DNA of 64,000 nt from Streptomyces sp. CA-278952 (GTDB lineage: Bacteria; Actinomycetota; Actinomycetes; Streptomycetales; Streptomycetaceae): positions 3,844,001 through 3,908,000 of the forward strand of contig NZ_CP112880.1 in NCBI RefSeq assembly GCF_028747205.1, read 5' to 3'. The notes below the pieces were generated by a model. That model saw only the letters and a program-made list of their open reading frames with translations. It made no database searches and was not told where the DNA came from. Positions 1 through 64,000 of this stretch are shown here, in pieces (the stretch's first letter is position 1; each line of letters opens with the position of its first letter). The translations under genes were made by a program, and so were the position numbers.

Positions 1-25
1 GGCCCTTGCCCGGTAGGCTTTCCGT

Positions 26-322
26 GTGATCTTCAAGCGCATCGGAAATGGGAAGCCATACCCCGACCACGGCCGGGAAAGCACCCGACAGTGGGCGGAT
101 GTCGCGCCGCGTCCGGTTCGCCTGGACCAGCTCGTGACCACCAAGGGCCAGCTGGACCTGGAGACCCTCCTCGCCGAGGACTCCACGTTCTACGGCGACC
201 TGTTCGCCCACGTCGTGAAGTGGCAGGGCGACCTCTACCTGGAGGACGGCCTGCACCGGGCGGTCCGGGCCGCGCTCCAGCAGCGCCAGGTGCTGCACGC
301 CCGCGTCCTCGACCTGGGCTGA
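26..322 (+). CDS. VapB-type antitoxin-like conserved actinobacterial protein
   Basis: A 98-residue protein starting at GTG 26. The C-terminal two thirds (about residues 32-95) read as a compact alpha/beta fold with the conserved stretch DLYLEDGLHRAVRA, which resembles the small ParB/VapB-like family found next to LytR_C genes in Streptomyces. Such proteins are often named VapB-family antitoxins, but no PIN-domain toxin lies beside it, so that function is not supported here. It precedes the LytR_C gene on the same strand with a 190-base gap. The start is only 25 bases from the window edge, so a longer upstream start cannot be excluded. Confidence 0.7.
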   Translation: MIFKRIGNGKPYPDHGRESTRQWADVAPRPVRLDQLVTTKGQLDLETLLAEDSTFYGDLFAHVVKWQGDLYLEDGLHRAVRAALQQRQVLHARVLDLG

Positions 323-512
323 CGCCACCCTCGGCTACCTGCGCGCACCTCCGCGAGGGCGCCCGCGCACCCCAGCCGGGCTCCGCACTCCACCCGGGCT
401 CCGCACCCCACCGAAGCCCAATTCGAGCCTTTCGGGTGTTTTCACGCTCATCCGGGTGCCATACGTTGATCATCTTGTACGCATGAACACAGGGTCGCAT
501 TACGCTGCCTCC

Positions 513-1139
513 ATGAGCATGCTCACTCCCCCCGGCATGGGCGGAAAGTACCGCATCACGGGCGACGCCTATCCCCGTATGCGCCGCCCCCGGCACCGCC
601 GCAGGCTGGTCCTCGCGGGCATCGGAGCCGTCGTCGCCCTCAGCCTGGCCGGCTGGGGCACGCTGCAGCTCATCGACGTCTTCACCGGCGGCGACAAGAG
701 TGCCAGCGCGGCCGACCACAAGCGGGACTGCCCCACCCCGAAGCCGTCGGCGGCCCCCGCCAAGGCGCTGCCGAAACCGGCCGCCATCAAGGTCAACGTC
801 TACAACGCGACGACGCGCAGCGGCCTGGCCAAGTCCGCCGCCGAGGAGCTCAAGAAACGCGGTTTCACCATCGGCGAGGTGGGCAACGCGACGAAGGCGT
901 ACGACAAGAAGGTGCCCGGCACCGGCGTGCTGCTCGGCGCACCGACCGCGACGAACGGCAGCTTCACGGTGCTCGGCACCCAGCTGGCGGGCGCGGTACA
1001 GAAGACCGACACCCGCAGAACGGGCGAGGTCGACCTGATCCTCGGGACGAAGTTCAAGGCGTTCAGCACCCCGCAGGAGGCCACTGCCGCGATGGCGGCC
1101 CTGACGAAGCCGGCCCCGGCCCCGTCCCCCTCCTGCTGA
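513..1139 (+). CDS. LytR C-terminal domain (LytR_C) membrane protein
   Basis: About 208 residues. A basic N-terminus (RMRRPRHRRR) is followed by one membrane segment at about residues 31-52, then a Pro/Ala-rich spacer and an extracytoplasmic LytR_C domain (about residues 92-190, beginning IKVNVYNATTRSGLA). LytR_C occurs in and beside LytR-CpsA-Psr enzymes that attach glycopolymers to peptidoglycan, and here it stands alone without the catalytic LCP domain. The in-frame ORF extends up to 456, but ATG 513 (or ATG 519) gives the usual short cytoplasmic N-terminus and was chosen. The protein ends in Cys (PSPSC), which may be chance. An envelope role is inferred from the domain only. Confidence 0.75.
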   Translation: MSMLTPPGMGGKYRITGDAYPRMRRPRHRRRLVLAGIGAVVALSLAGWGTLQLIDVFTGGDKSASAADHKRDCPTPKPSAAPAKALPKPAAIKVNVYNATTRSGLAKSAAEELKKRGFTIGEVGNATKAYDKKVPGTGVLLGAPTATNGSFTVLGTQLAGAVQKTDTRRTGEVDLILGTKFKAFSTPQEATAAMAALTKPAPAPSPSC

Positions 1140-1339
1140 ACCCCGTCACACACGCACACGCACGCTCCTGCTGAACGCGCACACGCTTTCGCGCCCCGCC
1201 CCGGCGCCGTACGGATACGTACGACGCCGGGACGGGGCGCGAGAGCGTGGAAGGGCCCTGACCGGACCTTGCCGTCCGGACCTATCCGGACTCCGAACCT
1301 GTTCGGGCGTCTTGGACGACCCACTCGGCGGCGTCCCAA

Positions 1340-1399
1340 CCTATGCGGCCCCAACCTATTCGGCCGTGGCCTATTCGGCCGTGGCCTATTCGGCCGTTC
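1340..1399. repeat. 15-bp tandem repeat across the upp stop codon
   Basis: Four head-to-tail copies of a 15-bp unit (CCTATTCGGCCGTGG in copies two and three; the first and last are degenerate) start at 1340, 1355, 1370 and 1385. The last copy contains the upp stop codon (complement of 1386-1388) and its final codons, so repeat expansion has occurred directly downstream of the coding end. It looks like slippage, not a functional element. Confidence 0.85.
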
Positions 1400-2021
1400 C
1401 GTACATCCGGTCGCCCGCGTCCCCGAGGCCCGGCACGATGTAGCCGTTCTCGTTGAGCCGCTCGTCGACGGAGGCGGTGACGACGGTGACCGGGGTCCCG
1501 GCCAGCTCGCGCTCCATCACCTCGACGCCCTCGGGCGCCGCGAGGAGGACGACGGCGGTGACGTCGTCGGCCCCGCGCTTGATCAGCTCGCGGATGGCCG
1601 CGACGAGGGTGCCGCCGGTGGCCAGCATCGGGTCCAGGACGTAGACCTGGCGACCGGAGAGGTCCTCGGGCATCCGGGTCGCGTACGTCTCCGCCTGGAG
1701 CGTCTCCTCGTTGCGGATCATGCCGAGGAAGCCCACTTCGGCGGTCGGCAGCAGCCGCACCATGCCGTCCAGCATGCCCAGACCGGCCCGCAGGATCGGG
1801 ACGACCAGGGGCCGGGGGTGCGAGAGCTTCACCCCGGTCGTGGGCGTCACCGGGGTCTCGATGTCGACCATCTCGGTGCGCACATCCCTGGTGGCCTCGT
1901 AGGCGAGAAGGGTGACCAGCTCGTCGGCGAGCCGCCGGAAGGTCGGGGAATCGGTGCGCTTGTCGCGCAGCGTGGTGAGTTTGTGCGCCACCAGCGGGTG
2001 GTCGACGACGTGGATCCGCAT
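1386..2021 (-). CDS. upp: Uracil phosphoribosyltransferase
   Basis: 211 residues, the normal length for the family. It catalyses uracil + PRPP to UMP + PPi in cytosolic pyrimidine salvage. The type I phosphoribosyltransferase PRPP-binding loop is visible at about residues 128-139 ([11 protein letters not shown]), and the uracil-binding segment near the C-terminus at 194-204 ([11 protein letters not shown]). The N-terminus [20 protein letters not shown] is typical. ATG 2021 is the natural start. The gene is transcribed convergently to the LytR_C gene and divergently from the small basic protein at 2124. Confidence 0.97.
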
Positions 2022-2123
2022 GTGTCAACAGTAACCGCGCCGCCCGGCACTCTGCGCTGGCATCAACCACCTGTTCGGGGGGAAGGTGGGGGCATACGGA
2101 CCCAGCACTGGGGTGGTGTGTCG

Positions 2124-2366
2124 ATGGTGGACGGGGAACTGCGGCGCGACCCGGCCTCGCGCGGGCCGCGCGACGGGCGCGACGCCGAGGGCGCGGCCAA
2201 GGACGTCGAGGACGCGCAGGAGAGTGACGCCGCCCGCCGCCGTCGACGCGCCCAGTTCCTCCGTGAGCTTCACGAGGCCAAGCAGCTGCGCGACCGCGTG
2301 CAGCCGCGCCGGGCCCGTGCGGCCCGTATGCGGCAACAGATGCGGATGCGCACGTTCCGTTGGTGA
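2124..2366 (+). CDS. Small basic conserved actinobacterial protein
   Basis: 80 residues from ATG 2124 (a GTG two codons upstream, at 2118, is an alternative). An acidic and mixed N-terminal half is followed by a strongly basic, probably alpha-helical half with RRRRAQFLRELHEAKQLRDR and the C-terminus RMRQQMRMRTFRW, which I recall as conserved among Streptomyces upp-tadA intervals. A nucleic-acid or ribosome contact is plausible from the charge, but no domain is recognisable. The long ORF upstream in the same frame (back to 1269) is the shadow of upp and is not coding. Confidence 0.65.
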   Translation: MVDGELRRDPASRGPRDGRDAEGAAKDVEDAQESDAARRRRRAQFLRELHEAKQLRDRVQPRRARAARMRQQMRMRTFRW

Positions 2367-2595
2367 ATCCTCCCCGTACCACTCCACGTACCACCGGCGC
2401 ACTCCCCCGCCGTTCGCCTCGTCAGGGCGACGGCCGACCAGGCACTCCTGGAACTGATGGCCGACGCAACGGCCGAAGAGGTCTCGCACGGCGCTTGTTT
2501 CTGCCACGATGCCGATTGGGCGGGGCGCAGGACGGACGGATCACCGTTCGCCCTCCCGCCGGACCGATTCGCCTATGACCAGTGGGAGAGTCACG

Positions 2596-3150
2596 GTGTA
2601 CTTCGCCGCACTGCTCGCGCGCACCGAAGACGGGTGGGAAGCGAGCGATACAGAGCTCGACGATGTGGAGACCCTGTCCGATCTGACAGATCTGGCCCGG
2701 GAGGCCTCGGTGGACGAGGACACGGTCCTGGTCTACATCGAGCAGGAGGACGCCTGGTTCGGCGTCGTCCGGGTGGACGGTGAGGAGGACCCCCGAATCT
2801 ACGTCTCGGACGCGTCCGCCGCCGCCCGCTCCTCGTACGGGGAGATCCTGCTCACCGACGAAGTGCTCGGCCGCGAACCAGGGGCCGAGGACGAGATCGC
2901 CGCCCTGGAGGAGCTCGTCGACCTCGACGGCACCGAGGACGGCGAACCGGAACGGCCCGCCCCCGCGGCCGTCGACCCGGACGAGGACGGCCCCGACCCG
3001 GACGCCGTACCGGCGGGACCGATCGGCGAGCTCGGGGTCCTCGCCGACCTCGGGATGTCCGAGAAGGAGCTGCTCACCCTGCAGACCGACGCACTCTCCG
3101 AGATCGCGGAGGCCGTGGGAGCGGCGGAGGTCCTGGAGTCGGTCCGCTAG
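2596..3150 (+). CDS. tRNA adenosine deaminase-associated protein
   Basis: 184 residues from GTG 2596 (VYFAALLARTEDGW), preceded by a GGGAGAG ribosome site; the ORF is open to an ATG at 2575. It is a very acidic protein (runs of D/E around residues 105-140) of the family always found directly upstream of tadA in Streptomyces, and that synteny is the source of the name. The biochemical role is unknown; an accessory role for TadA is inferred from position. No catalytic motif is visible. The stop is 97 bases before the tadA start, consistent with co-transcription. Confidence 0.8.
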   Translation: MYFAALLARTEDGWEASDTELDDVETLSDLTDLAREASVDEDTVLVYIEQEDAWFGVVRVDGEEDPRIYVSDASAAARSSYGEILLTDEVLGREPGAEDEIAALEELVDLDGTEDGEPERPAPAAVDPDEDGPDPDAVPAGPIGELGVLADLGMSEKELLTLQTDALSEIAEAVGAAEVLESVR

Positions 3151-3247
3151 CCGGCCCGTACACCCGCCCTTCCCTCACCACCTGTCCCGTCGTACATGCC
3201 CGTCCGTCCTGCCCGTCCGTCCTGATCCCGTCCGTTAGGGTCCGCAG

Positions 3248-3772
3248 GTGACCGCACGACCGCCGGACCCCTCACCCGAGCCCGCCCCGGATCCCGTACG
3301 CGTACCCGAGCCCGACCCCGTACGCGACCCCTGGCAGGCACCGATGCGCCGCGCCCTGGCCGAGGCCGGGCGGGCGGCGTCGGCCGGCGATGTGCCGGTC
3401 GGCGCCGTCGTCCTCGGCCCCGACGGCGCCGAGCTGGCCGCCGCCCACAACGAACGCGAGGCCACCGGCGACCCCACCGCGCACGCCGAGATCCTGGCCC
3501 TGCGCCGGGCGGCCGAGGCCCACGGCGAGTGGCGCCTGACCGGCTGCACGCTGGTGGTCACCCTGGAGCCCTGCACGATGTGCGCGGGCGCCCTGGTCCA
3601 GTCCCGCGTCGCCCGGGTCGTCTACGGCGCCCGCGACGAGAAGGCGGGCGCGGCCGGCTCCCTCTGGGACGTCGTCCGCGACCGCCGCCTCAACCACCGC
3701 CCGGAGGTGATCGGCGGCGTACTGGAGGACACGTGCGCCGAACAGCTGACGGCCTTCTTCCGGGCGCTCTGA
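3248..3772 (+). CDS. tadA: tRNA-specific adenosine deaminase TadA
   Basis: Zinc-dependent cytidine/deoxycytidylate deaminase fold. TadA converts A34 to inosine in the wobble position of tRNA-Arg(ACG); that substrate tRNA is itself encoded at 39868-39940. The catalytic HAE is at about residues 79-81 (PTAHAEILAL) and the second zinc motif PCTMC at 108-112. GTG 3248 gives 174 residues, with a 30-residue Pro/Asp-rich leader of repeated PEP/VRVPEPDPVRDP-like segments. ATG 3344 (MRRALAEAG) matches the usual start of the family and is a strong alternative, giving about 142 residues. Confidence 0.95.
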   Translation: MTARPPDPSPEPAPDPVRVPEPDPVRDPWQAPMRRALAEAGRAASAGDVPVGAVVLGPDGAELAAAHNEREATGDPTAHAEILALRRAAEAHGEWRLTGCTLVVTLEPCTMCAGALVQSRVARVVYGARDEKAGAAGSLWDVVRDRRLNHRPEVIGGVLEDTCAEQLTAFFRAL

Positions 3773-3883
3773 CCGGTACGGCCCCGCCCCCGACCAGGTG
3801 CGCCCCGGCTGCCTGACCAGGTAGGGCCCCGCTCCCGAGAACCGATTTCTGTCCACGCCCCGGGATGGTCTAAGCTCTCTCTC

Positions 3884-3971
3884 GGTAGCGTGTCCGAGCG
3901 GCCGAAGGAGCTCGCCTCGAAAGCGAGTGTGGCGTAACCCGTCACCGTGGGTTCAAATCCCACCGCTACCG
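3884..3971 (+). tRNA. tRNA-Ser(CGA)
   Basis: 88 nt. The acceptor stem GGTAGCG (3884-3890) pairs with CGCTACC (3964-3970), with discriminator G at 3971. The anticodon stem CTCGC/GCGAG encloses loop CTCGAAA with anticodon CGA at 3918-3920. A long variable arm and GTGGGTTCAAATCCCAC T-arm are typical of tRNA-Ser. No CCA is encoded. The accessory island begins immediately beyond it. Confidence 0.97.
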
Positions 3972-3982
3972 CTCTTACAAAG

Positions 3983-4020
3983 CCCCCTTGATCTGCGGAG
4001 ACGCGGTCAAGGGGGTTTTT
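3983..4020 (+). terminator. Rho-independent terminator of tRNA-Ser(CGA)
   Basis: The 9-bp stem CCCCCTTGA (3983-3991) / TCAAGGGGG (4007-4015) is followed by TTTTT (4016-4020). It lies 12 bases after the tRNA. Confidence 0.92.
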
Positions 4021-4022
4021 GC

Positions 4023-4313
4023 GTGCGATACGTGCTGCATGGCCGCAAGAACGCGAACGCGACTGGACAGCAGTCCTACTCCTGGTGGGGTAATGCGGGT
4101 GTGGCTGCCGAGTACGCACCTCTGGACGAGACCACCGCCAAGAAGTCCGTCACCATCCCCAGACCGCTTGACGGCGAGACCGAAGCCCGCACAGGCGCCC
4201 ACGCCCTCGCCTTGGCCAGAACCAGAGAGATCGTCGAGGCATACGAGGACGCACACGGCCCCTTCACTCCCGAGGAGATCGAGGAGGCCCGCCGAACATG
4301 GCACGGCGAGTAG
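4023..4313 (+). CDS. Hypothetical small protein of the accessory island
   Basis: About 96 residues if GTG 4023 is used. The C-terminal half (ARTREIVEAYEDAHG then FTPEEIEEARRTWHGE) is hydrophilic and helical with clear high-G+C codon bias. The N-terminal half (KNANATGQQSYSWWGNAG) has poor bias and may not be translated. GTG 4023 has no good ribosome site and falls directly after the tRNA terminator, so this may be the 3' remnant of a gene cut by the insertion. No family is recognised; the short C-terminal helix is antitoxin-like only in general character. Confidence 0.4.
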   Translation: MRYVLHGRKNANATGQQSYSWWGNAGVAAEYAPLDETTAKKSVTIPRPLDGETEARTGAHALALARTREIVEAYEDAHGPFTPEEIEEARRTWHGE

Positions 4314-4729
4314 CCCCGGCGTTCCCCCGCGCCCCTCCTCGTCCTTGACGCGCAGCGACTTTCCTCCCGGCCGACCAGGACCGCAGGATGACGCTGATTC
4401 TCAAGGTCGCCGAAGCCGAGGGGTACGCGGCCTCCATCTCTACGGTCAGCGTCGCCGGAGTCCGCTGCACCGGACCATGCCACGAACCACCTGCGCCGAC
4501 TCCGTCCTCGCCCTCGCCCGGCGCCGCGTCAACGTCTTCTGGGCCATGATCCGCGACCACGCCCCCTTCCAGACCGCCCCAGCCGCTGGTGCCCAGGACG
4601 GCATCTCTGCGGCCGCGGCACCGGCTCCGTCCGGCCCGGGGAGGAACGGTCTGAACAGCTCCTCCTTGGATCTCGTCGTGCAGACGAACACCCCCGTCTG
4701 CTGTCCGACCGCCTTGGTAGAACCTCTTC
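4314..4729. other. Gene-poor stretch with transposase debris
   Basis: No complete gene is supported. Reading frames on both strands are short and interrupted. The only recognisable coding debris is the IS110-like C-terminal fragment at 4477-4580. A short ATG frame at 4388 (MTLILKVAEAEGYAAS) runs into random sequence. The stretch looks like eroded mobile DNA at the tRNA-proximal edge of the island. Confidence 0.5.
4477..4580 (+). pseudogene. IS110-family transposase C-terminal fragment
   Basis: The frame beginning at ATG 4477 contains VLALARRRVNVFWAMIRD, very close to the conserved C-terminal end of IS110/IS116/IS902 transposases (ALARRRVNVLWAMLRD-like). None of the upstream DEDD or serine-containing domains is present, so only about 30 residues of the transposase survive. 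Recognition is from memory of the family motif over a short stretch. Confidence 0.55.
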
Positions 4730-5140
4730 ATGACCTTTCGATTCACCGCCCGCGCCGCCGGAGCCGAGGTCGATCCCGACGGCTACTTCACCGAAGCCGG
4801 CCTGGCGGAGGCCGAGGACGGCAGCGGCTTCATTCTGTCGTTCATGTCGGGCGAAGAAGATCCCGACGACCAGGAGGTCGCCCTGGGAATGGACACACAC
4901 TGCCTGGTCACGGCAGGGCAGGGGACGGCCTATGGCTGTGTGCGCGAAGCCGTCCTGCAGGGCAATGTCCTCCGCGTCGTGCTGGACCCCGAGGCACTGG
5001 AGAGCCTCCGGCTGGAGGACAGCGAAATCGAGGCCGTCATCGAGGCACCGCCGCACGACGTGGTCCGGTTCCGGGACATCCTCGCCCAGGTGCTCGCCTA
5101 TGGGAGGGCGGACGCCTTGCCCACCCGAGTAGCGGTCTGA
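4730..5140 (+). CDS. Imm10-family immunity protein, orphan
   Basis: 136 residues from ATG 4730. The pattern is an acidic N-terminal beta region (FRFTARAAGAEVDPDGYF), then a central YGCVREAVLQGNVLRVVLDPEALESLRL, then a helical tail (VVRFRDILAQVL), which matches Imm10 immunity proteins of polymorphic toxin systems. Imm10 proteins bind and neutralise a cognate C-terminal toxin domain inside the producing cell. No Rhs, WXG or other polymorphic toxin is visible nearby, so this is an orphan immunity gene, a common state after toxin turnover. Flanking DNA is mobile-element debris, consistent with horizontal arrival. Confidence 0.7.
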   Translation: MTFRFTARAAGAEVDPDGYFTEAGLAEAEDGSGFILSFMSGEEDPDDQEVALGMDTHCLVTAGQGTAYGCVREAVLQGNVLRVVLDPEALESLRLEDSEIEAVIEAPPHDVVRFRDILAQVLAYGRADALPTRVAV

Positions 5141-5378
5141 TGCGAGGAGTGGAGCCAGCCCGCGGTTGACGAGCGGCATGGGGAAGTTGCGTACTCGCGT
5201 GCGTACGCAGCTCCTCCTGGTCCCCGCGCACGCGGGGCTGTCCTCAAGACCGACTGCCGGGCGTGCCGCTCATCGTCCTGTTGCTCCGCATTTTGCGCGG
5301 CTGACACGATCCGCGTCTCAGTCGCCGAGTCGGCGCGTAGACAACAAACAGCGGGCTGCACAGACGACCTGCCGAGGG

Positions 5379-6482
5379 TTATGTCCTGCTGGGCCGGATG
5401 ACCTCGGCGGGTTCGCGCAGCCATACCTGCTGGCCGCGGTCGGTCACGGTCAGCCCGAACTGCTCGGAGTTGGGCCGCCCCACCGACTCGTACTCCCACC
5501 AGACCTGCTCGATCTCCTCCCACAGGAACCCGGGCCCGTACTGCCACACCTCCTCCCCCGAGGCAGCCGTCGCAGCGCCTCCGTCCTCCCGGGTCACCCA
5601 GACCCGCGCCCCGTCGACGGTCTCCTGGTGGATGAGCCGCACGCCGGGCAGCCGGGCCCCCGCATACAGGGCGAATCCGAGATCGAGGAGCCGGGCGGGG
5701 TCCAGACCAGCGGCACGGGCCCGACCCTTGCCCCGCACCTCGTAAAGGTCAGGCACGCGGTGGGCTCGCATCGGCATGTACGTGGCCCCGCCGCAGAACG
5801 GCCCCACCGCCGTGCCGTCATCCTGAACACGAAGCTGGACCAGCGCGCCGGACCAGAACTCCCGGGCCAGCGGGGCCACGACGACCCCACCGGGCCGGAC
5901 CTGCCGCAGCAGCGCGTGCGGGACGTACCGCAGGGCGCAGGTGGCGATCAGCCGATCCACCAACCCCAGACCGGGCCACGGCTGTTCACCGTCCCCGACC
6001 CGCAGGTGCGGCCGGTACCCGGCCTGCGCGAGGGCATCGGCCGCCTGCCGGGCCACGACCGGGTCGAGCTCGACGCTGTGGACGAGATCGTCGCCGAGCC
6101 GTTCGCAGAGCAGCGCGGAAACGTACCCGGTGCCGGTCCCGATCTCCAGCACACGCTGCCCGTCCTGGACATCGAGGAGCGTGAGCATCCGGGCAACCAT
6201 CGAGGGCATCGAGTTCGACGACGTAGCGACACCGGGCCCGTCCTCGGCCCCGTCGTCGAGCTGGGTGATCACCGGTTCGTCGCTGTTCACCAACGCCAGC
6301 CACGCATCCGCCCCCACGACCGGCTCACACCGATCGGGCAACTGCCGCCACACCCTCGCCGGAACGAACCGACTGCGCGGAACAGCCTCGAACACTCGCC
6401 GCCACCGGCCGGTGAGCAATCCACGATCGGCCAACCCCCGTACCAGGTCCGGGTAGGTGGGTGCCTGGTGTGCGGCGCTCAC
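5379..6482 (-). CDS. Protein-L-isoaspartate O-methyltransferase-like SAM methyltransferase
   Basis: 367 residues from GTG 6482. An N-terminal Rossmann methyltransferase domain carries SNSMPSM (about residues 89-95, equivalent to the PIMT Ser/Thr-x-Pro active-site loop) and SAM motif I VLEIGTGTGY (about 111-120). A C-terminal extension of about 150 residues follows, which housekeeping Pcm lacks. PIMT homologues with extra C-terminal domains modify ribosomal peptides in graspetide clusters (aspartimide formation). The GTG start overlaps the stop of the Pro-rich peptide gene in GTGA (6479-6482), so translation is coupled. The ORF is open upstream to 6548, but that start would overlap the peptide gene by 70 bases. 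The substrate is unknown; the neighbouring peptide is the obvious candidate (inference). Confidence 0.85.
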   Translation of the reverse strand: MSAAHQAPTYPDLVRGLADRGLLTGRWRRVFEAVPRSRFVPARVWRQLPDRCEPVVGADAWLALVNSDEPVITQLDDGAEDGPGVATSSNSMPSMVARMLTLLDVQDGQRVLEIGTGTGYVSALLCERLGDDLVHSVELDPVVARQAADALAQAGYRPHLRVGDGEQPWPGLGLVDRLIATCALRYVPHALLRQVRPGGVVVAPLAREFWSGALVQLRVQDDGTAVGPFCGGATYMPMRAHRVPDLYEVRGKGRARAAGLDPARLLDLGFALYAGARLPGVRLIHQETVDGARVWVTREDGGAATAASGEEVWQYGPGFLWEEIEQVWWEYESVGRPNSEQFGLTVTDRGQQVWLREPAEVIRPSRT

Positions 6483-6610
6483 GGCTGCGGGAAGCACTGA
6501 GGGCGGCTGCCGTCCGGAGTCGGCTTCGGCTCCTGGGGCGGTGTCCACGGCTTGTCCGACGGCGGCCCACCGTGCTTACCGGCATCGGCCCGTACGGGGG
6601 TGGTGATCAT
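6479..6610 (-). CDS. 43-residue Pro-rich peptide, candidate methyltransferase substrate
   Basis: Short gene below usual ORF cut-offs. ATG 6610 follows GGGGAGAAGG (about 4 bases spacing) and overlaps the stop of the upstream zinc-ribbon gene in ATGA; its TGA overlaps the methyltransferase GTG. The peptide has 12 prolines in 43 residues, one Cys (residue 39) and charged N-terminal residues. It begins MITTPVRADAGKHGG and ends GSRPQCFPQP. Aspartates at about 9, 19 and 33 are possible isoaspartate or methylation sites. No known RiPP leader is recognised and no ATP-grasp, LanB/LanC or radical SAM enzyme is adjacent, so a RiPP precursor role is only an inference from coupling and size. Confidence 0.7.
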   Translation of the reverse strand: MITTPVRADAGKHGGPPSDKPWTPPQEPKPTPDGSRPQCFPQP

Positions 6611-6831
6611 CGTCCTTCTCCCCTGATCGTTGCAACAGTTCGTTTGGCAGGGTCGTGAACCCCGTAGATCCCGTACGGCGGAAAGACATCGACCCGGCGC
6701 GGCCAGCCACCCTCGGCACACGCCCGGCACAACAGATCGCGGCCACCCTCAGTGCGCCGTACGGCAGTAACCGGATCGCGCCAACACGCCTCGCACATCC
6801 GCACATCCGCTGCCGAAAGGTTGGCGCTCAC
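6607..6831 (-). CDS. Small zinc-ribbon protein
   Basis: 74 residues from GTG 6831, which overlaps the stop of the preceding gene as GTGA. Two CxxC knuckles, CEAC at residues 13-16 and CRAC at 35-38, separated by 18 residues, form a treble-clef or zinc-ribbon pattern. The tail is basic-aromatic (VDVFPPYGIYGVHDPAKRT). The function is unknown; it may bind nucleic acid or act as an adaptor. It is the third gene of the coupled operon, and its stop overlaps the peptide start. Confidence 0.75.
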   Translation of the reverse strand: MSANLSAADVRMCEACWRDPVTAVRRTEGGRDLLCRACAEGGWPRRVDVFPPYGIYGVHDPAKRTVATIRGEGR

Positions 6832-7127
6832 GCCGCTTCCCGGAGAGCGGTGGCCGCCGCATGGCACGGACAGACACAGTCAGGCCGCAGGCAGATGGCG
6901 TGCACGTCGGCCAGACCCGTCACCAAGGCGCTGCGGCAGACGACTCCGTACGGGCCGTCCGCCCCCGCACGCAGCCCACCCAGGTCGGCCACCGCGCCCT
7001 CGGCCACATCAGCGAAAGTGATCGGCTCACCACGCCACAACAGAGTCACCTCATGCTCCGGACAGTACGCACCGGTGTCGTCTTCGACCGGCAACTCGTG
7101 CGCCTCCCACTCTGCGTAGCACCTCAT
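6828..7127 (-). CDS. Cys/His-rich small protein of the methyltransferase operon
   Basis: 99 residues from ATG 7127, with GGGAGG about 10 bases upstream; the start overlaps the previous stop as ATGA. Seven cysteines (3, 22, 64, 79, 84, 86, 88) and several histidines are present, with the C-terminal cluster CLRPDCVCPCH at residues 79-89 and an N-terminal YCPEHE at 21-26, suggesting metal binding. The family is not named, though similar Cys-rich proteins accompany XRE regulators in Streptomyces. The role is unknown. Confidence 0.72.
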   Translation of the reverse strand: MRCYAEWEAHELPVEDDTGAYCPEHEVTLLWRGEPITFADVAEGAVADLGGLRAGADGPYGVVCRSALVTGLADVHAICLRPDCVCPCHAAATALREAA

Positions 7128-7333
7128 GTGCTTCGGACCTCCCGCCAGGCACGACCAAGGTGGACAGCGGTCGGACAGGAGGCTCCGGCACGGCAGGTGG
7201 GGCAACACTGGGTGTGGCCGAGCCAGATCTTGTACGCGGTGTCGCCGCCCTCGCACCGACTGCTTCTTCCGGAGCTTGCCCCGACATGTGGCCAGGCGAT
7301 GCGCCGTCCCTCAACCCGCACGGGAATAAGCAT
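7124..7333 (-). CDS. Cys-rich small protein, first gene of the coupled operon
   Basis: 69 residues from ATG 7333, preceded by GAGGAG. The core DTAYKIWLGHTQCCPTCRAG (residues 31-50) and SCPTAVHLGRAWREVR form a recurrent Streptomyces pattern with CCxxC plus a downstream Cys, probably a small zinc-binding fold. It is the promoter-proximal member of the five-gene chain. A dyad lies directly upstream of its ribosome site. No function has been assigned that I can name. Confidence 0.75.
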   Translation of the reverse strand: MLIPVRVEGRRIAWPHVGASSGRSSRCEGGDTAYKIWLGHTQCCPTCRAGASCPTAVHLGRAWREVRST

Positions 7334-7346
7334 TCCGTCTCCTCAA

Positions 7347-7371
7347 CTACCCGTCTGGTACGGACGGGTAG
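7347..7371. promoter_or_regulatory. Dyad operator candidate upstream of the coupled operon
   Basis: Perfect 9-bp arms CTACCCGTC (7347-7355) and GACGGGTAG (7363-7371) with a 7-bp spacer, ending 14 bases upstream of the ATG at 7333 and just ahead of its GAGGAG. The position fits an operator for the XRE regulator encoded immediately upstream (inference). Confidence 0.6.
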
Positions 7372-7397
7372 AGCATGGAGGCAGGGGCCAGGCCTGA

Positions 7398-7416
7398 CTG
7401 CTACGGCTTGTAGCAG
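7398..7416. promoter_or_regulatory. Second dyad between XRE gene and operon
   Basis: CTGCTAC / GTAGCAG arms of 7 bp with a 5-base loop, 12 bases past the XRE stop. It could be a short attenuator or terminator of the XRE gene, or a second operator. No T-run follows, so a strong intrinsic terminator is unlikely. Confidence 0.4.
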
Positions 7417-7427
7417 CAAGGCGTGGT

Positions 7428-8612
7428 TCAGACCGCTCCGACCCAGTGGGCGAAGTGCGTCAGTCTTTCGCAGTCGGAGCGATGGAAGCGGCGAAGGTTT
7501 CGGGCGACCTCGCGCGCCCAAGGGTGCTCGCGCGTGTGCTGGGGTGCCGCAGCACGCGCCATCCGGAGGCTGGTGAAGGCCTCTACGGGGCGGCCTGCCC
7601 AATCCTGAGCCCTGGCAAGTTCGATGTAGAACCCGCTGCGGCGTTCGGCCGGCAGATCGATGCCCGGTGCCCATGCGGCAGCGGCGCGGAGAGCCCGGTC
7701 GGCGTGGTCAGGTCCGAGGCTGACCGCGACGGACACTTCGTGGATGCGCACACTTTCAGGCCCGAAGGCCGTGCCCAGGTAGCGGTCCTCTCGGCCGACT
7801 TGTTTGCCTAGCTGTCGGGCATGGGTCAGGTGAGTGTCGGCCGCCCCTACGTTCTGGGCGCGGCTCGCGATCACTGCGGCCCTCATGTGGAGTGCTCCGC
7901 GAGCGGCTGCCTGCGTGCGCCCGTCCGGTGGCGGGGCGGCCTCGATGGCCTGCTCCAGCGCTACCAGGCCGGCTGCGTGAGCGCGGGCGGCGAAGAACGT
8001 CTCGGCGCGAACGTACGAGGCGGTCGCCTGGACGAGAGGGTCCGCAGCACGGTCGGCTGCCCAGCGCATCAGGTCGATGAGGCGCGCGGAGAGGTCGTGT
8101 GCCCCGTGCTTGTAGGCGACGGCATCGGCGGTTCGAGCAGCGGAGGCCAGCATCCGCGCGGCATCCTGGTGTTCGGCACCGGGCGCAGTATGGACGTACC
8201 GAATCGCATCGGTCAGCAGACCAGGGATGACGGTAGCGATCCGGCCGTACTGGGCGGCGAGACGCCAGCCCACCGCCGTGATGATCCCATCGGCCAGTTC
8301 TTCCGGCCCACGCGCCGGTGGGCCCAGGGCCAGGTCGTAACCAGCGATCGCTTCCGACAGGGCAGGTAGCGCCCGATGGACACGTCGCTCCGTGCCGACG
8401 TGATCAGTGCGCAGACGCGTGACGTCCACCTCAAGGGCGTCCGCGATCGCTTCGAGCACCTCGTCGCTGGGTCGGCGTGCACCTCGCTCAACGGCGCGAA
8501 CCATGGCGTAGGACACATGGGAGGCCGTCGCAAGTTCGGTTTGGGTGTACCGGTGTGCACGGCGGCAGGCGGCGATGCGCCTGCCGATCTCGTGCGGGCT
8601 TTCGGAAGACAC
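7428..8612 (-). CDS. XRE-family transcriptional regulator with TPR-like C-terminal domain
   Basis: 394 residues. An N-terminal Cro/C1 helix-turn-helix at about residues 8-62 (RRIAACRRAHRYTQTELATA then SYAMVRAVERGARRPSDEVL) is followed by about 300 residues of Ala-rich helical repeats (for example ADPLVQATASYVRAETFFAA, TQAAARGALHMRAAVIASRA). This is the architecture of the large Streptomyces XRE family whose C-terminal helical array may sense a peptide or small ligand. It lies 94 bases upstream of, and on the same strand as, the five-gene coupled operon and is probably its regulator. No DUF397 partner is present, which separates it from the WhiJ-type pairs. Confidence 0.88.
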   Translation of the reverse strand: MSSESPHEIGRRIAACRRAHRYTQTELATASHVSYAMVRAVERGARRPSDEVLEAIADALEVDVTRLRTDHVGTERRVHRALPALSEAIAGYDLALGPPARGPEELADGIITAVGWRLAAQYGRIATVIPGLLTDAIRYVHTAPGAEHQDAARMLASAARTADAVAYKHGAHDLSARLIDLMRWAADRAADPLVQATASYVRAETFFAARAHAAGLVALEQAIEAAPPPDGRTQAAARGALHMRAAVIASRAQNVGAADTHLTHARQLGKQVGREDRYLGTAFGPESVRIHEVSVAVSLGPDHADRALRAAAAWAPGIDLPAERRSGFYIELARAQDWAGRPVEAFTSLRMARAAAPQHTREHPWAREVARNLRRFHRSDCERLTHFAHWVGAV

Positions 8613-8656
8613 CCACTGACCGTACTCGCGCGATGACGTTGCGGAACCTGATTCTT

Positions 8657-9295
8657 CTACTTCTCGGCGATCGCGATGAGGTCTGTGAGCGACTGGATCA
8701 CCCAGTCGGCAGTCGCGTGCACCTGGTCGTCGGCGCCCCAGAGGTTCCCCCAGGGGCCGCGGCGGATGTGTGCGGTGCGAAGCCCGGCCCTGGCTGCGGG
8801 GAACGTGTCGTTCGCGGGGTGATCACCGACGTACACGGTGTCTATCGCGGGGACGCCGGACGCCTCCAGAACCTTTGCGAAGAACTCCGGCGAAGGCTTG
8901 GCGCAGCCCCACTCCTCGGAGGTTGCGACGAGATCGGCGGGCAGGTCGAGCGCCCGGAGCAACTCACCCGCGCGCACGGTCTGGTTGCCTGCGACGACGA
9001 CGCGCATCCCGAGTTGGCGTAGCTTCGCAAGCGTGGGTCGGACGTCTTCGTACAGGTCGGACTCATCAAGGTGCTCACCTCGTCCGGCTGCCTCGCGGGC
9101 CTCGTATTCGGCCGGGATGTCGATGCCCGGCTTCACCAGCTTCAGCGCTTCGGAATTGTCGAGCCGCTGGGCGGTCACGGCGCCGACAAGGGCGGACAGA
9201 GTATGTCTGGGGGTGCCTAGCCAGTCGGCCCAGGAACCCCAGTAGCGGTCGTCGCGGACGAGAGTCTCGCCTATGTCGAACACGAACGTCTTCAC
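8657..9295 (-). CDS. HAD-superfamily hydrolase
   Basis: 212 residues from GTG 9295. Motif I is FDIGETLV (about residues 5-12), motif II is around VVVAGNQT, a conserved Lys lies in CAKPSPEFF and motif IV is VGDHPANDTFPA, in the order of a HAD phosphatase with a C1-type cap. The second motif-I position is Gly-Glu (DIGET) in place of the classic DxD, as in many HAD-like proteins; phosphatase activity is likely but the substrate is unknown. It sits 44 bases upstream of the XRE gene on the same strand and could be its leading operon partner. Confidence 0.82.
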   Translation of the reverse strand: MKTFVFDIGETLVRDDRYWGSWADWLGTPRHTLSALVGAVTAQRLDNSEALKLVKPGIDIPAEYEAREAAGRGEHLDESDLYEDVRPTLAKLRQLGMRVVVAGNQTVRAGELLRALDLPADLVATSEEWGCAKPSPEFFAKVLEASGVPAIDTVYVGDHPANDTFPAARAGLRTAHIRRGPWGNLWGADDQVHATADWVIQSLTDLIAIAEK

Positions 9296-9523
9296 ATGTC
9301 GAGCCTAGGGGCGACAGGCAGGCATCGCGACATCCACTCGCCCACGGGCCAGTACTCCGTGGCACGATGCCCCCGGTCGCCCGAGACCATACGGAAATCC
9401 TGGTGCCGGTGGCCGAGGGGAACTGAGGACGGGCAGGGATCGCGGCGGCGCACCAGACACAGCCTCACAACTCCGGATCAGCGCAGGCAGATCCGCCTCG
9501 CCGAGGCGTGAGAGGAGAGGGTC

Positions 9524-10136
9524 GTGGCTGACGATCTGTCCGCAGTGGGCCGCTTCCTGTACGAGGCGGGCACGCTCAAGCAGACGCGGCGTACCGGCTG
9601 GTGGATGGCCGGGGTCCGTGATCCCGAGAGCGTTGCCGAGCACTCGTGGCGTACGGCGCTGATCGCCACATCCCCGCGAACCTGAGCGCGCGGCACCCGC
9701 GCGCGCCGTATACCTCGCCGTCCGGCACGAGAGACGGGAGACCGGGACCGGGGACGTGCACCACCCCGGGAAGAGGTACGCATCCGCCGGCGACCCGCAG
9801 GAAGCCACCGTCGACCAGACGGCCGGTATGCCCAAGGTACTGGCCTCGGCAGTGCGCGAAATAGTCGTGGAGTACGAGGCGCAGAAGTCGCCGGAGGCGG
9901 TCTGCGCCCGGGACGCGGACGAGCTGGAGTGCATGCTCCAGGGGATCGAATACAAGGCCCAGGGCTACGAGAACGCCCGGCGCTGGATCGACAACAGTCG
10001 AGTCCGCCTCGTCACCGAGACCGCCCACCGCCTGGCCGACGAACTTCTGGCGCAGGGGGGCCTTGATTGGCTGCGTAGCGCTCTTGGCGGGGGTAACGGG
10101 GAGGCCTCCCTCCGAAGCTCGGGTCCCGAACCCTGA
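9524..10136 (+). pseudogene. HD-domain hydrolase (YfbR/HDDC2-like), frameshifted
   Basis: GTG 9524 preceded by GAGAGGAGAGG opens a frame reading VADDLSAVGRFLYEAGTLKQ, then GWWMAGVRDPESVAEHSWRT, the canonical N-terminus of HD-domain 5'-deoxynucleotidase-like proteins including the first metal His (AEHSWRT). It stops at about 9684. The rest of the domain (DVHHPGKRYAS, EAVCARDADELECMLQGIEY, AQGYENARRWID) continues in the +1-shifted frame to 10136. The middle region, with the HD metal pair, is disturbed by a small deletion. The gene is almost certainly inactive. The original enzyme would dephosphorylate nucleoside monophosphates. Confidence 0.75.
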
Positions 10137-10255
10137 GCCTCGGGCTTCGGGCTTCGGGACGGTCGCGTCACTCTTCCGGGGGTACGTGAATGAGGCCCCG
10201 GCCCGAAGCTCGGGTGCCGGGACTCGGGCTTCGGGATGCGGGACCCGGGATTCGA
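10113..10255. repeat. Imperfect CGAAGCTCGGG / CGGGCTTCGGG repeats
   Basis: Several interspersed direct and inverted copies of CCGAAGCTCGGG and CGGGCTTCGGGA fill the end of the HD pseudogene and the following spacer, with the two main blocks at about 10113-10165 and 10200-10250. They can fold into multiple hairpins. With 10256-10468, this is the spacer before the winged-helix gene; apart from the GTCACG motifs I see nothing else in it. Confidence 0.65.
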
Positions 10256-10320
10256 GCGCCTTCCCTAACCGGTAGGTAGAAGAAGGGGTTTGGGGAAACC
10301 TCCCCTACCTCCCCGCCCCC

Positions 10321-10372
10321 GTCACGGTCAGCAAGTATGACTAATCGTGACAGCTTGCGGCACAGTGTCACG
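10321..10372. promoter_or_regulatory. Three GTCACG motifs upstream of winged-helix gene
   Basis: GTCACG occurs at 10321-10326 and 10367-10372 on the plus strand and as CGTGAC at 10346-10351, giving one inverted pair (10346-10372) and one more distal copy. The spacing of 25 and 21 bases is near two helical turns. Possible operator for the downstream gene; the regulator is unknown. Confidence 0.35.
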
Positions 10373-10468
10373 ACTGCTTACGGTGCGGGAACCAAACGAC
10401 CCCGACGCGGTGGTTGCACACCAGGCCGGGGTCTCACCACGAGATCGATAACCCAGAAAGCCGATCCC

Positions 10469-11581
10469 ATGGCTACCCAGCACACTAGCTCCGCCCTGCC
10501 CGCTCCCGCACGCTCCGCCGCGTACCCGATGGCCAAGCCCGGCTACGGCAAACGCTCCGCACCGGACCAACAGGCCCGTACGCGCCACGACTTCGCTCAC
10601 CTGCCTACCCGCGAGCGTTACGTCGCCGGGTTCATCGACCACCTCCCCGAGGGTGCCGCGATGAGCGTGAAGACCCTGGCCAAACAGCTCCCGCTCTACG
10701 GCCAGCAGGCCGTCTCCACGTCCCTGACCGACCTCTCCGTCGCCGGCCACCTGCGGCGCGTCCGATGCCCCGTCGGCGCGGGCGACGAAACGCGCTGGGT
10801 CTTCCGCACCTTCTGGTCGCGCACGGCCCGGGACAACGAGTGGTGGAACGCCTTCCTCGCCACCGAGCAGGCCGCCCTGGCCGCAGCCCCCGTACCGGAG
10901 GCGCCCGCCCTCGACACGGCACCGCCGCCACCGTGGGCCCCGGCCGAGGAACCGCCGCCTCCGCCCGCTCCGGAGCGCCCCGGTACCGATCAGGTCCCCG
11001 AACCCACCGCCGTACCGCACGTACCGCACCAGCGCACCCGCACCCCGGCCCAGGCCCCGGACACCGAGCCCGAGCCGCCCGCGCCGCCCCCGGCCACCGT
11101 TCATGCGGCGCCCCACGCCGTCGAAGTCGGCCCCGCCTACCTCGCGCTGGCCCGTCTCGGTCGTGCCGATCACCGGCTCGCCCTCTCCGCCGACGACTGC
11201 GCCGCCCTGGAAGCACAGGCAGCGGAATGGCTCGCGCGAGGCGTGAGCGTCGACTACCTGACCAGTGCGCTGACGGCGGGGCTCCCCGCAAAGGTCGACT
11301 TCCCCGTCGGCCTCCTCCGCCGCCGCCTCACCGACAAGATGCCTCCCCGGCTGCCCACCGCCGGGAGCCCCTCGGCCGACGCCTCGGCCCCCGCCCGCCA
11401 CCTCCTCGTGGAATGCGCGGACTGCGGCCGTCCCGGGCCCCCGCAAGCCCTCCCCGACGGCCTCTGCCGACCTTGCCGTACAGCTCACTCCGGAGCCGCC
11501 GAGGACTCGCCCCGCCCCTCCCAGATCGCCGATGCCAAGGCGCACATGACCAACCTCCGCGACCTGCTCAGATCAGTCTGA
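10469..11581 (+). CDS. Winged-helix (MarR-like) DNA-binding protein with C-terminal zinc finger
   Basis: 370 residues from ATG 10469; the ORF is open to 10337 but the earlier residues look like spacer. A winged-helix segment at about residues 42-112 (PTRERYVAGFIDHLPEGAAM then LTDLSVAGHLRRVRC) is followed by a long Pro-rich linker (about 140-235), a helical region (about 240-300) and a CxxC...CxxC finger (CADCGRPGP, LCRPC) near residue 325. Proteins of this design are frequent in Streptomyces accessory regions. The target is unknown. It is the last gene of the island before the conserved sigF block. Confidence 0.75.
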   Translation: MATQHTSSALPAPARSAAYPMAKPGYGKRSAPDQQARTRHDFAHLPTRERYVAGFIDHLPEGAAMSVKTLAKQLPLYGQQAVSTSLTDLSVAGHLRRVRCPVGAGDETRWVFRTFWSRTARDNEWWNAFLATEQAALAAAPVPEAPALDTAPPPPWAPAEEPPPPPAPERPGTDQVPEPTAVPHVPHQRTRTPAQAPDTEPEPPAPPPATVHAAPHAVEVGPAYLALARLGRADHRLALSADDCAALEAQAAEWLARGVSVDYLTSALTAGLPAKVDFPVGLLRRRLTDKMPPRLPTAGSPSADASAPARHLLVECADCGRPGPPQALPDGLCRPCRTAHSGAAEDSPRPSQIADAKAHMTNLRDLLRSV

Positions 11582-11706
11582 GCGCGACGACCTCTTCTGA
11601 CGCGCCCCGCGCGTGCGGAGCTGCTCACGGCCAGCCGCACGGCATCGCTCGCGGTCATTCCCCGGTCGCCGCCCGTGGTACTGCGGCAGGCGCCCGGGAA
11701 CAGCAG

Positions 11707-11749
11707 AGCGCCCGGTCGCCGTACAGAGGATGTACGGCGACCGGGCGCT
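11707..11749. terminator. 18-bp perfect hairpin downstream of winged-helix gene
   Basis: Arms 11707-11724 (AGCGCCCGGTCGCCGTAC) and 11732-11749 pair perfectly around a 7-base loop. There is no T-run, as usual for actinobacterial terminators. It lies 125 bases past the stop at 11581. Confidence 0.7.
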
Positions 11750-11768
11750 CCGGTTCACGGTTCAGGTC

Positions 11769-11805
11769 GGGGGAAGCGGCATCGGGGGGACAAGCCGCTT
11801 CCCCC
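11769..11805. repeat. 12-bp inverted repeat
   Basis: GGGGGAAGCGGC (11769-11780) and GCCGCTTCCCCC (11794-11805) pair perfectly around a 13-base loop. It is the second of three hairpins in series. Confidence 0.7.
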
Positions 11806-11810
11806 GGTGA

Positions 11811-11884
11811 GAACAGGGCCTGCTGGTCCTCCGCCGCGGTCAGGGGGGATCGCGCGGCGGTGACCCCACAGAGAGGCCCTGTTC
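11811..11884. repeat. Long nested inverted repeat
   Basis: Outer arms GAACAGGGCCT (11811-11821) and AGGCCCTGTTC (11874-11884); inner arms CCGCCGC (11831-11837) and GCGGCGG (11854-11860). Together they form a 74-base two-tier stem. No function is evident. Confidence 0.7.
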
Positions 11885-12089
11885 CGGCCCTCCGGGTCCT
11901 GCCTGGTCCCTTTGGGCTCGGTGTCCATCCTGCCGGGCGGCGGGAGCCGTGTGGTCGGGCGAAAGGCCTCGATGGTGGGGACGTAGGTCCTTAAAAGACG
12001 CATCAGTGATCGAGAACAGCCACCGGATACGGCCATCCGTGCGGATAGAATCGCCCGATCGCACATGGGGTCGACGGGGAGGCAGGATT

Positions 12090-12254
12090 GTGGCCAAGGC
12101 TAAGACGATCATCATCTACCTAGTGGTGGTCTTCGTGCTGTACACGATCATCATGTCTCCGCAGCGGGCCGCCGAGCTGGTCCAGGTAGGGTTCGAAGGC
12201 ATTTCCACCGCCGCGCAGAGCGTCGGTGACTTCATGTCAGAGCTGGTGAAGTAG
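12090..12254 (+). CDS. Small single-pass membrane protein
   Basis: 54 residues from GTG 12090, preceded by GGGGAGGCAGG. After VAKAK comes a strongly hydrophobic helix (TIIIYLVVVFVLYTIIM, residues 6-22), then a short amphipathic tail ending FMSELVK. I recall it as conserved just upstream of the Dabb/sigF genes in Streptomyces. The function is unknown. The next gene starts 10 bases after the stop, so they are probably co-transcribed. A longer reading upstream (from 11949) has no ribosome site and crosses the likely promoter. Confidence 0.78.
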   Translation: MAKAKTIIIYLVVVFVLYTIIMSPQRAAELVQVGFEGISTAAQSVGDFMSELVK

Positions 12255-12264
12255 GAGTAGTGCG

Positions 12265-12558
12265 ATGATCCGCCACCTGGTCCTTTTCAAGCTGAACGAC
12301 GGCGTCGAGCGGGACGACCCGCGCGTCGTCGCCGGGGACCGGGCCTTCCGGGAGCTGGAGGGGCAGGTTCCGGAGCTGGAGTTCTGGGAGTGCGCCTGGA
12401 ACATCACCGACCGGCCGATCGCGTACGACTACGCCATCAACTCCGCCGTCGCCGACGAGGAAGCGCTCAAGCGGTACATCGAGCACCCCGCCCACCAGGC
12501 CGCCGCCGGACAGTGGCGGGAATTCGCCACTTGGGTGATCGCCGACTACCCCTTCTGA
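12265..12558 (+). CDS. Dabb-family (stress-responsive A/B barrel) protein
   Basis: 97 residues, the full length of a single Dabb (PF07876) ferredoxin-like domain. The signature opening MIRHLVLFKLNDGVERDD and the closing YIEHPAHQAAAGQWREFA are typical of the family, which forms dimeric beta-barrels. Members include stress-induced plant proteins and small cyclases or decarboxylases, but most bacterial ones, like this one, have no known substrate. A good intrinsic terminator follows. Confidence 0.9.
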   Translation: MIRHLVLFKLNDGVERDDPRVVAGDRAFRELEGQVPELEFWECAWNITDRPIAYDYAINSAVADEEALKRYIEHPAHQAAAGQWREFATWVIADYPF

Positions 12559-12592
12559 CGTCTCCCCGGCGCCGGTTCGGTCCGGTCCCTGC

Positions 12593-12620
12593 AACCCCTC
12601 GCCCGTCGGGCGGGGGGTTT
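12593..12620 (+). terminator. Intrinsic terminator after Dabb gene
   Basis: An AACCCCTCGCCCG / CGGGCGGGGGGTT hairpin with a minimal loop is followed by TTTCCTTGTT. Confidence 0.8.
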
Positions 12621-12681
12621 CCTTGTTCCGTTTAAACCCTTATGACCTCAACACGGCACTTTGAGGTGCTTGCACACAGTG

Positions 12682-12689
12682 GACATGTC
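12682..12689. promoter_or_regulatory. GACATGTC palindrome upstream of sigF
   Basis: A perfect 8-bp palindrome 68 bases upstream of the sigF start. The same core appears twice upstream of the paralogous sigN (13752-13786), suggesting a shared regulator. Confidence 0.4.
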
Positions 12690-12756
12690 TTGTGATGCTA
12701 TGACCGCTTTTGACGGATGAGTTGACCGTAGTTGACCGCGAAGGGGTGGCGTCACC

Positions 12757-13662
12757 GTGCCGGCCAGTACAGCGCCTCAAGTGCCTCCCCAGACCGTCCA
12801 GACCGCCCAGACCGCCCAGACCGTCCAGACCGTCCAGACCGTCCGGGCCGAGGACATCCAGACCGAGACCCCGGACCCCTCCGCCAGGCCCGCCAGGACC
12901 CGCGGCGCCGACACCAGGGCGCTCACCCAGGTCCTCTTCGGCCAGCTCAAGAACCTGGAGCCGGGCACTCCGGAGCACGGGCGGGTCCGGGCCGCCCTCA
13001 TCGAGGCGAACCTGCCCCTCGTGCGGTACGCCGCGGCGCGGTTCCGCAGCCGCAACGAACCGATGGAGGACGTCGTCCAGGTCGGCACCATCGGCCTGAT
13101 CAACGCCATCGACCGGTTCGACCCGGACCGCGGGGTCCAGTTCCCCACGTTCGCGATGCCTACCGTCGTCGGCGAGATCAAGCGGTACTTCCGCGACAAC
13201 GTGCGCACCGTCCACGTCCCCCGCCGGCTGCACGAACTGTGGGTCCAGGTCACCGGCGCCACCGAGGACCTGACGACCGCCCACGGGCGGTCCCCGACCA
13301 CCGCCGAGATCGCCGAGCGGCTGAAGATCTCCGAGGATGAAGTGCTCGCCTGCATCGAGGCGGGGCGTTCGTACCACGCCACCTCCCTGGAGGCCGCCCA
13401 GGAGGGCGACGGGCTGCCCGGACTCCTCGACCGCCTCGGTTACGAGGACCCCGCGCTCGCGGGTGTCGAACACCGCGATCTCGTCCGGCACCTCCTCGTC
13501 CAGCTCCCCGAGCGCGAGCAGCGCATCCTCCTCCTGCGCTACTACAGCAACTTGACCCAGTCTCAGATCAGCGCGGAGCTGGGCGTCTCCCAGATGCATG
13601 TGTCAAGGCTTCTCGCCAGAAGTTTCGCCCGACTGAGATCCGCAAACAGGATCGAGGCGTAA
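12757..13662 (+). CDS. sigF: RNA polymerase sigma factor SigF (SigB/SigF/SigG group)
   Basis: 301 residues from GTG 12757 ([12 protein letters not shown]), preceded by AAGGGGTGG. Region 2 ([20 protein letters not shown], then [19 protein letters not shown]), region 3 and region 4 ([20 protein letters not shown], then [12 protein letters not shown]) are all present. The N-terminus and sequence match Streptomyces sigma-F as I remember it. In S. coelicolor sigma-F acts late in sporulation (spore wall and pigment) and its gene depends on the early sporulation sigma WhiG. The N-terminal tail carries a tandem QTV/QTA repeat. Confidence 0.95.
12790..12843 (+). repeat. 9-bp coding tandem repeat in sigF N-terminus
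   Basis: Six copies of CAGACCG(T/C)C encode alternating Gln-Thr-Val/Ala in the unstructured N-terminal tail. Copy-number variation would keep the frame. Confidence 0.9.
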
Positions 13663-13751
13663 CCGGAACGGGTAGACCGTTCACAGAGCAGTTCTGACGG
13701 CATAAAAGGCCTACACCCCCTGTTTCCAGGGCGGATTCCCCGCTGACTTGT

Positions 13752-13786
13752 CGACATGTCACTACAGCGTGTTGCCGACATGTGAC
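13752..13786. promoter_or_regulatory. Paired CGACATGT motifs upstream of sigN
   Basis: CGACATGTCAC at 13752-13762 and CGACATGTGAC at 13776-13786, with 24 bases start to start. The gap is about two turns, so both would face the same side of the helix. Likely operator or activator sites of the sigN promoter region. Confidence 0.45.
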
Positions 13787-13896
13787 ATTCTGCTCGAAGC
13801 GCGTTTGCCGCAGCCCCGCCTCCGGTATTCAGGTGGAGGCTGCGTTCCTCCGATGGTCGCGGCCACCGCGACCGTCCGCGACCTCAAGGGGGTGGC

Positions 13897-14763
13897 ATGT
13901 CCGAAGAACAGGGCAGCTCGAAGGTGCTCACGCTCACGAAGAGCGTGCCGGCACCCGCCGTGCTCACCAGCTCGCCGGAAGCCATCGACACCCGTACGCT
14001 GTCCCGCTCCCTGTTCCTGCGGCTCGCCGCGCTCGGCCCCGCCTCGGGCCCCGAGGGAACGGACAGTCCGGAGCGGACCTACGTGCGGGACACACTGATC
14101 GAACTGAACCTCCCGCTGGTGCGGTACGCCGCGGCTCGGTTCCGCAGCCGCAACGAACCGATGGAGGACATCGTCCAGGTCGGCACGATCGGCCTGATCA
14201 AGGCGATCGACCGCTTCGACTGCGAACGGGGCGTCGAGTTCCCCACATTCGCGATGCCCACCGTCGTCGGCGAGATCAAGCGCTTCTTCCGCGACACCTC
14301 CTGGTCCGTGCGGGTCCCCCGCCGCCTCCAGGAGCTGCGGCTCGCCCTGACCAAGACCAGCGACGAGCTGGCGCAGAAGCTCGACCGCTCGCCGACCGTG
14401 CCGGAGCTGGCCCGCGCGCTCGGGGTCTCCGAGGAGGACGTGGTCGACGGTCTCGCCGTCGGCAACGCCTACACCGCCTCCTCCCTGGACTCCCCCTCCC
14501 CCGAGGACGACGGCGGAGAGGGCTCCCTCGCCGACCGCCTCGGGTACGAGGACTCGGCGCTGGAGGGCGTCGAGTACCGCGAGTCGCTCAAGCCGCTGCT
14601 GGCCAAGCTCGCCCCGCGCGAGCGCCAGATCATCATGCTGCGGTTCTTCGCGAACATGACGCAGTCGCAGATCGGCGAGGAGGTCGGCATCTCCCAGATG
14701 CACGTCTCCCGGCTGCTGACCCGCACACTCGCGCAGCTCAGGGAAGGGCTCATCGCGGACTGA
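13897..14763 (+). CDS. sigN: RNA polymerase sigma factor SigN (SigB-like)
   Basis: 288 residues from ATG 13897 with AAGGGGG upstream. It is a close paralogue of SigF: region 2 [20 protein letters not shown] and [19 protein letters not shown], region 4 LAPRERQIIMLRFFANMTQS and [16 protein letters not shown]. Tandem placement directly downstream of sigF matches the S. coelicolor arrangement in which sigma-N acts in a subapical stem domain of aerial hyphae. The symbol is given on synteny and sequence. Confidence 0.85.
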   Translation: MSEEQGSSKVLTLTKSVPAPAVLTSSPEAIDTRTLSRSLFLRLAALGPASGPEGTDSPERTYVRDTLIELNLPLVRYAAARFRSRNEPMEDIVQVGTIGLIKAIDRFDCERGVEFPTFAMPTVVGEIKRFFRDTSWSVRVPRRLQELRLALTKTSDELAQKLDRSPTVPELARALGVSEEDVVDGLAVGNAYTASSLDSPSPEDDGGEGSLADRLGYEDSALEGVEYRESLKPLLAKLAPRERQIIMLRFFANMTQSQIGEEVGISQMHVSRLLTRTLAQLREGLIAD

Positions 14764-14846
14764 AGCCGGTCGGCCGAGTCCGCCCGGACTCCGCCGGTCC
14801 CTGCACCGGGGTTCAGATTTGACGGCCCGTCAGCCACACTGGCGCG

Positions 14847-15713
14847 ATGCGACGTCAGACATTCGGCTCCACCGGCCGCCGAGGCACCGTCATCGTCGCC
14901 TCGGCGGCCGCCCTGTGTCTGGGCGGCGGCCTCCTGGCCGCCTGCGGGGGCGGACCGGGCGACGACGGGTACGTGGCCGTGGGCGCCGCCGCCGAGGGCG
15001 GGGACCGGCCGGCGGGCGGCGACGGGAAGCCCTCGGGCGAGGTGACGCTGGTCCCGCTGGACGGGAACGGCGGCAGCGGCGGCCGGAGCGGTGAGCCCGG
15101 CCCCGGCGGCCGCGGGTCCGGCAGCCCCTCGTCTGCACCCTCCGGCCCGGGTGCGAGCGAGCCCGGGCGCGCCCAGGGCCCTCCCGGCGGGGCGCGTACG
15201 GAGACGCCTGGCGGTGGTCAGGGGGGTGGTTCGCCCGGCGGGCCGGGCGCGAAGCCCTCAGACCCCGTGAACCCCGTGAACCCCGCAAACCCCTCGAACC
15301 CCGCGGAGCCGGGCAGCGGGCCCGGCGCCCCTTCACCTCCGGGCGACGGCGAACCCGGCGAACCCGGCACCCCCGGCACTCCGGAACCTCCCGCTCCGCC
15401 CGCGGCCCCGGCCGCTCTGACGTTGAGCGCACCACAGCGCGCGGCGGCGGACAAACGGTGGTGCGAGAAGGTGACCGTGGAGTTCCGCAACACCGGCGGC
15501 TCCCCGGCGCGCTCGGGGACCGTCACCTTCGCCACCCACATCATCGGCGCCCTCGGCGTCGACTGGGCGACCATCACCTCGTCCCAGCCCCTGCCCGCCC
15601 CGATCGGCGCGGGCTCGGCGCGCTCGGAGACGTACACCGTCTGCGTGGAGTCCTGGCGGGTCCCGCTGGGGATGCGCGTCGAGACACAGGACGTCTCCGC
15701 CGTGTGGAAGTGA
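14847..15713 (+). CDS. Secreted Pro/Gly-rich lipoprotein
   Basis: 288 residues. A signal sequence with lipobox (GGGLLAACGGG, Cys at about residue 33) is followed by about 160 residues of low-complexity Gly/Pro/Ser with collagen-like and NPxNP runs (NPVNPANPSNPAEPG, GEPGEPGTPGTPEPP). A compact C-terminal domain (about residues 190-288) contains two Cys (RWCEKVTVEFRNTGG, TYTVCVESWRV) and reads as a beta sandwich. It probably tethers the domain beyond the cell wall. The function is unknown. It lies 83 bases downstream of sigN and may belong to the same developmental locus. Confidence 0.8.
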   Translation: MRRQTFGSTGRRGTVIVASAAALCLGGGLLAACGGGPGDDGYVAVGAAAEGGDRPAGGDGKPSGEVTLVPLDGNGGSGGRSGEPGPGGRGSGSPSSAPSGPGASEPGRAQGPPGGARTETPGGGQGGGSPGGPGAKPSDPVNPVNPANPSNPAEPGSGPGAPSPPGDGEPGEPGTPGTPEPPAPPAAPAALTLSAPQRAAADKRWCEKVTVEFRNTGGSPARSGTVTFATHIIGALGVDWATITSSQPLPAPIGAGSARSETYTVCVESWRVPLGMRVETQDVSAVWK

Positions 15714-15860
15714 CCTGACCGGCTGACCGGACGGCGGCGGCAGGTCCCTGACGCACGAAGGCCGCCCGAGGGCGAAGCGGCGGCCGACGGTGCGGCTCCG
15801 CTCCTCCGTCCCCCGTGCGGCCGGAACCGGAACGTAACGGTCGTATGTGTTGTGCGTGGC

Positions 15861-15950
15861 GCGGGCGCGCACGCACCCCGTACGTATCGCGCCGTCGCGG
15901 GCGCGCACGCACCCCGTACGTATCGCGCCGTCGTGGGCGCGCACGCACCG
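15861..15950. repeat. 36-bp tandem repeat
   Basis: Two and a half copies of a 36-bp unit (GCGGGCGCGCACGCACCCCG then TACGTATCGCGCCGTC) start at 15861, 15897 and 15933. Each contains the palindromes GCGCGC and TACGTA. It is non-coding and downstream of the lipoprotein gene. Confidence 0.9.
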
Positions 15951-15978
15951 TCCTGGGGCGCGGCCGTGCGAGCGCGGG

Positions 15979-16194
15979 TCAGCCCAGTGCGAGCCAGGCG
16001 ACCGCGCCGAGGACGACGACGACCGCGATCACCGCCGCGATCACCCCGGCCTTCGGCCCGGAAGAGGTCGCCGCGGGCTGCTGCCGGCGCTGCGGCTCGC
16101 CCTCGTCGACGAAGGCGCGGAACATCTGCGTGCTGCCCGCCGGGTCAGGGGTGCCCTCGGGGCCCGGCTGAGGGGCGTGGGGGTTGTGTGCCAT
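15979..16194 (-). CDS. Small tail-anchored membrane protein
   Basis: 71 residues from ATG 16194 (MAHNPHAPQPGPEG). A soluble Pro-rich and charged N-terminus (STQMFRAFVDEGEPQRRQQP) precedes a single C-terminal hydrophobic helix (VIAAVIAVVVVLGAVAWLAL, residues 51-70). I do not recognise the family. The longer reading from 16272 lacks a ribosome site and was rejected. It is transcribed divergently from the MarR gene. Confidence 0.65.
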   Translation of the reverse strand: MAHNPHAPQPGPEGTPDPAGSTQMFRAFVDEGEPQRRQQPAATSSGPKAGVIAAVIAVVVVLGAVAWLALG

Positions 16195-16345
16195 GGGGCA
16201 GGACCCTAGCGAACTCGGGCCCACCGCCCAACCCCCGGGCCACCCCGCGCCCCGTCCGACCCGGGTCGCCACAGCCGGCGAACGGGCTTGACCCGGACCC
16301 TACGGAGGCTTTTGCGTTCCTTTACTTCTGCAAGGCCGTTTTCGT

Positions 16346-16388
16346 TTGCCTGTAGCAACCAACGGCTTCTATCGTTGCCCTAAGCAAC
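16346..16388. promoter_or_regulatory. Twin MarR operators
   Basis: TTGCCTGTAGCAA (16346-16358) and TTGCCCTAAGCAA (16375-16387, extended to GTTGC...GCAAC at 16374-16388) are two dyads of identical half-sites TTGC/GCAA with 5-base centres, 29 bases apart, directly upstream of the MarR start at 16398. This is the usual layout of MarR autorepression. The second site abuts the start codon. Confidence 0.75.
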
Positions 16389-16397
16389 AACATAGTC

Positions 16398-16931
16398 GTG
16401 AGTGTGCTGGGGGTTCCCGTGGCCGCACGGAGTAGTTACGAGGAACTGGCCCGGCAGCTCAGCGCCGTCGGGGCCGTCAAAAGAGGGCTCGCCCGCGCAC
16501 TGCCCCACGAATGTCCCGCGGGATCCGCCGCCGTGCTGACCCTCCTGGACCGGCACGGCGAGATGCGGATCAGCCGGCTCGCCGAGCTGCTGTCCGTGGA
16601 CATGTCGGTGACCAGTCGCCATGTGGCCCATGTGGCCGATCGCGGCTGGATCGAACGGTCCGCGGACCCGGCGGACAAGCGGTCCCGCATCCTGCGGCTG
16701 ACCCCCGGCGGGCACGAGCAGCTCGACGAACTGACCCGGCGGACCACCGAGGTGTTCGCCCACAACCTCCAGGACTGGTCCGACGACGACGTCGGCCGGC
16801 TCATCGCGCTGCTGTCCCGGCTCCGCGACAGCTTCGCCTGTCGCGGAGCCGGCGGCTGCGCCCCCGGAACCCACACCGGTGAGTGCAGGACCCGCCTCGG
16901 CGACGAGGCTCACACCCGTACACCTGTGTAA
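16398..16931 (+). CDS. MarR-family transcriptional regulator
   Basis: 177 residues from GTG 16398. The winged helix includes AAVLTLLDRHGEMRISRLAE, the recognition helix LLSVDMSVTSRHVAHVADRG and the wing SADPADKRSRILRLT. The C-terminal tail is Cys-containing (FACRGAGGCAPGTHTGECRT), which could be redox- or metal-responsive (inference). The MFS exporter starts 31 bases downstream, so the pair is a typical MarR-efflux operon repressed through the twin operators. Confidence 0.92.
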   Translation: MSVLGVPVAARSSYEELARQLSAVGAVKRGLARALPHECPAGSAAVLTLLDRHGEMRISRLAELLSVDMSVTSRHVAHVADRGWIERSADPADKRSRILRLTPGGHEQLDELTRRTTEVFAHNLQDWSDDDVGRLIALLSRLRDSFACRGAGGCAPGTHTGECRTRLGDEAHTRTPV

Positions 16932-16962
16932 CAGAAGCAAATACGCACGGATAAGGAACTCA

Positions 16963-19527
16963 ATGGCTACGACCACACCCACCGGTGTGCGGGGCGGCCA
17001 CGCCAAGCACGGAGGGCACGGGAGCGCCACCGCCTCCGGTGCCTCCGACGGCACGCCGATGACGCACCGGCAGATCATGGAGGCGCTGGCCGGGCTGCTG
17101 CTCGGCATGTTCGTCGCGATCCTGTCGTCGACGGTCGTCTCCAACGCCCTGCCCGAGATCATCTCCGACCTCGGCGGCGGTCAGAGCGCCTACACCTGGG
17201 TCGTGACGGCCTCGCTGCTGGCCATGACCGCCACCACCCCGCTCTGGGGCAAGCTCTCGGACCTCTTCAGCAAGAAGCTGCTGGTCCAGATAGCCCTGAT
17301 CATCTACGTCCTGGGCTCGGTCGTCGCCGGTCTGTCGACCAGCAGCGGCATGCTCATCGCCTGCCGGGTCGTCCAGGGCATCGGCGTCGGCGGTCTCTCC
17401 GCCCTCGCGCAGATCGTCATGGCCGCGATGATCGCCCCGCGCGAGCGCGGACGTTACAGCGGCTACCTGGGCGCGGTCTTCGCGGTCGCCACCGTCGGCG
17501 GTCCGCTGCTCGGCGGCGTCATCACCGACACCAGCTGGATGGGCTGGCGCTGGTGCTTCTACGTGGGCGTGCCGTTCGCGATCATCGCGCTGATCGTGCT
17601 CCAGAAGACCCTGAAGCTCCCGGTCGTCAAGCGCGAGGGCGTGAAGGTCGACTGGACCGGCGCGTTCTTCATCAGCGCCGCCGTCTCCCTGCTGCTGGTC
17701 TGGGTGACCTTCGCGGGCGACAAGTACGACTGGCTGTCGTGGCAGAGTGGCGTGATGGTCGCGGGCTCCGTCCTGCTCGGCCTGCTCTTCGTCCTCGTCG
17801 AGTCGCGCGCCGCCGAACCGATCATTCCGCTGCGCCTCTTCCGTAACCGCACCATCACCCTCGCCTCGATCGCCTCGCTGTTCGTCGGCATCGCGATGTT
17901 CGCGGGCACCGTCTTCTTCAGCCAGTACTTCCAGCTGGCGCGCGGCAAGTCGCCGACGATGTCCGGCGTGATGACCATCCCGATGATCACAGGGCTCTTC
18001 CTCTCCTCGACCATCTCCGGCCAGGTCATCACCAAGACCGGGCGCTGGAAGGCGTGGCTGGTCACCGGTGGCTTCCTGGTCACGGCCGGGCTCGGGATGC
18101 TCGGCACGATCCGGTACGACACGACGTACTGGCACGTCGCGGTCTACATGTTCGTCATGGGTCTCGGCATCGGCATGATGATGCAGAACCTGGTCCTCGC
18201 CACCCAGAACCAGGTCGCCCCCGAGGACCTCGGTTCCGCGAGCTCCGTCGTCACCTTCTTCCGCTCCCTCGGCGGTGCGATCGGCGTCTCCGCGCTCGGC
18301 GCGGTCCTGGGCAACCGGGTCACCCACTACGTCCAGGACGGCATCACCGCCCTCGGCCCGGAGGGTGCGGCGTTCGGCCACGGCGGTACCGGCGGCGGGG
18401 GCATCCCCGACCTGGACAAGCTGCCCGAGCCCCTGCGCCTGGTCATGGAGGCCGCGTACGGGCACGGCGTCGGCGACGTCTTCCTGTACGCCGCCCCGGC
18501 CGCACTCGTCGCCTTCATCGTGACGATCTTCATCAAGGAGGTCGCGTTGAAGAGCAGCGTGGCGACCGACACCACCGCCGAGGCCTCCGCGACCGGTGAG
18601 ACGGCCGAGGTCCCCGTGCCGGCCGCCGTCGGCGCGGCCACCGGTCCGGTCTCCGAGGGCGCGGCCGGGGTCACCTCGGTCGACACCACCGGCGTCCCCG
18701 CCACCGCCCCCGCCCCCGCCTCCGCCTCGTACGACACCGCCCACAGCGGCGGCGGCGTTCAGGGCACCTCGGTCCACGGTGTGGTGCGGGGTGCGGAGGG
18801 TGCTCCGGTCGCCCGTGCCGCCGTCACCCTGATCTCGCTGGGCGGCCGGCAGCTCGGCCGCTCCGTGGCCCGGCCCGACGGCGGCTACGCCCTGGACGCC
18901 CCCGGCTCCGGCAGCTATGTGCTGATCGCCTCCGCCGACGGCTTCCAGCCGCAGGCGTCCACGGTGGTCGTCGGCGAGGAGCCCCTGGGCTTCGACATCC
19001 TGCTCTCCGGTACGAGCGGACTGGCCGGAACGGTCAAGGCCGTCGAGTCCGGCGCAGCCGTCGACGGCGCGATGGTCGTCGTGACCGACGTTCGGGGCGA
19101 CGTGCTGGCCACCGGCGTGTCCGGCCCGTCCGGGGAGTTCGCCTTCGGCGAGCTGATCCCGGGCTCCGTGACCGTCGCGGTCAACGCCGCCGGCTTCCGT
19201 CCGCTGGCGCTGCCGGTGGAGATCGGCGGCCAGGGCGTCACCCGCGTCGAGGCCGCGCTGCGGTCCGGGGCGCTGGTCCGGGGCGTCGTGCGGGCCGGGT
19301 CCGCCCGGAGCCCGCTGACCGACGCACGGGTCACGCTGATCGACGCGGCGGGCAACGTGGTCGCGACCGCGACGACCGGCGAGGACGGGGCGTACGCCTT
19401 CACCGACCTGGACGCGGGCGAGTACGCGGTCATCGCGACCGGCTACCCGCCGGTGGCCGGATCGCTGACCGTGAGCGGCCCGGGAGTCGACGGGCACGAC
19501 ATCGAACTCGCCCACCCGGGTGAGTGA
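16963..19527 (+). CDS. MFS exporter (DHA2, EmrB/QacA-type) fused to three carboxypeptidase-regulatory-like domains
   Basis: 854 residues from ATG 16963 (AAGGAACTCA upstream). Residues about 35-530 form a 14-helix DHA2 drug/proton antiporter with WGKLSDLFSKK (the loop 2-3 motif) and the motif-C-like GGPLLGGVI. After an Ala/Thr-rich linker, residues about 600-854 hold three consecutive CarboxypepD_reg-like beta domains (SVHGVVRGAEGAPVARAAVT; SGLAGTVKAVESGAAVDGAM; ALVRGVVRAGSARSPLTDAR). Such domains are normally extracellular, and their fusion to an exporter is unusual; they might bind the exported molecule. The neighbouring YceI protein has the same domain. Confidence 0.92.
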   Translation: MATTTPTGVRGGHAKHGGHGSATASGASDGTPMTHRQIMEALAGLLLGMFVAILSSTVVSNALPEIISDLGGGQSAYTWVVTASLLAMTATTPLWGKLSDLFSKKLLVQIALIIYVLGSVVAGLSTSSGMLIACRVVQGIGVGGLSALAQIVMAAMIAPRERGRYSGYLGAVFAVATVGGPLLGGVITDTSWMGWRWCFYVGVPFAIIALIVLQKTLKLPVVKREGVKVDWTGAFFISAAVSLLLVWVTFAGDKYDWLSWQSGVMVAGSVLLGLLFVLVESRAAEPIIPLRLFRNRTITLASIASLFVGIAMFAGTVFFSQYFQLARGKSPTMSGVMTIPMITGLFLSSTISGQVITKTGRWKAWLVTGGFLVTAGLGMLGTIRYDTTYWHVAVYMFVMGLGIGMMMQNLVLATQNQVAPEDLGSASSVVTFFRSLGGAIGVSALGAVLGNRVTHYVQDGITALGPEGAAFGHGGTGGGGIPDLDKLPEPLRLVMEAAYGHGVGDVFLYAAPAALVAFIVTIFIKEVALKSSVATDTTAEASATGETAEVPVPAAVGAATGPVSEGAAGVTSVDTTGVPATAPAPASASYDTAHSGGGVQGTSVHGVVRGAEGAPVARAAVTLISLGGRQLGRSVARPDGGYALDAPGSGSYVLIASADGFQPQASTVVVGEEPLGFDILLSGTSGLAGTVKAVESGAAVDGAMVVVTDVRGDVLATGVSGPSGEFAFGELIPGSVTVAVNAAGFRPLALPVEIGGQGVTRVEAALRSGALVRGVVRAGSARSPLTDARVTLIDAAGNVVATATTGEDGAYAFTDLDAGEYAVIATGYPPVAGSLTVSGPGVDGHDIELAHPGE

Positions 19528-19901
19528 TTGATTCCCGCGGACTGATTCCCACGGATTGGTCCGTCGGGACTGGTCCGTCGGGACTGGTCCGTCGGGATTG
19601 ACCTCTCGGGACTGACCCCTCGGGACTGACCCCTCGGGACTGATTCCTGGGGACTGATTCCTTCGGCACCGGCGCGCGAGCACCTATAGGGATGCGCGCG
19701 AGCACGTGAAGGGATCGCGAAGACCCCTGGTCGGACGGCACTTCCAGCGGAGAGGCTGTCACGACCGGGTGGAAATGGGCCCCGGTGGCGGGCACGGCGA
19801 GCAGGGGACGGCCTGCCGTGCCCGCCCCGGGGCCCGACCCATGTGGCCCCGGGTTCCTTCGGGCCGGCCGCGGGGTCATCGAGCTAGGAGAGAGATACGG
19901 G
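19528..19901. other. Intergenic region with minisatellite
   Basis: 374 bases. The first third is the 14-bp tandem repeat (19536-19661). The rest shows no gene; TAGGAGAGAG just before 19902 is the ribosome site of the YceI gene. Confidence 0.6.
19536..19661. repeat. 14-bp tandem repeat, nine copies
   Basis: Nine head-to-tail units of the consensus TCGGGACTGATCCC-like sequence, for example TCGGGACTGGTCCG and TCGGGACTGACCCC. The 14-bp period is maintained exactly over 126 bases with substitutions only. It starts 8 bases after the MFS stop. Confidence 0.9.
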
Positions 19902-20717
19902 ATGGGACTTCGCGCACAGGTACGGACACGGGACGGCTGGGCGGTCCAGCACGCCGTCGTCACCGTCACCGACATGACCGGCGCCCAGGTGCTGCGCGCC
20001 GCCGCCGACGAGAACGGGGCCGTCCGGACGGACGGTTCCCTGGCGGCCGGTGCGTACACGGTGATCGTCACGGCGGTCGGGTACGCGCCCGCCGCCTCCA
20101 CCGCCCTCGTCACCGCGAGCGGCCGGATCGAGGGCGGCCAGATCGTGCTGGCCCGCCAGGGCGGGGTGGAGCTCCCGCCGCCGGGCGTCTGGTCGCTGGA
20201 CCCCGCGCACTCCTCGGTCGGCGCGGTCGCCCAGCACCTGGGGATCTCCAGCGTGCACGGCCGCTTCACCGACTTCGGCGGCCGGATCGAGATCGCCGAG
20301 GACGTCTCCCGCTCCCGGGTCGACGCGGTGATCAGGGCGGCCGGAATCGACACCGGCAACGAGATGCGGGACAAGCACCTGCGCTCTCCGGACTTCCTGG
20401 ACGTGGACCGGTACCCGGAGATCGCCTACCGCTCCACCGCGCTGGACCCGGCGGGACCCGACCGCTGGACCGTGCACGGCGAACTGACCATGCACGGCGT
20501 ATCGCGCCCCGTCGACCTGGACCTCAGCTACCTCGGCACCGGGCCCGACCCGTGGGGCGGGGTGCGCGCGGCCTTCCACGCCACCGCCGAACTGCGCCGC
20601 GCCGACTTCGCGATGAACTACAACCAGGTCGTCCAGGCGGGCATCTCCGCGATCGGGACGACGCTGCGCGTGGAGCTGGACATCCAGGCGGTACAGGGCG
20701 AGGCGCTGCCCGGTTAG
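19902..20717 (+). CDS. YceI-family protein with N-terminal carboxypeptidase-regulatory-like domain
   Basis: 271 residues from ATG 19902. Residues about 1-85 are a CarboxypepD_reg-like beta domain (VQHAVVTVTDMTGAQVLRAA then AGAYTVIVTAVGYAPAAST). Residues about 95-265 are a YceI lipocalin-like barrel (WSLDPAHSSVGAVAQHLGIS, SPDFLDVDRYPEIAYRST, GELTMHGVSRPVDLDLSYLG). YceI proteins bind isoprenoid-like amphiphiles. No signal peptide is visible, so it appears cytosolic, unlike many YceI proteins. The domain shared with the adjacent exporter suggests a common ligand or complex. Confidence 0.9.
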   Translation: MGLRAQVRTRDGWAVQHAVVTVTDMTGAQVLRAAADENGAVRTDGSLAAGAYTVIVTAVGYAPAASTALVTASGRIEGGQIVLARQGGVELPPPGVWSLDPAHSSVGAVAQHLGISSVHGRFTDFGGRIEIAEDVSRSRVDAVIRAAGIDTGNEMRDKHLRSPDFLDVDRYPEIAYRSTALDPAGPDRWTVHGELTMHGVSRPVDLDLSYLGTGPDPWGGVRAAFHATAELRRADFAMNYNQVVQAGISAIGTTLRVELDIQAVQGEALPG

Positions 20718-20772
20718 TCCTCGGCGGGGCGCTACCCCGGCCTTGGCCCGGCCCGGTCGTAGGGTGGTGGGC

Positions 20773-21243
20773 ATGGCACCGAACATCGCGACCAACACCG
20801 CCGTGGAGCTCGACGAGTTGCTGGCGTTCGTACGCCCCCGGCACCGGGCGGTCCTGCTCACCACCCGGGCCGACGGCCGCCCCCAGGGCTCCCCGCTGAC
20901 CTGCGGCGTGGACGGCGCGGGGCGGATCGTCATGGCGACGTACCCCGAGCGCGCCAAGACCCGCAACGCGCGGCGCGACGAACGGGTCAGCGTGATCGTG
21001 CTGTCGGACGAGTGGGACGGGCCGTGGGTGCAGGTCGACGGTTCGGCGGAGGTCATCGACGCCCCGGACTCGGTCGAGCCGCTCGTCGAGTACTTCCGGA
21101 ACATCTCGGGCGAGCACCCGGACTGGGACGAGTACCGGGCGGCGATGGTGAGGCAGGGCAAGTCCATCATCCGGGTCACCCCGGAGCGCTGGGGCCCCGT
21201 CGCCACCGGCGGCTTCCCGGCCCACCTGGCCCCGGGGAGCTGA
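20773..21243 (+). CDS. PPOX-class (F420-dependent) oxidoreductase
   Basis: 156 residues from ATG 20773. It has a split-barrel flavin-binding fold of the pyridoxamine 5'-phosphate oxidase superfamily: HRAVLLTTRADGRPQGSPLT, then MATYPERAKTRNARRDERVS (cofactor phosphate contacts), then GPWVQVDGSAEVID. The TIGR03618-type pattern (TYPERAKTRNARRD) favours coenzyme F420 over FMN, as is usual in Actinobacteria. The substrate is unknown. The next gene begins 8 bases downstream. Confidence 0.9.
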   Translation: MAPNIATNTAVELDELLAFVRPRHRAVLLTTRADGRPQGSPLTCGVDGAGRIVMATYPERAKTRNARRDERVSVIVLSDEWDGPWVQVDGSAEVIDAPDSVEPLVEYFRNISGEHPDWDEYRAAMVRQGKSIIRVTPERWGPVATGGFPAHLAPGS

Positions 21244-21250
21244 CCGCGCG

Positions 21251-22405
21251 ATGACCGGAGAAGCCAGAAAGGCCGGAGAGACCGGGAACACCGCAGAGGC
21301 CGCAGAAGCCGCAGAAGCCGCAGAGAGCGGGGAGAACGGGGAGAACGAAGAGGGCGGGAACGCCGAGCCCGTTCCGCCGATACCCGTCCCGGGGCAGCCC
21401 CACTCCCTCCTCGCGTGTGGGATGCCCGTCCCGGCCCCGCTGCCCTCGCCCGACGCCCTCGCGAGAGCCCGGCTGCTGGTCGCGCCCTCGCTCGACGGCG
21501 GGCTGGTACGGGAACTGGAGCGGATCACCGGTCGGGGCGCGGAGCCCCTGGAGAACGTCCCGCCGCCGTCCGACGCGCCCCTGCTGTGCGTGGGGGAGAC
21601 ACTGCCCGACGCGCTGCGGACCAGCCGCCTGCTCTGGTTCCACAGCGTCAACGCGGGGACCGACCCGCTGTTCGCCGGAGGCCCCTGGCCCGGCTCGGCG
21701 CTCCTGACCCGGACCGTGGGCCGGATGGGCGAGCGGATGGCCCAGTACGTCCTGGCCTGGGTGCTCGCCGAGTGCCAGTCCGTACCGGAGTTCACGGCCC
21801 TGCACGCCCGCGCGCAGTGGGAGCGCCTCCCCTCGGAGCTCGTCGCCGGGCAGACCGCCCTGATCTACGGGACCGGCCGCATCGGCGCGGCCGTCGGGCG
21901 GCTGCTGGGCGCCTGCGGGGTACGCACCGTGGGCGTCGCCCGCACGACGCGGTTCGGGCCCGCGCCGGGCGCCGCCCGGGTGGTGCCCGGCTTCGACCGC
22001 GTGATCGGGGCCGCCGAGGACGACGGGGTGCTGGGCGAGGCCCGTTGGGTGATCTCCACGCTGCCGTTGACCGGGGCCACCGAGGGCTTCTTCGGCGCCG
22101 ACCGGTTCACGGCGGTGCGCGGGGCGACGTTCGTCAACGTGGGGCGGGGCGCGACCGTCGACATGGAGGCGCTGGAGACCGCGCTGCGGGACGGCCGGGT
22201 GCGGCGGGCGGTGCTGGACGTCCTGCCGGCGGAACCGGCCGCGCCCGGCGACCCGGTGTGGAAGCTGCCCCGTACGGTCATCACCTCGCACTCCTCGGGG
22301 ATCACCACCGACGAGGACGTCTCCGTCGACTTCACCGCCTGCTGGGAGGCCGTGACGGCGGGCCGCAGGCCCGAGCTGACGGTGGACGCGGGGCGCGGGT
22401 ACTGA
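21251..22405 (+). CDS. D-isomer-specific 2-hydroxyacid dehydrogenase family protein
   Basis: 384 residues from ATG 21251. The NAD-binding domain carries IYGTGRIGAAVGRLLGACGV (about residues 205-224) and the family's later motifs STLPLTGATEGFFGADRF and VNVGRGATVDMEALETALRDG. The catalytic His region reads ITSHSSGIT. An unusual 45-residue Glu/Asn-rich leader with an AEAAEAAEAAE repeat precedes the domain. It probably oxidises or reduces a 2-hydroxyacid; the substrate is not predictable. A partial direct repeat of GACCGGCACGAGCA follows the gene. Confidence 0.88.
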   Translation: MTGEARKAGETGNTAEAAEAAEAAESGENGENEEGGNAEPVPPIPVPGQPHSLLACGMPVPAPLPSPDALARARLLVAPSLDGGLVRELERITGRGAEPLENVPPPSDAPLLCVGETLPDALRTSRLLWFHSVNAGTDPLFAGGPWPGSALLTRTVGRMGERMAQYVLAWVLAECQSVPEFTALHARAQWERLPSELVAGQTALIYGTGRIGAAVGRLLGACGVRTVGVARTTRFGPAPGAARVVPGFDRVIGAAEDDGVLGEARWVISTLPLTGATEGFFGADRFTAVRGATFVNVGRGATVDMEALETALRDGRVRRAVLDVLPAEPAAPGDPVWKLPRTVITSHSSGITTDEDVSVDFTACWEAVTAGRRPELTVDAGRGY

Positions 22406-22517
22406 ACGCCCCCCGAAGGGACCGGCACGAGCATGGAGCGTCTCTCGGAGGACTCACGCAACCACCGAGCGGCCCTCGAAGGACCGGCACGAGCACTGAG
22501 CGGTCCTCGGAGAAGGG

Positions 22518-23396
22518 CTACTGAGTCGCTGACCCGCTCCGGTCGCGCACCGCCTCGATGCCCGCGATCAGCAGGTCCAGCGCGAAGACGAAGTCCCGTT
22601 CACGCATCTCCTCGACCGTCTCCCCGCCCCGGGCCGCCATCAGTTCGTCCGAGGCCTCGGTGATCTGCCGCAGGTGCGGCTGTGCCCTGATCGTGTTCAG
22701 CGCCTGGTGGTGGTACTCGTCCTGGGTCAGCCCGGTCGCGTCGCACCGCGCCTTGAAGTGGCCCTCGACGGTGCCGAATCCGTACACGAACTGGAAGACC
22801 GCCGACAGCGCGCCCGTCTGCCGTTCCAGGGGCAGCCCGGTGGCCCGGACGATGTCCTGGACGGCGTACGAGAACAGCATCGAGTTCGGGCCGATGTTGA
22901 GGAACGTCCCGGCCAGCGGGGAGATCCAGATGTGGCGGACGAGGAGTTCGCGGTAGCTGCGGGCCAGCTCCCGCAGCCGGTCCCGCCAGTCGGCGTCCTC
23001 GCGGGGCGGGGCGATCTCGGCGTAGACCGAGTCGAGCGCCAGCTCCAGGAGGTCGTCCTTGGTGTCGACGTACCAGTAGAGGGACATCGCGGTGACGTCC
23101 AGCTCGGCGGCGAGCCGGCGCATCGAGAACTTGGCCAGGCCGTCGGCGTCCAGCAGCCGCACCGACGCCTCGGTGATCCGGTTGCGGTCCAGGCCCGCCG
23201 GGGACTCGGTCCTGCGCGAGCGCGAGGGGGCCCGGTGGTCCAGCCATACGCTGGTCCGCGCGGCGTTGTTCGCCAGGTCGGTCTCGGTCCCGGTCCCGGT
23301 CCCGGCCCCCGCCCCAGCCCCCGCCCCGGGTCCGGACTCCGGCTCAGGTTCAGGCACGGACTCCCGGTCGGAATCGCGGTCGGACTCGGACACCAT
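22518..23396 (-). CDS. TetR-family regulator (TetR_C tetracyclin-repressor-like C-terminal domain)
   Basis: 292 residues. A low-complexity leader (about 1-65, including GAGAGAGAGTGTGTE) precedes the TetR helix-turn-helix (residues about 70-120: RNRITEASVRLLDADGLAKF then AELDVTAMSLYWYVDTKDDL). The C-terminal ligand domain resembles TetR_C (FLNIGPNSMLFSYAVQDIVR). It is encoded directly downstream of the MFS gene on the same strand and probably represses it. Three TACNNCGTA-type sites lie upstream of the pair. Confidence 0.9.
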   Translation of the reverse strand: MVSESDRDSDRESVPEPEPESGPGAGAGAGAGTGTGTETDLANNAARTSVWLDHRAPSRSRRTESPAGLDRNRITEASVRLLDADGLAKFSMRRLAAELDVTAMSLYWYVDTKDDLLELALDSVYAEIAPPREDADWRDRLRELARSYRELLVRHIWISPLAGTFLNIGPNSMLFSYAVQDIVRATGLPLERQTGALSAVFQFVYGFGTVEGHFKARCDATGLTQDEYHHQALNTIRAQPHLRQITEASDELMAARGGETVEEMRERDFVFALDLLIAGIEAVRDRSGSATQ

Positions 23397-23525
23397 GGCG
23401 CACTCTCCTCGTCTTGCGCGGACCGCTCCGCCGTTCGATCCTGCCGGAAGGGCGGGACGAAGTCGTCCTGCCGGAAGGACGGCGTACCGGACGCTGACGG
23501 TCCGGTACGCGCGCCCGGTCCGATG

Positions 23526-25202
23526 CTATGCCGCCGGTCCCGTCGAGTCTGCCCGGTCCCCGGCCTCCGCAGCCCCGGCCACCGGCGTCCTCGCAGCCCC
23601 GGCCACCGCCGTCTTCGTGGCGCCGGCCGGCGGCGCCTTCCTGGCGTCGGCCACCGGCATCTCCGCAACGTCGTCCAGCGGCGCCTTCGCAGCCCCGGCC
23701 GGCGACGACTCCGCCCGCTCGGCCCGGCGCAGCAGCAGCGCGGCGAGCAGCCCGCCCGCCAGCACCGCGACCGCGCCGAACAGTTGGCTGACCTCCAGGC
23801 CCGAGGCGAAGGCGTCCTTGATCTGCTCCCGGGCGGCGGGGCCGTCGGCGGCGGCCAGGGCCGCGGGCAGCGAGGCGGCGCCGACGGCGGCCGGCACGAG
23901 AGCGGCGAATCGGGCGTTCAGCACCGCGCCGAGCACCGCGACCCCCAGTCCGTTGCCGAACTCCGCGAGCATGCCGTTGACCCCCGCGCCCACTCCGGCC
24001 TTCTCCGGCGGGATCGCGCTCATGATGGCGTTGGCCATCGCGGGCATCGCGAGGGCGACGCCCGCACCCATCACGACCAGGCCGAACAGCATGCCGCCGT
24101 ACCCGCCGTCGCCCCCGCCGAGCACCGCGATCGCGGCGAGGCCGGCCGCCAGGCAGCTCATCCCCGCCGCGATGACGACGGGCGTGCCGAACTTCTGGAC
24201 CATGCGCGCGCCGAGCCCCGTGAGGTTGAGGGCGACCACGGTGAGCGCCATCGGAGCCGTCCGCAAGCCGGCCTCCAACGGCCCGTAACCGAGGACGAAC
24301 TGGAGGTGCTGGGTGAGCAGGAAGAGCGATCCGGTCATCCCGAAGGCGACCAGGATGGCCCCCGCCACCGCTCCGACGAACTTCTGGTTCCGGAAGAAGT
24401 GCATGTCGAGCATCGGGTGGGGAACGCGCAGCTCCCACAGCACGAATCCGGCCAGCACCGCGACTCCGAGGGACGCCGTCAGCAGCACCTGGCCGGACGC
24501 CCAGCCGTGCTCGGGCCCCGAGATGATGGCGAAGACGACGGCGGTCATGCCGATCGTGGAGAGCAGCGCGCCCAGCAGGTCCGGCCGCTCTCCCTGGCCG
24601 CTCTTCGACTCCGGTACGAGCCGGGCGACGGCGGCCAGGGCGATCAGGGCGACCGGGATGTTGATGAGGAAGATCGCACCCCACCAGAAGTGGTCGAGGA
24701 CGAACCCGCCGAACAGCGGACCCGCCGCGAAGCCGAGGGAGGAGACCGTGGACCAGATCCCGATCGCCTTGACCCGCTCGGTGTCGTCGAAGATCTGGAC
24801 CACGACGGCGAGCGTGGTGGTGAGCAGCAGCGCGCCGCCGACACCCATCCCGGCGCGGGCCGCGATGAGTTGGCCCGAGGACTGGGAGAGCCCGGCCGCG
24901 AGCGAGCCGACGCCGAAGAGGGCGAGGCCCACCATCAGCAACTTCTTGCGCCCGTAGCGGTCGGCGGAGCTGCCCGCGGTGAGCAACAGCCCTGCCTGGA
25001 CGAGTGAGTAGGCGTTGATCATCCACTGCACATCGGCGGTGGAGGCGTCCAGCTCCGACGTGAGGGAGGGAATCGCGACGTTGAGGACGGTGTTGTCGAG
25101 CAGCACCGTGAGCTGGGCCAGGCAGATGACACCCAGGATCAGCCAGCGCTGCGGATGCCCCTGATGGGCGAGGTCTGGTCGTGGTGCGGCGGGTGCCGTC
25201 AT
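23526..25202 (-). CDS. MFS transporter, DHA2 (EmrB/QacA-type) drug exporter
   Basis: 558 residues from ATG 25202. It has fourteen predicted membrane helices, with LDNTVLNVAIPSLTSELDAS (motif D1), SSADRYGRKKLLMVGLALFG (motif A) and the motif-C region AAGPLFGGFVLDH. The last 60 residues are an Ala-rich cytosolic tail with repeats of (P)VA(G/D)A(A/R)(K/R)(A/T)P. It is followed 129 bases later by the TetR gene, so a TetR-controlled efflux operon is likely. Confidence 0.93.
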   Translation of the reverse strand: MTAPAAPRPDLAHQGHPQRWLILGVICLAQLTVLLDNTVLNVAIPSLTSELDASTADVQWMINAYSLVQAGLLLTAGSSADRYGRKKLLMVGLALFGVGSLAAGLSQSSGQLIAARAGMGVGGALLLTTTLAVVVQIFDDTERVKAIGIWSTVSSLGFAAGPLFGGFVLDHFWWGAIFLINIPVALIALAAVARLVPESKSGQGERPDLLGALLSTIGMTAVVFAIISGPEHGWASGQVLLTASLGVAVLAGFVLWELRVPHPMLDMHFFRNQKFVGAVAGAILVAFGMTGSLFLLTQHLQFVLGYGPLEAGLRTAPMALTVVALNLTGLGARMVQKFGTPVVIAAGMSCLAAGLAAIAVLGGGDGGYGGMLFGLVVMGAGVALAMPAMANAIMSAIPPEKAGVGAGVNGMLAEFGNGLGVAVLGAVLNARFAALVPAAVGAASLPAALAAADGPAAREQIKDAFASGLEVSQLFGAVAVLAGGLLAALLLRRAERAESSPAGAAKAPLDDVAEMPVADARKAPPAGATKTAVAGAARTPVAGAAEAGDRADSTGPAA

Positions 25203-25282
25203 GCGGACTCCTTGGGCTCCGGGGTCCGGTGCGGTGACAGCTCGCTCCGGAGTGGTCGTACGGCACGCGCAGCTCGGCACTG

Positions 25283-25337
25283 TACGGCGTAAGGCAGGTC
25301 GTTGATATACAGCGTAAGATGACTCCTGTACATCGTA
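25283..25337. promoter_or_regulatory. Three TACNNCGTA dyads, candidate TetR operators
   Basis: TACGGCGTA (25283-25291), TACAGCGTA (25308-25316) and TACATCGTA (25329-25337) lie 25 and 21 bases apart between the divergent MFS and EEP genes. The first is a perfect 4-1-4 palindrome. They probably bind the TetR regulator of the efflux operon. Confidence 0.5.
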
Positions 25338-25454
25338 CAAGTCAATTCCGTGCCACCGGACCGGCCGCGCCGGTGGGACCCGCGCGGCGGCCGAGCGGTA
25401 CGGTTCTCGACGCTGACCTGACAAAGTGCGCGATTTTCGGCCGGTTGGAGAGCC

Positions 25455-26342
25455 ATGTCGCTGCGTCGCCGTACCTCTCGTATCCCTCAACTCCTGTTCG
25501 CCGCGTCCCTCTTGGGCGCGCTCATCGCGCCGCCCGCGGCCGCCGTCACCACGACCCGCCCCCCGTCCGGCGGGGGCGTGCCGCTGCGGGTCGCCACGTA
25601 CAACATCCACGCCGGGGCGGGCGTGGACGGAGTCTTCGACCTGGACCGCTTGACCGCCGAACTACGTTCCCTGCAAGCGGATGTGATCGGCCTTCAGGAG
25701 GTCGACCGGCATTGGGGCGACCGCAGCGAGCGGCGGGATCTCGCAGGAGAGCTGGCGCGGCGGCTGCGCATGCACGTCTCCTTCGCCCCGATCTACAGCC
25801 TGGACCCGGCCCGGCCGGGCGGCCCCCGGGCGGAGTACGGGGTGGCCGTGCTGTCGCGGCACCGGATCGTGAGCGCCGAGAACCACGAGATCACCCGCCT
25901 CTCCACTCAGGACCCGAATCCGGCCCCCGCTCCCGCACCGGGGTTCGGCGAGGTCGTCGTACGGGTGCGAGGGCTGCCCGTGCACGTGTACGTGACCCAC
26001 CTCGACTACCGGCCGGACCCCGCCGTCCGCGTCGCCCAGGTCGCCGACACCCGGCGGATCATGGCCGAGGACCGGGGCCCGCACATCCTGCTCGGCGACT
26101 TCAACGCGGAGCCCGCCGCCCCCGAACTGGCCCCGCTGTGGCGGGAGCTGGCGGACGCCGACCCGGGCGCGCCCACCTTCCCGGCGCAGAACCCGGTCAA
26201 GCGGATCGACTTCGTGGCGGTGTCGAAGGGCGGGCCGGGCGCCGCGATCACGGTGCGGAAGGCGTGGGTCCCGGAGAGCGTCGCCTCCGACCACCGGCCG
26301 GTGGTGGCGGACCTGCTGGTACGGGGAGGAAGGGGCCGGTGA
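25455..26342 (+). CDS. Secreted endonuclease/exonuclease/phosphatase-family hydrolase
   Basis: 295 residues from ATG 25455. A signal peptide (LLFAASLLGALIAPPAAA, cleavage near residue 30) precedes the EEP metal-phosphatase core: VATYNIHAG, GLQEVDRHW, YVTHLDYRP, LLGDFNAEP, IDFVAVS, and SDHRPVVADL at the end. All catalytic positions (Asn, Glu, Asp/Asn, His) are present. It could act on DNA, phosphoesters or lipids outside the cell; the family does not tell. Confidence 0.9.
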   Translation: MSLRRRTSRIPQLLFAASLLGALIAPPAAAVTTTRPPSGGGVPLRVATYNIHAGAGVDGVFDLDRLTAELRSLQADVIGLQEVDRHWGDRSERRDLAGELARRLRMHVSFAPIYSLDPARPGGPRAEYGVAVLSRHRIVSAENHEITRLSTQDPNPAPAPAPGFGEVVVRVRGLPVHVYVTHLDYRPDPAVRVAQVADTRRIMAEDRGPHILLGDFNAEPAAPELAPLWRELADADPGAPTFPAQNPVKRIDFVAVSKGGPGAAITVRKAWVPESVASDHRPVVADLLVRGGRGR

Positions 26343-26563
26343 GCCCTGGGCTCGGCCCACAGCACCCCCGGCCCGGGCCGATGAGTCCCGGGCGGGCCGG
26401 GAGTCATCATTTTCGGTCCGCATGCCTCCTTTTACGGCCGGCGCGCGTCCTCCTGTCCGAGGGCCGCGCCCGGTCCACCACCACCCGCGGTCGCGCGCCG
26501 CGGGGCCCCGGGGGCATGCCTCCGACAGCACACGCGGTACCGGTACCGGACGAAGGACGACCC

Positions 26564-27727
26564 ATGACCACCACCTCCCTGCACGAACTGCTGGACGCCC
26601 ACATCGCCGAGGGGTCGATGCCGGGCGCGGTGGCCCTGGTCGCCCGGGGCCGGAGGGCCGAGGTGGCGGCGGCCGGTACGGCCGTCCTGGCCGGGTCCGC
26701 GCCCATGCGGCGGGACTCGATCTTCCGCATCGCCTCGATCACCAAGCCGATCGTGGCGGCGGCCGCCATGACGCTCGTCGAGGACGGCCTCATCGCCCCC
26801 GCCGACCCGGTCGCGGCGTGGCTGCCGGAACTGGCCGCGCCCCTGGTCGTACGGACCCCGCAGAGTCCGGTCGACGACGTGGTGTCGGCGGTCCGCCCGA
26901 TCACCCTGCTGGACCTGCTGACCTTCCGGGCCGGCTACGGCTTCCCTTCCGACTTCTCCCTCCCGGCCGTCGCCCCGCTCTTCGCCGAGCTGAAACAGGG
27001 CCCGCCGCAGCCGCAGACCGTCCTCGCGCCGGACGCCTGGATGGCCGCGCTGTCCCGGGTCCCGTTGCTGCACCAGCCGGGCGACGGCTGGCTCTACAAC
27101 ACGTGCTCGGACATCCTCGGCGTCCTCATCGCCCGAGTCGCCGACCGCCCGCTGCCCGGGTATCTGGCGGAGCGACTGTTCGAACCCCTCGGCATGACGG
27201 ACACCGGGTTCGCCGTGGAGCCCGCCGCGCTGGACCGGTTCACCGGCTACTACCGGGCCGGGGCGGACAGCGGAAGCGATCCGGTGCTGGTCGACGCCCC
27301 GGACGGGCAGTGGAGCAGCCCGCCCGCCTTCCCGTCCGGCGCGGGCGGGCTGGTCTCGACCGTCGACGACTGGGCCGCCTTCGGCCGGATGCTGCTCGCC
27401 GGGGGCCTGAACGACGGCGGCCACCGGGTGCTGGCCGCCGAGTCCGTCCGCCAGATGATCACCGATCACCTCACCCCGGACCAGCGCGCCGCGAGCGGGC
27501 TGTTCACGGAGGGGCAGGGCTGGGGCTTCGGCGGTGCGGTGGACATCGAGATCGCGGCCCCCTGGAACGTTCTCGGCCGCTACGGCTGGATCGGCGGCAC
27601 CGGCACCACGGCCCACGTCATCCCCTCCACGGGCACCGTCGCCGTCCTCCTCACCCAGCTGGAGATGGCCGGGCCCGCGGCTCCGCAGGTGGTGCGGGAC
27701 TTCTGGACGTACGCGGCCGGGTTCTGA
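26564..27727 (+). CDS. Serine hydrolase, class C beta-lactamase/esterase family
   Basis: 387 residues from ATG 26564, with CGAAGGACGACCC upstream. The nucleophile motif is SITK at residues 58-61 (IFRIASITKPI), the tyrosine motif YNTCSDILG lies near residue 181, and the C-terminal box GWIGGTGTTAHV replaces KTG. There is no signal peptide, so an intracellular esterase or peptidase-like hydrolase is more likely than a true beta-lactamase. It is convergent with the GT39 gene, 23 bases from its stop. Confidence 0.9.
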   Translation: MTTTSLHELLDAHIAEGSMPGAVALVARGRRAEVAAAGTAVLAGSAPMRRDSIFRIASITKPIVAAAAMTLVEDGLIAPADPVAAWLPELAAPLVVRTPQSPVDDVVSAVRPITLLDLLTFRAGYGFPSDFSLPAVAPLFAELKQGPPQPQTVLAPDAWMAALSRVPLLHQPGDGWLYNTCSDILGVLIARVADRPLPGYLAERLFEPLGMTDTGFAVEPAALDRFTGYYRAGADSGSDPVLVDAPDGQWSSPPAFPSGAGGLVSTVDDWAAFGRMLLAGGLNDGGHRVLAAESVRQMITDHLTPDQRAASGLFTEGQGWGFGGAVDIEIAAPWNVLGRYGWIGGTGTTAHVIPSTGTVAVLLTQLEMAGPAAPQVVRDFWTYAAGF

Positions 27728-27750
27728 GCCCGACCGCGTACGCCCGGTCC

Positions 27751-29901
27751 TCAGCCGGCGGGCTGCGTCAGGTCGTAGAAGGTGGTGCCGCCGACGGTGA
27801 CCTCGGTGAAGTTCTCCGTCACCCAGGAGGAGATCTGCGACGAGGTACCGGAGTTGCCGCCTCTGCCGCCACCGCCACCTTGCGTCCCGCCTCCCGTTTC
27901 TCCGCCCATTCCGCCTCCCATTTCTCCGCCCGAGACGAAGTAGTGGATCTTCCCTTCCGCGACGTGGCTCTTGAACTGGGCCAACGTCGGTGACGGGTCG
28001 CTCCCGTTGAAGCCGCCGATCGCCATCACCGGCTCGCCGGTCGCGAGTTGGTAGCTGGCCGCGTTCTGCGCGCCGACGGCGGCGGCGACCCAGGTGTAGT
28101 CGTCCGCGTCCTTCTCCAGCAGCGCCTTCGCCTTGGCGTCGACGGACGCGCCGTTGAGCAGCCCGCCCATGCCGCCGCCTCCGCCGCCGTCACCCCTCAT
28201 CCCTTCACCGAAGCCGGGGTTCGTCCCCGCCCCTGTGCTTGCACCGCTGGGTGCGGTTCCTCCCGGTGCGGCCCCTCCCGGCAACGTAGGCATGCCGCCC
28301 TGCGCCTGCCCCTGCCCCCGCGCCTGGCCGGGAGGCTGCTGCATGCCACCGCGCTGCCCGTCGTCACCGCCGCCGGGCCAGCCCCGGCCGCCACCGCCCC
28401 CGGGTCCGCCCCTGCCGAAGCCGGCCGAAGGACCGGCGGTCACGATCGACCCCTGGTGGGCGCTGTTCAGGGTGGAGACGGTGTACGCCGCCGGCCCCGC
28501 CAGCGACGCCGCGCAGCACAGCCCGACCACGGCGGCCGCCAGACCCCGGCCGCCGAACCGGCCCACGGCCGGCAACCCGAGCGCGCCGACGATCCCTGCC
28601 GCCAGTACCGCCCACCGCAGCCACGGCAGGTAGTCCGGCGTACGGCCCAGCAGGACGTACGCCCAGACCACCGTCACCACGACCGTGCCCGCGAGCACCG
28701 CGCGCGGCCACCACGCGCCCCGCTCCTCCCACAGCACCGTGACGCCCATGGCGACGAGCGCCGCGACGTACGGGGCGAGGGCCACCGTGTAGTACTGGTG
28801 GAAGATCCCGGCCATGAAGCTGAACACGGCGGCGGTCATGATCAGCGCACCGCCCCAGGCGACGAACGCGGCCCGCGCGGAGTCGGTCCGCGCCGCCTTC
28901 CGGGTCAGCCAGAGCCCGGCCGCCAGCAGGATCAGCGCGGCGGGGAGCAGCCACGCGATCTGGCCGCCGATCTCGGAGTCGAACATTCGGCCGATGCCGG
29001 TCTCACCCCAGCCACCGCCGCCTCCGCCCCCACGGCCGCCGCCTCCCCCGCCGACGCTCCCGGTCTCCTCGCCGTTGATCCGGCCGAGCCCGTTGTAGCC
29101 GAAGGTGAGTTCCAGGAAGGAGTTGTTCTGCGAGCCGCCGACGTACGGGCGCGAGGAAGCCGGCATCAGCTCCACGATCGCGACCCACCAGCCGCCGGCG
29201 ACGACCATCGTCAGCGCGGACAGGGCGAGTTGACCGATCCGCTTCCGTACGGGAACGGGGGCGCACACCGCGTACAGCCCGGCCAGCGGCGGCAGGATCA
29301 GGAACGCCTGGAGGGTCTTCGTCAGGAACGCGAACCCGACCGCCGCGCCCGCCCAGAGCAGCCACTTCGTCCGACCCTGCTCCAGGGCCCGCAGCACGCA
29401 CCAGACGGTGACGGTCATCAGCAGGGCGAGCAGCGCGTCCGGATTGTTGAAGCGGAACATCAGCGCCGCGACGGGCGTCAACGCGAACACGCCCACCGCG
29501 ATCAGCCCGGCGACCGGTCCGAAACGACGGCGTACGGCGGTGTTCAGCACGGCCGCCGTGGCGAGCGCCATCAGGACCTGCGGTGCCAGGATCGCCCAGG
29601 AGTTGAGCCCGAACAGCCGCACCGACAGGGCCATCGGCCAGAGCGCGGCGGGCGGCTTGTCGACGGTGATGGCGCCTCCCGAGTCCAGCGAGCCGAAGAA
29701 GAGGGCCTTCCAGCTCTGGCTGCCCGCCTGGACGGCTGCGGAGTAGAAGGAGTTGGCGTACCCGGAGGCGCTGAGGTTGGAGAAGTACGCGAGGCCGACG
29801 GCCAGCAGCAGCCCGTACAGCGCGGGGCGCGCCCAGCGAGGGCCTTCTCTCCCGGCCGGCGGCGCGGCGACGGGCATCGCGGGGGCGGCGGTCGTGGTCA
29901 T
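27751..29901 (-). CDS. ArnT/GT39-like glycosyltransferase membrane protein
   Basis: 716 residues from ATG 29901, whose ATGA overlaps the stop of the upstream GT2 gene. Multiple membrane helices come with the polyprenyl-phosphate-sugar transferase opening (LAYFSNLSASGYANSFYSAA then DSGGAITVDKPPAALWPMAL). Two long Gly-rich periplasmic loops (VGGGGGGRGGGGGGGWGE, and about 100 residues of Gly/Pro/Gln after the last helix cluster) precede a C-terminal soluble domain (VDAKAKALLEKDADDYTWVA then ITTE-like YDLTQPAG end). Such proteins transfer sugars from lipid carriers to envelope acceptors. It is paired with a lipid-sugar flippase-like GtrA. Confidence 0.88.
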   Translation of the reverse strand: MTTTAAPAMPVAAPPAGREGPRWARPALYGLLLAVGLAYFSNLSASGYANSFYSAAVQAGSQSWKALFFGSLDSGGAITVDKPPAALWPMALSVRLFGLNSWAILAPQVLMALATAAVLNTAVRRRFGPVAGLIAVGVFALTPVAALMFRFNNPDALLALLMTVTVWCVLRALEQGRTKWLLWAGAAVGFAFLTKTLQAFLILPPLAGLYAVCAPVPVRKRIGQLALSALTMVVAGGWWVAIVELMPASSRPYVGGSQNNSFLELTFGYNGLGRINGEETGSVGGGGGGRGGGGGGGWGETGIGRMFDSEIGGQIAWLLPAALILLAAGLWLTRKAARTDSARAAFVAWGGALIMTAAVFSFMAGIFHQYYTVALAPYVAALVAMGVTVLWEERGAWWPRAVLAGTVVVTVVWAYVLLGRTPDYLPWLRWAVLAAGIVGALGLPAVGRFGGRGLAAAVVGLCCAASLAGPAAYTVSTLNSAHQGSIVTAGPSAGFGRGGPGGGGGRGWPGGGDDGQRGGMQQPPGQARGQGQAQGGMPTLPGGAAPGGTAPSGASTGAGTNPGFGEGMRGDGGGGGGMGGLLNGASVDAKAKALLEKDADDYTWVAAAVGAQNAASYQLATGEPVMAIGGFNGSDPSPTLAQFKSHVAEGKIHYFVSGGEMGGGMGGETGGGTQGGGGGRGGNSGTSSQISSWVTENFTEVTVGGTTFYDLTQPAG

Positions 29902-31223
29902 CGGACGTCCTCGGGGTCGGGGCAGGCGCTGGCCGGGAAGACCCAGGCGCGCAGGAGCAGGAAACGCAGCACGGTGGCCGCGAGGTTGGCGGTGATCAGC
30001 ACGGCCAGCTCCGTGCCGTGCGAGGGCGATCCGCTCGCCGCCCCCAGCGCGGCGAGCGAGCCGCTGGTCAGCGCGAGGCCGATGGCGAAGACCACGAGCC
30101 CCTGCGCCTGGTGGCGGACGGCACCGCCCCGGCCGCGTACACCGAAGGTGAGGCGGCGGTTGGCGGCGGTGTTGGCGACGGCGGAGACGAGCAGCGCGCC
30201 GGCGTTGGCGAACTGCGGTCCGACGCCGAGCCGGAAGAGGGAGTACAGGGCGAGGTAGAACAGCGTCGACAGCGCGCCCACGAAGCAGAACCCGACGAGC
30301 TGGCGGGCCAGTCCGCGCTCCGCCCCGGTCAGCGTCCGGTCGCGCGGGTCGTCCCCGAAGGGCCGGGCCAGCCGGTCCAGCGGCAGCGCGCCGACGGCCA
30401 GCGACCGCCCCACCCGCCACACGCCTCTCAGATCCTCGGTGGCCGTCCGCACGATGTGGACGGTCGATTCGGGGTCGTCGATCCAGTCGACGGGCACCTC
30501 GTGGATGCGCAGGCCGGCCCGCTCGGCGAGGACCAGCAGCTCGGTGTCGAAGAACCAGCCGCTGTCCTCCACCATCGGCAGCAGCCGCTCGGCGACCTCG
30601 CGCCGGACCGCCTTGAACCCGCACTGGGCGTCGCTGAACCCGGCGGCCAGCGAGGAGCGCAGAATCAGGTTGTAGGCGCGTGAGATGAACTCCCGCTTCG
30701 GCCCCCGCACCACCCGCGAACTCCTCGCCAGCCGGGAGCCGATGGCCAGGTCGGAGTGGCCGGAGATGAGCGGGGCGACCAGCGGGAGGAGGGCGTTGAG
30801 GTCGGTGGAGAGGTCGACGTCCATATAGGCGAGGACCGGCGCGTCTGACTCGGCCCAGACCGTACGCAGCGCCCGCCCCCGCCCCTTCTCCGCCAGCCGC
30901 ACGTACCGCACCCCGGGCAGCTCCGCGGCGAGCGACGCGGCGACGGCGGGCGTGGAGTCGGTGCTGGCGTTGTCGGCGACGGTGATGCGGAAGGGGTACG
31001 GGAAGGTCCGCGCGAGATGGCCGTTCAGGCGCACGACGCAGGGGCGGAGGTCCTTCTCCTCGTTGTACACGGGGACGACGACGTCGAGCACGGGGACGTC
31101 GGCGGCGGTGGCCGGGCCACGGGCCGGGAGGTGCTCCCTGACCGGCAGACGGGCGCGGTGCACGCCGGCCCCGCTGCTGCGGCCGGTCGCGCCGGGGCCG
31201 CTCCGGAGGCTGTCGGTGGTCAT
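29898..31223 (-). CDS. Bifunctional GT2 glycosyltransferase / GtrA-like protein
   Basis: 441 residues. The N-terminal GT-A domain (VLDVVVPVYNEEKDLRPCVV, metal site DVDLSTD, then QCGFKAVRREVAERLLPMVE and WFFDTELLVLAERAG) is of dolichol-phosphate mannose synthase type. The C-terminal third is a four-helix GtrA-like domain (QLVGFCFVGALSTLFYLALY onward) that may translocate the polyprenyl-linked sugar. It starts 25 bases after the histidine kinase stop, and the GT39 gene overlaps its stop, so it is the centre of a four-gene operon. Confidence 0.92.
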   Translation of the reverse strand: MTTDSLRSGPGATGRSSGAGVHRARLPVREHLPARGPATAADVPVLDVVVPVYNEEKDLRPCVVRLNGHLARTFPYPFRITVADNASTDSTPAVAASLAAELPGVRYVRLAEKGRGRALRTVWAESDAPVLAYMDVDLSTDLNALLPLVAPLISGHSDLAIGSRLARSSRVVRGPKREFISRAYNLILRSSLAAGFSDAQCGFKAVRREVAERLLPMVEDSGWFFDTELLVLAERAGLRIHEVPVDWIDDPESTVHIVRTATEDLRGVWRVGRSLAVGALPLDRLARPFGDDPRDRTLTGAERGLARQLVGFCFVGALSTLFYLALYSLFRLGVGPQFANAGALLVSAVANTAANRRLTFGVRGRGGAVRHQAQGLVVFAIGLALTSGSLAALGAASGSPSHGTELAVLITANLAATVLRFLLLRAWVFPASACPDPEDVR

Positions 31224-31248
31224 GCTCCGACGTTCGCCGACCGCGCTG

Positions 31249-33075
31249 TCACACCGGTGTGCTGAGCCTGTCCCTGCCCTGTGAGTCCGCCCTGTCCTTG
31301 CCCTCTGAGTCCGCCCTGTCCTTGCCCTGTGCGTCCGCGCGGAGCGCTTCGTCCGCTTCCGCCGCCGGCAGCTCGATCACGAACACCGTGCGGCCCGGCT
31401 CCGACTCCACCCGTACGCGCCCGCCGTGCGCGGAGACGACGGCCTGCACGATGGCCAGGCCGAGCCCGGTGGACCCGGTCGCCCCTCCCGTACCGGCCCC
31501 GCGCGAGCGGGAGGCGTCACCGCGGGCGAACCGTTCGAAGACGTGCGGCAGCAGCTCCGCCGGGATGCCGGGCCCGTCGTCGCCCACCTCCAGCGTGACC
31601 GGCCCTCCGGCGCGCGCGGACGGCCGTACGGCCACGGTGACGGTGGTCCCCGGCGGGGTGTGGGTGCGGGCGTTGGCCAGCAGGTTGACCAGCACCTGCT
31701 GGAACCGGTCGGGATCGGCGCGTACGGTCACGGGCTCGGCGGGCAGCTCAAGCCGCCAGCGGTGCAGGGCCTCCCGGCCCGGCGCACCCCGATCGACCGC
31801 GCTGGCGCCCCGGCCCGGCGCCCCCTGGTCCACCGCCCTGGCACCCCGGCGGTCCACCGCGCCGGCATCCCGGCCCGGCGCCCCCTGGTCCACCGCCTTG
31901 TCACCCCGGCCCGGCGCCCCCTGGTCCGCCGCCCGGGCGTCGCTGATCGCGTCCACGACCAGCGGCAGCAGATCGGTGCTCCCGTACGAGAGCGGACGCC
32001 CGGCGTCCAGTCGCGCCAGCAGCAGCAGATCCTCCACCAGGCCCGTCATCCGGGCCGCCTCCGACTCGATCCGCCCCAGCGCGTGCCGGGTGACCGGGTC
32101 GGGCCCCGGCGCTTCCCGGCCCCCGGTGGGGCGCCGCTCCGGCGCGTCCCGTCCCGCTCCGGCGCGGCGGGTCAGCTCGGCGTAGCCCCGGATCGAGGCC
32201 AGCGGGGTGCGCAGCTCATGGCTGGCGTCGGCGACGAACTGCCGGACCCGCGTCTCGCTCTCCTGGCGGGCGGCGAGTGCCGAACCGACGTGCCCGAGCA
32301 TCCGGTTGAGCGCCGCGCCCACCTGCCCGACCTCCGTGCGCGGATCGGCCTCGGCGTCCGGGACCCGCTCCAGGAGGGCCACCTCACCGCGGTGCAGGGG
32401 GAGTTCGGATACCCGGGTGGCCGTGGCGGCGACCCGGCGCAACGGCCGCAGGGCGACCCCCACGAGCGCGCTTCCCGCGATCGACGCGGCCAGCAGCCCG
32501 GCGGCGGTCACGCAGACCTCCACGACGATCAGGGTGGTCAGCGCACCGCTCACCTCGGCGCTGGGGATGCCGACGAGGACGGTGTGCCCCTCGGTGGTGG
32601 TGGCGGCCTCGACCCGGTAGCCGCCGAGCCCTGGAAGGTCGACGCTCCGGGCTCCCTCACCGGTGGTCGGAGCGGCCGCCTCCAGGGCGCTCCGCTCCTC
32701 CCCGGTCAGCGGCTTCGCGCTCTCCTGGGCGCGCAGCCCGCTGTCCTCGACGACCTTCGACGCGGTGACGTCCCCGTCCTCACCGAGTAGGGCCCCGAAC
32801 GTGCCGAGCGGCTGCCCGCCCCCGCCGACGAAGCCGAGCGGTCCCGCCTCGCGCAACGCCTGCGGCCCCGGGCCCGGCGGACGTTGGGCGCGCTCGGCGA
32901 CGGAGTGCAGCTGATCGTCGAGCTTGCCGTACATGTAGCTGTGGAAGGCGATCGCGGTGACGGACCCGATGACGGCGGCGACGACGGCGATCAGCGAGAC
33001 CGCCGACACGACGAGCCGCGTCCGCAGCGTCCACGGCCGCCGCGGCACCCGGACACCGCCCCGGCCCCTACTCAC
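31249..33075 (-). CDS. Two-component sensor histidine kinase
   Basis: 608 residues from GTG 33075, which abuts the regulator's stop (TAG then GTG). TM1 is at about 21-45, TM2 about 180-206, with HAMP following. The phosphoacceptor H286 is in FVADASHELRTPLASIRGY, the N-box NLLANART is at 464-471, and G-boxes are DDGPGIP (499) and GSTGLGLAIV. Between DHp and ATPase domains a 50-residue insertion (about 384-436) consists of tandem AVDQGAPGR-type repeats, and the C-terminus has a GKDRADS repeat. It probably controls the adjacent envelope-glycosylation genes. Confidence 0.95.
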   Translation of the reverse strand: MSRGRGGVRVPRRPWTLRTRLVVSAVSLIAVVAAVIGSVTAIAFHSYMYGKLDDQLHSVAERAQRPPGPGPQALREAGPLGFVGGGGQPLGTFGALLGEDGDVTASKVVEDSGLRAQESAKPLTGEERSALEAAAPTTGEGARSVDLPGLGGYRVEAATTTEGHTVLVGIPSAEVSGALTTLIVVEVCVTAAGLLAASIAGSALVGVALRPLRRVAATATRVSELPLHRGEVALLERVPDAEADPRTEVGQVGAALNRMLGHVGSALAARQESETRVRQFVADASHELRTPLASIRGYAELTRRAGAGRDAPERRPTGGREAPGPDPVTRHALGRIESEAARMTGLVEDLLLLARLDAGRPLSYGSTDLLPLVVDAISDARAADQGAPGRGDKAVDQGAPGRDAGAVDRRGARAVDQGAPGRGASAVDRGAPGREALHRWRLELPAEPVTVRADPDRFQQVLVNLLANARTHTPPGTTVTVAVRPSARAGGPVTLEVGDDGPGIPAELLPHVFERFARGDASRSRGAGTGGATGSTGLGLAIVQAVVSAHGGRVRVESEPGRTVFVIELPAAEADEALRADAQGKDRADSEGKDRADSQGRDRLSTPV

Positions 33076-33822
33076 CTACTCACCGGGCTTGATCAGATAC
33101 CCCGCGCCGCGCCGGGTGTGGATCATCGGCGTGCGCCCGGCGTCGATCTTCTTGCGGAGGTAGGAGATGTAGAGCTCCACGACGTTGGCCTGGCCGCCGA
33201 AGTCGTAGTTCCAGACCCGGTCGAGGATCTGCGCCTTGCTGAGCACCCGGCGCGGATTGCGCATCAGGAAGCGCAGCAGCTCGAACTCGGTGGCCGTGAC
33301 GTGGATCGCGTCCCCGCCCCGGCTCACCTCGTGGCTGTCCTCGTCGAGCACCAGGTCCCCGACGACGAGCGTGGACTCGGTGCGGCCGGCGGCGACGGCC
33401 GAGCCCGAGCGGCGGATGAGCCCGCGCAGCCGGGCCACGACCTCCTCCAGGCTGAACGGCTTGGTCACATAGTCGTCGCCACCGGCGGTCAGCCCGGCGA
33501 TCCGGTCCTCCACGGCGTCCCGGGCGGTCAGGAAGAGGACCGGCACATCGTCGTACTCGCGGCGCAGCCGGCCCAGCACGGACAGCCCGTCCATGTCCGG
33601 GAGCATCACGTCCAGGACCACCGCGTCCGGGCGGAAGTCCCGCGCGGCACGGACGGCCCCGGCCCCGTCCCCGGCACTGCGCACCTCCCACCCCTCGTAC
33701 CGCAGGGCCATCGAGAGCAGCTCGGCGAGCGGAGCCTCGTCGTCCACGACCAGGACCCGCACGGGGGTACGGTCCGGCCTGCGCAGTTCGGTACGCCCCT
33801 GGGGCGAGGTCGTCGTCGTCAT
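33076..33822 (-). CDS. OmpR-family response regulator
   Basis: 248 residues from ATG 33822. The receiver domain has the acidic pair VVDDEAPLAE, phosphoacceptor D71 in VVLDVMLPDMDG and Lys in DDYVTKPFS. The C-terminal winged helix reads VTATEFELLRFLMRNPRRVL then VVELYISYLRKKIDAG. It is the first gene of the operon with the kinase and two glycosyltransferase genes. Confidence 0.96.
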   Translation of the reverse strand: MTTTTSPQGRTELRRPDRTPVRVLVVDDEAPLAELLSMALRYEGWEVRSAGDGAGAVRAARDFRPDAVVLDVMLPDMDGLSVLGRLRREYDDVPVLFLTARDAVEDRIAGLTAGGDDYVTKPFSLEEVVARLRGLIRRSGSAVAAGRTESTLVVGDLVLDEDSHEVSRGGDAIHVTATEFELLRFLMRNPRRVLSKAQILDRVWNYDFGGQANVVELYISYLRKKIDAGRTPMIHTRRGAGYLIKPGE

Positions 33823-33898
33823 GGGGACCACTCTGTGAGGCACCCGTGAGAGAAGCCTGACCCGTTCCTGTGAATTCCCTGAGAAAGCGGCGCGGGTT

Positions 33899-34783
33899 CT
33901 ACTGGCCCTGAGCGGGGAACAACGCGGCGGCGTTCCCATGGCAGACCGCCCGCAACCACTCATCCCCCAACCCGAGCCGCTCCAGCGCCTCCAGCTGATG
34001 CACGTACGGGTAGGGGATGTTCGGGAAGTCGGTCCCGAGCAACACGCGGTCCCCGAGGTCGGCGAGCCGCCCCCGTTCCGCCGCCGGGAAGGGGCTGAAC
34101 CCCTCGCTGAAGTCGGTGAACGCCATCGTCGTGTCGAGCCGGACCTCCGGATACGCCTCCGCCAGCGCCAGGAACTCCGCGTACTCCGGCATCCCCAGGT
34201 GCGCGACGACCAGCCGCAGCCGGGGATGACGCGCCAGCAGCCGCCCGATCGGCCCGGGCCCGGTGTGCGCGCCCGGCGCGGGCCCCGACCCGCAGTGCGT
34301 GACCACCGGGACCCCGGCCTCCGCGAGCAGCCCCCACGCGGGTTTCAGGAGCGGGTCGTTGGGGTCGTACGCGCCGACCTGGAGGTGCGACTTGAAGACC
34401 CGCGCCCCCGCCTCGACGGCCTCCTTCACGTACACCTCCACACCGTCCTCCGGAAAGAGGGTCGCGGTGTGCAGACAGTCGGGGGTCCGGGCCGCGAAGT
34501 CGGCGGCCCAGCCGTTCAGCCAGCGGGCCATGCCGGGCTTGTGCGGGTAGACCATGGAGGTGAAGCGCCGTACCCCGAACGACCGCAGCAGCTCCAGCCG
34601 CCGCTCCTCCTCGTACCGGTAGGTGATCGGCCACTCCAGGCCGGTGAGCGGTCCGACGGCGTCGAAGTAGGCCCACACCTTGCGCAGGACCTGCTCCGGC
34701 ATGAAGTGGGTGTGCACGTCGATGATCCCGGGCAGCCCGAGCCGCTTCCAGAACCGCACCACGTCATCGCTCTCCGGCCCCAC
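33899..34783 (-). CDS. Amidohydrolase-2 family metal hydrolase/decarboxylase
   Basis: 294 residues from GTG 34783 (GGGAGAG upstream). The metal motif IIDVHTHFMPE is at about residues 17-27, the second His is in VFKSHLQVGAYDP, then VVTHCGSGPAPG and the C-terminal Asp in LLGTDFPNIPYPY. This TIM-barrel family (PF04909) includes ACMSD-like decarboxylases and hydrolases. The substrate is unknown. It lies 23 bases downstream of the DUF2797 gene on the same strand. Confidence 0.88.
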   Translation of the reverse strand: MGPESDDVVRFWKRLGLPGIIDVHTHFMPEQVLRKVWAYFDAVGPLTGLEWPITYRYEEERRLELLRSFGVRRFTSMVYPHKPGMARWLNGWAADFAARTPDCLHTATLFPEDGVEVYVKEAVEAGARVFKSHLQVGAYDPNDPLLKPAWGLLAEAGVPVVTHCGSGPAPGAHTGPGPIGRLLARHPRLRLVVAHLGMPEYAEFLALAEAYPEVRLDTTMAFTDFSEGFSPFPAAERGRLADLGDRVLLGTDFPNIPYPYVHQLEALERLGLGDEWLRAVCHGNAAALFPAQGQ

Positions 34784-34806
34784 GGACGCTCTCCCTCGGT
34801 CGGCGG

Positions 34807-35826
34807 TCAGAACAACCCACCCTGCACACCGCCGCCGCCGATGTCGATGAGGGGGACACGAACACCACCCTGCGCCACGGCGGGCTCGGCCCCCACAGAC
34901 GCAGCCCCCGTGGACGCGGCCTGCGCAGATACGCCCTTCGCAGTTACGCCCTCCGCGGGCACGGCCTCCGCGGGCACGGCCTCCGCGGCCACAGCGGCGA
35001 GGTCCCACCCGGTGATCAGCCGCGTGTCCAGGACGACCACGCCCACGCCGTCCACCGCCAGGTGCAGATCGGGCCCGGCCGCCGCGACCAGCCGCCCCGC
35101 GAGGACGCCCCCGTCGACCAGCTCCCGCACCGACCGCACCGGAGCGGGCGCCCGGTCCAGCCCGAACAGGGCGGCCTGATCGACGACTTCGAGGGGCAGC
35201 CGCTCCAACGACTCGGGCCAACCACGCCCTTCGAGGCGCTCGGCCCGCCCGTACAGCTCCGCCACCTCGGCAGCCCGCTCCTCGCGCCCGGGAAGCCGCC
35301 CGCGCACGGCCCGCTTCCTGGCGTACGGGATCCGGTCGGGCACTCCGAGGGCCGCCCGCAGCACCTCCTCGGTCCGCCGGGCCGCCATGAGGGGCCCGCG
35401 CCCCAGCCAGCTGAAGACCACGGCCCCCTGCTCCCGCAGCCGGGCGGCCCCGCGCTCCTCCCCGGTGATCCCGACCTTGACCATGCCGGGCCCGAACCAG
35501 GCGAGGTAGACACGGTACGTCCGGGGGTCGTCCGCGATCGTGTCGGCGGCCACCGAGTGCGCCCGGTCCAGCCGCGCGCACTCGGCGCACCGCCCGCCGG
35601 TGGAACGCCCCGGCACCACCGCGCCCAGCGGGCACGCATTCCCCCGGGCCCCCACACAGTGCCGCTCCCCGACGGCCCGGAACCCGAGACCGGTCCCGTA
35701 CGCGAGCACGCTCACCCGCCGGTCACCGCCCCTGCTCCACCCCAGCTCCGGCACCTGCCCGGGCCACCGCACCCCGGCGCACCACCACCCACCGGACACC
35801 CGGACCCCGCTCTCTCCCACCGGCAC
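34807..35826 (-). CDS. DUF2797 domain protein
   Basis: 339 residues. The N-terminal part has Cys residues (HCVGARGNACPLG, RCAECARLD) typical of DUF2797, followed by the conserved YRVYLAWFGPGMVKVGITGE and GRGPLMAARRTEEVLRAAL. It resembles a GIY-YIG-like arrangement (VYLAWFG...KVGIT), although nuclease activity is not established. The C-terminal 70 residues contain an imperfect AEAVPAEAVPAEGV repeat. The function is unknown. Confidence 0.8.
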   Translation of the reverse strand: MPVGESGVRVSGGWWCAGVRWPGQVPELGWSRGGDRRVSVLAYGTGLGFRAVGERHCVGARGNACPLGAVVPGRSTGGRCAECARLDRAHSVAADTIADDPRTYRVYLAWFGPGMVKVGITGEERGAARLREQGAVVFSWLGRGPLMAARRTEEVLRAALGVPDRIPYARKRAVRGRLPGREERAAEVAELYGRAERLEGRGWPESLERLPLEVVDQAALFGLDRAPAPVRSVRELVDGGVLAGRLVAAAGPDLHLAVDGVGVVVLDTRLITGWDLAAVAAEAVPAEAVPAEGVTAKGVSAQAASTGAASVGAEPAVAQGGVRVPLIDIGGGGVQGGLF

Positions 35827-35856
35827 AAGACCACCGGTCGAACCGGTCCGGCGATG

Positions 35857-36399
35857 CTACGCGTAGCCTCCGACACCCTCGATCCGCCGCCGCATCGCGG
35901 CCATGCGCCGTTCGAACCGCCGGTTGAACCAGATCATCCAGCCCATGAACCCCACGCCGAAGCCGAGGCCCCACAACCCGATCGGGACGTTGCCCGCGGC
36001 GAACCAGAAGAGCGGCATGGTGAGGAAGAGCAACCCGAGGGAGGGAAGGGCCCACCACCGGTTGCGCCGCAGCTTCTCCTCCCGGCGCCGGATCAAGCGC
36101 ACCATGGCGACCTGTTCGGCCGGGTCCTCGGGCAGTTCGCCGTTCTGCGCGATGCGCCGCTCCAGCTCCGGCACCCGGGAGGCCTCCGTACCCACGGCAC
36201 GCGCGTCCCACCGCCGACGCCGCATCAAGAGCCACGTCATCAGACCCGCGTAGACGAATCCGCCGACCAGAATGCCCGGCCACCCCGACCACCCGTAGAA
36301 GGCCAGCTGGATACCGACCCACACCACCAGCACCAACAGCCCCATCGCCCACCACCGGTCCTGCCAACGCTCTTCCCACCCGTGCTCCTTCGACCTCAT
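35857..36399 (-). CDS. Four-helix membrane protein of unknown function
   Basis: 180 residues from ATG 36399. Two pairs of hydrophobic helices (about 19-35 and 41-59; 114-130 and 138-156) are separated by a charged cytosolic loop (PELERRIAQNGELPEDPAEQ then RRREEKLRRNRWW). The C-terminus is strongly basic. No family name is recognised. It is transcribed divergently from the ECF41 sigma gene. Confidence 0.75.
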   Translation of the reverse strand: MRSKEHGWEERWQDRWWAMGLLVLVVWVGIQLAFYGWSGWPGILVGGFVYAGLMTWLLMRRRRWDARAVGTEASRVPELERRIAQNGELPEDPAEQVAMVRLIRRREEKLRRNRWWALPSLGLLFLTMPLFWFAAGNVPIGLWGLGFGVGFMGWMIWFNRRFERRMAAMRRRIEGVGGYA

Positions 36400-36503
36400 C
36401 GCCGACCTCCGAGAGGAACGCGTCCGTCACGTCCGTACCCCGTCGGGTACCCCGCTCCCAGCCCTCCGAACGACCGCCGCGGAGGGCCGTTATGATCCGG
36501 CCC

Positions 36504-37448
36504 ATGGCGCTGACCGGGAACCAGGTGGATCTGTTCGAGGCGTCCATGCCCCGGCTGAAGGCCATCGCCTACCGCCTTCTCGGCTCCGCGAGCGATGCCG
36601 AGGACGCCGTCCAGGACACGTTCCTGCGCTGGCAGTCCGCCGACATCGACCGCATCGAGGTCCCCGAGGCCTGGCTGACCAAGGTCCTCACCAACCTCTG
36701 CCTCAACCAGCTCACCTCGGCACGCGCCCGCCGCGAGACCTATGTGGGCCAGTGGCTGCCCGAACCGCTGCTCGTCGGAGACCCGATGCTCGGCCCCGCC
36801 GACACCGTCGAACAGCGTGAATCCGTCTCGTACGCGGTCCTCGCCCTCATGGAACGCCTCACCCCCAACGAGCGGGTGGTGTACGTGCTGCGGGAGGCCT
36901 TCGGCTACCCGCACCGGAGGATCGCCGAGATCCTCGACATCACCGAGGCCGCCGGCCAGCAGATCTTCCACCGCGCCAAGAAGCACATCGCGGAGGGCCG
37001 GACCCGGACCGAGATCGACGAGGCCGCCGCCCGGCGGATCGTCGAGGAGTTCCTCACGGCCGCCACCAGCGGCCGGACCGAACCGCTCGTCCGGCTGCTC
37101 ACCGCGGACGCCGTCGCGATCGGCGACGGCGGCGGGAAGGTACCGGCCCGCGCGAAGCCGTTCGAGGGCGCGTCGGCCGTCGCGAAGTTCATGCGCAGCC
37201 TGTTCACCCCCAACCAGGCCGCCCGCAACCTCCTCGGCGGCACGGCGGAGGTCCACGTCTCGTACGCCAACGGCCTGCCCGCGCTCGTGGTCACCGTCGA
37301 CGGCCGGGTCATCGGCGTCATGTGCCTGGAGATCACGGCGGACGGCATCGCCGCGTTCCGCAACCAGGCCAACCCCGACAAGCTCGACCGCGCGACGCGT
37401 CAGTGGGCGGCGACGGCCCACGGAGAACCGGCCCTCCGCATCAACTAA
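36504..37448 (+). CDS. ECF41-type sigma factor with SnoaL-like C-terminal domain
   Basis: 314 residues from ATG 36504 (ATG 36492 also in frame). Sigma regions 2 (RLLGSASDAEDAVQDTFLRW) and 4 (PNERVVYVLREAFGYPHRRI) are followed by a SnoaL/NTF2-like domain. The ECF41 signatures are all seen: WLPEP (about residue 87), DGGGK (about 208) and NPDKL near the end. ECF41 factors have no anti-sigma; the C-terminal domain itself adjusts activity. Their usual target is the adjacent oxidoreductase-type gene, which fits the downstream flavoprotein. A pair with SigJ is a common name; I leave the symbol blank. Confidence 0.93.
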   Translation: MALTGNQVDLFEASMPRLKAIAYRLLGSASDAEDAVQDTFLRWQSADIDRIEVPEAWLTKVLTNLCLNQLTSARARRETYVGQWLPEPLLVGDPMLGPADTVEQRESVSYAVLALMERLTPNERVVYVLREAFGYPHRRIAEILDITEAAGQQIFHRAKKHIAEGRTRTEIDEAAARRIVEEFLTAATSGRTEPLVRLLTADAVAIGDGGGKVPARAKPFEGASAVAKFMRSLFTPNQAARNLLGGTAEVHVSYANGLPALVVTVDGRVIGVMCLEITADGIAAFRNQANPDKLDRATRQWAATAHGEPALRIN

Positions 37449-37541
37449 CCCTCTGTGGCGCACGTCACATTCTTCACCTGTCAGGAATCGCCGAGCTGCC
37501 CGGTTCAAGGGGCGAAACCGCGCGAGACAGGAGCGAAGGAC

Positions 37542-38765
37542 ATGCAGCAGAATCTCCAGCAGCACCGCGTCATCGTCATCGGAGCCGGCTACACCGGAGC
37601 GAGCGCCGCCGGACGCCTCGCCAGGCGACTGCACCGCGAGGACGTCTCCATCACCCTCGTCAACGCCGAACCCGACTTCGTCGAGCGCGTCCGGATGCAC
37701 CAGCTCGCGGTGGGCCAGGACCTCCGCCCCCGCCCCTTCCACGAGATGTTCGCCGGCACGGCCGTCCGGCTGCGCCTCGGCAAGGTCACGGGCATCGACG
37801 TCGACCGCCGAACCGTGTCCGTCGCCGACCCGGACCGAACCGGCGAGCCGGAGACCTTGCCCTACGACACCCTCGTGTACGCCCTGGGCAGCGCCTGGAA
37901 CACCCACGCCGTCCCCGGCGCCGCCGAACACGCCCACGACATCGCCGGCCGCCCCGGCGCCCTCCGCCTGCGCGACCGCCTGGCCTCCCTCACCCCCGGC
38001 ACACCCGTGGTCGTCGTCGGCGGCGGCCTCACCGGCGTGGAGGCCGCGACGGAGCTGGCCGAGACCCGCCCGGACCTGGACGTCTCCCTGGCCGCCCGAG
38101 GAGCCCTGGGCGACTGGCTCTCCGCCAAGGGCGCCAGGCACCTGCGGAAGGTCTTCGCCGACCTGCGCATCACCGCCCACGAACACGCCGACGTCACCGC
38201 CGTGCACGCCGACCGTGTCACCACCACCGAGGGCGACATCCCGGCCGCGGTCACGGTCTGGACGACGGGCTTCGCGGTCCACCCGATCGCCCGTGCCACA
38301 CCACTGCGGACCGGCCACAACGGCCAGATCGTGGTCGACGGCACCATGCGCTCGACCTCCCACCCGGACGTGTACGCCATCGGCGACGCGGCCCTGGTCG
38401 CGGGCCCCGGCGGCAAGCCGCTGCGCATGTCGTGCGCCTCGGGCGTCCCCACCGCCTGGCAGGCCGCCGACGCCATCGCCGCCCGCCTCACCGGCACCAA
38501 GCTCCCGACCATCTCGGCCCGCTACTTCAACCAGTGCGTCTCCCTCGGCCGCAAGGAGGGCCTGATCCAGTACGTCACCGCAGACGACCGAGCCGTCAGC
38601 ACCGCCCTGACCGGCCGCGTGGCCGCCCTCTACAAGGAACTGGTCTGCAAGGCCGCGGCCTGGGGCGTCGCGAACCCCACCATGGGCCTGCCGACCCGCC
38701 GCCGCCGGATCACGGCGGAGCCGGCGCAGGCGACCGCCACAGCCGCTGCCGCCGAAGCGGCCTGA
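37542..38765 (+). CDS. FAD/NAD(P)-dependent pyridine nucleotide-disulfide oxidoreductase (NDH-2-like)
   Basis: 407 residues from ATG 37542 (GACAGGAGCGAAGGAC upstream). Dinucleotide folds are IVIGAGYTGASAAGRLA (about residues 11-27, FAD) and VVVGGGLTGVEAATELAE (about 157-174, NAD), with VWTTGFAVHP and YAIGDAAL at the FAD C-terminal site. It is related to type II NADH dehydrogenases and AIF-like reductases. There is no membrane anchor. It lies 93 bases after the ECF41 gene, and a GTCACA at 37464-37469 recalls the ECF41 -35 element, but the -10 does not match well. Confidence 0.9.
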   Translation: MQQNLQQHRVIVIGAGYTGASAAGRLARRLHREDVSITLVNAEPDFVERVRMHQLAVGQDLRPRPFHEMFAGTAVRLRLGKVTGIDVDRRTVSVADPDRTGEPETLPYDTLVYALGSAWNTHAVPGAAEHAHDIAGRPGALRLRDRLASLTPGTPVVVVGGGLTGVEAATELAETRPDLDVSLAARGALGDWLSAKGARHLRKVFADLRITAHEHADVTAVHADRVTTTEGDIPAAVTVWTTGFAVHPIARATPLRTGHNGQIVVDGTMRSTSHPDVYAIGDAALVAGPGGKPLRMSCASGVPTAWQAADAIAARLTGTKLPTISARYFNQCVSLGRKEGLIQYVTADDRAVSTALTGRVAALYKELVCKAAAWGVANPTMGLPTRRRRITAEPAQATATAAAAEAA

Positions 38766-38796
38766 GGTTCCGGCCGGCCAGGGCCGACGGACGGAA

Positions 38797-38826
38797 GAGG
38801 CCCCCAGGATTCCTCCTGAGGGCCTC
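38797..38826 (+). terminator. Terminator after oxidoreductase
   Basis: GAGGCCCCCAGGA / TCCTGAGGGCCTC arms with a 4-base loop and one mismatch. Nearly identical to the tRNA-Arg terminator at 39827. Confidence 0.8.
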
Positions 38827-38955
38827 GGACCCGCTGGGCGCACGGGCCCGAGACCGTCGGCCGCGAAGAAGCCCGAGCGTAGCCCGGGGCGGAAGAGCGT
38901 CGACAGTCGTCGTCCGCCTGGTCGTGGGCCACCCGCCAGTGGCACCATCTGGGGG

Positions 38956-39759
38956 ATGCCTCCTTCCCTTCAGGTCGGCCCGTACACCGTCATCGCGCTC
39001 GACGATGGCGCGGGCCCCTTTTTCTCTCCCCGGTCGGAGGCGTTCCCCGACGCCACCACCGAGCAGTGGGCGGAGGCCGACCGGCTCGATCCCGGCGCGC
39101 TCGACGCCGAAGGGCGCTGGCAGCTCCAGTTCCGCGCGTTCGCGATCCGCAGCGACCAGGGCGTGACGCTGGTCGACGCGGGAATCGGCCCGGCCGACAG
39201 CCCGGCGGCCCCGTGGGCGCCCGTGCCCGGGGCACTCCCCGCGTCGCTGGCCGCCGCCGGCATCGACCCGTCCGCAGTGGACACCGTGGTGCTCACGCAC
39301 CTCCACACCGACCACGTGGGCTGGGCCGTCGTCGGCGGCGAGCAGCTGCGGCCGTTCTTCCCGAACGCCGCATACCTGTTGCAGCAGGCCGAAGTCGAAG
39401 CGATCGAGACCATCAACCCGCAGCTGCGGTCCGCCGTCATCGACCCACTGCGAAAGACCGATCAGCTACGACTGCTCGACGGCGACACCCCGCTGCGCAG
39501 CGGGGAGCGCGTGCTCGCCACCCCCGGTCACACACCCGGGCACCAGAGCGTGCTCCTCGCGTCCGGGCGAGAAGCAGTCGCCATCACCGGTGATCTGCTC
39601 GTGCACGCGATCCAGCTACTCCACCCGGAACTCGCCTACGCCCACGAGATGGACCCTGAGCAGGCAAGGGCCTCAAGAGAACAGGTGCTCCACAGCCGGT
39701 CCGCCGACAGCCTCTACCTCGCGACCCCGCACCTGACCGAGCCGTTCATGGCTCGCTGA
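38956..39759 (+). CDS. MBL-fold metallo-hydrolase
   Basis: 267 residues from ATG 38956. The zinc-binding HLHTDH motif (TVVLTHLHTDHVGWAVVG) is at about residues 115-120; further ligands lie in TPGHTPGHQSV and ITGDLLVH. The quorum-quenching lactonase-like and glyoxalase-II-like families share this core, and the substrate cannot be deduced. It stands alone between two terminators. Confidence 0.9.
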   Translation: MPPSLQVGPYTVIALDDGAGPFFSPRSEAFPDATTEQWAEADRLDPGALDAEGRWQLQFRAFAIRSDQGVTLVDAGIGPADSPAAPWAPVPGALPASLAAAGIDPSAVDTVVLTHLHTDHVGWAVVGGEQLRPFFPNAAYLLQQAEVEAIETINPQLRSAVIDPLRKTDQLRLLDGDTPLRSGERVLATPGHTPGHQSVLLASGREAVAITGDLLVHAIQLLHPELAYAHEMDPEQARASREQVLHSRSADSLYLATPHLTEPFMAR

Positions 39760-39826
39760 CTCACCCGGAGGGGCCCGGTCTCAACATCTCTGGACTGACC
39801 GGCATTTCCCCAAGAGGGCCGACGCG

Positions 39827-39858
39827 AGAGGCCCCCAGGATTTCTCCTGGGGGCCTCT
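39827..39858 (-). terminator. Terminator of tRNA-Arg
   Basis: Perfect 14-bp arms AGAGGCCCCCAGGA (39827-39840) and TCCTGGGGGCCTCT (39845-39858) with a 4-base loop, 9 bases past the tRNA 3' end. Confidence 0.88.
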
Positions 39859-39867
39859 GGCCTGCTG

Positions 39868-39940
39868 TGCACTCGGCAGGATTCGAACCTGCAACCTTCT
39901 GATCCGTAGTCAGATGCTCTATCCGTTAAGCTACGAGTGC
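39868..39940 (-). tRNA. tRNA-Arg(ACG)
   Basis: 73 nt on the minus strand. Acceptor GCACTCG / CGAGTGC with discriminator A. Anticodon stem TCTGA/TCAGA with loop CTACGGA, anticodon ACG. This is the substrate of TadA (3248-3772), which makes inosine at A34. Confidence 0.96.
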
Positions 39941-40139
39941 TTGGCGTTCCGGGCTTTTTTCTCCCCGGTCGGCGTTGCGAGAACAACATTACATGACCTG
40001 CGCCGTGACGCGAAATCCATTGGCCGCACCGCTGCCGACCTGCGGAAACGGCCTCCTGAGGCCCGTCCCGGCCACCCTCTCGAACCAGCCACGAACCGGC
40101 ACCGGCACCCCCTCCGCGCGCTCGCGCGTCCCGGAACGG

Positions 40140-40172
40140 CCGAAGCCCCGTGCCAGGGGCACGGGGCTTCGG
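40140..40172 (-). terminator. Terminator of tRNA-Ser(GCT)
   Basis: 15-bp perfect arms CCGAAGCCCCGTGCC (40140-40154) and GGCACGGGGCTTCGG (40158-40172) with a 3-base loop. Confidence 0.88.
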
Positions 40173-40179
40173 GGTGGGG

Positions 40180-40270
40180 CGGAGGCGGAGGGATTTGAAC
40201 CCTCGATGGGCTTTAAGACCCAAACCGCATTAGCAGTGCGGCGCCATAGACCGGACTAGGCGACGCCTCC
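40180..40270 (-). tRNA. tRNA-Ser(GCT)
   Basis: 91 nt on the minus strand. Acceptor GGAGGCG / CGCCTCC with discriminator G. Anticodon stem CCGCA/TGCGG with loop CTGCTAA, anticodon GCT. The long variable arm is typical of Ser tRNAs. Confidence 0.96.
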
Positions 40271-40567
40271 AGCACACCTCGCGCGGAGGCGAGTGGTGCG
40301 TGCAGATGATGACACAGTCGAGCGTCGTGCCACCAATCGCCGCACACGTTACTAGGCCCCCGGGGGCCAGGGCAAAGCAGTTCGGCGTGTTACCGCAACG
40401 TCCGGGCGCGGTGCGCGTTAGAGAGGGGTGGGGACTCCGGTCTCCGTCAGTCGTCCCGTCGTCGTCGCCCGTCAGTCGTCCGTCAGCCGTGGCGCCCGGG
40501 CGGGTCGGTGATCACCCGTGACCGCCGCCCGTGGCCGGCCCCGCTGCAGAGATCCTGGAGCTTCCGC

Positions 40568-41143
40568 ATGCTGCGCCGTCTCGCCCTCACCGCCGTCGTC
40601 TCGCTCGCCGCGCTCGCCACCGCCGTGCCGGCGTCCACCGCCACCGCCTCCGGCCCCGGATCCTCCGGTCCGACGCCCGCCGCGGTGCCCACCTCCGGGC
40701 CGTTCGCCGCCGCCCGGCCCTCTCTCGGGCCGCTGCCCATGCCCATCCCGTTGCCCGGGTTCCTGGAGGGCGGGGGCGGGAAGGGCGCGGGTGAGGCGAG
40801 CGAGGTGCTGACGCGGCTCACCGTGTCCGTCGAGAACACCGGGGTCGCCGGGGCCGACGGCACCTTCGAGCTGGAGTGCGGGCCCATCGGGGGCAGCCAC
40901 CCGCGGGGGCAGGCGGCCTGTGACCGGCTGGCGGAGGCCGGCGCCACCCGGTCCGGGCGGCAGGAGCTGTTCCGGCCGACCCCCGAGGGCACGATGTGCA
41001 CGATGATCCACGGCGGCGACGCCACCGCGCGCATCGTGGGCACCTGGGAGGGACGGGCCGTGGACACCACCGCGAGCCGCCGCGACGGGTGCGAGATCGC
41101 GCGCTGGAACAGTCTCGTGCCGGTGCTCCCGGACGTGCGATAG
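40568..41143 (+). CDS. SSI-family (subtilisin inhibitor-like) secreted protease inhibitor
   Basis: 191 residues from ATG 40568. Signal peptide (MLRRLALTAVVSLAALATAV then ASTATA), a Pro/Ser/Gly-rich spacer, then the SSI domain from about residue 78. Its four Cys are in LECGPIGGS, AACDRL, TMCTMIHGG and DGCEIARWN. The reactive loop MCTM suggests a Met at or near P1, as in classic SSI (MCPM). The usual ending RWNSLVPVL replaces the SSI family's VFAF-type tail. Secreted inhibitors of this type control the Streptomyces trypsin and subtilisin-like protease cascade. Confidence 0.9.
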   Translation: MLRRLALTAVVSLAALATAVPASTATASGPGSSGPTPAAVPTSGPFAAARPSLGPLPMPIPLPGFLEGGGGKGAGEASEVLTRLTVSVENTGVAGADGTFELECGPIGGSHPRGQAACDRLAEAGATRSGRQELFRPTPEGTMCTMIHGGDATARIVGTWEGRAVDTTASRRDGCEIARWNSLVPVLPDVR

Positions 41144-41446
41144 CCCGTCGGCCACGGCGTAAAAGCGTTCGCCTCCGCGTATCCGCCGCAGACCGCTCCG
41201 GGGGCCCGCGCGCCCCGAAGGACCTGGCCACGCCGCGCGTTCGCGCAGGTCACAGGGTGCGCGGACGCTCACGTCATGGGCCCGCGGCGTACCCACCGCG
41301 CACAGAACCTTGGTGAGAGCTCCCCCTCATCCGCCGCCCCCGGGGCCTCCCCTGCCCTTAGACTCCTCCAGTGACAGTCTGCGGCCCGAGGGGCAAGATG
41401 GGGCCCGCTGTCGGCAAGGTGCGGTAATCAGGGAGGAAGCGTCGTC
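41144..41446. other. Intergenic region without recognised elements
   Basis: 303 bases between the SSI and PAS genes. I see no gene, no strong hairpin and no clear promoter; GGGAGGAAGC just before 41447 is the PAS gene's ribosome site. Confidence 0.5.
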
Positions 41447-44400
41447 GTGAGCAGCAGGCCATCCCGAGGCACTGCTCGCCTCGCAGCCATACTCGATGCC
41501 CTTCCTGACGGGCTTCTGCTCGTCAATTGCAACGGCACGGTCGTCAACGCCAACGCCATCGCCCTCGAAATGTTCGAGACCCCGGGCACCGCGCTCGTCG
41601 GTCGCGGACTGCTCGATCTGCTGCCGGAGTTCGACTCCACGCTGATCCCGGGTTCGATGCGCCGACCCGAGGCTGCGGACGAGCAGGGCAGGACCAAGCC
41701 GACGCGGATGACCGCGCGGCGCACCGACGGCCACGAGTACCCGGTCGAGGTCACCAGCGCGAACGTCGACAGCGGTCAGGCCGCGTACAACGACATCCAC
41801 TCGAGCTACACCGGTGACGAGCTGCTCATGCTCGTCGTGCGGGACCTCTCCGGCACCGTCGACACCGAGGCGGAGCTGGCCCGTTCGCAGCGGCAGACCG
41901 AGATGATCCTGCGGGCCGCCTCCGAGGGCGTCGTCGGCACGGACACCGACGGGCGCGTCGTCCTCGTCAACCCCGCCGCCGCGCAGATCCTCGGCTTCCG
42001 GGCCAGTGACCTCGGCGGTCAGGAGCTGCATCCGCTGATCCTGCACTCGCGGGCGGAGGGCGAGCCGTTCCCGTACGAGGACTCCCCACTCGCCGACACC
42101 CTCAAGTCCGGGCGCAAGCACCGGGTGCGCGGGCAGGTGCTGTGGTCCAAGAGCGGCGCGCAGGTGCCGGTGGACCTCACGACCGCGCCGGTACGGGACG
42201 GGGACCAGCTCGTCGGCGCGGTGATGACGTTCACCGACCGCCGGCCGTACGAGGAGTTGTCGGCGCAGCACAGAAGCGTCGTCGCCGAGCTGACCACGAG
42301 CCACTCCGCCGAGGTCACCGCGCTCAAGGAGGCGCACGCCGCCGAGCTGGAGGCGTTGAAGGAGGCGCACACCGCCGAGCTCGCCGACCGTAGCGAGCGG
42401 TACGCCGCCGAGATCGAGGGACAGGCCGAGCTGCTCGCCTCCCTGGGCGCCCAGCACTCCCAGCTCACCGCCGTCCTCGGCGGTTCGCTGCGCGGGCCCC
42501 TGGAGGAGCTGCGCGGCGAGCTGTCCACGCTGGCCTCCGACCCGGCCGGTCAGCTGTGGCCCGAGGCCAACCAGATCCTGCACCACCTCGCCGCCGGGTA
42601 CGCACGGATGACCACGCTCGTCGACAACGTGCTGGGGTACCAGCGCCTGGACGCGGGGGTGGAGGGGCTGCACAAGGCCCCGGCGATGGTGGACGGCATC
42701 GTCACGGGCGGTATCGACGGGGCGGTCGAGCTGATCGGTCCCGGGCGCGCCCAGTTCGCCGTGCACGCCCCGCCGATCGAGGCCGAGGTCGACGCACCCC
42801 GGCTCGCGACCGCCATCGCCCACCTCGTCGCGGACGTCTGCGGCGTCGATTCGACCGGCAAGACCCGGGCCGTGCCCGGGGGCGGCTATGTCGACTCCAC
42901 CGTGGTCGTGGCCGCGGCCCAGCGCGGGGACGTCGTACGGATCGAGGTGCGCGGCCCGTTCGCCGGGGGCGACCCGGTGCACGAGCCGATCGTGCGCGGC
43001 ATCGTCCGGGCGCACGGCGGGGTCCTCCAGACGCACGAGATGCCGGGCATGAGCGGCAGCGCGTACGTGCTCGACCTGCCCATCGGCACCGCGTCCGGCA
43101 CGATCGCGCCCCCGGAGACGGACGGCACCGCCCTGCTGCCGGAACCTCCCCCCGTCGCCTCGTCGCCCGAAGGGCTGGGAGCTCCCGGCGTCACCAGCGG
43201 CGGGCGGCGCCGAGCGCGCCGGTCCTCCACCGACGCGTTCCTGGACAGCCACGGCGGTACGCCGGAGGGCGTCGGCGACCACGCGGTCGGCGCCGTGGCT
43301 CCCTCTCCCGACGACCGCCCGGCCGCCGAGCCGACCGGGCGGCGGCGGGCGCGCCGTGGACCGGCCGCGCCCGAGGAGCAGCAGGCTCCCGAGCTGATCC
43401 CGGCCCAGCAGGGTGAGGGTTCCGGGCGTCGCCGCGGCAGGCCCAGCCCGGCCGAGGCGCCCCCGGGCACGGTTCCGGCCGACGGCGCCCGGGAGCAGCC
43501 CCGGCCACCGCAGCGGGGGGCGCTGGCCCTGACCTCCGCCCCGTCCGCGGCGGCGCCCACCGCCCCTTCCGAGGGGTCGGTCGTCACCGCGGCCGAGAAC
43601 GCCCAGGGCGGCGGCCGCCCGCAGCTCGGGCAGACCGTGCCGCCGCAGGGCGTCCCGGTGGACCCGCAGCAGCCCGTACCGCCCACCGGGCGGCGGGCCC
43701 GTCGTGAGGACGAGCCCGCCCGCCCCGCCCTGCCCGCCCTCCCCTCCGGAAACAGCGGCAACGGCGGCGGCGACAGCGGCAACAGCGGAACTGACAGCGA
43801 TGGCGGGCGCCCCGGGCCGGAGCAGTCCCAGCAGCCCGGGGGGCGGCGTGCCCGGCGTGCGCTGGCCGCCGCCCAGGAGCGCACCGCGGCCGAGGCCGGA
43901 CCGCGCACCGCCTTCGCCCTGCCGCCCGCCGACGCGGACCGGGTGCCGCTCGCCCCCGACGCCCCGGCGGCCCCGGTGGCCCCCAGCGACGGGACGGGCA
44001 CGCACCACGCGCGTACCGCGCCGGAGGCCGGTCACACGCCTCTGCAGGCGCACCCCATCACCCCGGCACACCCCGGCCCGCAGACGGACGGAGCCTCCGG
44101 GCAGGGCTTCCCGGCCGCGCCCGGAGCGGCCCACGCCCCCCGCCTCCCCGGGGCGACACCCCCTGCGCCCGCCCCGCACGACGGCGTACCGGAGTCTCCG
44201 AGCCCGGGGCCGGGCCTCGCGCCGTGGGGCGACACCGGGCAGGACGTCCACCCCGACACCGGACAGGACGGCGCCGGGCGGACCGCCCACACCACCGGCG
44301 TCGCGGGCGTCGCCGATCCGGTGGCGCACCCGGCCGACGGTGTCGCGGGCGTCCCGGCCCCGGACGCGCGGCGGCAGCCGCTGCCCGCCGAGGAGCCGAT

Positions 44401-45622
44401 GCCGGACGGCAGCAACCCCGACTCGACGCAGGGGAGGGCCTTCAGCGTGCGCACGCTGGGCCAGGGCGTGCCGTTCGCCCAGCACCTCGCGCACCAGCAG
44501 AACCAGCCGCATCAGAGCCTCGGCGGGGCCGGCCGGCGCCGCAAGCTCGCCGCCCCGCCGGAGGGCGACCGGCCGGGCCCGGCCCAGCCGACCGGCTCCG
44601 CGCAGCCTCCCGGGCCGCAGCAGCACCAGCCCCGCACCCACCCCCAGGACCAGGGCCAGGATCAGGGGCCGGACCAGGCGCAGGAGCCCGGACGGCCGGG
44701 TCAGCCAGGTCAGCCGCAGGGTGGGCCCGGCGCCGCCTACGGCGAGGGGCAACTGCTCGCGCCGCCCGTCGCGGAGGGGCGCGCGTACGCCATAGGGGCG
44801 CCCGACGAGGGGGCGGAGGGTCCCGAGCCGCTGGACGGGCCCGGAGGCGCGGTCGAGGTCGCCAACCGGCCGCACCCGCACCCGGTCGACGACGAGCTGC
44901 CGCCCGAGCCGCTGGACAACCCGCGTCGGCTGCTGGTCTGGCCCGCGCCCGACGTGCCGACCCAGCAGGCGCTCAGCGACCGGGGCTACCGTCCGGTGAT
45001 CGTGAACTCCCGCGAGGAGGTCGACGCCCAGATCGCCGCGTTCCCCGCCGCGCTCTTCGTCGACCCGCTGACCGGCCCCATCACCCGGACCGCGTTGCAG
45101 TCGCTGCGTCAGGCGGCGGTCGCGGCCGAGGTCCCGGTGCTGGTCACCGCCGGTCTGGGGCAGGCGACCCGGGAAGCGGCGTACGGCGCCGACCCGGCCG
45201 TCCTGCTCAAGGCGCTGGCCCCCCGCGACAGCGAACAGCATCCCTCGCGGGTGCTCCTGATCGAGGAGCACGAGGAGATCGCGGTGGCGCTGACGCAGAC
45301 CCTGGAGCGGCGCGGGATGCAGGTGGCGCGTGCCGCGACGGACAGCGAGGCCGTCGACCTGGCGGGCCGGATGCGGCCGAACCTCGTGGTGATGGACCTG
45401 ATGCAGGTACGCCGCCGGCGCGCGGGGATCATCGACTGGCTGCGGGCCAACGGGCAGCTGAACCGCACCCCGCTGGTCGTCTACACCTCGGCCGGGATGG
45501 ACCAGGCGGAGCTGCCGCGGCTCGCGTCGGGGGAAACCGTCCTCTTCCTGGCGGAACGGTCGACCAGCGACGAGGTCCAGTCGCGGATCGTGGACCTGCT
45601 GGCGAAGATCGGCACCAACTAG
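41447..45622 (+). CDS. 1391-residue PAS / degenerate kinase / receiver-like protein
   Basis: Starts at GTG 41447. Two PAS domains (about residues 8-130 and 145-265), a coiled coil with repeated ALKEAHAAELEALKEAHTAEL-type heptads (about 285-340), a histidine-kinase-like core with no phosphoacceptor His (LGGSLRGPLEELRGELSTLA where SHELRTPL would be) and eroded ATP boxes. A 550-residue Pro/Ala/Gly-rich disordered linker follows with at least six basic GRR(R)ARR motifs. Two receiver-like domains end it: a degenerate one (VIVNSREEVDAQIAAFPAAL) and a better one (VLLIEEHEEIAVALTQTLER, VVMDLMQV). It is probably a signalling scaffold or pseudokinase. Confidence 0.85.
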   Translation: MSSRPSRGTARLAAILDALPDGLLLVNCNGTVVNANAIALEMFETPGTALVGRGLLDLLPEFDSTLIPGSMRRPEAADEQGRTKPTRMTARRTDGHEYPVEVTSANVDSGQAAYNDIHSSYTGDELLMLVVRDLSGTVDTEAELARSQRQTEMILRAASEGVVGTDTDGRVVLVNPAAAQILGFRASDLGGQELHPLILHSRAEGEPFPYEDSPLADTLKSGRKHRVRGQVLWSKSGAQVPVDLTTAPVRDGDQLVGAVMTFTDRRPYEELSAQHRSVVAELTTSHSAEVTALKEAHAAELEALKEAHTAELADRSERYAAEIEGQAELLASLGAQHSQLTAVLGGSLRGPLEELRGELSTLASDPAGQLWPEANQILHHLAAGYARMTTLVDNVLGYQRLDAGVEGLHKAPAMVDGIVTGGIDGAVELIGPGRAQFAVHAPPIEAEVDAPRLATAIAHLVADVCGVDSTGKTRAVPGGGYVDSTVVVAAAQRGDVVRIEVRGPFAGGDPVHEPIVRGIVRAHGGVLQTHEMPGMSGSAYVLDLPIGTASGTIAPPETDGTALLPEPPPVASSPEGLGAPGVTSGGRRRARRSSTDAFLDSHGGTPEGVGDHAVGAVAPSPDDRPAAEPTGRRRARRGPAAPEEQQAPELIPAQQGEGSGRRRGRPSPAEAPPGTVPADGAREQPRPPQRGALALTSAPSAAAPTAPSEGSVVTAAENAQGGGRPQLGQTVPPQGVPVDPQQPVPPTGRRARREDEPARPALPALPSGNSGNGGGDSGNSGTDSDGGRPGPEQSQQPGGRRARRALAAAQERTAAEAGPRTAFALPPADADRVPLAPDAPAAPVAPSDGTGTHHARTAPEAGHTPLQAHPITPAHPGPQTDGASGQGFPAAPGAAHAPRLPGATPPAPAPHDGVPESPSPGPGLAPWGDTGQDVHPDTGQDGAGRTAHTTGVAGVADPVAHPADGVAGVPAPDARRQPLPAEEPMPDGSNPDSTQGRAFSVRTLGQGVPFAQHLAHQQNQPHQSLGGAGRRRKLAAPPEGDRPGPAQPTGSAQPPGPQQHQPRTHPQDQGQDQGPDQAQEPGRPGQPGQPQGGPGAAYGEGQLLAPPVAEGRAYAIGAPDEGAEGPEPLDGPGGAVEVANRPHPHPVDDELPPEPLDNPRRLLVWPAPDVPTQQALSDRGYRPVIVNSREEVDAQIAAFPAALFVDPLTGPITRTALQSLRQAAVAAEVPVLVTAGLGQATREAAYGADPAVLLKALAPRDSEQHPSRVLLIEEHEEIAVALTQTLERRGMQVARAATDSEAVDLAGRMRPNLVVMDLMQVRRRRAGIIDWLRANGQLNRTPLVVYTSAGMDQAELPRLASGETVLFLAERSTSDEVQSRIVDLLAKIGTN

Positions 45623-45660
45623 ACGGACGCAGGGGGACGGAACAGGGCGGGGGCGGAAGA

Positions 45661-45699
45661 GGGCGGGGGCGGTACGGGTGTCCCGTACCGCCCCCGCCC
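45661..45699 (+). terminator. Strong hairpin terminator between PAS and fadD genes
   Basis: 18-bp perfect arms 45661-45678 (GGGCGGGGGCGGTACGGG) and 45682-45699 around a TGT loop, followed by TTGTTT. It can serve both convergent genes. Confidence 0.9.
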
Positions 45700-45701
45700 T
45701 T

Positions 45702-45715
45702 GTTTCACGTGAAAC
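45702..45715. other. parS: parS centromere site (ParB binding)
   Basis: GTTTCACGTGAAAC, a perfect 14-bp palindrome identical to the Streptomyces parS consensus. ParB loads at parS clusters flanking oriC to organise chromosome segregation into spores. It sits in the gap between the convergent PAS and fadD genes, directly after the terminator. I saw no second perfect copy in this window. Confidence 0.93.
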
Positions 45716-45734
45716 CGGAAAAGGGCCCGGCGCC

Positions 45735-47387
45735 TCAGAGCTGGGTGACGTCCAGCTCGCCTTCCGCGTACTGCTTGCGGATCACCTTCTTGTCGAACTT
45801 GCCGACGCTCGTCTTCGGCACTGCGTCGATGACCGACCAGCGCTCCGGCAGCTGCCACTTGGCGATGCCCGACTCGGCGAGGAACTCCTTCAGCGCCTCG
45901 TAGTCGGTCCCGGTGACGCCCTCCTTGAGGACCACCGTCGCCAGCGGCCGTTCGCCCCACTTCTCGTCCGGCACGGCGACGACGGCCGCCTCCGCGACGT
46001 CCGGGTGGGCCATCAGCGCGTTCTCCAGCTCGACGCTGGAGATCCATTCGCCACCCGACTTGATGACGTCCTTGGCCCGGTCGGTGAGGGTGAGGTAGCC
46101 GTCGGTGCTGATCACACCGACGTCGCCGGTCTTCAGCCAGCCGTCCTCGCTGAACTTGTCCTCGGGGCGCAGGTGCTCGCCGTCGGCGCCGCCGTAGTAG
46201 GCGGCGGCGATCCAGTTGCCCCTGACCTCCAGCTCACCGGCCGACTCGCCGTCCCACGGAAGGCGTTCCCCGCCGGGGCCGGCCAGCCGCGCCTCGACCC
46301 CGGCGGGGAAGCGGCCCTGGGTGACCCGGTACGGCCACTCCTCGTCGGCGCTCAGGCCGGCGGGCGGGTGGGCCATGGTGCCGAGGGGCGAGGTCTCCGT
46401 CATGCCCCAGGCGTGGCAGAGCCGGACGCCGAGCTTGTCGTACGCCTCCATCAGCGAGGGCGGGCAGGCCGCGCCGCCGATGGTCACGTTGGCCATGGAG
46501 GTGAGGTCGCGCGGGTTGGCGGTGACCTCGGCGAGCAGGCCCTGCCAGATGGTGGGAACGGCGGCGGCGTGCGTCGGGCGCTCGCTCTCGATCATGTCGG
46601 CGAGCGGAGCGGGCTGGAGGAAGCGGTCCGGCATGAGCATGTTGACGCCCGTCATGAACGTGGCGTGCGGCAGCCCCCAGGCGTTCACATGGAACTGGGG
46701 CACGACGACGAGCGTGGTGTCCTTGTCGGTCAGCCCCATCGACTCGGTCATGTTGATCTGCATCGAGTGCAGGTAGATCGAGCGGTGCGAGTAGACGACG
46801 CCCTTGGGGTCGCCCGTGGTGCCGGAGGTGTAGCACATGGCCGCGGCCTGGCGTTCGTCCAGCTCCGGCCAGTCGTACGTGGTGGGGCGGCCCGCGATCA
46901 GTTCCTCGTACTCGTGCACGCGCGGCGTGACGCCGGCGAGGGCGGAGCGGTCGCCGGGGCCGGACACGACCACGTGCTCGATGCTCGGCAGGTGGGGCAG
47001 CAGCGGCACGAGGAGCGGCAGCAGCGAGCCGTTGACGATCACCACCTTGTCGTCCGCGTGGTTGACGATCCAGGCGAGCTGCTCGGGCGGCAGCCGGAGG
47101 TTGAGGGTGTGGAGCACGGCGCCCATGGAGGGAATGGCGAGGTACGCCTCGACGTGGACGGCGTTGTTCCACATGAGCGTCGCGACCCTCTGGTCGCCGT
47201 CGACGCCCAGCTCGTCGCGCAGCGCGTTGGCCAGCCGGGTGGCGCGTGCGCCGATCTCGGCGAAGGTGGCACGGTGCGGCTCGGGTTCGCCGGTCCAGGT
47301 CGTGACCTGCGACTTCCCATGAATCGTCATCCCGTGGTGCAGGATGCGGGTGACAGTCAGCGGTACGTCCTGCATGGTGCTCAGCAC
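45735..47387 (-). CDS. Fatty acid-CoA ligase (acyl-CoA synthetase)
   Basis: 550 residues from GTG 47387 ([15 protein letters not shown]), with GGGAGGA 6 bases upstream; the ORF is open to 47441. ANL superfamily motifs: AMP P-loop [27 protein letters not shown], the hinge [20 protein letters not shown], and the catalytic Lys in [11 protein letters not shown]. It resembles medium/long-chain ligases of the AlkK/FadD35 type. It activates carboxylic acids to CoA thioesters, a useful first step for the steroid/fatty-acid operon upstream on the same strand. Confidence 0.92.
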
Positions 47388-47544
47388 GGCGTCCTCCCGG
47401 TAGGCGCTACGCGGCAGTAAGGTTCCGCTGATTCTGCGCACATACCAAGCGGTATGTCACTACTCGCGAGAAGATTCCTGCCGGGAACTCCTCGCTGGGG
47501 AGCCGGGTCAGGACCTCCTGAGGGACCTCGCCGGGCCGTCCGGA

Positions 47545-48195
47545 TCAGCGGACCGGCGTCAGCTCCGGGTCCTCGCGGAGCTTGCCGAGAGCACGGGAGA
47601 CCGCGCTCTTGACCGTACCGATCGACACGCCGAGCACCTCCGCCGTCTGGGCCTCGCTCAGGTCCTCGTAGTAGCGCAGGACGACCATCGCGCGCTGGCG
47701 GTCCGGGAGCTTGAGCACCGCGCGCCACATCGCGTCGTGCAACGACTGCTGCTCGGCCGGGTCCGGCGCCGGAAAGGCCTCCCCCTCGGGCAGTTCCTCG
47801 CACGCGAACTCGTCGACCTTCCGCTTGCGCCACTGCGAGGTACGGGTGTTGAGCAGCGCCCGGCGGACGTAGCCGTCCAGCGCCCGGTGGTCCTCGATCC
47901 GCTCCCACGCGACGTACGTCTTGGCGAGCGCGGTCTGCAGCAGGTCCTCCGCGTCGCACGGGTTCGCGGTGAGCGAGCGCGCGGTACGCAGCAGGACCGG
48001 ACCACGGGCCCGTACGTACGAGGAGAACGACGCGTAGGGCGCGTGGGGGTGGCCGGCGGCGGTGGCAGAGGCCGCCCTGGAGGCGCCCGTGCAGACTGGC
48101 GTGGTCATGTACTCCACGCTAGGAGCGGGCGCCGCCGAGGGGATCGCCCCCAGGTCCCGAAGGCTCGTCCGCCTCAGGTTGTAGGGGGTGTGCAC
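47545..48195 (-). CDS. SigE-family ECF sigma factor
   Basis: 216 residues from GTG 48195, chosen because AGGAGGTG lies 5 bases upstream; ATG 48108 is a shorter alternative. Region 2 (LLRTARSLTANPCDAEDLLQ then TALAKTYVAWERIEDHRALD) and region 4 (LPDRQRAMVVLRYYEDLSEA, then VSIGTVKSAVSRALGKLRED) are typical of the Streptomyces SigE-family group. No anti-sigma gene is adjacent. It is transcribed divergently from nothing; its stop is 158 bases before the fadD start. Confidence 0.9.
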   Translation of the reverse strand: MHTPYNLRRTSLRDLGAIPSAAPAPSVEYMTTPVCTGASRAASATAAGHPHAPYASFSSYVRARGPVLLRTARSLTANPCDAEDLLQTALAKTYVAWERIEDHRALDGYVRRALLNTRTSQWRKRKVDEFACEELPEGEAFPAPDPAEQQSLHDAMWRAVLKLPDRQRAMVVLRYYEDLSEAQTAEVLGVSIGTVKSAVSRALGKLREDPELTPVR

Positions 48196-48278
48196 CCTGC
48201 ACCTCCTGAAGGTGGACGGGCCTGCGCCCGGCCGTAAGGGTCCGCCCCCGAGAGCCCCCGGGGGCCGGGCCTCGCCGC

Positions 48279-49445
48279 TCAGCGGTCCGCGCCGATGACC
48301 AGGCCCGACGTCGGAACCCCCGTACCGGCCGTGACCAGCGACCTCGCCGCCCCCGCCACCTGGTTCACCGAGGTCCCCCGGATCTGCCGGACGGCCTCCG
48401 CGATGCCGTTCATCCCGTGGAGGTACGCCTCCCCCAGCTGACCCCCATGGGTGTTCAGGGGCAGCGCGTCCGCGGCGACGAACGCCCCGGCCTCCCCGGG
48501 ACCGCAGAAACCGAACTCCTCCAGTTGCATCAGGACGAACGGGGTGAAGTGGTCGTAGAGGATGCCCACGTCGATGTCGGCCGGCGACAGTCCGGAGCTG
48601 CGCCAGAGCTGCCGGGCGACCACGGCGGTCTCCGGCAGGCCCGTCAGCCCGTCCCGGTAGAAGCTCGTCATCTGTTCCTGCGACCGGCCCGCGCCCTGGG
48701 CCGCCGCGACGACGACGGCGGGCGGTCGGGGCAGGTCGCGGGCGCGCTCCAGGCTGGTGACGACGAGGGCCTGGCCGCCGTCCGTCTCCTGGCAGCAGTC
48801 CAGCAGCCGCAGCGGCTCCACGATCCAGCGGGACGCGGCGTGGTCGGCGAGCGTGATCGGCTTCCCGTGGAAGTACGCCGCCGGGTTCCGTGCCGCGTGG
48901 AGCCGGTCGACCACCGCCACGTGCCCGAAGACCTCCGGGTCGAGGCCGTACGCGTGGAGGTAGCGCTGGGCCGCCATCGCCACCCAGGAGGCGGGGGTGA
49001 GCAGCCCGTACGGCAGGTTCCAGCCGAGCGCCGCGCCCTCGGCGGTGGACTCGCGCCGCTGGACGCCGGAGCCGAAGCGGCGGCCGGAGCGCTCGTTGAA
49101 GGCCCGGTAGCAGACGACGACGTCCGCGATCCCGCTCGCCACCGCGAGGGCGGCCTGCTGCACGGTGGCGCAGGCCGCGCCGCCGCCGTAGTGGACCCGG
49201 GAGAAGAACGACAGCTCGCCGATCCCGGCCGCCTGGGCGACGGTGATCTCGGGGCTGGTGTCCATGGTGAAGGTGACGAGCCCGTCCACGTCGCCGGGGG
49301 TGAGACCCGCGTCGTCGAGGGCGGCGCGGACGGCCTCGACGGCCAGCTTCAGCTCGCTGCGGCCGGAGTCCTTGGAGAACTCGGTGGCCCCGATGCCGAC
49401 GATCGCGGCCTTCCCGCCGAGCGAGTCGGCCCTGCGGATGCTCAT
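48279..49445 (-). CDS. Thiolase-like lipid-transfer protein (Ltp2-type aldolase)
   Basis: 388 residues from ATG 49445, overlapping the MaoC stop as ATGA. Thiolase fold with AIVGIGATEFSKDSGRSELK, VHYGGGAACATVQQAALAVA and GAYLH-like GGQLGEAYLHGMNGIAEAVR, but without the thiolase nucleophile context. This matches Ltp2 of the mycobacterial igr operon, a retro-aldolase that cleaves the steroid propionate side chain and works only bound to the DUF35 domain of ChsH2. Both partners are encoded upstream in the same operon. Confidence 0.85.
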   Translation of the reverse strand: MSIRRADSLGGKAAIVGIGATEFSKDSGRSELKLAVEAVRAALDDAGLTPGDVDGLVTFTMDTSPEITVAQAAGIGELSFFSRVHYGGGAACATVQQAALAVASGIADVVVCYRAFNERSGRRFGSGVQRRESTAEGAALGWNLPYGLLTPASWVAMAAQRYLHAYGLDPEVFGHVAVVDRLHAARNPAAYFHGKPITLADHAASRWIVEPLRLLDCCQETDGGQALVVTSLERARDLPRPPAVVVAAAQGAGRSQEQMTSFYRDGLTGLPETAVVARQLWRSSGLSPADIDVGILYDHFTPFVLMQLEEFGFCGPGEAGAFVAADALPLNTHGGQLGEAYLHGMNGIAEAVRQIRGTSVNQVAGAARSLVTAGTGVPTSGLVIGADR

Positions 49446-49897
49446 GATCCGGCCCCTTCTTCTTCGCCGCTCGGGGCCGGGAGGGTCACGATGACCGTGC
49501 CGGTGACGTGGCGGCCGATGCCGTTGTCGCCAGTGACAGTGACGGTGACGGTGATCGTCGCGCGTACGGGCTCTTCGCCGGCCGGCCAGGCCACCTCCGT
49601 GACGCGGCCGGTCAACCGCATGGCGTCTCCCGGGTAGTTGGGAACGCCCAAGCGGATCGCGACCTTGCGGAGGACGGCATCCGGCCCGAAGTGGTCGGTG
49701 ATGTAGCGGCCGACGAGCCCGTTGGTGGTGAGGATGTTCATGAAGATGTCGGGGGAGCCCTTCTCCCGGGCCAGGTCCGCGTCGTGGTGCACGTCCTGGT
49801 AGTCACGCGAGGCGATGGCCCCGGCGACGATCAGGGTCCGGGTCAGCGGGATCTCCAGGGGCGCCAGCTCGTCACCGACGCGGTACGTGCGTGTCAC
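49442..49897 (-). CDS. MaoC-like hydratase (ChsH1-type)
   Basis: 151 residues from GTG 49897, which overlaps the upstream dehydrogenase stop as GTGA. Single hot-dog domain with YRVGDELAPLEIPLTRTLIV, IASRDYQDVHHDADLAREKG and DIFMNILTTNGLVGRYITDH. It lines up with ChsH1 (Rv3541c), which forms an alpha2beta2 enoyl-CoA hydratase with the MaoC half of ChsH2. The catalytic Asp-His pair (Asp in SRDYQDVHHD) is present in this subunit. Confidence 0.85.
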   Translation of the reverse strand: MTRTYRVGDELAPLEIPLTRTLIVAGAIASRDYQDVHHDADLAREKGSPDIFMNILTTNGLVGRYITDHFGPDAVLRKVAIRLGVPNYPGDAMRLTGRVTEVAWPAGEEPVRATITVTVTVTGDNGIGRHVTGTVIVTLPAPSGEEEGAGS

Positions 49898-50937
49898 GAG
49901 GCGCCCTCCTGGCCGCTGTCCGCGAGCAACCGGCCCAGTTCCTCCAGGACTTCGCTGCCGCAGCCGAGATACGCGTCGAGCTGACGGCCCCAGAGGAAGT
50001 GCCGGTGGACCGGGTGGTCGAGGTCGGACCCGGTGCCGCCGTGCAGATGCTGGCCCGCGTGGACGACCCGCTTGCCCGCCTCGGAGGCCCACCAGGCAGC
50101 GGTCAGCGCCGCTGCCCCGTACTCCCGCCCGTCGTCCCGCCGCCAGGCCGCCTCGTACGCGGTGACCCGGATCGCCTCGGTGTCCATGTGGGCGTCGGCG
50201 GCGCGGAGCAGGACGCCCTGGTTGGTGGAGAGCGGGCGCCCGAACTGCTCGCGGGTGACGGTGTGGTGGACCGCGCGGGCGAGTGCGCCCGCGCAGACCC
50301 CGGCCTGGAGCCCGGCGAACGCGGTACGGGCGGTGGCGAGGACGGCCGCGTATACCTCCGGCCCGCGCCCAAGTCGCTCCCCGCGTACGCCGTCGAGCAC
50401 CAGCCGCCCCGCCGCCCAGGGCGCGGTCGTCTCCACCGGCACCACGGCCACGCCCGGCGAGCCCGCCTCGACGATCCACAGGGCCCGGTCGGCGTCCGCC
50501 ACCAGCACCAGGGAGGCGTCGCGCAACCAGGGCACCCAGGGCACGGCCCCGTGCAGCGCACCGTCCGACGCGTGTACGCCGCCCCGCGCCGGGAAGGCGC
50601 CCGTCGCCACCGCCGTACCGTCGCGCAGAGCGGGGAGCAGGCGCTCGCGCTGCTCCGGCGTCCCGTGCTCGGCGAGCGCGAGCAGCCCGTACGCACAGGT
50701 GGCCGCGAACGGGACCTGAGCGGTGGTCCGGCCCTGTTCCTCCAGGAGCAGGACGAGGCCGAGCAGCCCGATGTCCTCGACCGCGCCGGGCAGTCCGGCC
50801 GCGCACAGCTCCTTCCACAGTTCCGCGTCGGTGCCCGTTCCTGCCGCCGCCAGCCGCTCGTGGGAGGACAGGTCGCCGAAGATGCGCGCGGCCAGTCCCT
50901 GTGCGGCGGACTGCTCCTCGCTCGGGGTGAAGTCCAT
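49894..50937 (-). CDS. Acyl-CoA dehydrogenase family protein (FadE28/ChsE1-like)
   Basis: 347 residues from ATG 50937, one base after the upstream stop. MDFTPSEEQSAAQGLAARIF opens the N-terminal domain; ARTAFAGLQAGVCAGALARA and TREQFGRPLSTNQGVLLRAA belong to the C-terminal helical domain. The length (347) fits the shorter partner of the mycobacterial ChsE1/ChsE2 heterotetramer. The family works as an alpha2beta2 pair with the 402-residue dehydrogenase of this operon (inference). Confidence 0.85.
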   Translation of the reverse strand: MDFTPSEEQSAAQGLAARIFGDLSSHERLAAAGTGTDAELWKELCAAGLPGAVEDIGLLGLVLLLEEQGRTTAQVPFAATCAYGLLALAEHGTPEQRERLLPALRDGTAVATGAFPARGGVHASDGALHGAVPWVPWLRDASLVLVADADRALWIVEAGSPGVAVVPVETTAPWAAGRLVLDGVRGERLGRGPEVYAAVLATARTAFAGLQAGVCAGALARAVHHTVTREQFGRPLSTNQGVLLRAADAHMDTEAIRVTAYEAAWRRDDGREYGAAALTAAWWASEAGKRVVHAGQHLHGGTGSDLDHPVHRHFLWGRQLDAYLGCGSEVLEELGRLLADSGQEGAS

Positions 50938-50938
50938 C

Positions 50939-52072
50939 TCAACCGCCTTCGCTCGCCCGGAAGACGGGCAGTTCCAGCTCGGGGTCCGTGACGAGGAACT
51001 CCAGGTGTACGGGCATGCCGACGCGGACCTTGTCGTACGGCACACCGATCACGTTGCTGACGATGCGTACGCCCTCGGCCAGCTCGATGAGCGCGACGGC
51101 GTACGGTCCGCCCTCGCCGGACGGGCTGAAGGCGGGAAACGGCGGGTGATGCATCACGACATGGCTGAAGACCGTGCCCCGACCGCCCGCCTCGACCGTG
51201 TCCCACTCCGCGCCGCCGCAGGCGTTGCAGCCCGGCAGCCAGGGGAGGCGCAGGGTCGCGCAGTCGGTGCAGCGCTGGATGAGGAGCCGGTGGTCGGCGA
51301 CTCCGGCCCAGAAGCCGGCGTTGTCACGGTTGATCACGGGTCGGGGGCGCAGAGGAGGATCGACGGGCTTCTCCCGTTGCGCGGGGCGGTACTTGAGGAT
51401 GCGGAAGCGGTGCCTCCCGGCGGGCTCGCCGTCGGCCCGGACGTCCGTGCGGGTGGTGACGAAGTAGCCGGTGCCGAGCTTGGTCGTCTTGCGCCGGGAG
51501 ACGGACTCGATGACCGTGTCGAACGTGATCCGGTCGCCGGGGCGCAGCGGGCGCGCGTACTCCTGCTCGCAGTCGGTCGCGACGACGGAGGTGTAGCCGC
51601 CCCCGTCGAGCAGGGCGAACATCTCGTCGTACGCCGCGGAGCGCCCCGTTCCGTCCGGGTGCCCGGAGAGCCCGCCCATCGTCCACGCCTGGAGCATCGT
51701 GGGCGGGGCGACGGCGTCCGGGCCCCGGTAGGCGGCCGAGGTATCGCCCATCGCCTCGCACCAGTGCCGGATCATGGGCTCGTTGACCGGGTCCTTGCCC
51801 CTGCCCCCGGTCGCGGCGGCGCGGCCCTCGTAGGCGGCGAGCCGCTCGTACAGCTGATCCCGGCCGTCAGGCGCCTGACGCACCTGGCCGTCACGCTCCC
51901 GGACCTCACGCTCCCCGTCCTCCCTTTCCCGCGCGTCACGCTGCCGGGGCTCGCTCTCTCGGTCCTCGGCATCCCGCACGTCACGCTGCCGGACCTCACG
52001 CTCCGGGCCCTCGGCATCCCGCGCGTCACGCTCCCGGACCTCGTACTCGGCCTCGTACTCCCGCTCGCTCAT
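50939..52072 (-). CDS. MaoC-DUF35 fusion hydratase/scaffold (ChsH2-type) with charged repeat N-terminus
   Basis: 377 residues from ATG 52072 (ATGA overlap with the upstream stop). Residues about 1-66 are an imperfect R/E/D/Q repeat (VRERDARDAEGPEREVRQRD and similar). Then comes a MaoC N-terminal hot-dog (about 75-230) and a DUF35 zinc ribbon plus OB fold with RCTDCATLRLPWLPGCNACG (about 268-287). This is ChsH2 (Rv3542c) architecture: MaoC half pairs with ChsH1, DUF35 half docks Ltp2. The repeat leader is not part of that family; the coupled start supports its translation. Confidence 0.88.
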   Translation of the reverse strand: MSEREYEAEYEVRERDARDAEGPEREVRQRDVRDAEDRESEPRQRDAREREDGEREVRERDGQVRQAPDGRDQLYERLAAYEGRAAATGGRGKDPVNEPMIRHWCEAMGDTSAAYRGPDAVAPPTMLQAWTMGGLSGHPDGTGRSAAYDEMFALLDGGGYTSVVATDCEQEYARPLRPGDRITFDTVIESVSRRKTTKLGTGYFVTTRTDVRADGEPAGRHRFRILKYRPAQREKPVDPPLRPRPVINRDNAGFWAGVADHRLLIQRCTDCATLRLPWLPGCNACGGAEWDTVEAGGRGTVFSHVVMHHPPFPAFSPSGEGGPYAVALIELAEGVRIVSNVIGVPYDKVRVGMPVHLEFLVTDPELELPVFRASEGG

Positions 52073-53277
52073 CGCTTGCTCCGGGTCATCCCGAGCCGGG
52101 CCGTGGCGACGATCTCGCGCTGGACCTCGCCGACACCGCCCCCGAAGGTGTTGATCTGCGCCGCGCGGTTCATCCGCTCCAGCTCACCGCCGGGCCCGAA
52201 GCAGCCGGGAGAACCGCCCCGGAGCAGAGCGGCTTCCCCGACGGCCTCCTGGCACATCCGGTAGACCTCGACCGCGCTCTCGGTGCCCGCGAACTTCACC
52301 CCGCTGGCCTCTCCGGGGGCGGGCGCTCCGGCACCGACGGCGTCGACCAGCCGCCAGTTCAGCAGGCGCGTCGCCGTGAGCCGGGCGTACGCCTCCGCGA
52401 GCCGCGCGCGCACCCACGGTTCGTCGATCCGGCGGCGCCCGGTCACGGGATCGGGGGTGCGCGCGTGGGCGAGGGCCTCCTCGTAGAAGTCCTCGGCCTG
52501 CATGCCGATCGCGGCCAGGGCGACGCGTTCGTGGTTGAGCTGGCTGGTGATGAGCTTCCAGCCACCGTTCTCCGCACCGACGAGGTTCGTGGCCGGGACG
52601 CGTACGCCGTCGTAGTAGGTGGCGGTGGTGGTGACCCCGCCCACCGTACGGATCGGCGTCCAGGAGAAGCCGGGGCAGTCCGTGGGCACCAGGATGATCG
52701 AGATGCCGCGGTGCTTGGGGGCCTCGGGGTCCGTGCGGCAGGCGAGCCAGATCCAGTCCGCCTGCTGGGCGTTGCTGGTGAAGATCTTCTGGCCGTCGAT
52801 GACCCAGTCGTCGCCGTCCCGCACGGCACGGGTCCGCAGCGCCGCCAGGTCCGTACCGGCATCGGGCTCGCTGTAGCCGATCGCGAAGACGAGGTCGCCG
52901 CCGAGGATGCGGGGCAGGAAGTACGCCTTCTGCTCCTCGGTCCCGTACGCCATCAGGGTCGGGCCGACGGTGTTGAGCGTGACCATGGAGACCGGGGCGC
53001 CTGCCCGGTACGCCTCGTCGAAGAAGACGAACTGCTCGTCGGGGCCCCGGCCCCGGCCGCCGTACTCCTCGGGCCAGCCGAGACCGAGCAGGCCGTCGGC
53101 GCCGATCCGGCGAAGCAGCCGCCGCTGTTCGCCCGCGTCCGGCCCACCGCCCCCGCTCTCCCCCTTCCCCTGGCCTTCCCCCGTCCCTCCGCCCGCCGCA
53201 TCGGGCATCAGCGCACGGAAATACGACCGGAGTTCGGCACGGAGCCGCTGCTGGCGTTCCGTCGGAGCGAGATGCAC
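52069..53277 (-). CDS. Acyl-CoA dehydrogenase (FadE29/ChsE2-like)
   Basis: 402 residues from ATG 53277. Typical motifs: LGWPEEYGGRGRGPDEQFVF, FAIGYSEPDAGTDLAALRT (FAD site), IDGQKIFTSNAQQADWIWLA, VGAENGGWKLITSQLNHERV, and the C-terminal NTFGGGVGEVQREIVATARL. A Gly-rich insertion (AAGGGTGEGQGKGESGGGG) sits in the first helices. It is the first gene of the five-gene operon, preceded by a TCTGAC dyad. It would be the longer subunit of the ChsE1/E2-like dehydrogenase. Confidence 0.9.
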   Translation of the reverse strand: MHLAPTERQQRLRAELRSYFRALMPDAAGGGTGEGQGKGESGGGGPDAGEQRRLLRRIGADGLLGLGWPEEYGGRGRGPDEQFVFFDEAYRAGAPVSMVTLNTVGPTLMAYGTEEQKAYFLPRILGGDLVFAIGYSEPDAGTDLAALRTRAVRDGDDWVIDGQKIFTSNAQQADWIWLACRTDPEAPKHRGISIILVPTDCPGFSWTPIRTVGGVTTTATYYDGVRVPATNLVGAENGGWKLITSQLNHERVALAAIGMQAEDFYEEALAHARTPDPVTGRRRIDEPWVRARLAEAYARLTATRLLNWRLVDAVGAGAPAPGEASGVKFAGTESAVEVYRMCQEAVGEAALLRGGSPGCFGPGGELERMNRAAQINTFGGGVGEVQREIVATARLGMTRSKR

Positions 53278-53371
53278 GGAGGGGCCTCCAGAGCTGCGGA
53301 TACGGAAAAGCCGGAGCGCTCCCGTCCGGCTACCGGCGTACCCGACGACCGGCGGCCCGCGATCCGACGTT

Positions 53372-53388
53372 TCTGACTGTCCGTCAGA
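53372..53388. promoter_or_regulatory. TCTGAC dyad, candidate operator of the igr-like operon
   Basis: TCTGACTGTCCGTCAGA: 6-bp arms and a 5-base centre, 95 bases upstream of ATG 53277. The shape suits a TetR regulator of acyl-CoA catabolism, but it does not match the KstR or KstR2 consensus I know. Confidence 0.6.
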
Positions 53389-53412
53389 TACTGACCCCTG
53401 TCAAGACGGCGA

Positions 53413-53452
53413 CAGCCCGCGCGAGGACACCTGAGTGCCTTCGCGCGGGCTG
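53413..53452. terminator. Hairpin between operon promoter and secreted-protein gene
   Basis: CAGCCCGCGCGA (53413-53424) and TCGCGCGGGCTG (53441-53452) pair perfectly. It is downstream of the secreted-protein gene (stop at 53516) and probably its terminator. Confidence 0.75.
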
Positions 53453-53515
53453 CCGTTCGGTCTGCCGGAACCCACCCCCCGGGAGGTCCCGACGGCCGTG
53501 TTCACCCGAGGAGGG

Positions 53516-53830
53516 TCACCAGAAGATGGGCGTGAAGTTCACCGCGACGCTGTGGTCGGACTGGTCGATCGGCACGAAGGCCGAGTCGTTCACCTGGGCG
53601 GACGTGTTCTGGTTCGACGCACCGGCCCCGACCGCCTGCTGCTGGGTGGTGGACGAGTTGCCGGTGTTGATGCCGCCGACACCGCTGCCGCCGACCGTCG
53701 CCACAGCCGCGTTCGATCCGTCGTTCGCGAAGGAGCCGTTGTCCGCCATGGCGACACCGCCGCAGAGCGCGACGGTCAGGGGCAGAGCGGCGACAGCGGC
53801 GAGGGCGCGAGCGGTACGGATACTTGCCAT
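53516..53830 (-). CDS. Small secreted Asn/Gln/Ser-rich protein
   Basis: 104 residues from ATG 53830, with GGAGGAAATGAC upstream. Signal peptide (about 1-30, ARALAAVAALPLTVALCGGV ending AMA), then a mature part of about 74 residues: ADNGSFANDGSNAAVATVGG, a low-complexity TGNSSTTQQQAVGAGASNQN region and the end VAVNFTPIFW. No Cys after the signal peptide. The composition recalls surface-active or amyloid-forming actinobacterial proteins (chaplins, rodlins) but no family motif is present. It may be a secreted structural protein. Confidence 0.75.
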   Translation of the reverse strand: MASIRTARALAAVAALPLTVALCGGVAMADNGSFANDGSNAAVATVGGSGVGGINTGNSSTTQQQAVGAGASNQNTSAQVNDSAFVPIDQSDHSVAVNFTPIFW

Positions 53831-54165
53831 GTCATTTCCTCCAGGAAACGGAATTGCGGCTTCATATTCGGCTGGTCCCGGGGGAGTCGGCCGACCACCC
53901 CGGTGCTGTTCACAACGTCGCGAGACCAGAGTTGCCCAGCACGTCCCCGACGAACCCCTCCCCATCTCCCGATTCCCCCTCACGTATGACGAAGAGCGGA
54001 TAAACCTCCCGAGCCGCGCGAAAGTCGAGGTCAGCGAAGTGGCCTCGGCGACCCGTTGGCACGCCCGGGAAGAAGCGTTCCGCCACCCGCCCCTCCCGAG
54101 CGCCTCCGCGCCACTCCCCACCTCCCCCTCTTCCTTTATTCGAACGCGTGTACGAAAATGGCTGC
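53831..54165. other. Divergent intergenic region
   Basis: 335 bases between the secreted-protein gene and the prim-pol gene. The only clear element is the LexA-like box at 54140-54155. The reading frames crossing it are shadows without ribosome sites. Confidence 0.55.
54140..54155. promoter_or_regulatory. LexA (SOS) box upstream of prim-pol
   Basis: TCGAACGCGTGTACGA matches the actinobacterial SOS box TCGAAC-N4-GTTCGA with one mismatch (GTACGA). It ends 10 bases before the ATG, so LexA would block transcription start directly. No ribosome site follows, so the mRNA may be leaderless. Confidence 0.75.
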
Positions 54166-55113
54166 ATGGCCACCATCGACCGGCAGACCCCCACCCTGGC
54201 CCTCGCCCACGCCCTCGCCGCCGCCGGGCGCGGCCTCCCCGTCTTCCCGCTCTCCGCCACCAAGCTCCCCGCGCTGCGCTCGCCGCACCGGGGCGAGCAG
54301 CCGTCGGCGCACTGCCGGGGGGAGTGCGGGCTGCCAGGCCACGGGGTGCACGACGCCACGACCGACCCCGCGGCCGTCCGCGCCCTCTTCTCCGCCGCGC
54401 CCCGGGCCACCGGCTACGGCATCGCCTGCGGACGGGCCCCGCACCGCCTCATCGGCATCGATCTGGACGTCGACCCCGCGTACGGCAGCGACGCGGCGGG
54501 CGCGCTGCGCCAGCTGGCCCTCCAGCACCTGTTCACCATCCCGCCGACGGTCACGGTGCTCACCCCGAGCGGCGGCCGCCACCTCTGGCTGACCGGCCCC
54601 GCCGACGCCACGGTCCCCAACTCCGCCGGCCGCCTCGCCCCGGGCATCGACATCCGCGGCACCGGGGGCTACCTGGTCGGCCCCGGCTCGGTCACCGCCC
54701 ACGGCCGCTACCGCCTGGCCCCCGGCACCGCCCACCTCACTCCGGCCCCCTGCCCCCGCGCCCTGCTCCGCCTCCTGACCCCGCCGTCCGGCCGCGCCCC
54801 GCGCACGGGTACGAGCCCGGCCTCGGGCACCACCTCCGGACCGGCCACCGGCTCGGGCGCACCGGCGAACGCGGCCCGTCGCGGGGAGGGCCTGATCCAG
54901 TTCGTGCTGGCCGCCCACGAGGGCCAGCGCAACACCCGCCTGTTCTGGGCGGCCTGCCGCGCCTACGAGCACGGCTTCGGCGACGCCCTGGCCGACGGGC
55001 TCACCGCCGCCGCCGTCCGCACCGGACTGCCGGAACACGAGGCCCGCGCCGCGATCGCCTCGGCGGCACGGCTGACCTCGGGTCGGGGCGAGGAGCACGA
55101 CGGCGCGGCCTGA
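54166..55113 (+). CDS. Bifunctional DNA primase/polymerase (prim-pol, AEP) N-terminal domain protein
   Basis: 315 residues from ATG 54166. The archaeo-eukaryotic primase core is seen as GLPVFPLSATKLPAL, the catalytic IGIDLDVDP (DxD), SGGRHLWLT and IDIRGTGGYLVGPGS. The N-terminal His/Cys cluster (HCRGECGLPGHGVHDATTDP) is typical of the family. A helical tail (about 240-310) follows, but no helicase domain, so this is a stand-alone prim-pol rather than a full replication protein. With a LexA-like box at its promoter it may act in DNA-damage tolerance or repriming. Confidence 0.9.
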   Translation: MATIDRQTPTLALAHALAAAGRGLPVFPLSATKLPALRSPHRGEQPSAHCRGECGLPGHGVHDATTDPAAVRALFSAAPRATGYGIACGRAPHRLIGIDLDVDPAYGSDAAGALRQLALQHLFTIPPTVTVLTPSGGRHLWLTGPADATVPNSAGRLAPGIDIRGTGGYLVGPGSVTAHGRYRLAPGTAHLTPAPCPRALLRLLTPPSGRAPRTGTSPASGTTSGPATGSGAPANAARRGEGLIQFVLAAHEGQRNTRLFWAACRAYEHGFGDALADGLTAAAVRTGLPEHEARAAIASAARLTSGRGEEHDGAA

Positions 55114-55208
55114 CGGGGTTCTCCCCGACAGGAGGCCGGCGACTCCCCGCCGCCGGGGCCCGCGGCCCCCGCCCACTGCCGGATCCCGGCAAGAAGCAGC
55201 CTCAGGAC

Positions 55209-55829
55209 ATGCGGACATCACTCATATCGCTTCCGCTCCCACCGGCGCAGAATGCGGAGGTGACCCCGACACCAAGCCATGAGGCAGCGCCCGCCCGCCG
55301 TGGGCCGGTACGCGCCTACCTGGCAGTCGGCATCCTGTTCTCCCTGGTGGCGGCCTGGCTGCTGCTCCTCACCGCACCGGACGCCCGCGACGACGAGCAC
55401 GCTTTCACCACGGCAACCGCGTGTACGGTCCCCGGCGGACGGGGGTCCGACTGTCTGCGGACGGTCACGGCGGTGCTCGACCGCACCGAGAAGGAGACGA
55501 CGCGCAAGACCCCGTCGTACTGGCTGTACCTCACCGAGGCCGACGGAACGTCCACGCGCACCCGGATCGAGAGCGACCTGGAACGGCTTCCGGCCGCCCG
55601 TCCGGGAGCGAACATCGAGGTCACGTACTGGCAGGACCAGATCCGGTACGTCGACTTCGGGCCGGACCGCCACTACACGAACGCGGACCCGCGCGAGTCC
55701 TTCCGCATGCCCCTCGCCATCGGTCTGCTCCTCGGCATCTGCGGGGCGATGTTCCTGATGGCCGCGATCACGACAGCCCGGAGCGGCAGGCGCGCTCGCC
55801 CCGGGCGCTCCCCTGGCAGGTCGGCCTGA
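55209..55829 (+). CDS. DUF3592-like two-helix membrane protein
   Basis: 206 residues from ATG 55209; GTG 55260 is a possible internal start. TM1 (about 37-55, YLAVGILFSLVAAWLLLL), a long extracytoplasmic domain with two Cys (TACTVPGGRGSDCLRTVTAV) and IEVTYWQDQIRYVDFG, then TM2 (about 170-187). The layout is that of DUF3592 proteins. Function unknown. Confidence 0.7.
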   Translation: MRTSLISLPLPPAQNAEVTPTPSHEAAPARRGPVRAYLAVGILFSLVAAWLLLLTAPDARDDEHAFTTATACTVPGGRGSDCLRTVTAVLDRTEKETTRKTPSYWLYLTEADGTSTRTRIESDLERLPAARPGANIEVTYWQDQIRYVDFGPDRHYTNADPRESFRMPLAIGLLLGICGAMFLMAAITTARSGRRARPGRSPGRSA

Positions 55830-55928
55830 CGATCACCGGCGGCACGTTCCTGCCCCTGTTCGGCGCGATGGCTGCCTGGAACAGCGACTGGGTCCCTGGC
55901 CGTGGCTCGGTCTCGGGGCGCTGCCCGT

Positions 55929-56396
55929 TCAATCGCGGCTTGGGGTCTGTTTCCTGGACCAGGCGGTGGCGTCGACTCCGTATCGAGTCAGGAGCCGTGC
56001 GAACTGGGTTCGCTCCTCCGGTGACCAGGCGACAGTGATCTCCAGGAACGCTTCTCGCTGTTCGGCGGCGAAGCGGTTGCGTTCGGCTTCGCCGTGCTCG
56101 GTGAGTTCGAGCACGGTGCGGCGCCCGTCGGACTGGGATGCCGCCCGCCGCAGCAGCCCGTCCGCTATGCAGGCGGCGACGGTCCGGCTGGCGACCGGCT
56201 GCGCGACGCCCATCTCGGCGGCAAGCCCGCCGACGGTCGTCTCGCCCGGCGCGTCGGCGATGACGTTGAGCACGAGGTTGCGGGAGAGGTCCCTGCCCGT
56301 TGCGGGTGCGCGTCGCCGCAGACGGGACAGCGCCGGGCCGATCTGATCCAGCGTCCGGTCGTCGGGGGGCTGCTCGGAGGAGGAGGTGCTGCTCAT
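55929..56396 (-). CDS. MarR-family transcriptional regulator
   Basis: 155 residues from ATG 56396. Winged helix with NLVLNVIADAPGETTVGGLA, recognition helix AAEMGVAQPVASRTVAACIA and wing RAASQSDGRRTVLELTEHG. Divergent from the amidohydrolase gene with a dyad in between, so it probably regulates both. Confidence 0.9.
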   Translation of the reverse strand: MSSTSSSEQPPDDRTLDQIGPALSRLRRRAPATGRDLSRNLVLNVIADAPGETTVGGLAAEMGVAQPVASRTVAACIADGLLRRAASQSDGRRTVLELTEHGEAERNRFAAEQREAFLEITVAWSPEERTQFARLLTRYGVDATAWSRKQTPSRD

Positions 56397-56422
56397 GTGC
56401 CGAGTCTAGGCCCGGCCGGCAC

Positions 56423-56466
56423 ATTTGCATACCATTCGATAAGTCCATAGCATCAGGTATGTAAAT
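56423..56466. promoter_or_regulatory. Inverted ATTTGCATACC arms between MarR and amidohydrolase genes
   Basis: ATTTGCATACC (56423-56433) and GGTATGTAAAT (56456-56466) pair with one mismatch across 22 bases. The unusually A+T-rich arms in a G+C-rich genome suit MarR operators for the divergent pair. Confidence 0.55.
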
Positions 56467-56498
56467 CTTGAACGAGCCAGGAAATGAGGCGGACCGCC

Positions 56499-57713
56499 AT
56501 GGCGCTCACCGCGATCACCAACGCGCAGATCTTCGACGGGGAGAAGGCGGTCGGCGTGCGGACCGTGGTCATCGACGGCGGGAGGATCGCCCGCGTCGGT
56601 GGCGACGCTCCCGAGGGCAGCGAGATCGTCGACGGCAGCGGCGCCACACTGCTGCCGGGACTCATCGACGCCCACGTCCACTCCGCCCCGGGCTCCCTGG
56701 CGCTCGCCCTGCGGTTCGGGGTGACGACCGAACTGGAGATGCAGGGGATGAACACCCGGGAGAACCGGGGGCTCATCACCGACGACGACACACAGGCTGA
56801 CGTGCGCTCCTCCGGCTTCGCCATCACACCGCCCGGCGGTCACCCGAGTGAGCTCATGCCCGAAGGGTTTCGGCCCAAGTGGGACCTTCCCCCGGTCATG
56901 CCCCTGATGCCGTTCTCCACCACACCCGAGGAGGCCGCCGCCTTCGTGCCGCAGCTCCTCGCCCGGGGGTCCGACTTCATCAAGTTCATGATCGACGACG
57001 GCAGCGTAGAGGGACACCCCGGGCTGCCCACGCTCGACCGGGCCACCGTGCACGCCGGTGTCGCCGAAGCCAAGAAGTACGGCGCCCTGACCGTGGCCCA
57101 CGCGCTGACCGTGGAGGCCACCAGGACGGCCGCCGAAGCCGGCATCGACGGCGTCACCCACGTGTTCATGGACCAGCCGCACACCGCCGAAATCATCAGC
57201 CTGATCAAGGACGCGGGCATGTTCGTCATCCCCTGCGTCACTCTCAACGCCTCGATGATGGGGATCACCGGCAGCGAACTCGCCGACGACCCCCGGGTCG
57301 CCGCACGCCTCGACGCCGACTGGGACCGGACCCTGCGCTCCAGCTATGACCGCTACCCGCAGGGCAAGCTCCACGACGTTTACGACACCGTGCGCGCACT
57401 GGACGCTGCCGGTGTCGACGTGCTCGCCGGAACCGACGTCTCCATGCCCGAGACGTTCTTCGGGGGCCTGGCACACGGAGCGAGCCTGCACCACGAACTG
57501 CAGTACCTGGTGACAGCCGGCCTCACCCCCGCACGGGCCCTGCGCGCGGCCACGGCGACCACGGCCCGCCGCTTCCGCCTGAGCGACCGGGGCCGCATCG
57601 CCGAGGGCCTCCGCGCCGACCTCCTACTGGTCGACGGCGACCCGACCAGCAACATCAGCGACACCCTCAACACCCGTGCCGTCTGGCGCCGCGGAACCCG
57701 AATGGCGGCATGA
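56499..57713 (+). CDS. Amidohydrolase (imidazolonepropionase/prolidase-like)
   Basis: 404 residues from ATG 56499 (ATG 56484 also in frame). Metal sites: PGLIDAHVHSAPG (about residues 59-71), the Lys in DFIKFMIDDGS, VAHALTVEATRTAAEAGIDG, and the catalytic Asp in LAGTDVSMPETFFG. The family hydrolyses amide or cyclic C-N bonds; substrate unknown. It is regulated, presumably, by the divergent MarR. Its end lies 36 bases from the integrase fragment. Confidence 0.88.
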   Translation: MALTAITNAQIFDGEKAVGVRTVVIDGGRIARVGGDAPEGSEIVDGSGATLLPGLIDAHVHSAPGSLALALRFGVTTELEMQGMNTRENRGLITDDDTQADVRSSGFAITPPGGHPSELMPEGFRPKWDLPPVMPLMPFSTTPEEAAAFVPQLLARGSDFIKFMIDDGSVEGHPGLPTLDRATVHAGVAEAKKYGALTVAHALTVEATRTAAEAGIDGVTHVFMDQPHTAEIISLIKDAGMFVIPCVTLNASMMGITGSELADDPRVAARLDADWDRTLRSSYDRYPQGKLHDVYDTVRALDAAGVDVLAGTDVSMPETFFGGLAHGASLHHELQYLVTAGLTPARALRAATATTARRFRLSDRGRIAEGLRADLLLVDGDPTSNISDTLNTRAVWRRGTRMAA

Positions 57714-57749
57714 CCACAGTCTCCGGGACGGGATCCTTTCGGCGACAAC

Positions 57750-57919
57750 ACGCCGTACCGGTCCGCGACCCACGTCCCGTGCGAGGCGCGGAGATCGTGC
57801 GGCGTGACGTCGGTGAGCCCGGCAGCCGCCACGGCGGGATCGAGGTACGCCTTGCGCCACTGGTTGTTGCGTAGGGGCTTGCCGCCGGGCGTGACGAAGA
57901 GGAGAGCGTCCTCCCCGCC
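57750..57919 (-). pseudogene. Integrase fragment, duplicate of the AICE integrase
   Basis: The 170 bases at 57750-57919 match 60112-60281 of the intact integrase gene collinearly with only scattered substitutions. They encode residues from GGEDALLFVTPGGKPLR through QWRKAYLDPAVAAAGLT to HDLRASHGTWVADRYGV, including the catalytic HxxR. Both ends are cut, so it is a remnant of a second, related element. Confidence 0.92.
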
Positions 57920-57949
57920 TGGCCGCGCCCGGCGGGGCCCGGGCATGGC

Positions 57950-57986
57950 AGAGGCCCCCGACCATACCTACTGGTCGGGGGCCTCT
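57950..57986 (-). terminator. Terminator downstream of tRNA-Ser fragment
   Basis: 15-bp perfect arms AGAGGCCCCCGACCA (57950-57964) and TGGTCGGGGGCCTCT (57972-57986). It is 6 bases past the tRNA 3' end and is probably the native tRNA terminator. Confidence 0.85.
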
Positions 57987-57992
57987 CGCCCG

Positions 57993-58050
57993 CGGTGGGT
58001 GTGGGATTTGAACCCACGGTGACATCGCTGCCACGACGGTTTTCAAGACC
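57993..58050 (-). pseudogene. tRNA-Ser(TGA) 3' fragment, attachment-site half
   Basis: Minus strand: GGTCTTGAAAACCG anticodon arm (anticodon TGA), variable arm, T-arm GTGGGTTCAAATCCCAC and acceptor 3' strand ACCCACC with discriminator G. The 5' half is missing; upstream sequence is unrelated. This is the expected att duplicate of an element that integrates in the anticodon-to-3' part of the tRNA gene. Confidence 0.85.
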
Positions 58051-58055
58051 TTTTA

Positions 58056-58942
58056 CTGATCGTTTCAGAATGAGATCGGTGTGGTGGCTTGGCAGTTGGG
58101 AGTTGGGTCGGCAGGATCTGTTGGGTGTCTGCTGATCTTGTGCCTGATGACCTGTGGGAACGCATAGCCCCGCTGCTGCCGGTTCGACCGCCTCGACGAC
58201 ACCGGTATCCCGGGCGGCTGCCGGCCGATGACCGTGCTGCTCTGCGGGGCATCGTCTACGTGCTGCGCAAGAGTGTGAGCTGGCGCGACGTTCCCGCAGA
58301 GCTGGTGGGCTGCAGCGGCGTGACAGCCTGGCGGCGCCTGCGGGACTGGACCGAGGCCGGAGTGTGGCCCCGCCTGCATGAGGTTCTTCTGGCGGAACTG
58401 GGTAAAGAGGGCCTGCTGGAGATGGACGACGCCGCGATCGACGGCTCGCACGTCAGGGCTCTCAAAGGGGGGCTCACACCGGACCTTCGCCGGTCGACCG
58501 GGCCCGGCCCGGCAGCAAGCACCACCTGATCGTCGACCGGCACGGAACCCCGCTCGCCGTTTCTCTGACCAGCGGAAACCGTCACGATGTTACCCAGCTC
58601 ATGCCTCTGCTGGACGCCATACCCCGCATCCGCGGCCTGCGGGGCCGGCCACGCCAGCGGCCCCGGCGACTGTTCGCCGACCGCGGGTACGACTACGACA
58701 AGTACCGGCGTCTCGTCCGCGCCCGTGGGATCACACCCAAGATCGCCCGACGCGGCACCCCGCACGGCTCGGGACTGGGCAAGACACGCTGGGTCGTCGA
58801 GCGGACCTTCGCCTGGCTCCACCAGTTCAAACGACTGCGCATCCGCTACGAGATACGAGCCGACCTCCACCTCGCACTACTCCAACTCGCCTGCAGCATC
58901 ATCTGCTTGAGACGACTCCGTACCTCATTCTGAAACGATCAG
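58056..58942. mobile_element. IS5-family insertion sequence (IS427-like), 887 bp
   Basis: Perfect 19-bp inverted repeats CTGATCGTTTCAGAATGAG at 58056-58074 and its complement at 58924-58942, flanked by TTA (58053-58055 and 58943-58945), the duplication expected for this group. One split transposase gene fills it. It inserted beside the tRNA fragment. Confidence 0.95.
58125..58933 (+). CDS. IS5-family transposase, two frames joined by -1 frameshift
   Basis: Frame A from GTG 58125 to 58529 (VSADLVPDDLWERIAPLLP; first catalytic Asp in DDAAIDGSHVRA). At AAAGGGGGG (58464-58472) a -1 shift continues as GSKHHLIVDRHGTPLAVSLT, then FADRGYDYDKYRRLVRARGI (second Asp) and RWVVERTFAWLHQFKRLRIR (Glu), ending at 58933. 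The slippery run, normal DDE order and perfect IS ends point to programmed frameshifting, so the element may be active. Confidence 0.9.
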
Positions 58943-59071
58943 TTAGTGCTCAGAGGCGGTACGGGCTCCGTCGCAGGTCAGATAGCAGCAAAAGTCCCAG
59001 CGCCCATGTCGGCGCCGTCGACGTGCCCCTGACGTGCCCCACCGACCAACGCACCCGGCTTCCATAGTGCG

Positions 59072-59737
59072 TCAGCAATTGGTGGAGAAAAGTGTGTCCG
59101 CCTGGGCCTCAGTGATGTCGTTGCCATGCTCCGTCGTGGACAACACAGCCATGAGCGCCGCTACCGCAGTCGTGGAGTCCCGGCTGTACATTGAGCACAT
59201 CCGCAGCCGGTCGGCGTCAGACAAGGCGAGCCAAGCCATATCCAGCGCTAGCGGCGGCTCTTCGTACCCTCCACCATCGCTATCTTCGTGATCGCTGCCG
59301 TCGTAGTCGGTGCCGTTCTCGGCCTCTTCCCGAGCAGCCTTCACATCGTCGGCCATCTCGCTGTAGTCCTTGCCGCGTATCTGATCGAGCTTCCCGTTCA
59401 CGCAGTCCGACTTCTGCTCCACGCCGTGAAACTCGATGGTCCAGAAGGGATCGTCGCCCACATCAATGTAGTCAGCCTTCGCCCAGCAGACCGTCCATGA
59501 CTCGTAGCCTTCCAGCGGCGCATTGTCACTGAAGGTCAGCAGTTCTGCCATGCCGCCAGCTACATACCCCTTTGGGATGTGGTAACCAGCCTCCTCGGCG
59601 TTCTTAGCCGCTTCGGCGAGCGTGTTGCCCGTCTGGTCGGCCAGCTTCGGCTCCGGCAGAGTCTCGGCGCACCCGGTCAGCAACAGGGCTGCAACCAGGG
59701 CAGCCGGGACGAGCCGCTTCGCAGAGACGGTTTTCAT
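59072..59737 (-). CDS. AICE-borne lipoprotein
   Basis: 221 residues from ATG 59737. Lipobox LLLTGCAE with Cys at about residue 23. Mature part acidic, with FHGVEQKSDCVNGKLDQIRG and a D/E/G-rich stretch (TDYDGSDHEDSDGGGYEE). Four or five Cys, one C-terminal. Unknown family. Its place between int and the att end suggests cargo such as surface exclusion (inference). Confidence 0.75.
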   Translation of the reverse strand: MKTVSAKRLVPAALVAALLLTGCAETLPEPKLADQTGNTLAEAAKNAEEAGYHIPKGYVAGGMAELLTFSDNAPLEGYESWTVCWAKADYIDVGDDPFWTIEFHGVEQKSDCVNGKLDQIRGKDYSEMADDVKAAREEAENGTDYDGSDHEDSDGGGYEEPPLALDMAWLALSDADRLRMCSMYSRDSTTAVAALMAVLSTTEHGNDITEAQADTLFSTNC

Positions 59738-59902
59738 GGGCGGAACGTTAGCTCAGTGGATCTCCCATGGGGGACTGAATCGGACATGACGTGTAACTCA
59801 ACTCGTGTGGTCTGTGCGTTGGTTGGGCTTTCCATGAACGAAGCTCTCGCGGAGGACCATCCGCGTACTGCTCCACTCCACGAGCACCTGTGAGGCCAGC
59901 AG

Positions 59903-59932
59903 GACGCCCCTGGCCGATGTACCAGGGGCGTC
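59903..59932 (-). terminator. Terminator downstream of integrase
   Basis: GACGCCCCTGG (59903-59913) and CCAGGGGCGTC (59922-59932), 11 bp, 8-base loop, 17 bases past the integrase stop. Confidence 0.8.
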
Positions 59933-59948
59933 ACCATATGCGCTTGTC

Positions 59949-61091
59949 TCAGCGAGCCTCGCCCACCTCGGGGGCCTGATGCTCATCCTGCCCGCCGAGC
60001 CATGCGTCAGCAGCCTCAGCCACCTGTTCATCACGGCCAGCCACAGGCCGGGCGTAGTGCCGAGTGGTCACGCTCGCGTTCGAGTGCCCGAGCCGGTGCG
60101 CGGCGGTCATCACGCCATACCGGTCGGCGACCCACGTCCCGTGCGAGGCGCGGAGATCGTGCGGCGTGACATCGGTGAGCCCGGCAGCCGCCACGGCGGG
60201 ATCGAAGTACGCCTTGCGCCACTGGTTGTAGCGCAGAGGCTTGCCGCCGGGCGTGACGAAGAGGAGAGCATCCTCCCCGCCGGGCAGCGTCTCCAAGTGC
60301 CGGCCGATCCGCGCCGCGAGTGACGGCCCGATCCGCAAAACCCGTTTCTGATGGGATTTGGGAGTGTCGAAGACGAGGGTGCCGTTCGCTTCGGCCAGGT
60401 TCTCATCGACGAGGACCAGGCCGCCGGACACATCGATGTCCGCTCGCCGCAACGCGAACGCCTCCCCGACCCGCAGACCCGCGTAGGCGAGCAAGGAGAT
60501 CAGCAGGTCATGCGGTTTCGTCGCACTGCACACGATCCGTGAGGCTTCCAGCGGGGTGAGGATGTGCGGCTCGGTCTGCGGCATTCGAGGCAGCTTCACG
60601 CCCCGGCACGGGGTCTGCCCGATCATCTCGTTGTCGACGGCCGCCCGCATGATCTGCGAGAGCACCCGGTAGGCCTGTCTGATCCGCGATGCGCTGAGAC
60701 CACGGGTCTTCATCGCACCGACCCATTCGACGATGGTGATAGGCCGGAGGCTGGAAAGCTCACGGTCACCGAGCGCCGGAACGATCAGCGAGTTGATCAG
60801 GGATCGGTACGACGCCTGTGTTTTGTGCTTGAGCTGCGGGGAGACCGCGGTGAGCCATCGTGCCGACCAATCGCGGACGGTGGTCCGCCCCTCGGCGGGG
60901 TCGAGCCAGCGGCCCTCCTCCATCTCGATTCGCTTCCGTGCCAGCCAGCGATCGGCGTCCGTCGTTGTCGCGAACGTCTGATCAGCGGCACGCAGCACGC
61001 CGTCAGGCCCCGGATACCGAGCCTGGAACCGGCCGGACGGCAGCTTCCGGATCCGGCCGAAGGCACGTCGGGACTTGCGCTTGGCGGGCAT
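59949..61091 (-). CDS. int: AICE tyrosine integrase
   Basis: 380 residues from ATG 61091, overlapping the excisionase stop as TGATG. N-terminal SAM-like core-binding domain (SPQLKHKTQASYRSLINSLI) and catalytic domain with Arg in LLAYAGLRVGEAFALRRAD, HxxR in TPHDLRASHGTWVAD, the third box HRLGHSNASVTTRHYAR with the Tyr nucleophile. It catalyses site-specific integration, presumably into tRNA-Ser(TGA). Only a 170-base duplicate of it lies beyond the att site. Confidence 0.95.
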   Translation of the reverse strand: MPAKRKSRRAFGRIRKLPSGRFQARYPGPDGVLRAADQTFATTTDADRWLARKRIEMEEGRWLDPAEGRTTVRDWSARWLTAVSPQLKHKTQASYRSLINSLIVPALGDRELSSLRPITIVEWVGAMKTRGLSASRIRQAYRVLSQIMRAAVDNEMIGQTPCRGVKLPRMPQTEPHILTPLEASRIVCSATKPHDLLISLLAYAGLRVGEAFALRRADIDVSGGLVLVDENLAEANGTLVFDTPKSHQKRVLRIGPSLAARIGRHLETLPGGEDALLFVTPGGKPLRYNQWRKAYFDPAVAAAGLTDVTPHDLRASHGTWVADRYGVMTAAHRLGHSNASVTTRHYARPVAGRDEQVAEAADAWLGGQDEHQAPEVGEAR

Positions 61092-61318
61092 CAGGCAGCC
61101 CTCCGGAACGAGTACGCCGAGGCGGGCCGCAGGACGATCGGCGCCACCGTGTGGGCACTGACGTACTCCTCCACGGCACTCTCGGGGATGCGGACATGTC
61201 GGCCGACCTTGACGAACGTGATGCGGCGTTCCTCGATGAGCCGGCGAGGGAAGCGGAGACCGGTGCCGAGTCGTTCGGCGACCTGGTTCACGGTGAGCAG
61301 TCGGTCCGCCACGGTCAC
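61091..61318 (-). CDS. xis: Excisionase / MerR-like helix-turn-helix protein
   Basis: 75 residues from GTG 61318, overlapping the rep stop as GTGA. Helix-turn-helix of excisionase type: LLTVNQVAERLGTGLRFPRR, then LIEERRITFVKVGRHVRIPE and AVEEYVSAHTV. Directly upstream of and coupled to int, as in pSAM2. It directs excision by bending att DNA. Confidence 0.9.
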   Translation of the reverse strand: MTVADRLLTVNQVAERLGTGLRFPRRLIEERRITFVKVGRHVRIPESAVEEYVSAHTVAPIVLRPASAYSFRRAA

Positions 61319-62728
61319 CACTCCCCCTCGTTGGCAGTGCGCTCCTTCAGTGCATCGCGGGCGGTCTCGCGATTGGTCTGGAGGTCTCGGGCGATGGTGG
61401 CGGCGAGAGCTCCTTCGCCGGGGGTGTGCCCGTGGCCGACGTACTGCCAGTCGGTCAGGACGAGGACGGTGTCCGCTTCGCGGTCGGCGAGGCCGAGAGC
61501 AGGCGCTTCCTGGGCGGCGCGGTAGTCGGCGCGTTCCTGACGGAGGGCGCCGGGTGGTGGAGTAGGTGCGGGACTTGGACGAGAAGTGGCCGCGGAAGCC
61601 GAGCATGTGGGCCCAGGCCCAGAGACGTCGGTCCGGATAGAGGCTGTCGAGCTCACGGCATGCGGTGATGAGCCGACGGGTGTGATCGGGAACGCGGTGG
61701 CGGTCGAGTTCGGCAAGTTCACCGATACGGCGGTCCAGGGTGCCGGTGTTCTCGGCGGCTTTGGTGGCGTACTTGGCCACGTACGAGGCGACGGCCTGTT
61801 CGGTCACATCTGAACCGTCGCCGAAGGCCTTGACCGGGCGGACGTCGAGCTGTCGGCCCCACCGGAAGGTCCGGGCCGACTGTTCACCGGCAGCAGGGAC
61901 GGAGACCGACGTGTACGAGTGCGCGGCTGCGGCGCGTATCGCGTCGGTGAGGAGGTCGACCGTGGCCCACACGGGCGGCGGAGTACAAGGTCCCTCCGGG
62001 CCGTCGAGACGTACGACGGCGTGGAAGTGGAGGGCTCCACGCTTCTGGAATTCGGCGACCTTGCCGAAGGAGACGCGGAGGTGGTCGCCCAGCTCACGGC
62101 GGGGGACGCCCGCGTGGATGGCGAGTTCGCGGCGGAGTCGGGTGGTGAAACGCTGCCAGAGCTCCCCGGCGTGGTTGTTGAAGAGCACGGCGCCCGCGTA
62201 GTCGTAGGTCTCCGGATCAAGGGCGGAGCCCAGGTCCCCGGCGTCCGAGGCGTGCGCCGTGCCGCACCGGCAGGTGTCCCGGTCGGGGCGGTTGTGGACG
62301 GGGCCGAACGAGGGTGCGGTGAGGGTGGCGAAGACGCGCGGGTGGTCGCGGACGGCGGCGGTGATGTCGCGGCGGTCGTCTCCAGCGAGGCCGGCGCGGA
62401 TCAGGTGGTAGGTGTCGCCCGCGTAGGTCCAGGCGCAGGAGGGGCAGCGGGAGGCGCGGCGGTTGCCACAGGCGATACGGAGGCGTCCGCCCGGCTCGTA
62501 CGCGGTCGAGTAGCGGTGCAGGGTCTCGCCGGTGGTCTTGTCCTTGTGGGTTACCCAGCCGCTCAGATGGACAGGGTCGGCACAGCCGCCGGTGCGGCGG
62601 ATCTGGTCCTCCCAGCGCGTGTAGTCGGAGGCCGAGGCCACGCGGAGGACGTCCCCGAGGACGGTCGGGTCGAGCCGTGGGGCAGGCATGAACCGCTTCT
62701 GTTTCGAGGGTGCGGGCCGGTGGGCCAT
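61315..62728 (-). pseudogene. RepSA-type replication initiator, frameshifted
   Basis: ATG 62728 (GGAAGGAA upstream) begins MAHRPAPSKQKRFMPAPRLD. The body has a zinc-finger-like region (CGNRRASRCPSCAWTYAGDT), FATLTAPSFGPVH, GALHFHAVVRLDG and ASYVAKYATKAAE, the pattern of pSAM2-type rolling-circle Rep. After FSSKSRTYSTT a 2-base loss near 61552 moves the rest (QERADYRAAQEAPALGLADR then TDWQYVGHGHTPGEGALAAT) into another frame, ending at 61315. The last 85 residues are lost, so replication may be impaired. Confidence 0.88.
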
Positions 62729-62819
62729 GCTGGGGGTTCCTTCCGGTTGCGAGATCGATCGGTGGGCACGGCTCCCGGGCGGCGGATGCTTGGCGGTATC
62801 GAGGCCGCCCGGGGGCCGG

Positions 62820-63134
62820 TCAGCGGCGTTTGGCGTCGGACGCGATCAGGGATCGCAGGACGACCGCGCAGACCGCGACCGAGGCACTGGTGACGGCGAC
62901 CGCCAGGAGCAGCGAGACCAGGACGGTGCCGACGACCAGGACGACGGCAGTACCGGCACCGACGAGCGCGACCGCAGTGCCGGGGGTGAGCTGTACGACC
63001 GGACGGGACGGCTCAGGGGCAGCGGCGGGTGCCGGGGCAGGCGTGCCCGGCGTGATGGTGGTCGGCTGGACGACGGCGGGTGGGGTGACCAGGCCCGAGG
63101 GCTGCGGCATGGTCGGGATCTTGGTCTGGAACAT
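62820..63134 (-). CDS. SpdB-like AICE membrane protein
   Basis: 104 residues from ATG 63134 (GAGGAGAACCACCC upstream). Pro/Thr-rich N-terminus and two closely spaced hydrophobic helices (VALVGAGTAVVLVVGTVLVS and LLLAVAVTSASVAVCAVVL), end ASDAKRR. Such small proteins mediate intramycelial spread of pSAM2-like elements. Confidence 0.75.
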   Translation of the reverse strand: MFQTKIPTMPQPSGLVTPPAVVQPTTITPGTPAPAPAAAPEPSRPVVQLTPGTAVALVGAGTAVVLVVGTVLVSLLLAVAVTSASVAVCAVVLRSLIASDAKRR

Positions 63135-63161
63135 GGGTGGTTCTCCTCTCCCGGGCGCGGG

Positions 63162-63317
63162 TTACTTGACGGCGGTGTCGATGACGGAGGCGAAGAGGCT
63201 GTCGGCGAGGAGGTAGCCGCCGAGGAGGAGCACGCAGATCAGCCACACCGGCGGACGGAAGAGCTTGATGCCGAGGTAGCCGACGACCAGCAGGGCGATC
63301 CAGAGGGGGACGTCCAT
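63162..63317 (-). CDS. 51-residue membrane protein of the spread operon
   Basis: ATG 63317 with AGGAGA upstream; stop TAA. Sequence begins MDVPLWIALLVVGYLGIKLF and continues with a second hydrophobic stretch (VWLICVLLLGGYLLADSLFA). Two-helix spread-type protein. Too short for many gene finders. Confidence 0.75.
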   Translation of the reverse strand: MDVPLWIALLVVGYLGIKLFRPPVWLICVLLLGGYLLADSLFASVIDTAVK

Positions 63318-63329
63318 GGACGCTGTCTC

Positions 63330-63521
63330 CTAACGGGCGGTGCAGCGGTGGGTACGGGCGGCGAGTTGGGCGGCGGTCCGGCTGGAGTAGTCGGCGGACC
63401 AGCCGCAGCGGTCGGCAGAGCAGACGGCGGCGTGGGCGGTACGGCCGGTGCGGTCGCGGTGGGTGCCGATCTGCACGGGGCCGATACGCATCACGGAGTG
63501 GAAGCTGTCGTGGGCGGGCAT
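63330..63521 (-). CDS. Small mobile-element transfer protein
   Basis: 63 residues from ATG 63521. MRIGPVQIGTHRDRTGRTAH and CSADRCGWSADYSSRTAAQ with CxxxxC and a C-terminal HRC. Recurrent small gene of actinobacterial AICEs between spd and rep genes; function unknown. Confidence 0.7.
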   Translation of the reverse strand: MPAHDSFHSVMRIGPVQIGTHRDRTGRTAHAAVCSADRCGWSADYSSRTAAQLAARTHRCTAR

Positions 63522-63526
63522 GCCGG

Positions 63527-63712
63527 TCAGCCCCTGTCGGTCGTCGGGTCGGTGTACTGGGCGCGGATGCTGCGGGCGGTGGCCGGGTCGTCGACGCGTC
63601 GTGCGGCTTCCTCGGCGAGCAGGTGGGCGAGGAAGAGGCGTCCGGCTGCGGCCATCTCACGCGCTCCGTCGAGGTAGTCGGCCACGGTCAGGTCGGCGGG
63701 ATCGTGGGTCAT
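63527..63712 (-). CDS. Small acidic helical AICE protein
   Basis: 61 residues from ATG 63712. DPADLTVADYLDGAREMAAA then FLAHLLAEEAARRVDD; predicted helical. Its stop is 5 bases before the next gene. Unknown function, recurrent in AICE spread operons. Confidence 0.65.
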   Translation of the reverse strand: MTHDPADLTVADYLDGAREMAAAGRLFLAHLLAEEAARRVDDPATARSIRAQYTDPTTDRG

Positions 63713-63730
63713 CTCAGTTCTCCTTTGCAG

Positions 63731-64000
63731 TCAGCTGAGGCGGGCGGCGATGGCGTCTGCGAGGTGGGGCGGTACGCCGAGGCGGGAGCGGAGGGTGTCG
63801 GTGTCGATCGGTGATCCGGTGCGCGTGCGGTACTCGTCGGCGACCTTGCGGGCGTGGTCGATCAGCACGGCGGGAACGGGCGCATCCGGGGACGGGGACG
63901 GTGGCGAGGACAGGGCCGTTGTCGCAGGGGGTTCATCGGCCGGGGATGGGGTCGGGGCGGCGTCAGGCACACGCGCCGGCTCGATGTCCTTCGTCTCCGT
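63731..64000 (-). CDS. DUF2637-type SpdB protein, 3' part (runs off window)
   Basis: Only the C-terminal about 90 residues are inside the window; the frame is open to the edge. A Pro/Ser/Thr/Ala linker is followed by VLIDHARKVADEYRTRTGSP and IDTDTLRSRLGVPPHLADAI, which matches the C-terminal tail of DUF2637 transfer/spread proteins. The membrane domain would lie beyond 64000. Confidence 0.7.
   Translation of the reverse strand, partial: TETKDIEPARVPDAAPTPSPADEPPATTALSSPPSPSPDAPVPAVLIDHARKVADEYRTRTGSPIDTDTLRSRLGVPPHLADAIAARLS

Follow-up and report, generated by a model that had tools for sequence, protein, structure and literature searches.

The locus lies within a 64,000-nucleotide stretch of Streptomyces sp. 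CA-278952 DNA (the window), and its ORFs were listed for window positions 1-14000. Five minus-strand ORFs (P1 to P5), chained by four 4-nt overlaps, were found downstream of an XRE-family regulator gene, all where the original prediction had placed them. The features of the locus are the following:

8657..9295, minus strand: optional HAD hydrolase upstream of the XRE gene (PF00702; in part of the related loci)
7428..8612, minus strand: P6 (P0006), XRE-family regulator, 394 aa (HTH_3, E 3.5e-11)
7124..7333, minus strand: P1 (P0001), Cys-rich GHTQCCPTCRAGASC protein, 69 aa (homologue search)
7124-7127, minus strand: P1-P2 overlap, ATGA (ORF check)
6828..7127, minus strand: P2 (P0002), Cys/His-rich protein, 99 aa (conserved Cys/His)
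6828-6831, minus strand: P2-P3 overlap, GTGA (ORF check)
6607..6831, minus strand: P3 (P0003), zinc-ribbon-like protein, CEACW..CxxC..RRVD.FPPYGIY, 74 aa (conserved Cys, model)
6607-6610, minus strand: P3-P4 overlap, ATGA (ORF check)
6479..6610, minus strand: P4 (P0004), predicted type I pamtide precursor, 43 aa (enzyme linkage, dN/dS 0.32)
6566..6577, minus strand: Lys-His-Gly-Gly (KH box) codons of P4 (K/R-H in 54/56 peptides)
6545..6556, minus strand: Asp19-Lys-Pro-Trp (DKPW) codons, subfamily signature and alternative Asp (D[KR]PW in 55/56 peptides)
6509..6514, minus strand: Asp33-Gly34 codons of P4, proposed modification site (DG in 55/56 distinct family peptides)
6479-6482, minus strand: P4-P5 overlap, GTGA (ORF check)
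5379..6482, minus strand: P5 (P0005), PIMT-like peptide aspartyl O-methyltransferase (PAMT), 367 aa, GTG start (PF01135, TIGR04188, model)

Conservation of the overlaps was scored in the window, 42 genome-contig loci, 3 further genome loci and 2 plasmids, some of them near-identical. The 4-nt P4-P5 overlap was present in 34/34 loci where tblastn found P4 (33 of normal length, 29 distinct among them). The P1-P2 and P2-P3 overlaps were conserved in 21/24 and 18/20 loci, the P3-P4 overlap in only 12/22, and in the wider P4-like set ATGA or GTGA stood at the peptide stop in only 24/38 scored loci. The expected conservation of the overlaps was thus observed for P4-P5 in close relatives and less elsewhere. 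With related loci and a number of near-copies in the set, these counts are not independent events. The median pairwise dN/dS was below 1 for all five genes (P1 0.40, P2 0.38, P3 0.33, P4 0.32, P5 0.22). The four overlaps suggest coupled translation, but the equimolar output that had been read from them is not implied.

The XRE gene does sit in front of the operon as predicted, but it is no fixed part of it. A close P6 homologue was found in 4/42 genome-contig loci (some cut short upstream) and in L108, and the front regulator is a variable component that differs among loci. No sigma-70-like promoter site was found in 5200-9700 by a scan limited to that type. An integration element was rejected, as no direct repeat of 18 nt or longer in 3800-13900 repeats the tRNA-Ser end. 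In a defence-model search with five proteins (P4 left out), the methyltransferase domain gave one match, mads_2, and the HTH part 13 matches. Two ligase-methyltransferase pairs (TIGR04187/TIGR04188) are encoded elsewhere in the same genome.

The family of P5 is given by its sequence and its predicted fold. P5 matched PF01135 with an E value of 8.8e-25, and its best NCBIfam model was TIGR04188 (graspetide methyltransferase), aligned over the full length (positions 1-363) at 308.7 bits, under the cut-off of 380. The extra C-terminal domain, previously put at 150 residues, spans about 115 in the predicted structure (254-367); residues 254-355 were confidently modelled, in the order beta-alpha-beta4-alpha followed by two strands. 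Both Foldseek and VIA returned the PIMT of Thermotoga maritima (1dl5) as top match over model range 9-357, at an rmsd of 6.7-7.8, so large that the match of the C-terminal domain is based on span and strand order and not on tight superposition. At the position of WxxxGxP, a motif reported near the C-terminus of imiditide enzymes which does not define the class, P5 reads YESVGRP; WxxxGxP itself is present in L085 and L086. In the enzyme tree, which leaves out four rows with short matches, the ATP-grasp-linked enzymes form a separate group.

P4 contains 12 Pro, 4 Gly, 3 Asp and one Cys. The Asp of Pro-Asp-Gly (Asp33) is, from its conservation, the likely modification site. DKPW is replaced by IKPW, GKPW or PYPW in four related loci (L064, L074, L077, L082), which lack the DKPW Asp and have DG; L069 carries PDD in place of PDG. 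The 55/56 count for DG comes from a biased sample, because the search favoured peptides that resemble P4, also in their DG; the 56 peptides count in L147, which is decayed, and L172, which stands alone. The C-terminus of P4 (QCFPQP) is neutral, and it is basic in L076 and L155. We rejected the idea that P1-P3 offset this neutral end, as L070 (judged to be the same place as L148) and L058 are neutral yet lack P1-P3. In L041 and L042 P4 is carried on plasmids, though a plasmid search with P4 gave no match, an uninformative result for which the low-complexity filter is perhaps responsible.

Of the 40 P4 matches in 392 genomes of the genus, 38 had the enzyme directly downstream. At two of the 40 loci, L164 and L173, the peptide was under the local threshold, yet the enzyme is present there with a DKPW pattern upstream of it. 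Conversely, a P4-like peptide was present in 44 of the 45 loci that encode the N-terminal part of the enzyme, a count that omits L084, L088 and L089 (enzyme fragments only). No peptide was found at the enzyme locus L079, and L172 has a P4-like ORF without the enzyme. Remote relatives of the enzyme keep a peptide beside them less regularly than these close ones: 33 such loci had an ATP-grasp gene (11), a DG peptide (14) or neither (8). The DG peptide was found in 14/22 remote loci including the window and one close relative and in 12/20 excluding both, counts in which DG may occur by chance in Gly/Asp-rich peptides. The co-occurrence expected for all five genes was therefore seen for the peptide with close enzyme relatives, but the zinc genes P1, P2 and P3 each adjoin only 10-13 of the 40 P4 matches.

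We conclude, with a probability of roughly 0.8, that P4 and P5 are the precursor and modifying enzyme of a type I pamtide (imiditide), with a chemistry predicted to be the published one. Type I pamtides arise when a PIMT-like enzyme that carries a C-terminal domain turns an Asp of the unmodified precursor into its methyl ester, giving an aspartimide (PMC10787088, PMC13001092). P5 is a PIMT-homologous methyltransferase (PF01135, TIGR04188) whose model carries a C-terminal extension of more than 100 aa like that of T. maritima PIMT. P4 is an adjacent Gly/Pro/Asp-rich precursor of the ~45-aa type, with a conserved Asp near Pro/Gly. Among the four flanking ORFs that were examined, domain and family profiles revealed no further primary RiPP enzyme, and genome-wide the nearest TIGR04187 ligases lie ~1.6 Mb or farther away. 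The charged C-terminus that most precursors of the class have, and that does not define it, is missing from P4. Against the assignment stand this neutral end, the TIGR04188 score under the cut-off, YESVGRP, the PDD of L069, the unpaired L172 and L079, the possible chance DG of the remote set, the large rmsd to 1dl5 and the lack of direct isoAsp confirmation even for the type I model SpaM. An unusual peptide and PIMT-like methyltransferase operon had been recognized correctly, as had its kinship with a RiPP tailoring enzyme. The absence of an ATP-grasp ligase had been taken to demand a different chemistry, but the same route from Asp through a methyl ester to aspartimide is published for type I pamtides, on unmodified linear peptides, and no new chemistry is required.

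The P4-P5 overlap would allow enzyme and substrate to be made together. By analogy with the two pamtide papers, from which the Asp methylation and aspartimide chemistry is carried over, P5 would bind SAM in its PIMT fold and methylate the Asp33 side chain of newly made linear P4. The methyl ester would then close on the following Gly as an aspartimide, and hydrolysis would give mostly isoaspartate; for SpaM, the type I model, isoAsp was not directly confirmed by its authors. P1-P3, small and probably metal-binding proteins, would have been added in the S. anulatus/griseus group; as a guess, they may work together with the precursor or act upon it, by holding or presenting P4. Relatives without P1-P3 indicate that these are dispensable for the basic reaction.

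P1-P3 are optional and lineage-specific, the methyltransferase being widespread without the zinc genes. In 18 P2 sequences C3, H10, C22, H25, C64, H76, C79, C84, C86, C88 and H89 are invariant or nearly so. It is an even bet that the three are hitchhikers, members of a modular set of small genes that are reshuffled in Streptomyces behind interchangeable regulators and play no role in modification. P1 (56 matches) and P3 (49 matches) each occur in 28/392 genomes, and most matches are remote from P4 (P1 46/56, P2 23/36, P3 39/49; 10 of the 56 P1 matches lie within 1.5 kb of a P4 match). The P4-P5 pair stands without all three genes in L058, L070 and L076, P1-P2-P3 without the pair in L116, and on the plasmid L177 a tail-less P3 follows P1 with no pair found nearby; the variable regulator in front also fits such shuffling. 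Against it stand the mostly conserved P1-P2 and P2-P3 overlaps, the dN/dS of 0.33-0.40 and two kinds of directly observed gene structure that are new in this analysis. Among the best 43 of the 49 P3 matches (the 6 weakest left out), P3 is stand-alone in 10/10 loci with the enzyme, and at enzyme-free loci it carries an in-frame KH-box/proline tail in 31/33, with K/R-H in those 31; a locus with masked letters is one of the two without a KH box. L177 is outside the 43, as is P0058, a P3 with a GRHG tail. In three loci (L032, L041, L042) P2 contributes its N-terminal half to an in-frame fusion with the precursor. A phage search with P3 gave no match at E 1e-5.

The P3 tails and P2-precursor fusions suggest, though they do not prove, a partnership between the Cys-rich proteins and the precursor, and they lend indirect backing to the earlier proposal of metal-binding chaperones or substrates. 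A zinc-scaffolded type I pamtide, in which these proteins are zinc-bound precursor partners and P3 and the P2 N-terminal half are detachable leader-like domains, is a tentative reading that we hold to be possible and rather doubtful. If true, the domains would be fused in some loci and split into overlapping genes in others, and the enzyme-free proteins with a KH-box/Pro tail would form a sister group of peptides not described so far. If the linked Cys-rich proteins hold or present the precursor, recognition and perhaps function would become open to experiment through them, much as partner proteins helped with some graspetides (PMC13097080). The biological role of pamtide modification is largely unknown according to PMC10787088 and PMC13001092. 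As to recognition, PMC13001092 ascribes the choice of one Asp in a linear peptide to charge contacts, and the last 5 residues of SpaA and last 10 of NmaA are required, yet the P4 C-terminus is neutral. With several copies in one genome, a genetic test would need their joint removal.

It is improbable that P3 (or P2) is itself the substrate, as the zinc-ribbon precursor with an Asp in its hairpin is in type II pamtides. The P3 model does place a beta-hairpin between two CxxC knuckles (local pLDDT about 80, whole model 61), and Asp32, after the hairpin turn, is conserved in 90% or more of 25 sequences. However, the P3 pattern is CEAC-(18)-CRAC, without the Gly pattern of CxxCxGxGDCxxCxGxG, a motif also absent from P4; the L031 paralogue has Glu at the Asp32 position, many enzyme loci lack P3, and it is P4 that is coupled directly to the enzyme. 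The PIMT fold and PCMT domain of P5 would suit an ordinary isoaspartate repair enzyme with P4 as a mere translated leader coupling translation, but the C-terminal domain, the protein-level conservation of P4 (dN/dS 0.32, fixed motifs) and three close copies in this genome make this highly unlikely. A graspetide cluster after loss of its ligase, suggested by TIGR04188 as top model, is the least credible reading given the separate tree group of ATP-grasp-linked enzymes and the ligase-free peptide-enzyme pairs that recur in many genomes.

The preferred assignment of P4 and P5 to the type I pamtides places them among more than 1,500 predicted pamtide clusters (a figure from the abstract of PMC10787088). 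Compared by their published descriptions, P4-P5 resembles SpaA/SpaM (Streptomyces sparsogenes) and NmaA/NmaM (Nonomuraea maritima): a Pro-rich precursor of short length is followed directly by a PIMT homologue that bears a C-terminal domain, and no further RiPP enzyme was found at the locus. It differs in the neutral P4 C-terminus, in YxxxGxP for WxxxGxP and in the DKPW and PDG signature, and the type I pamtides of the papers are two-gene clusters, whereas here Cys-rich genes lie upstream in addition. The main text of PMC10787088 uses "accessory" twice, neither time about type I partners, and lacks "fused"; that of PMC13001092 lacks "accessory" and "partner" and uses "fused" once, about lanthipeptides. 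No literature was found on the PIMT and zinc-ribbon combination or on WP_056708767. The closest solved structure, 1dl5, shares the C-terminal domain, is ~22% identical to P5 and has no reported RiPP role in the available part of its literature. The methyltransferase of the graspetide TgmA/TgmB/TgmC system (TIGR04187, TIGR04188) is homologous to P5, unlike which it has an adjacent ATP-grasp ligase, falls in a separate tree group and is described by a TIGR04188 cut-off that P5 does not reach. Type II pamtides, or cysimiditides (FcaA/FcaM), likewise combine a PIMT homologue with a zinc-ribbon protein in one operon, but in them the zinc ribbon serves as substrate and here it is a separate protein with a different Cys pattern. 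If the zinc-scaffold reading is true, the system would form a bridge from the linear pamtides of type I to the zinc-ribbon ones of type II.

The overlapping chain of five minus-strand genes behind an XRE gene, as first read from the DNA, was confirmed, each neighbouring pair along P1-P5 having 4 nt in common:

7124-7333, minus strand, P1, small Cys-rich protein
6828-7127, minus strand, P2, small Cys-rich protein
6607-6831, minus strand, P3, Cys-rich zinc-ribbon-like protein
6479-6610, minus strand, P4, Pro-rich peptide, predicted precursor
5379-6482, minus strand, P5, PIMT-like methyltransferase
7428-8612, P6, XRE regulator gene in front of P1-P5
8657-9295, HAD hydrolase gene, like P6 ahead of P1-P5

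P1-P5 is a real operon, conserved in part. The host genome is a single contig of 8.2 Mb, and its named close relatives are Streptomyces, a good number of which bear the name S. anulatus or that of a species in its group. Between a tRNA-Ser (3884-3972) and the operon lies an Imm10-like immunity protein (4730-5140, plus strand) scoring 28.5 bits, marginally below the Pfam cut-off of 28.6. The HD-domain (HD_3) gene at 9524-10136 (plus strand) is split into two ORFs in different frames and looks like a broken gene; its relative in locus L095 is full-length and open (198 aa).

A six-frame search with P4 (MITTPVRADAGKHGGPPSDKPWTPPQEPKPTPDGSRPQCFPQP) of 392 genomes of the genus, own genome included, gave 40 matches in 32 genomes. 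All were inspected and the enzyme was just downstream in 38, a count that takes in L164 and L173, and also L157 and L165, where the enzyme aligns only in part. The other two matches are L147, a decayed copy in the own genome, and L172 (G191), a solitary precursor-like ORF with DKPW and PDG motifs, adjoined by HD and HTH genes and without methyltransferase. Counting in reverse from the enzyme, 48 loci were found and 3 with only pieces were set aside; the peptide was directly upstream in 44 of the 45 scored, L079 being the sole locus where no peptide was found by the enzyme. Of the 40 peptide matches, 10 have P1 no more than 1.5 kb away, 13 have P2 at such a distance and 10 have P3.

Among the 44 upstream peptides, 37 carry D[KR]PW, 3 are of a KHR..DDG kind, and 4 have PDG with the Asp of DKPW replaced (IKPW in L074 and L077, GKPW in L082, PYPW in the shortened peptide of L064). 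The remote enzymes of L085, L086 and L087 stand behind another peptide kind, EGKHRSP.GDDGHQPNRPVPPPP..., which combines a KH box and DDG with a poly-proline tail. In 56 distinct peptides, D[KR]PW was present in 55, DG in 55 and K/R-H in 54; the L069 peptide has PDD for PDG, the Asp being retained. Synonymous changes predominate in P4 (dN/dS 0.32). Judging from these sequences, modification is more likely at the PDG Asp (codon 6512-6514) than at the other, since this residue is kept where the DKPW Asp is lost and remote loci retain DG without DKPW.

In the own genome, P4-P5 cassettes with an enzyme lie at three places (3.31, 3.85 and 4.87 Mb), and a fourth, decayed cassette at 3.37 Mb (L147, G000:C1:3369428) consists of the C-terminal half of the precursor and scraps of methyltransferase. 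A MarR-like gene is present in four close copies, one by each cassette, the decayed one included. The window copy (10337-11581, plus strand, 414 aa) matches MarR weakly and carries a Cys motif at its C-terminus, and two of the four copies contain a stop codon.

A TIGR04187 search of the own genome returned ATP-grasp ligases at two places (5495532 and 5657555), in both cases right next to a methyltransferase paralogue (~40% identical). Both are far from the window cassette at 3.85 Mb, which bears out the earlier statement that the operon lacks such a ligase. We checked 33 methyltransferase loci, taking the best one from each of 30 genomes (window included) and adding three further own paralogues; an ATP-grasp gene was upstream in 11. 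A short DG-containing ORF lay near the enzyme start in 14 of the other 22 (the L008 peptide being taken from a separate look at that locus) and was lacking in 8; leaving out the window and its close relative, the figure is 12 of 20. In a tree of 61 enzymes, all 12 ATP-grasp-linked enzymes and two others form one well-supported group. P5 is placed among enzymes with DKPW-PDG peptides, which occur in more than one place.

P1, P2 and P3 are optional beside P4-P5, and the majority of their matches are not near P4 matches. Across 42 named loci they accompany the closest enzymes; P3 was not found in several (L049, L053, L055, L069, L075), nor any of the three in L058, L070 and L076. The regulator varies as well: P6 is present in 4 of the 42, and 9 of the 40 peptide loci have a different HTH gene together with an HD one. 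L098-L101 (G019, G173) carry P1-P2 pairs without peptide or enzyme, adjoined in L098 and L101 by a DUF6879-like gene as well as an HTH regulator, both named by eye from sequence; G019 has eight P2 matches.

The enzyme is present at 10 of the 43 P3 loci examined; there, P3 ends within 20 residues past its FPP.GI motif (in one case directly after FPP) and lacks a KH box. In 31 of the 33 enzyme-free loci, P3 reads on in frame and reaches a K/R-H box after 11-36 residues (mostly 11-15), nearly always with a proline-rich tail, ending in PPV in 29. L116 and the plasmid locus L177, with tail-less P3 and no pair, argue against a strict pattern. P3 of S. bacillaris (P0058) has a GRHG tail. The C-terminal DG is not conserved in these tails, so they are hardly obvious substrates, and since the P3 tail and P4 are both of low complexity, their resemblance may be analogy only. 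In L032, L041 and L042, an in-frame fusion joins the N-terminal half of P2 to the precursor; RefSeq annotates this fusion in one S. anulatus plasmid (WP_056708767, 87 residues) and a shorter ORF of 44 residues in another. A third kind of joining is seen in P0129 of Streptomyces sp. NPDC058629, a 129-aa P2 homologue that ends with P3's C-terminal part (CPRRVDVFPPYGIYRLH). Fused P3/KH-box/Pro-tail genes accompany a P1 homologue in L092, L102, L103 and L106, in the first two also near GntR-like and glutamine-synthetase-like genes (likewise named by eye from sequence). Fusions of this sort often point to, without proving, joined proteins that work together.

Most likely, P4 and P5 would be translated in a coupled fashion, Asp33 of P4 would be methylated and an aspartimide would then form at Asp-Gly; its hydrolysis would, by analogy, give chiefly isoAsp. 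P1-P3 may hold the precursor, whose C-terminus is not basic. That tie is weak because neutral C-termini are also found without P1-P3, and the odds are roughly even that P1-P3 are hitchhikers.

The core of the operon, the P4-P5 pair predicted to form an aspartimide, is of an already known RiPP kind. Lee et al. (PMC10787088) describe more than 1,500 two-gene clusters of precursor and PAMT, named pamtides, and Zhu and Link (PMC13001092) review the same class as imiditides. Type I precursors have a length of about 45 aa and abound in Gly, Pro and Asp; a conserved Asp lies close to a Pro or Gly. With SpaA/SpaM, products shifted by +14 and -18 Da were seen, as was trapping by hydrazine, direct confirmation of isoAsp not being obtained for SpaM (PMC10787088). 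P4-P5 share the class features that could be checked, so the pair is filed, by sequence, as a predicted type I pamtide, with departures in the neutral precursor C-terminus and in the enzyme's YxxxGxP, which stands in place of WxxxGxP. No mention of linked or fused Cys-rich proteins was found in the passages of PMC10787088 and PMC13001092 on pamtides, and measured against these passages the novelty of the locus is its Cys-rich proteins, linked and fused.
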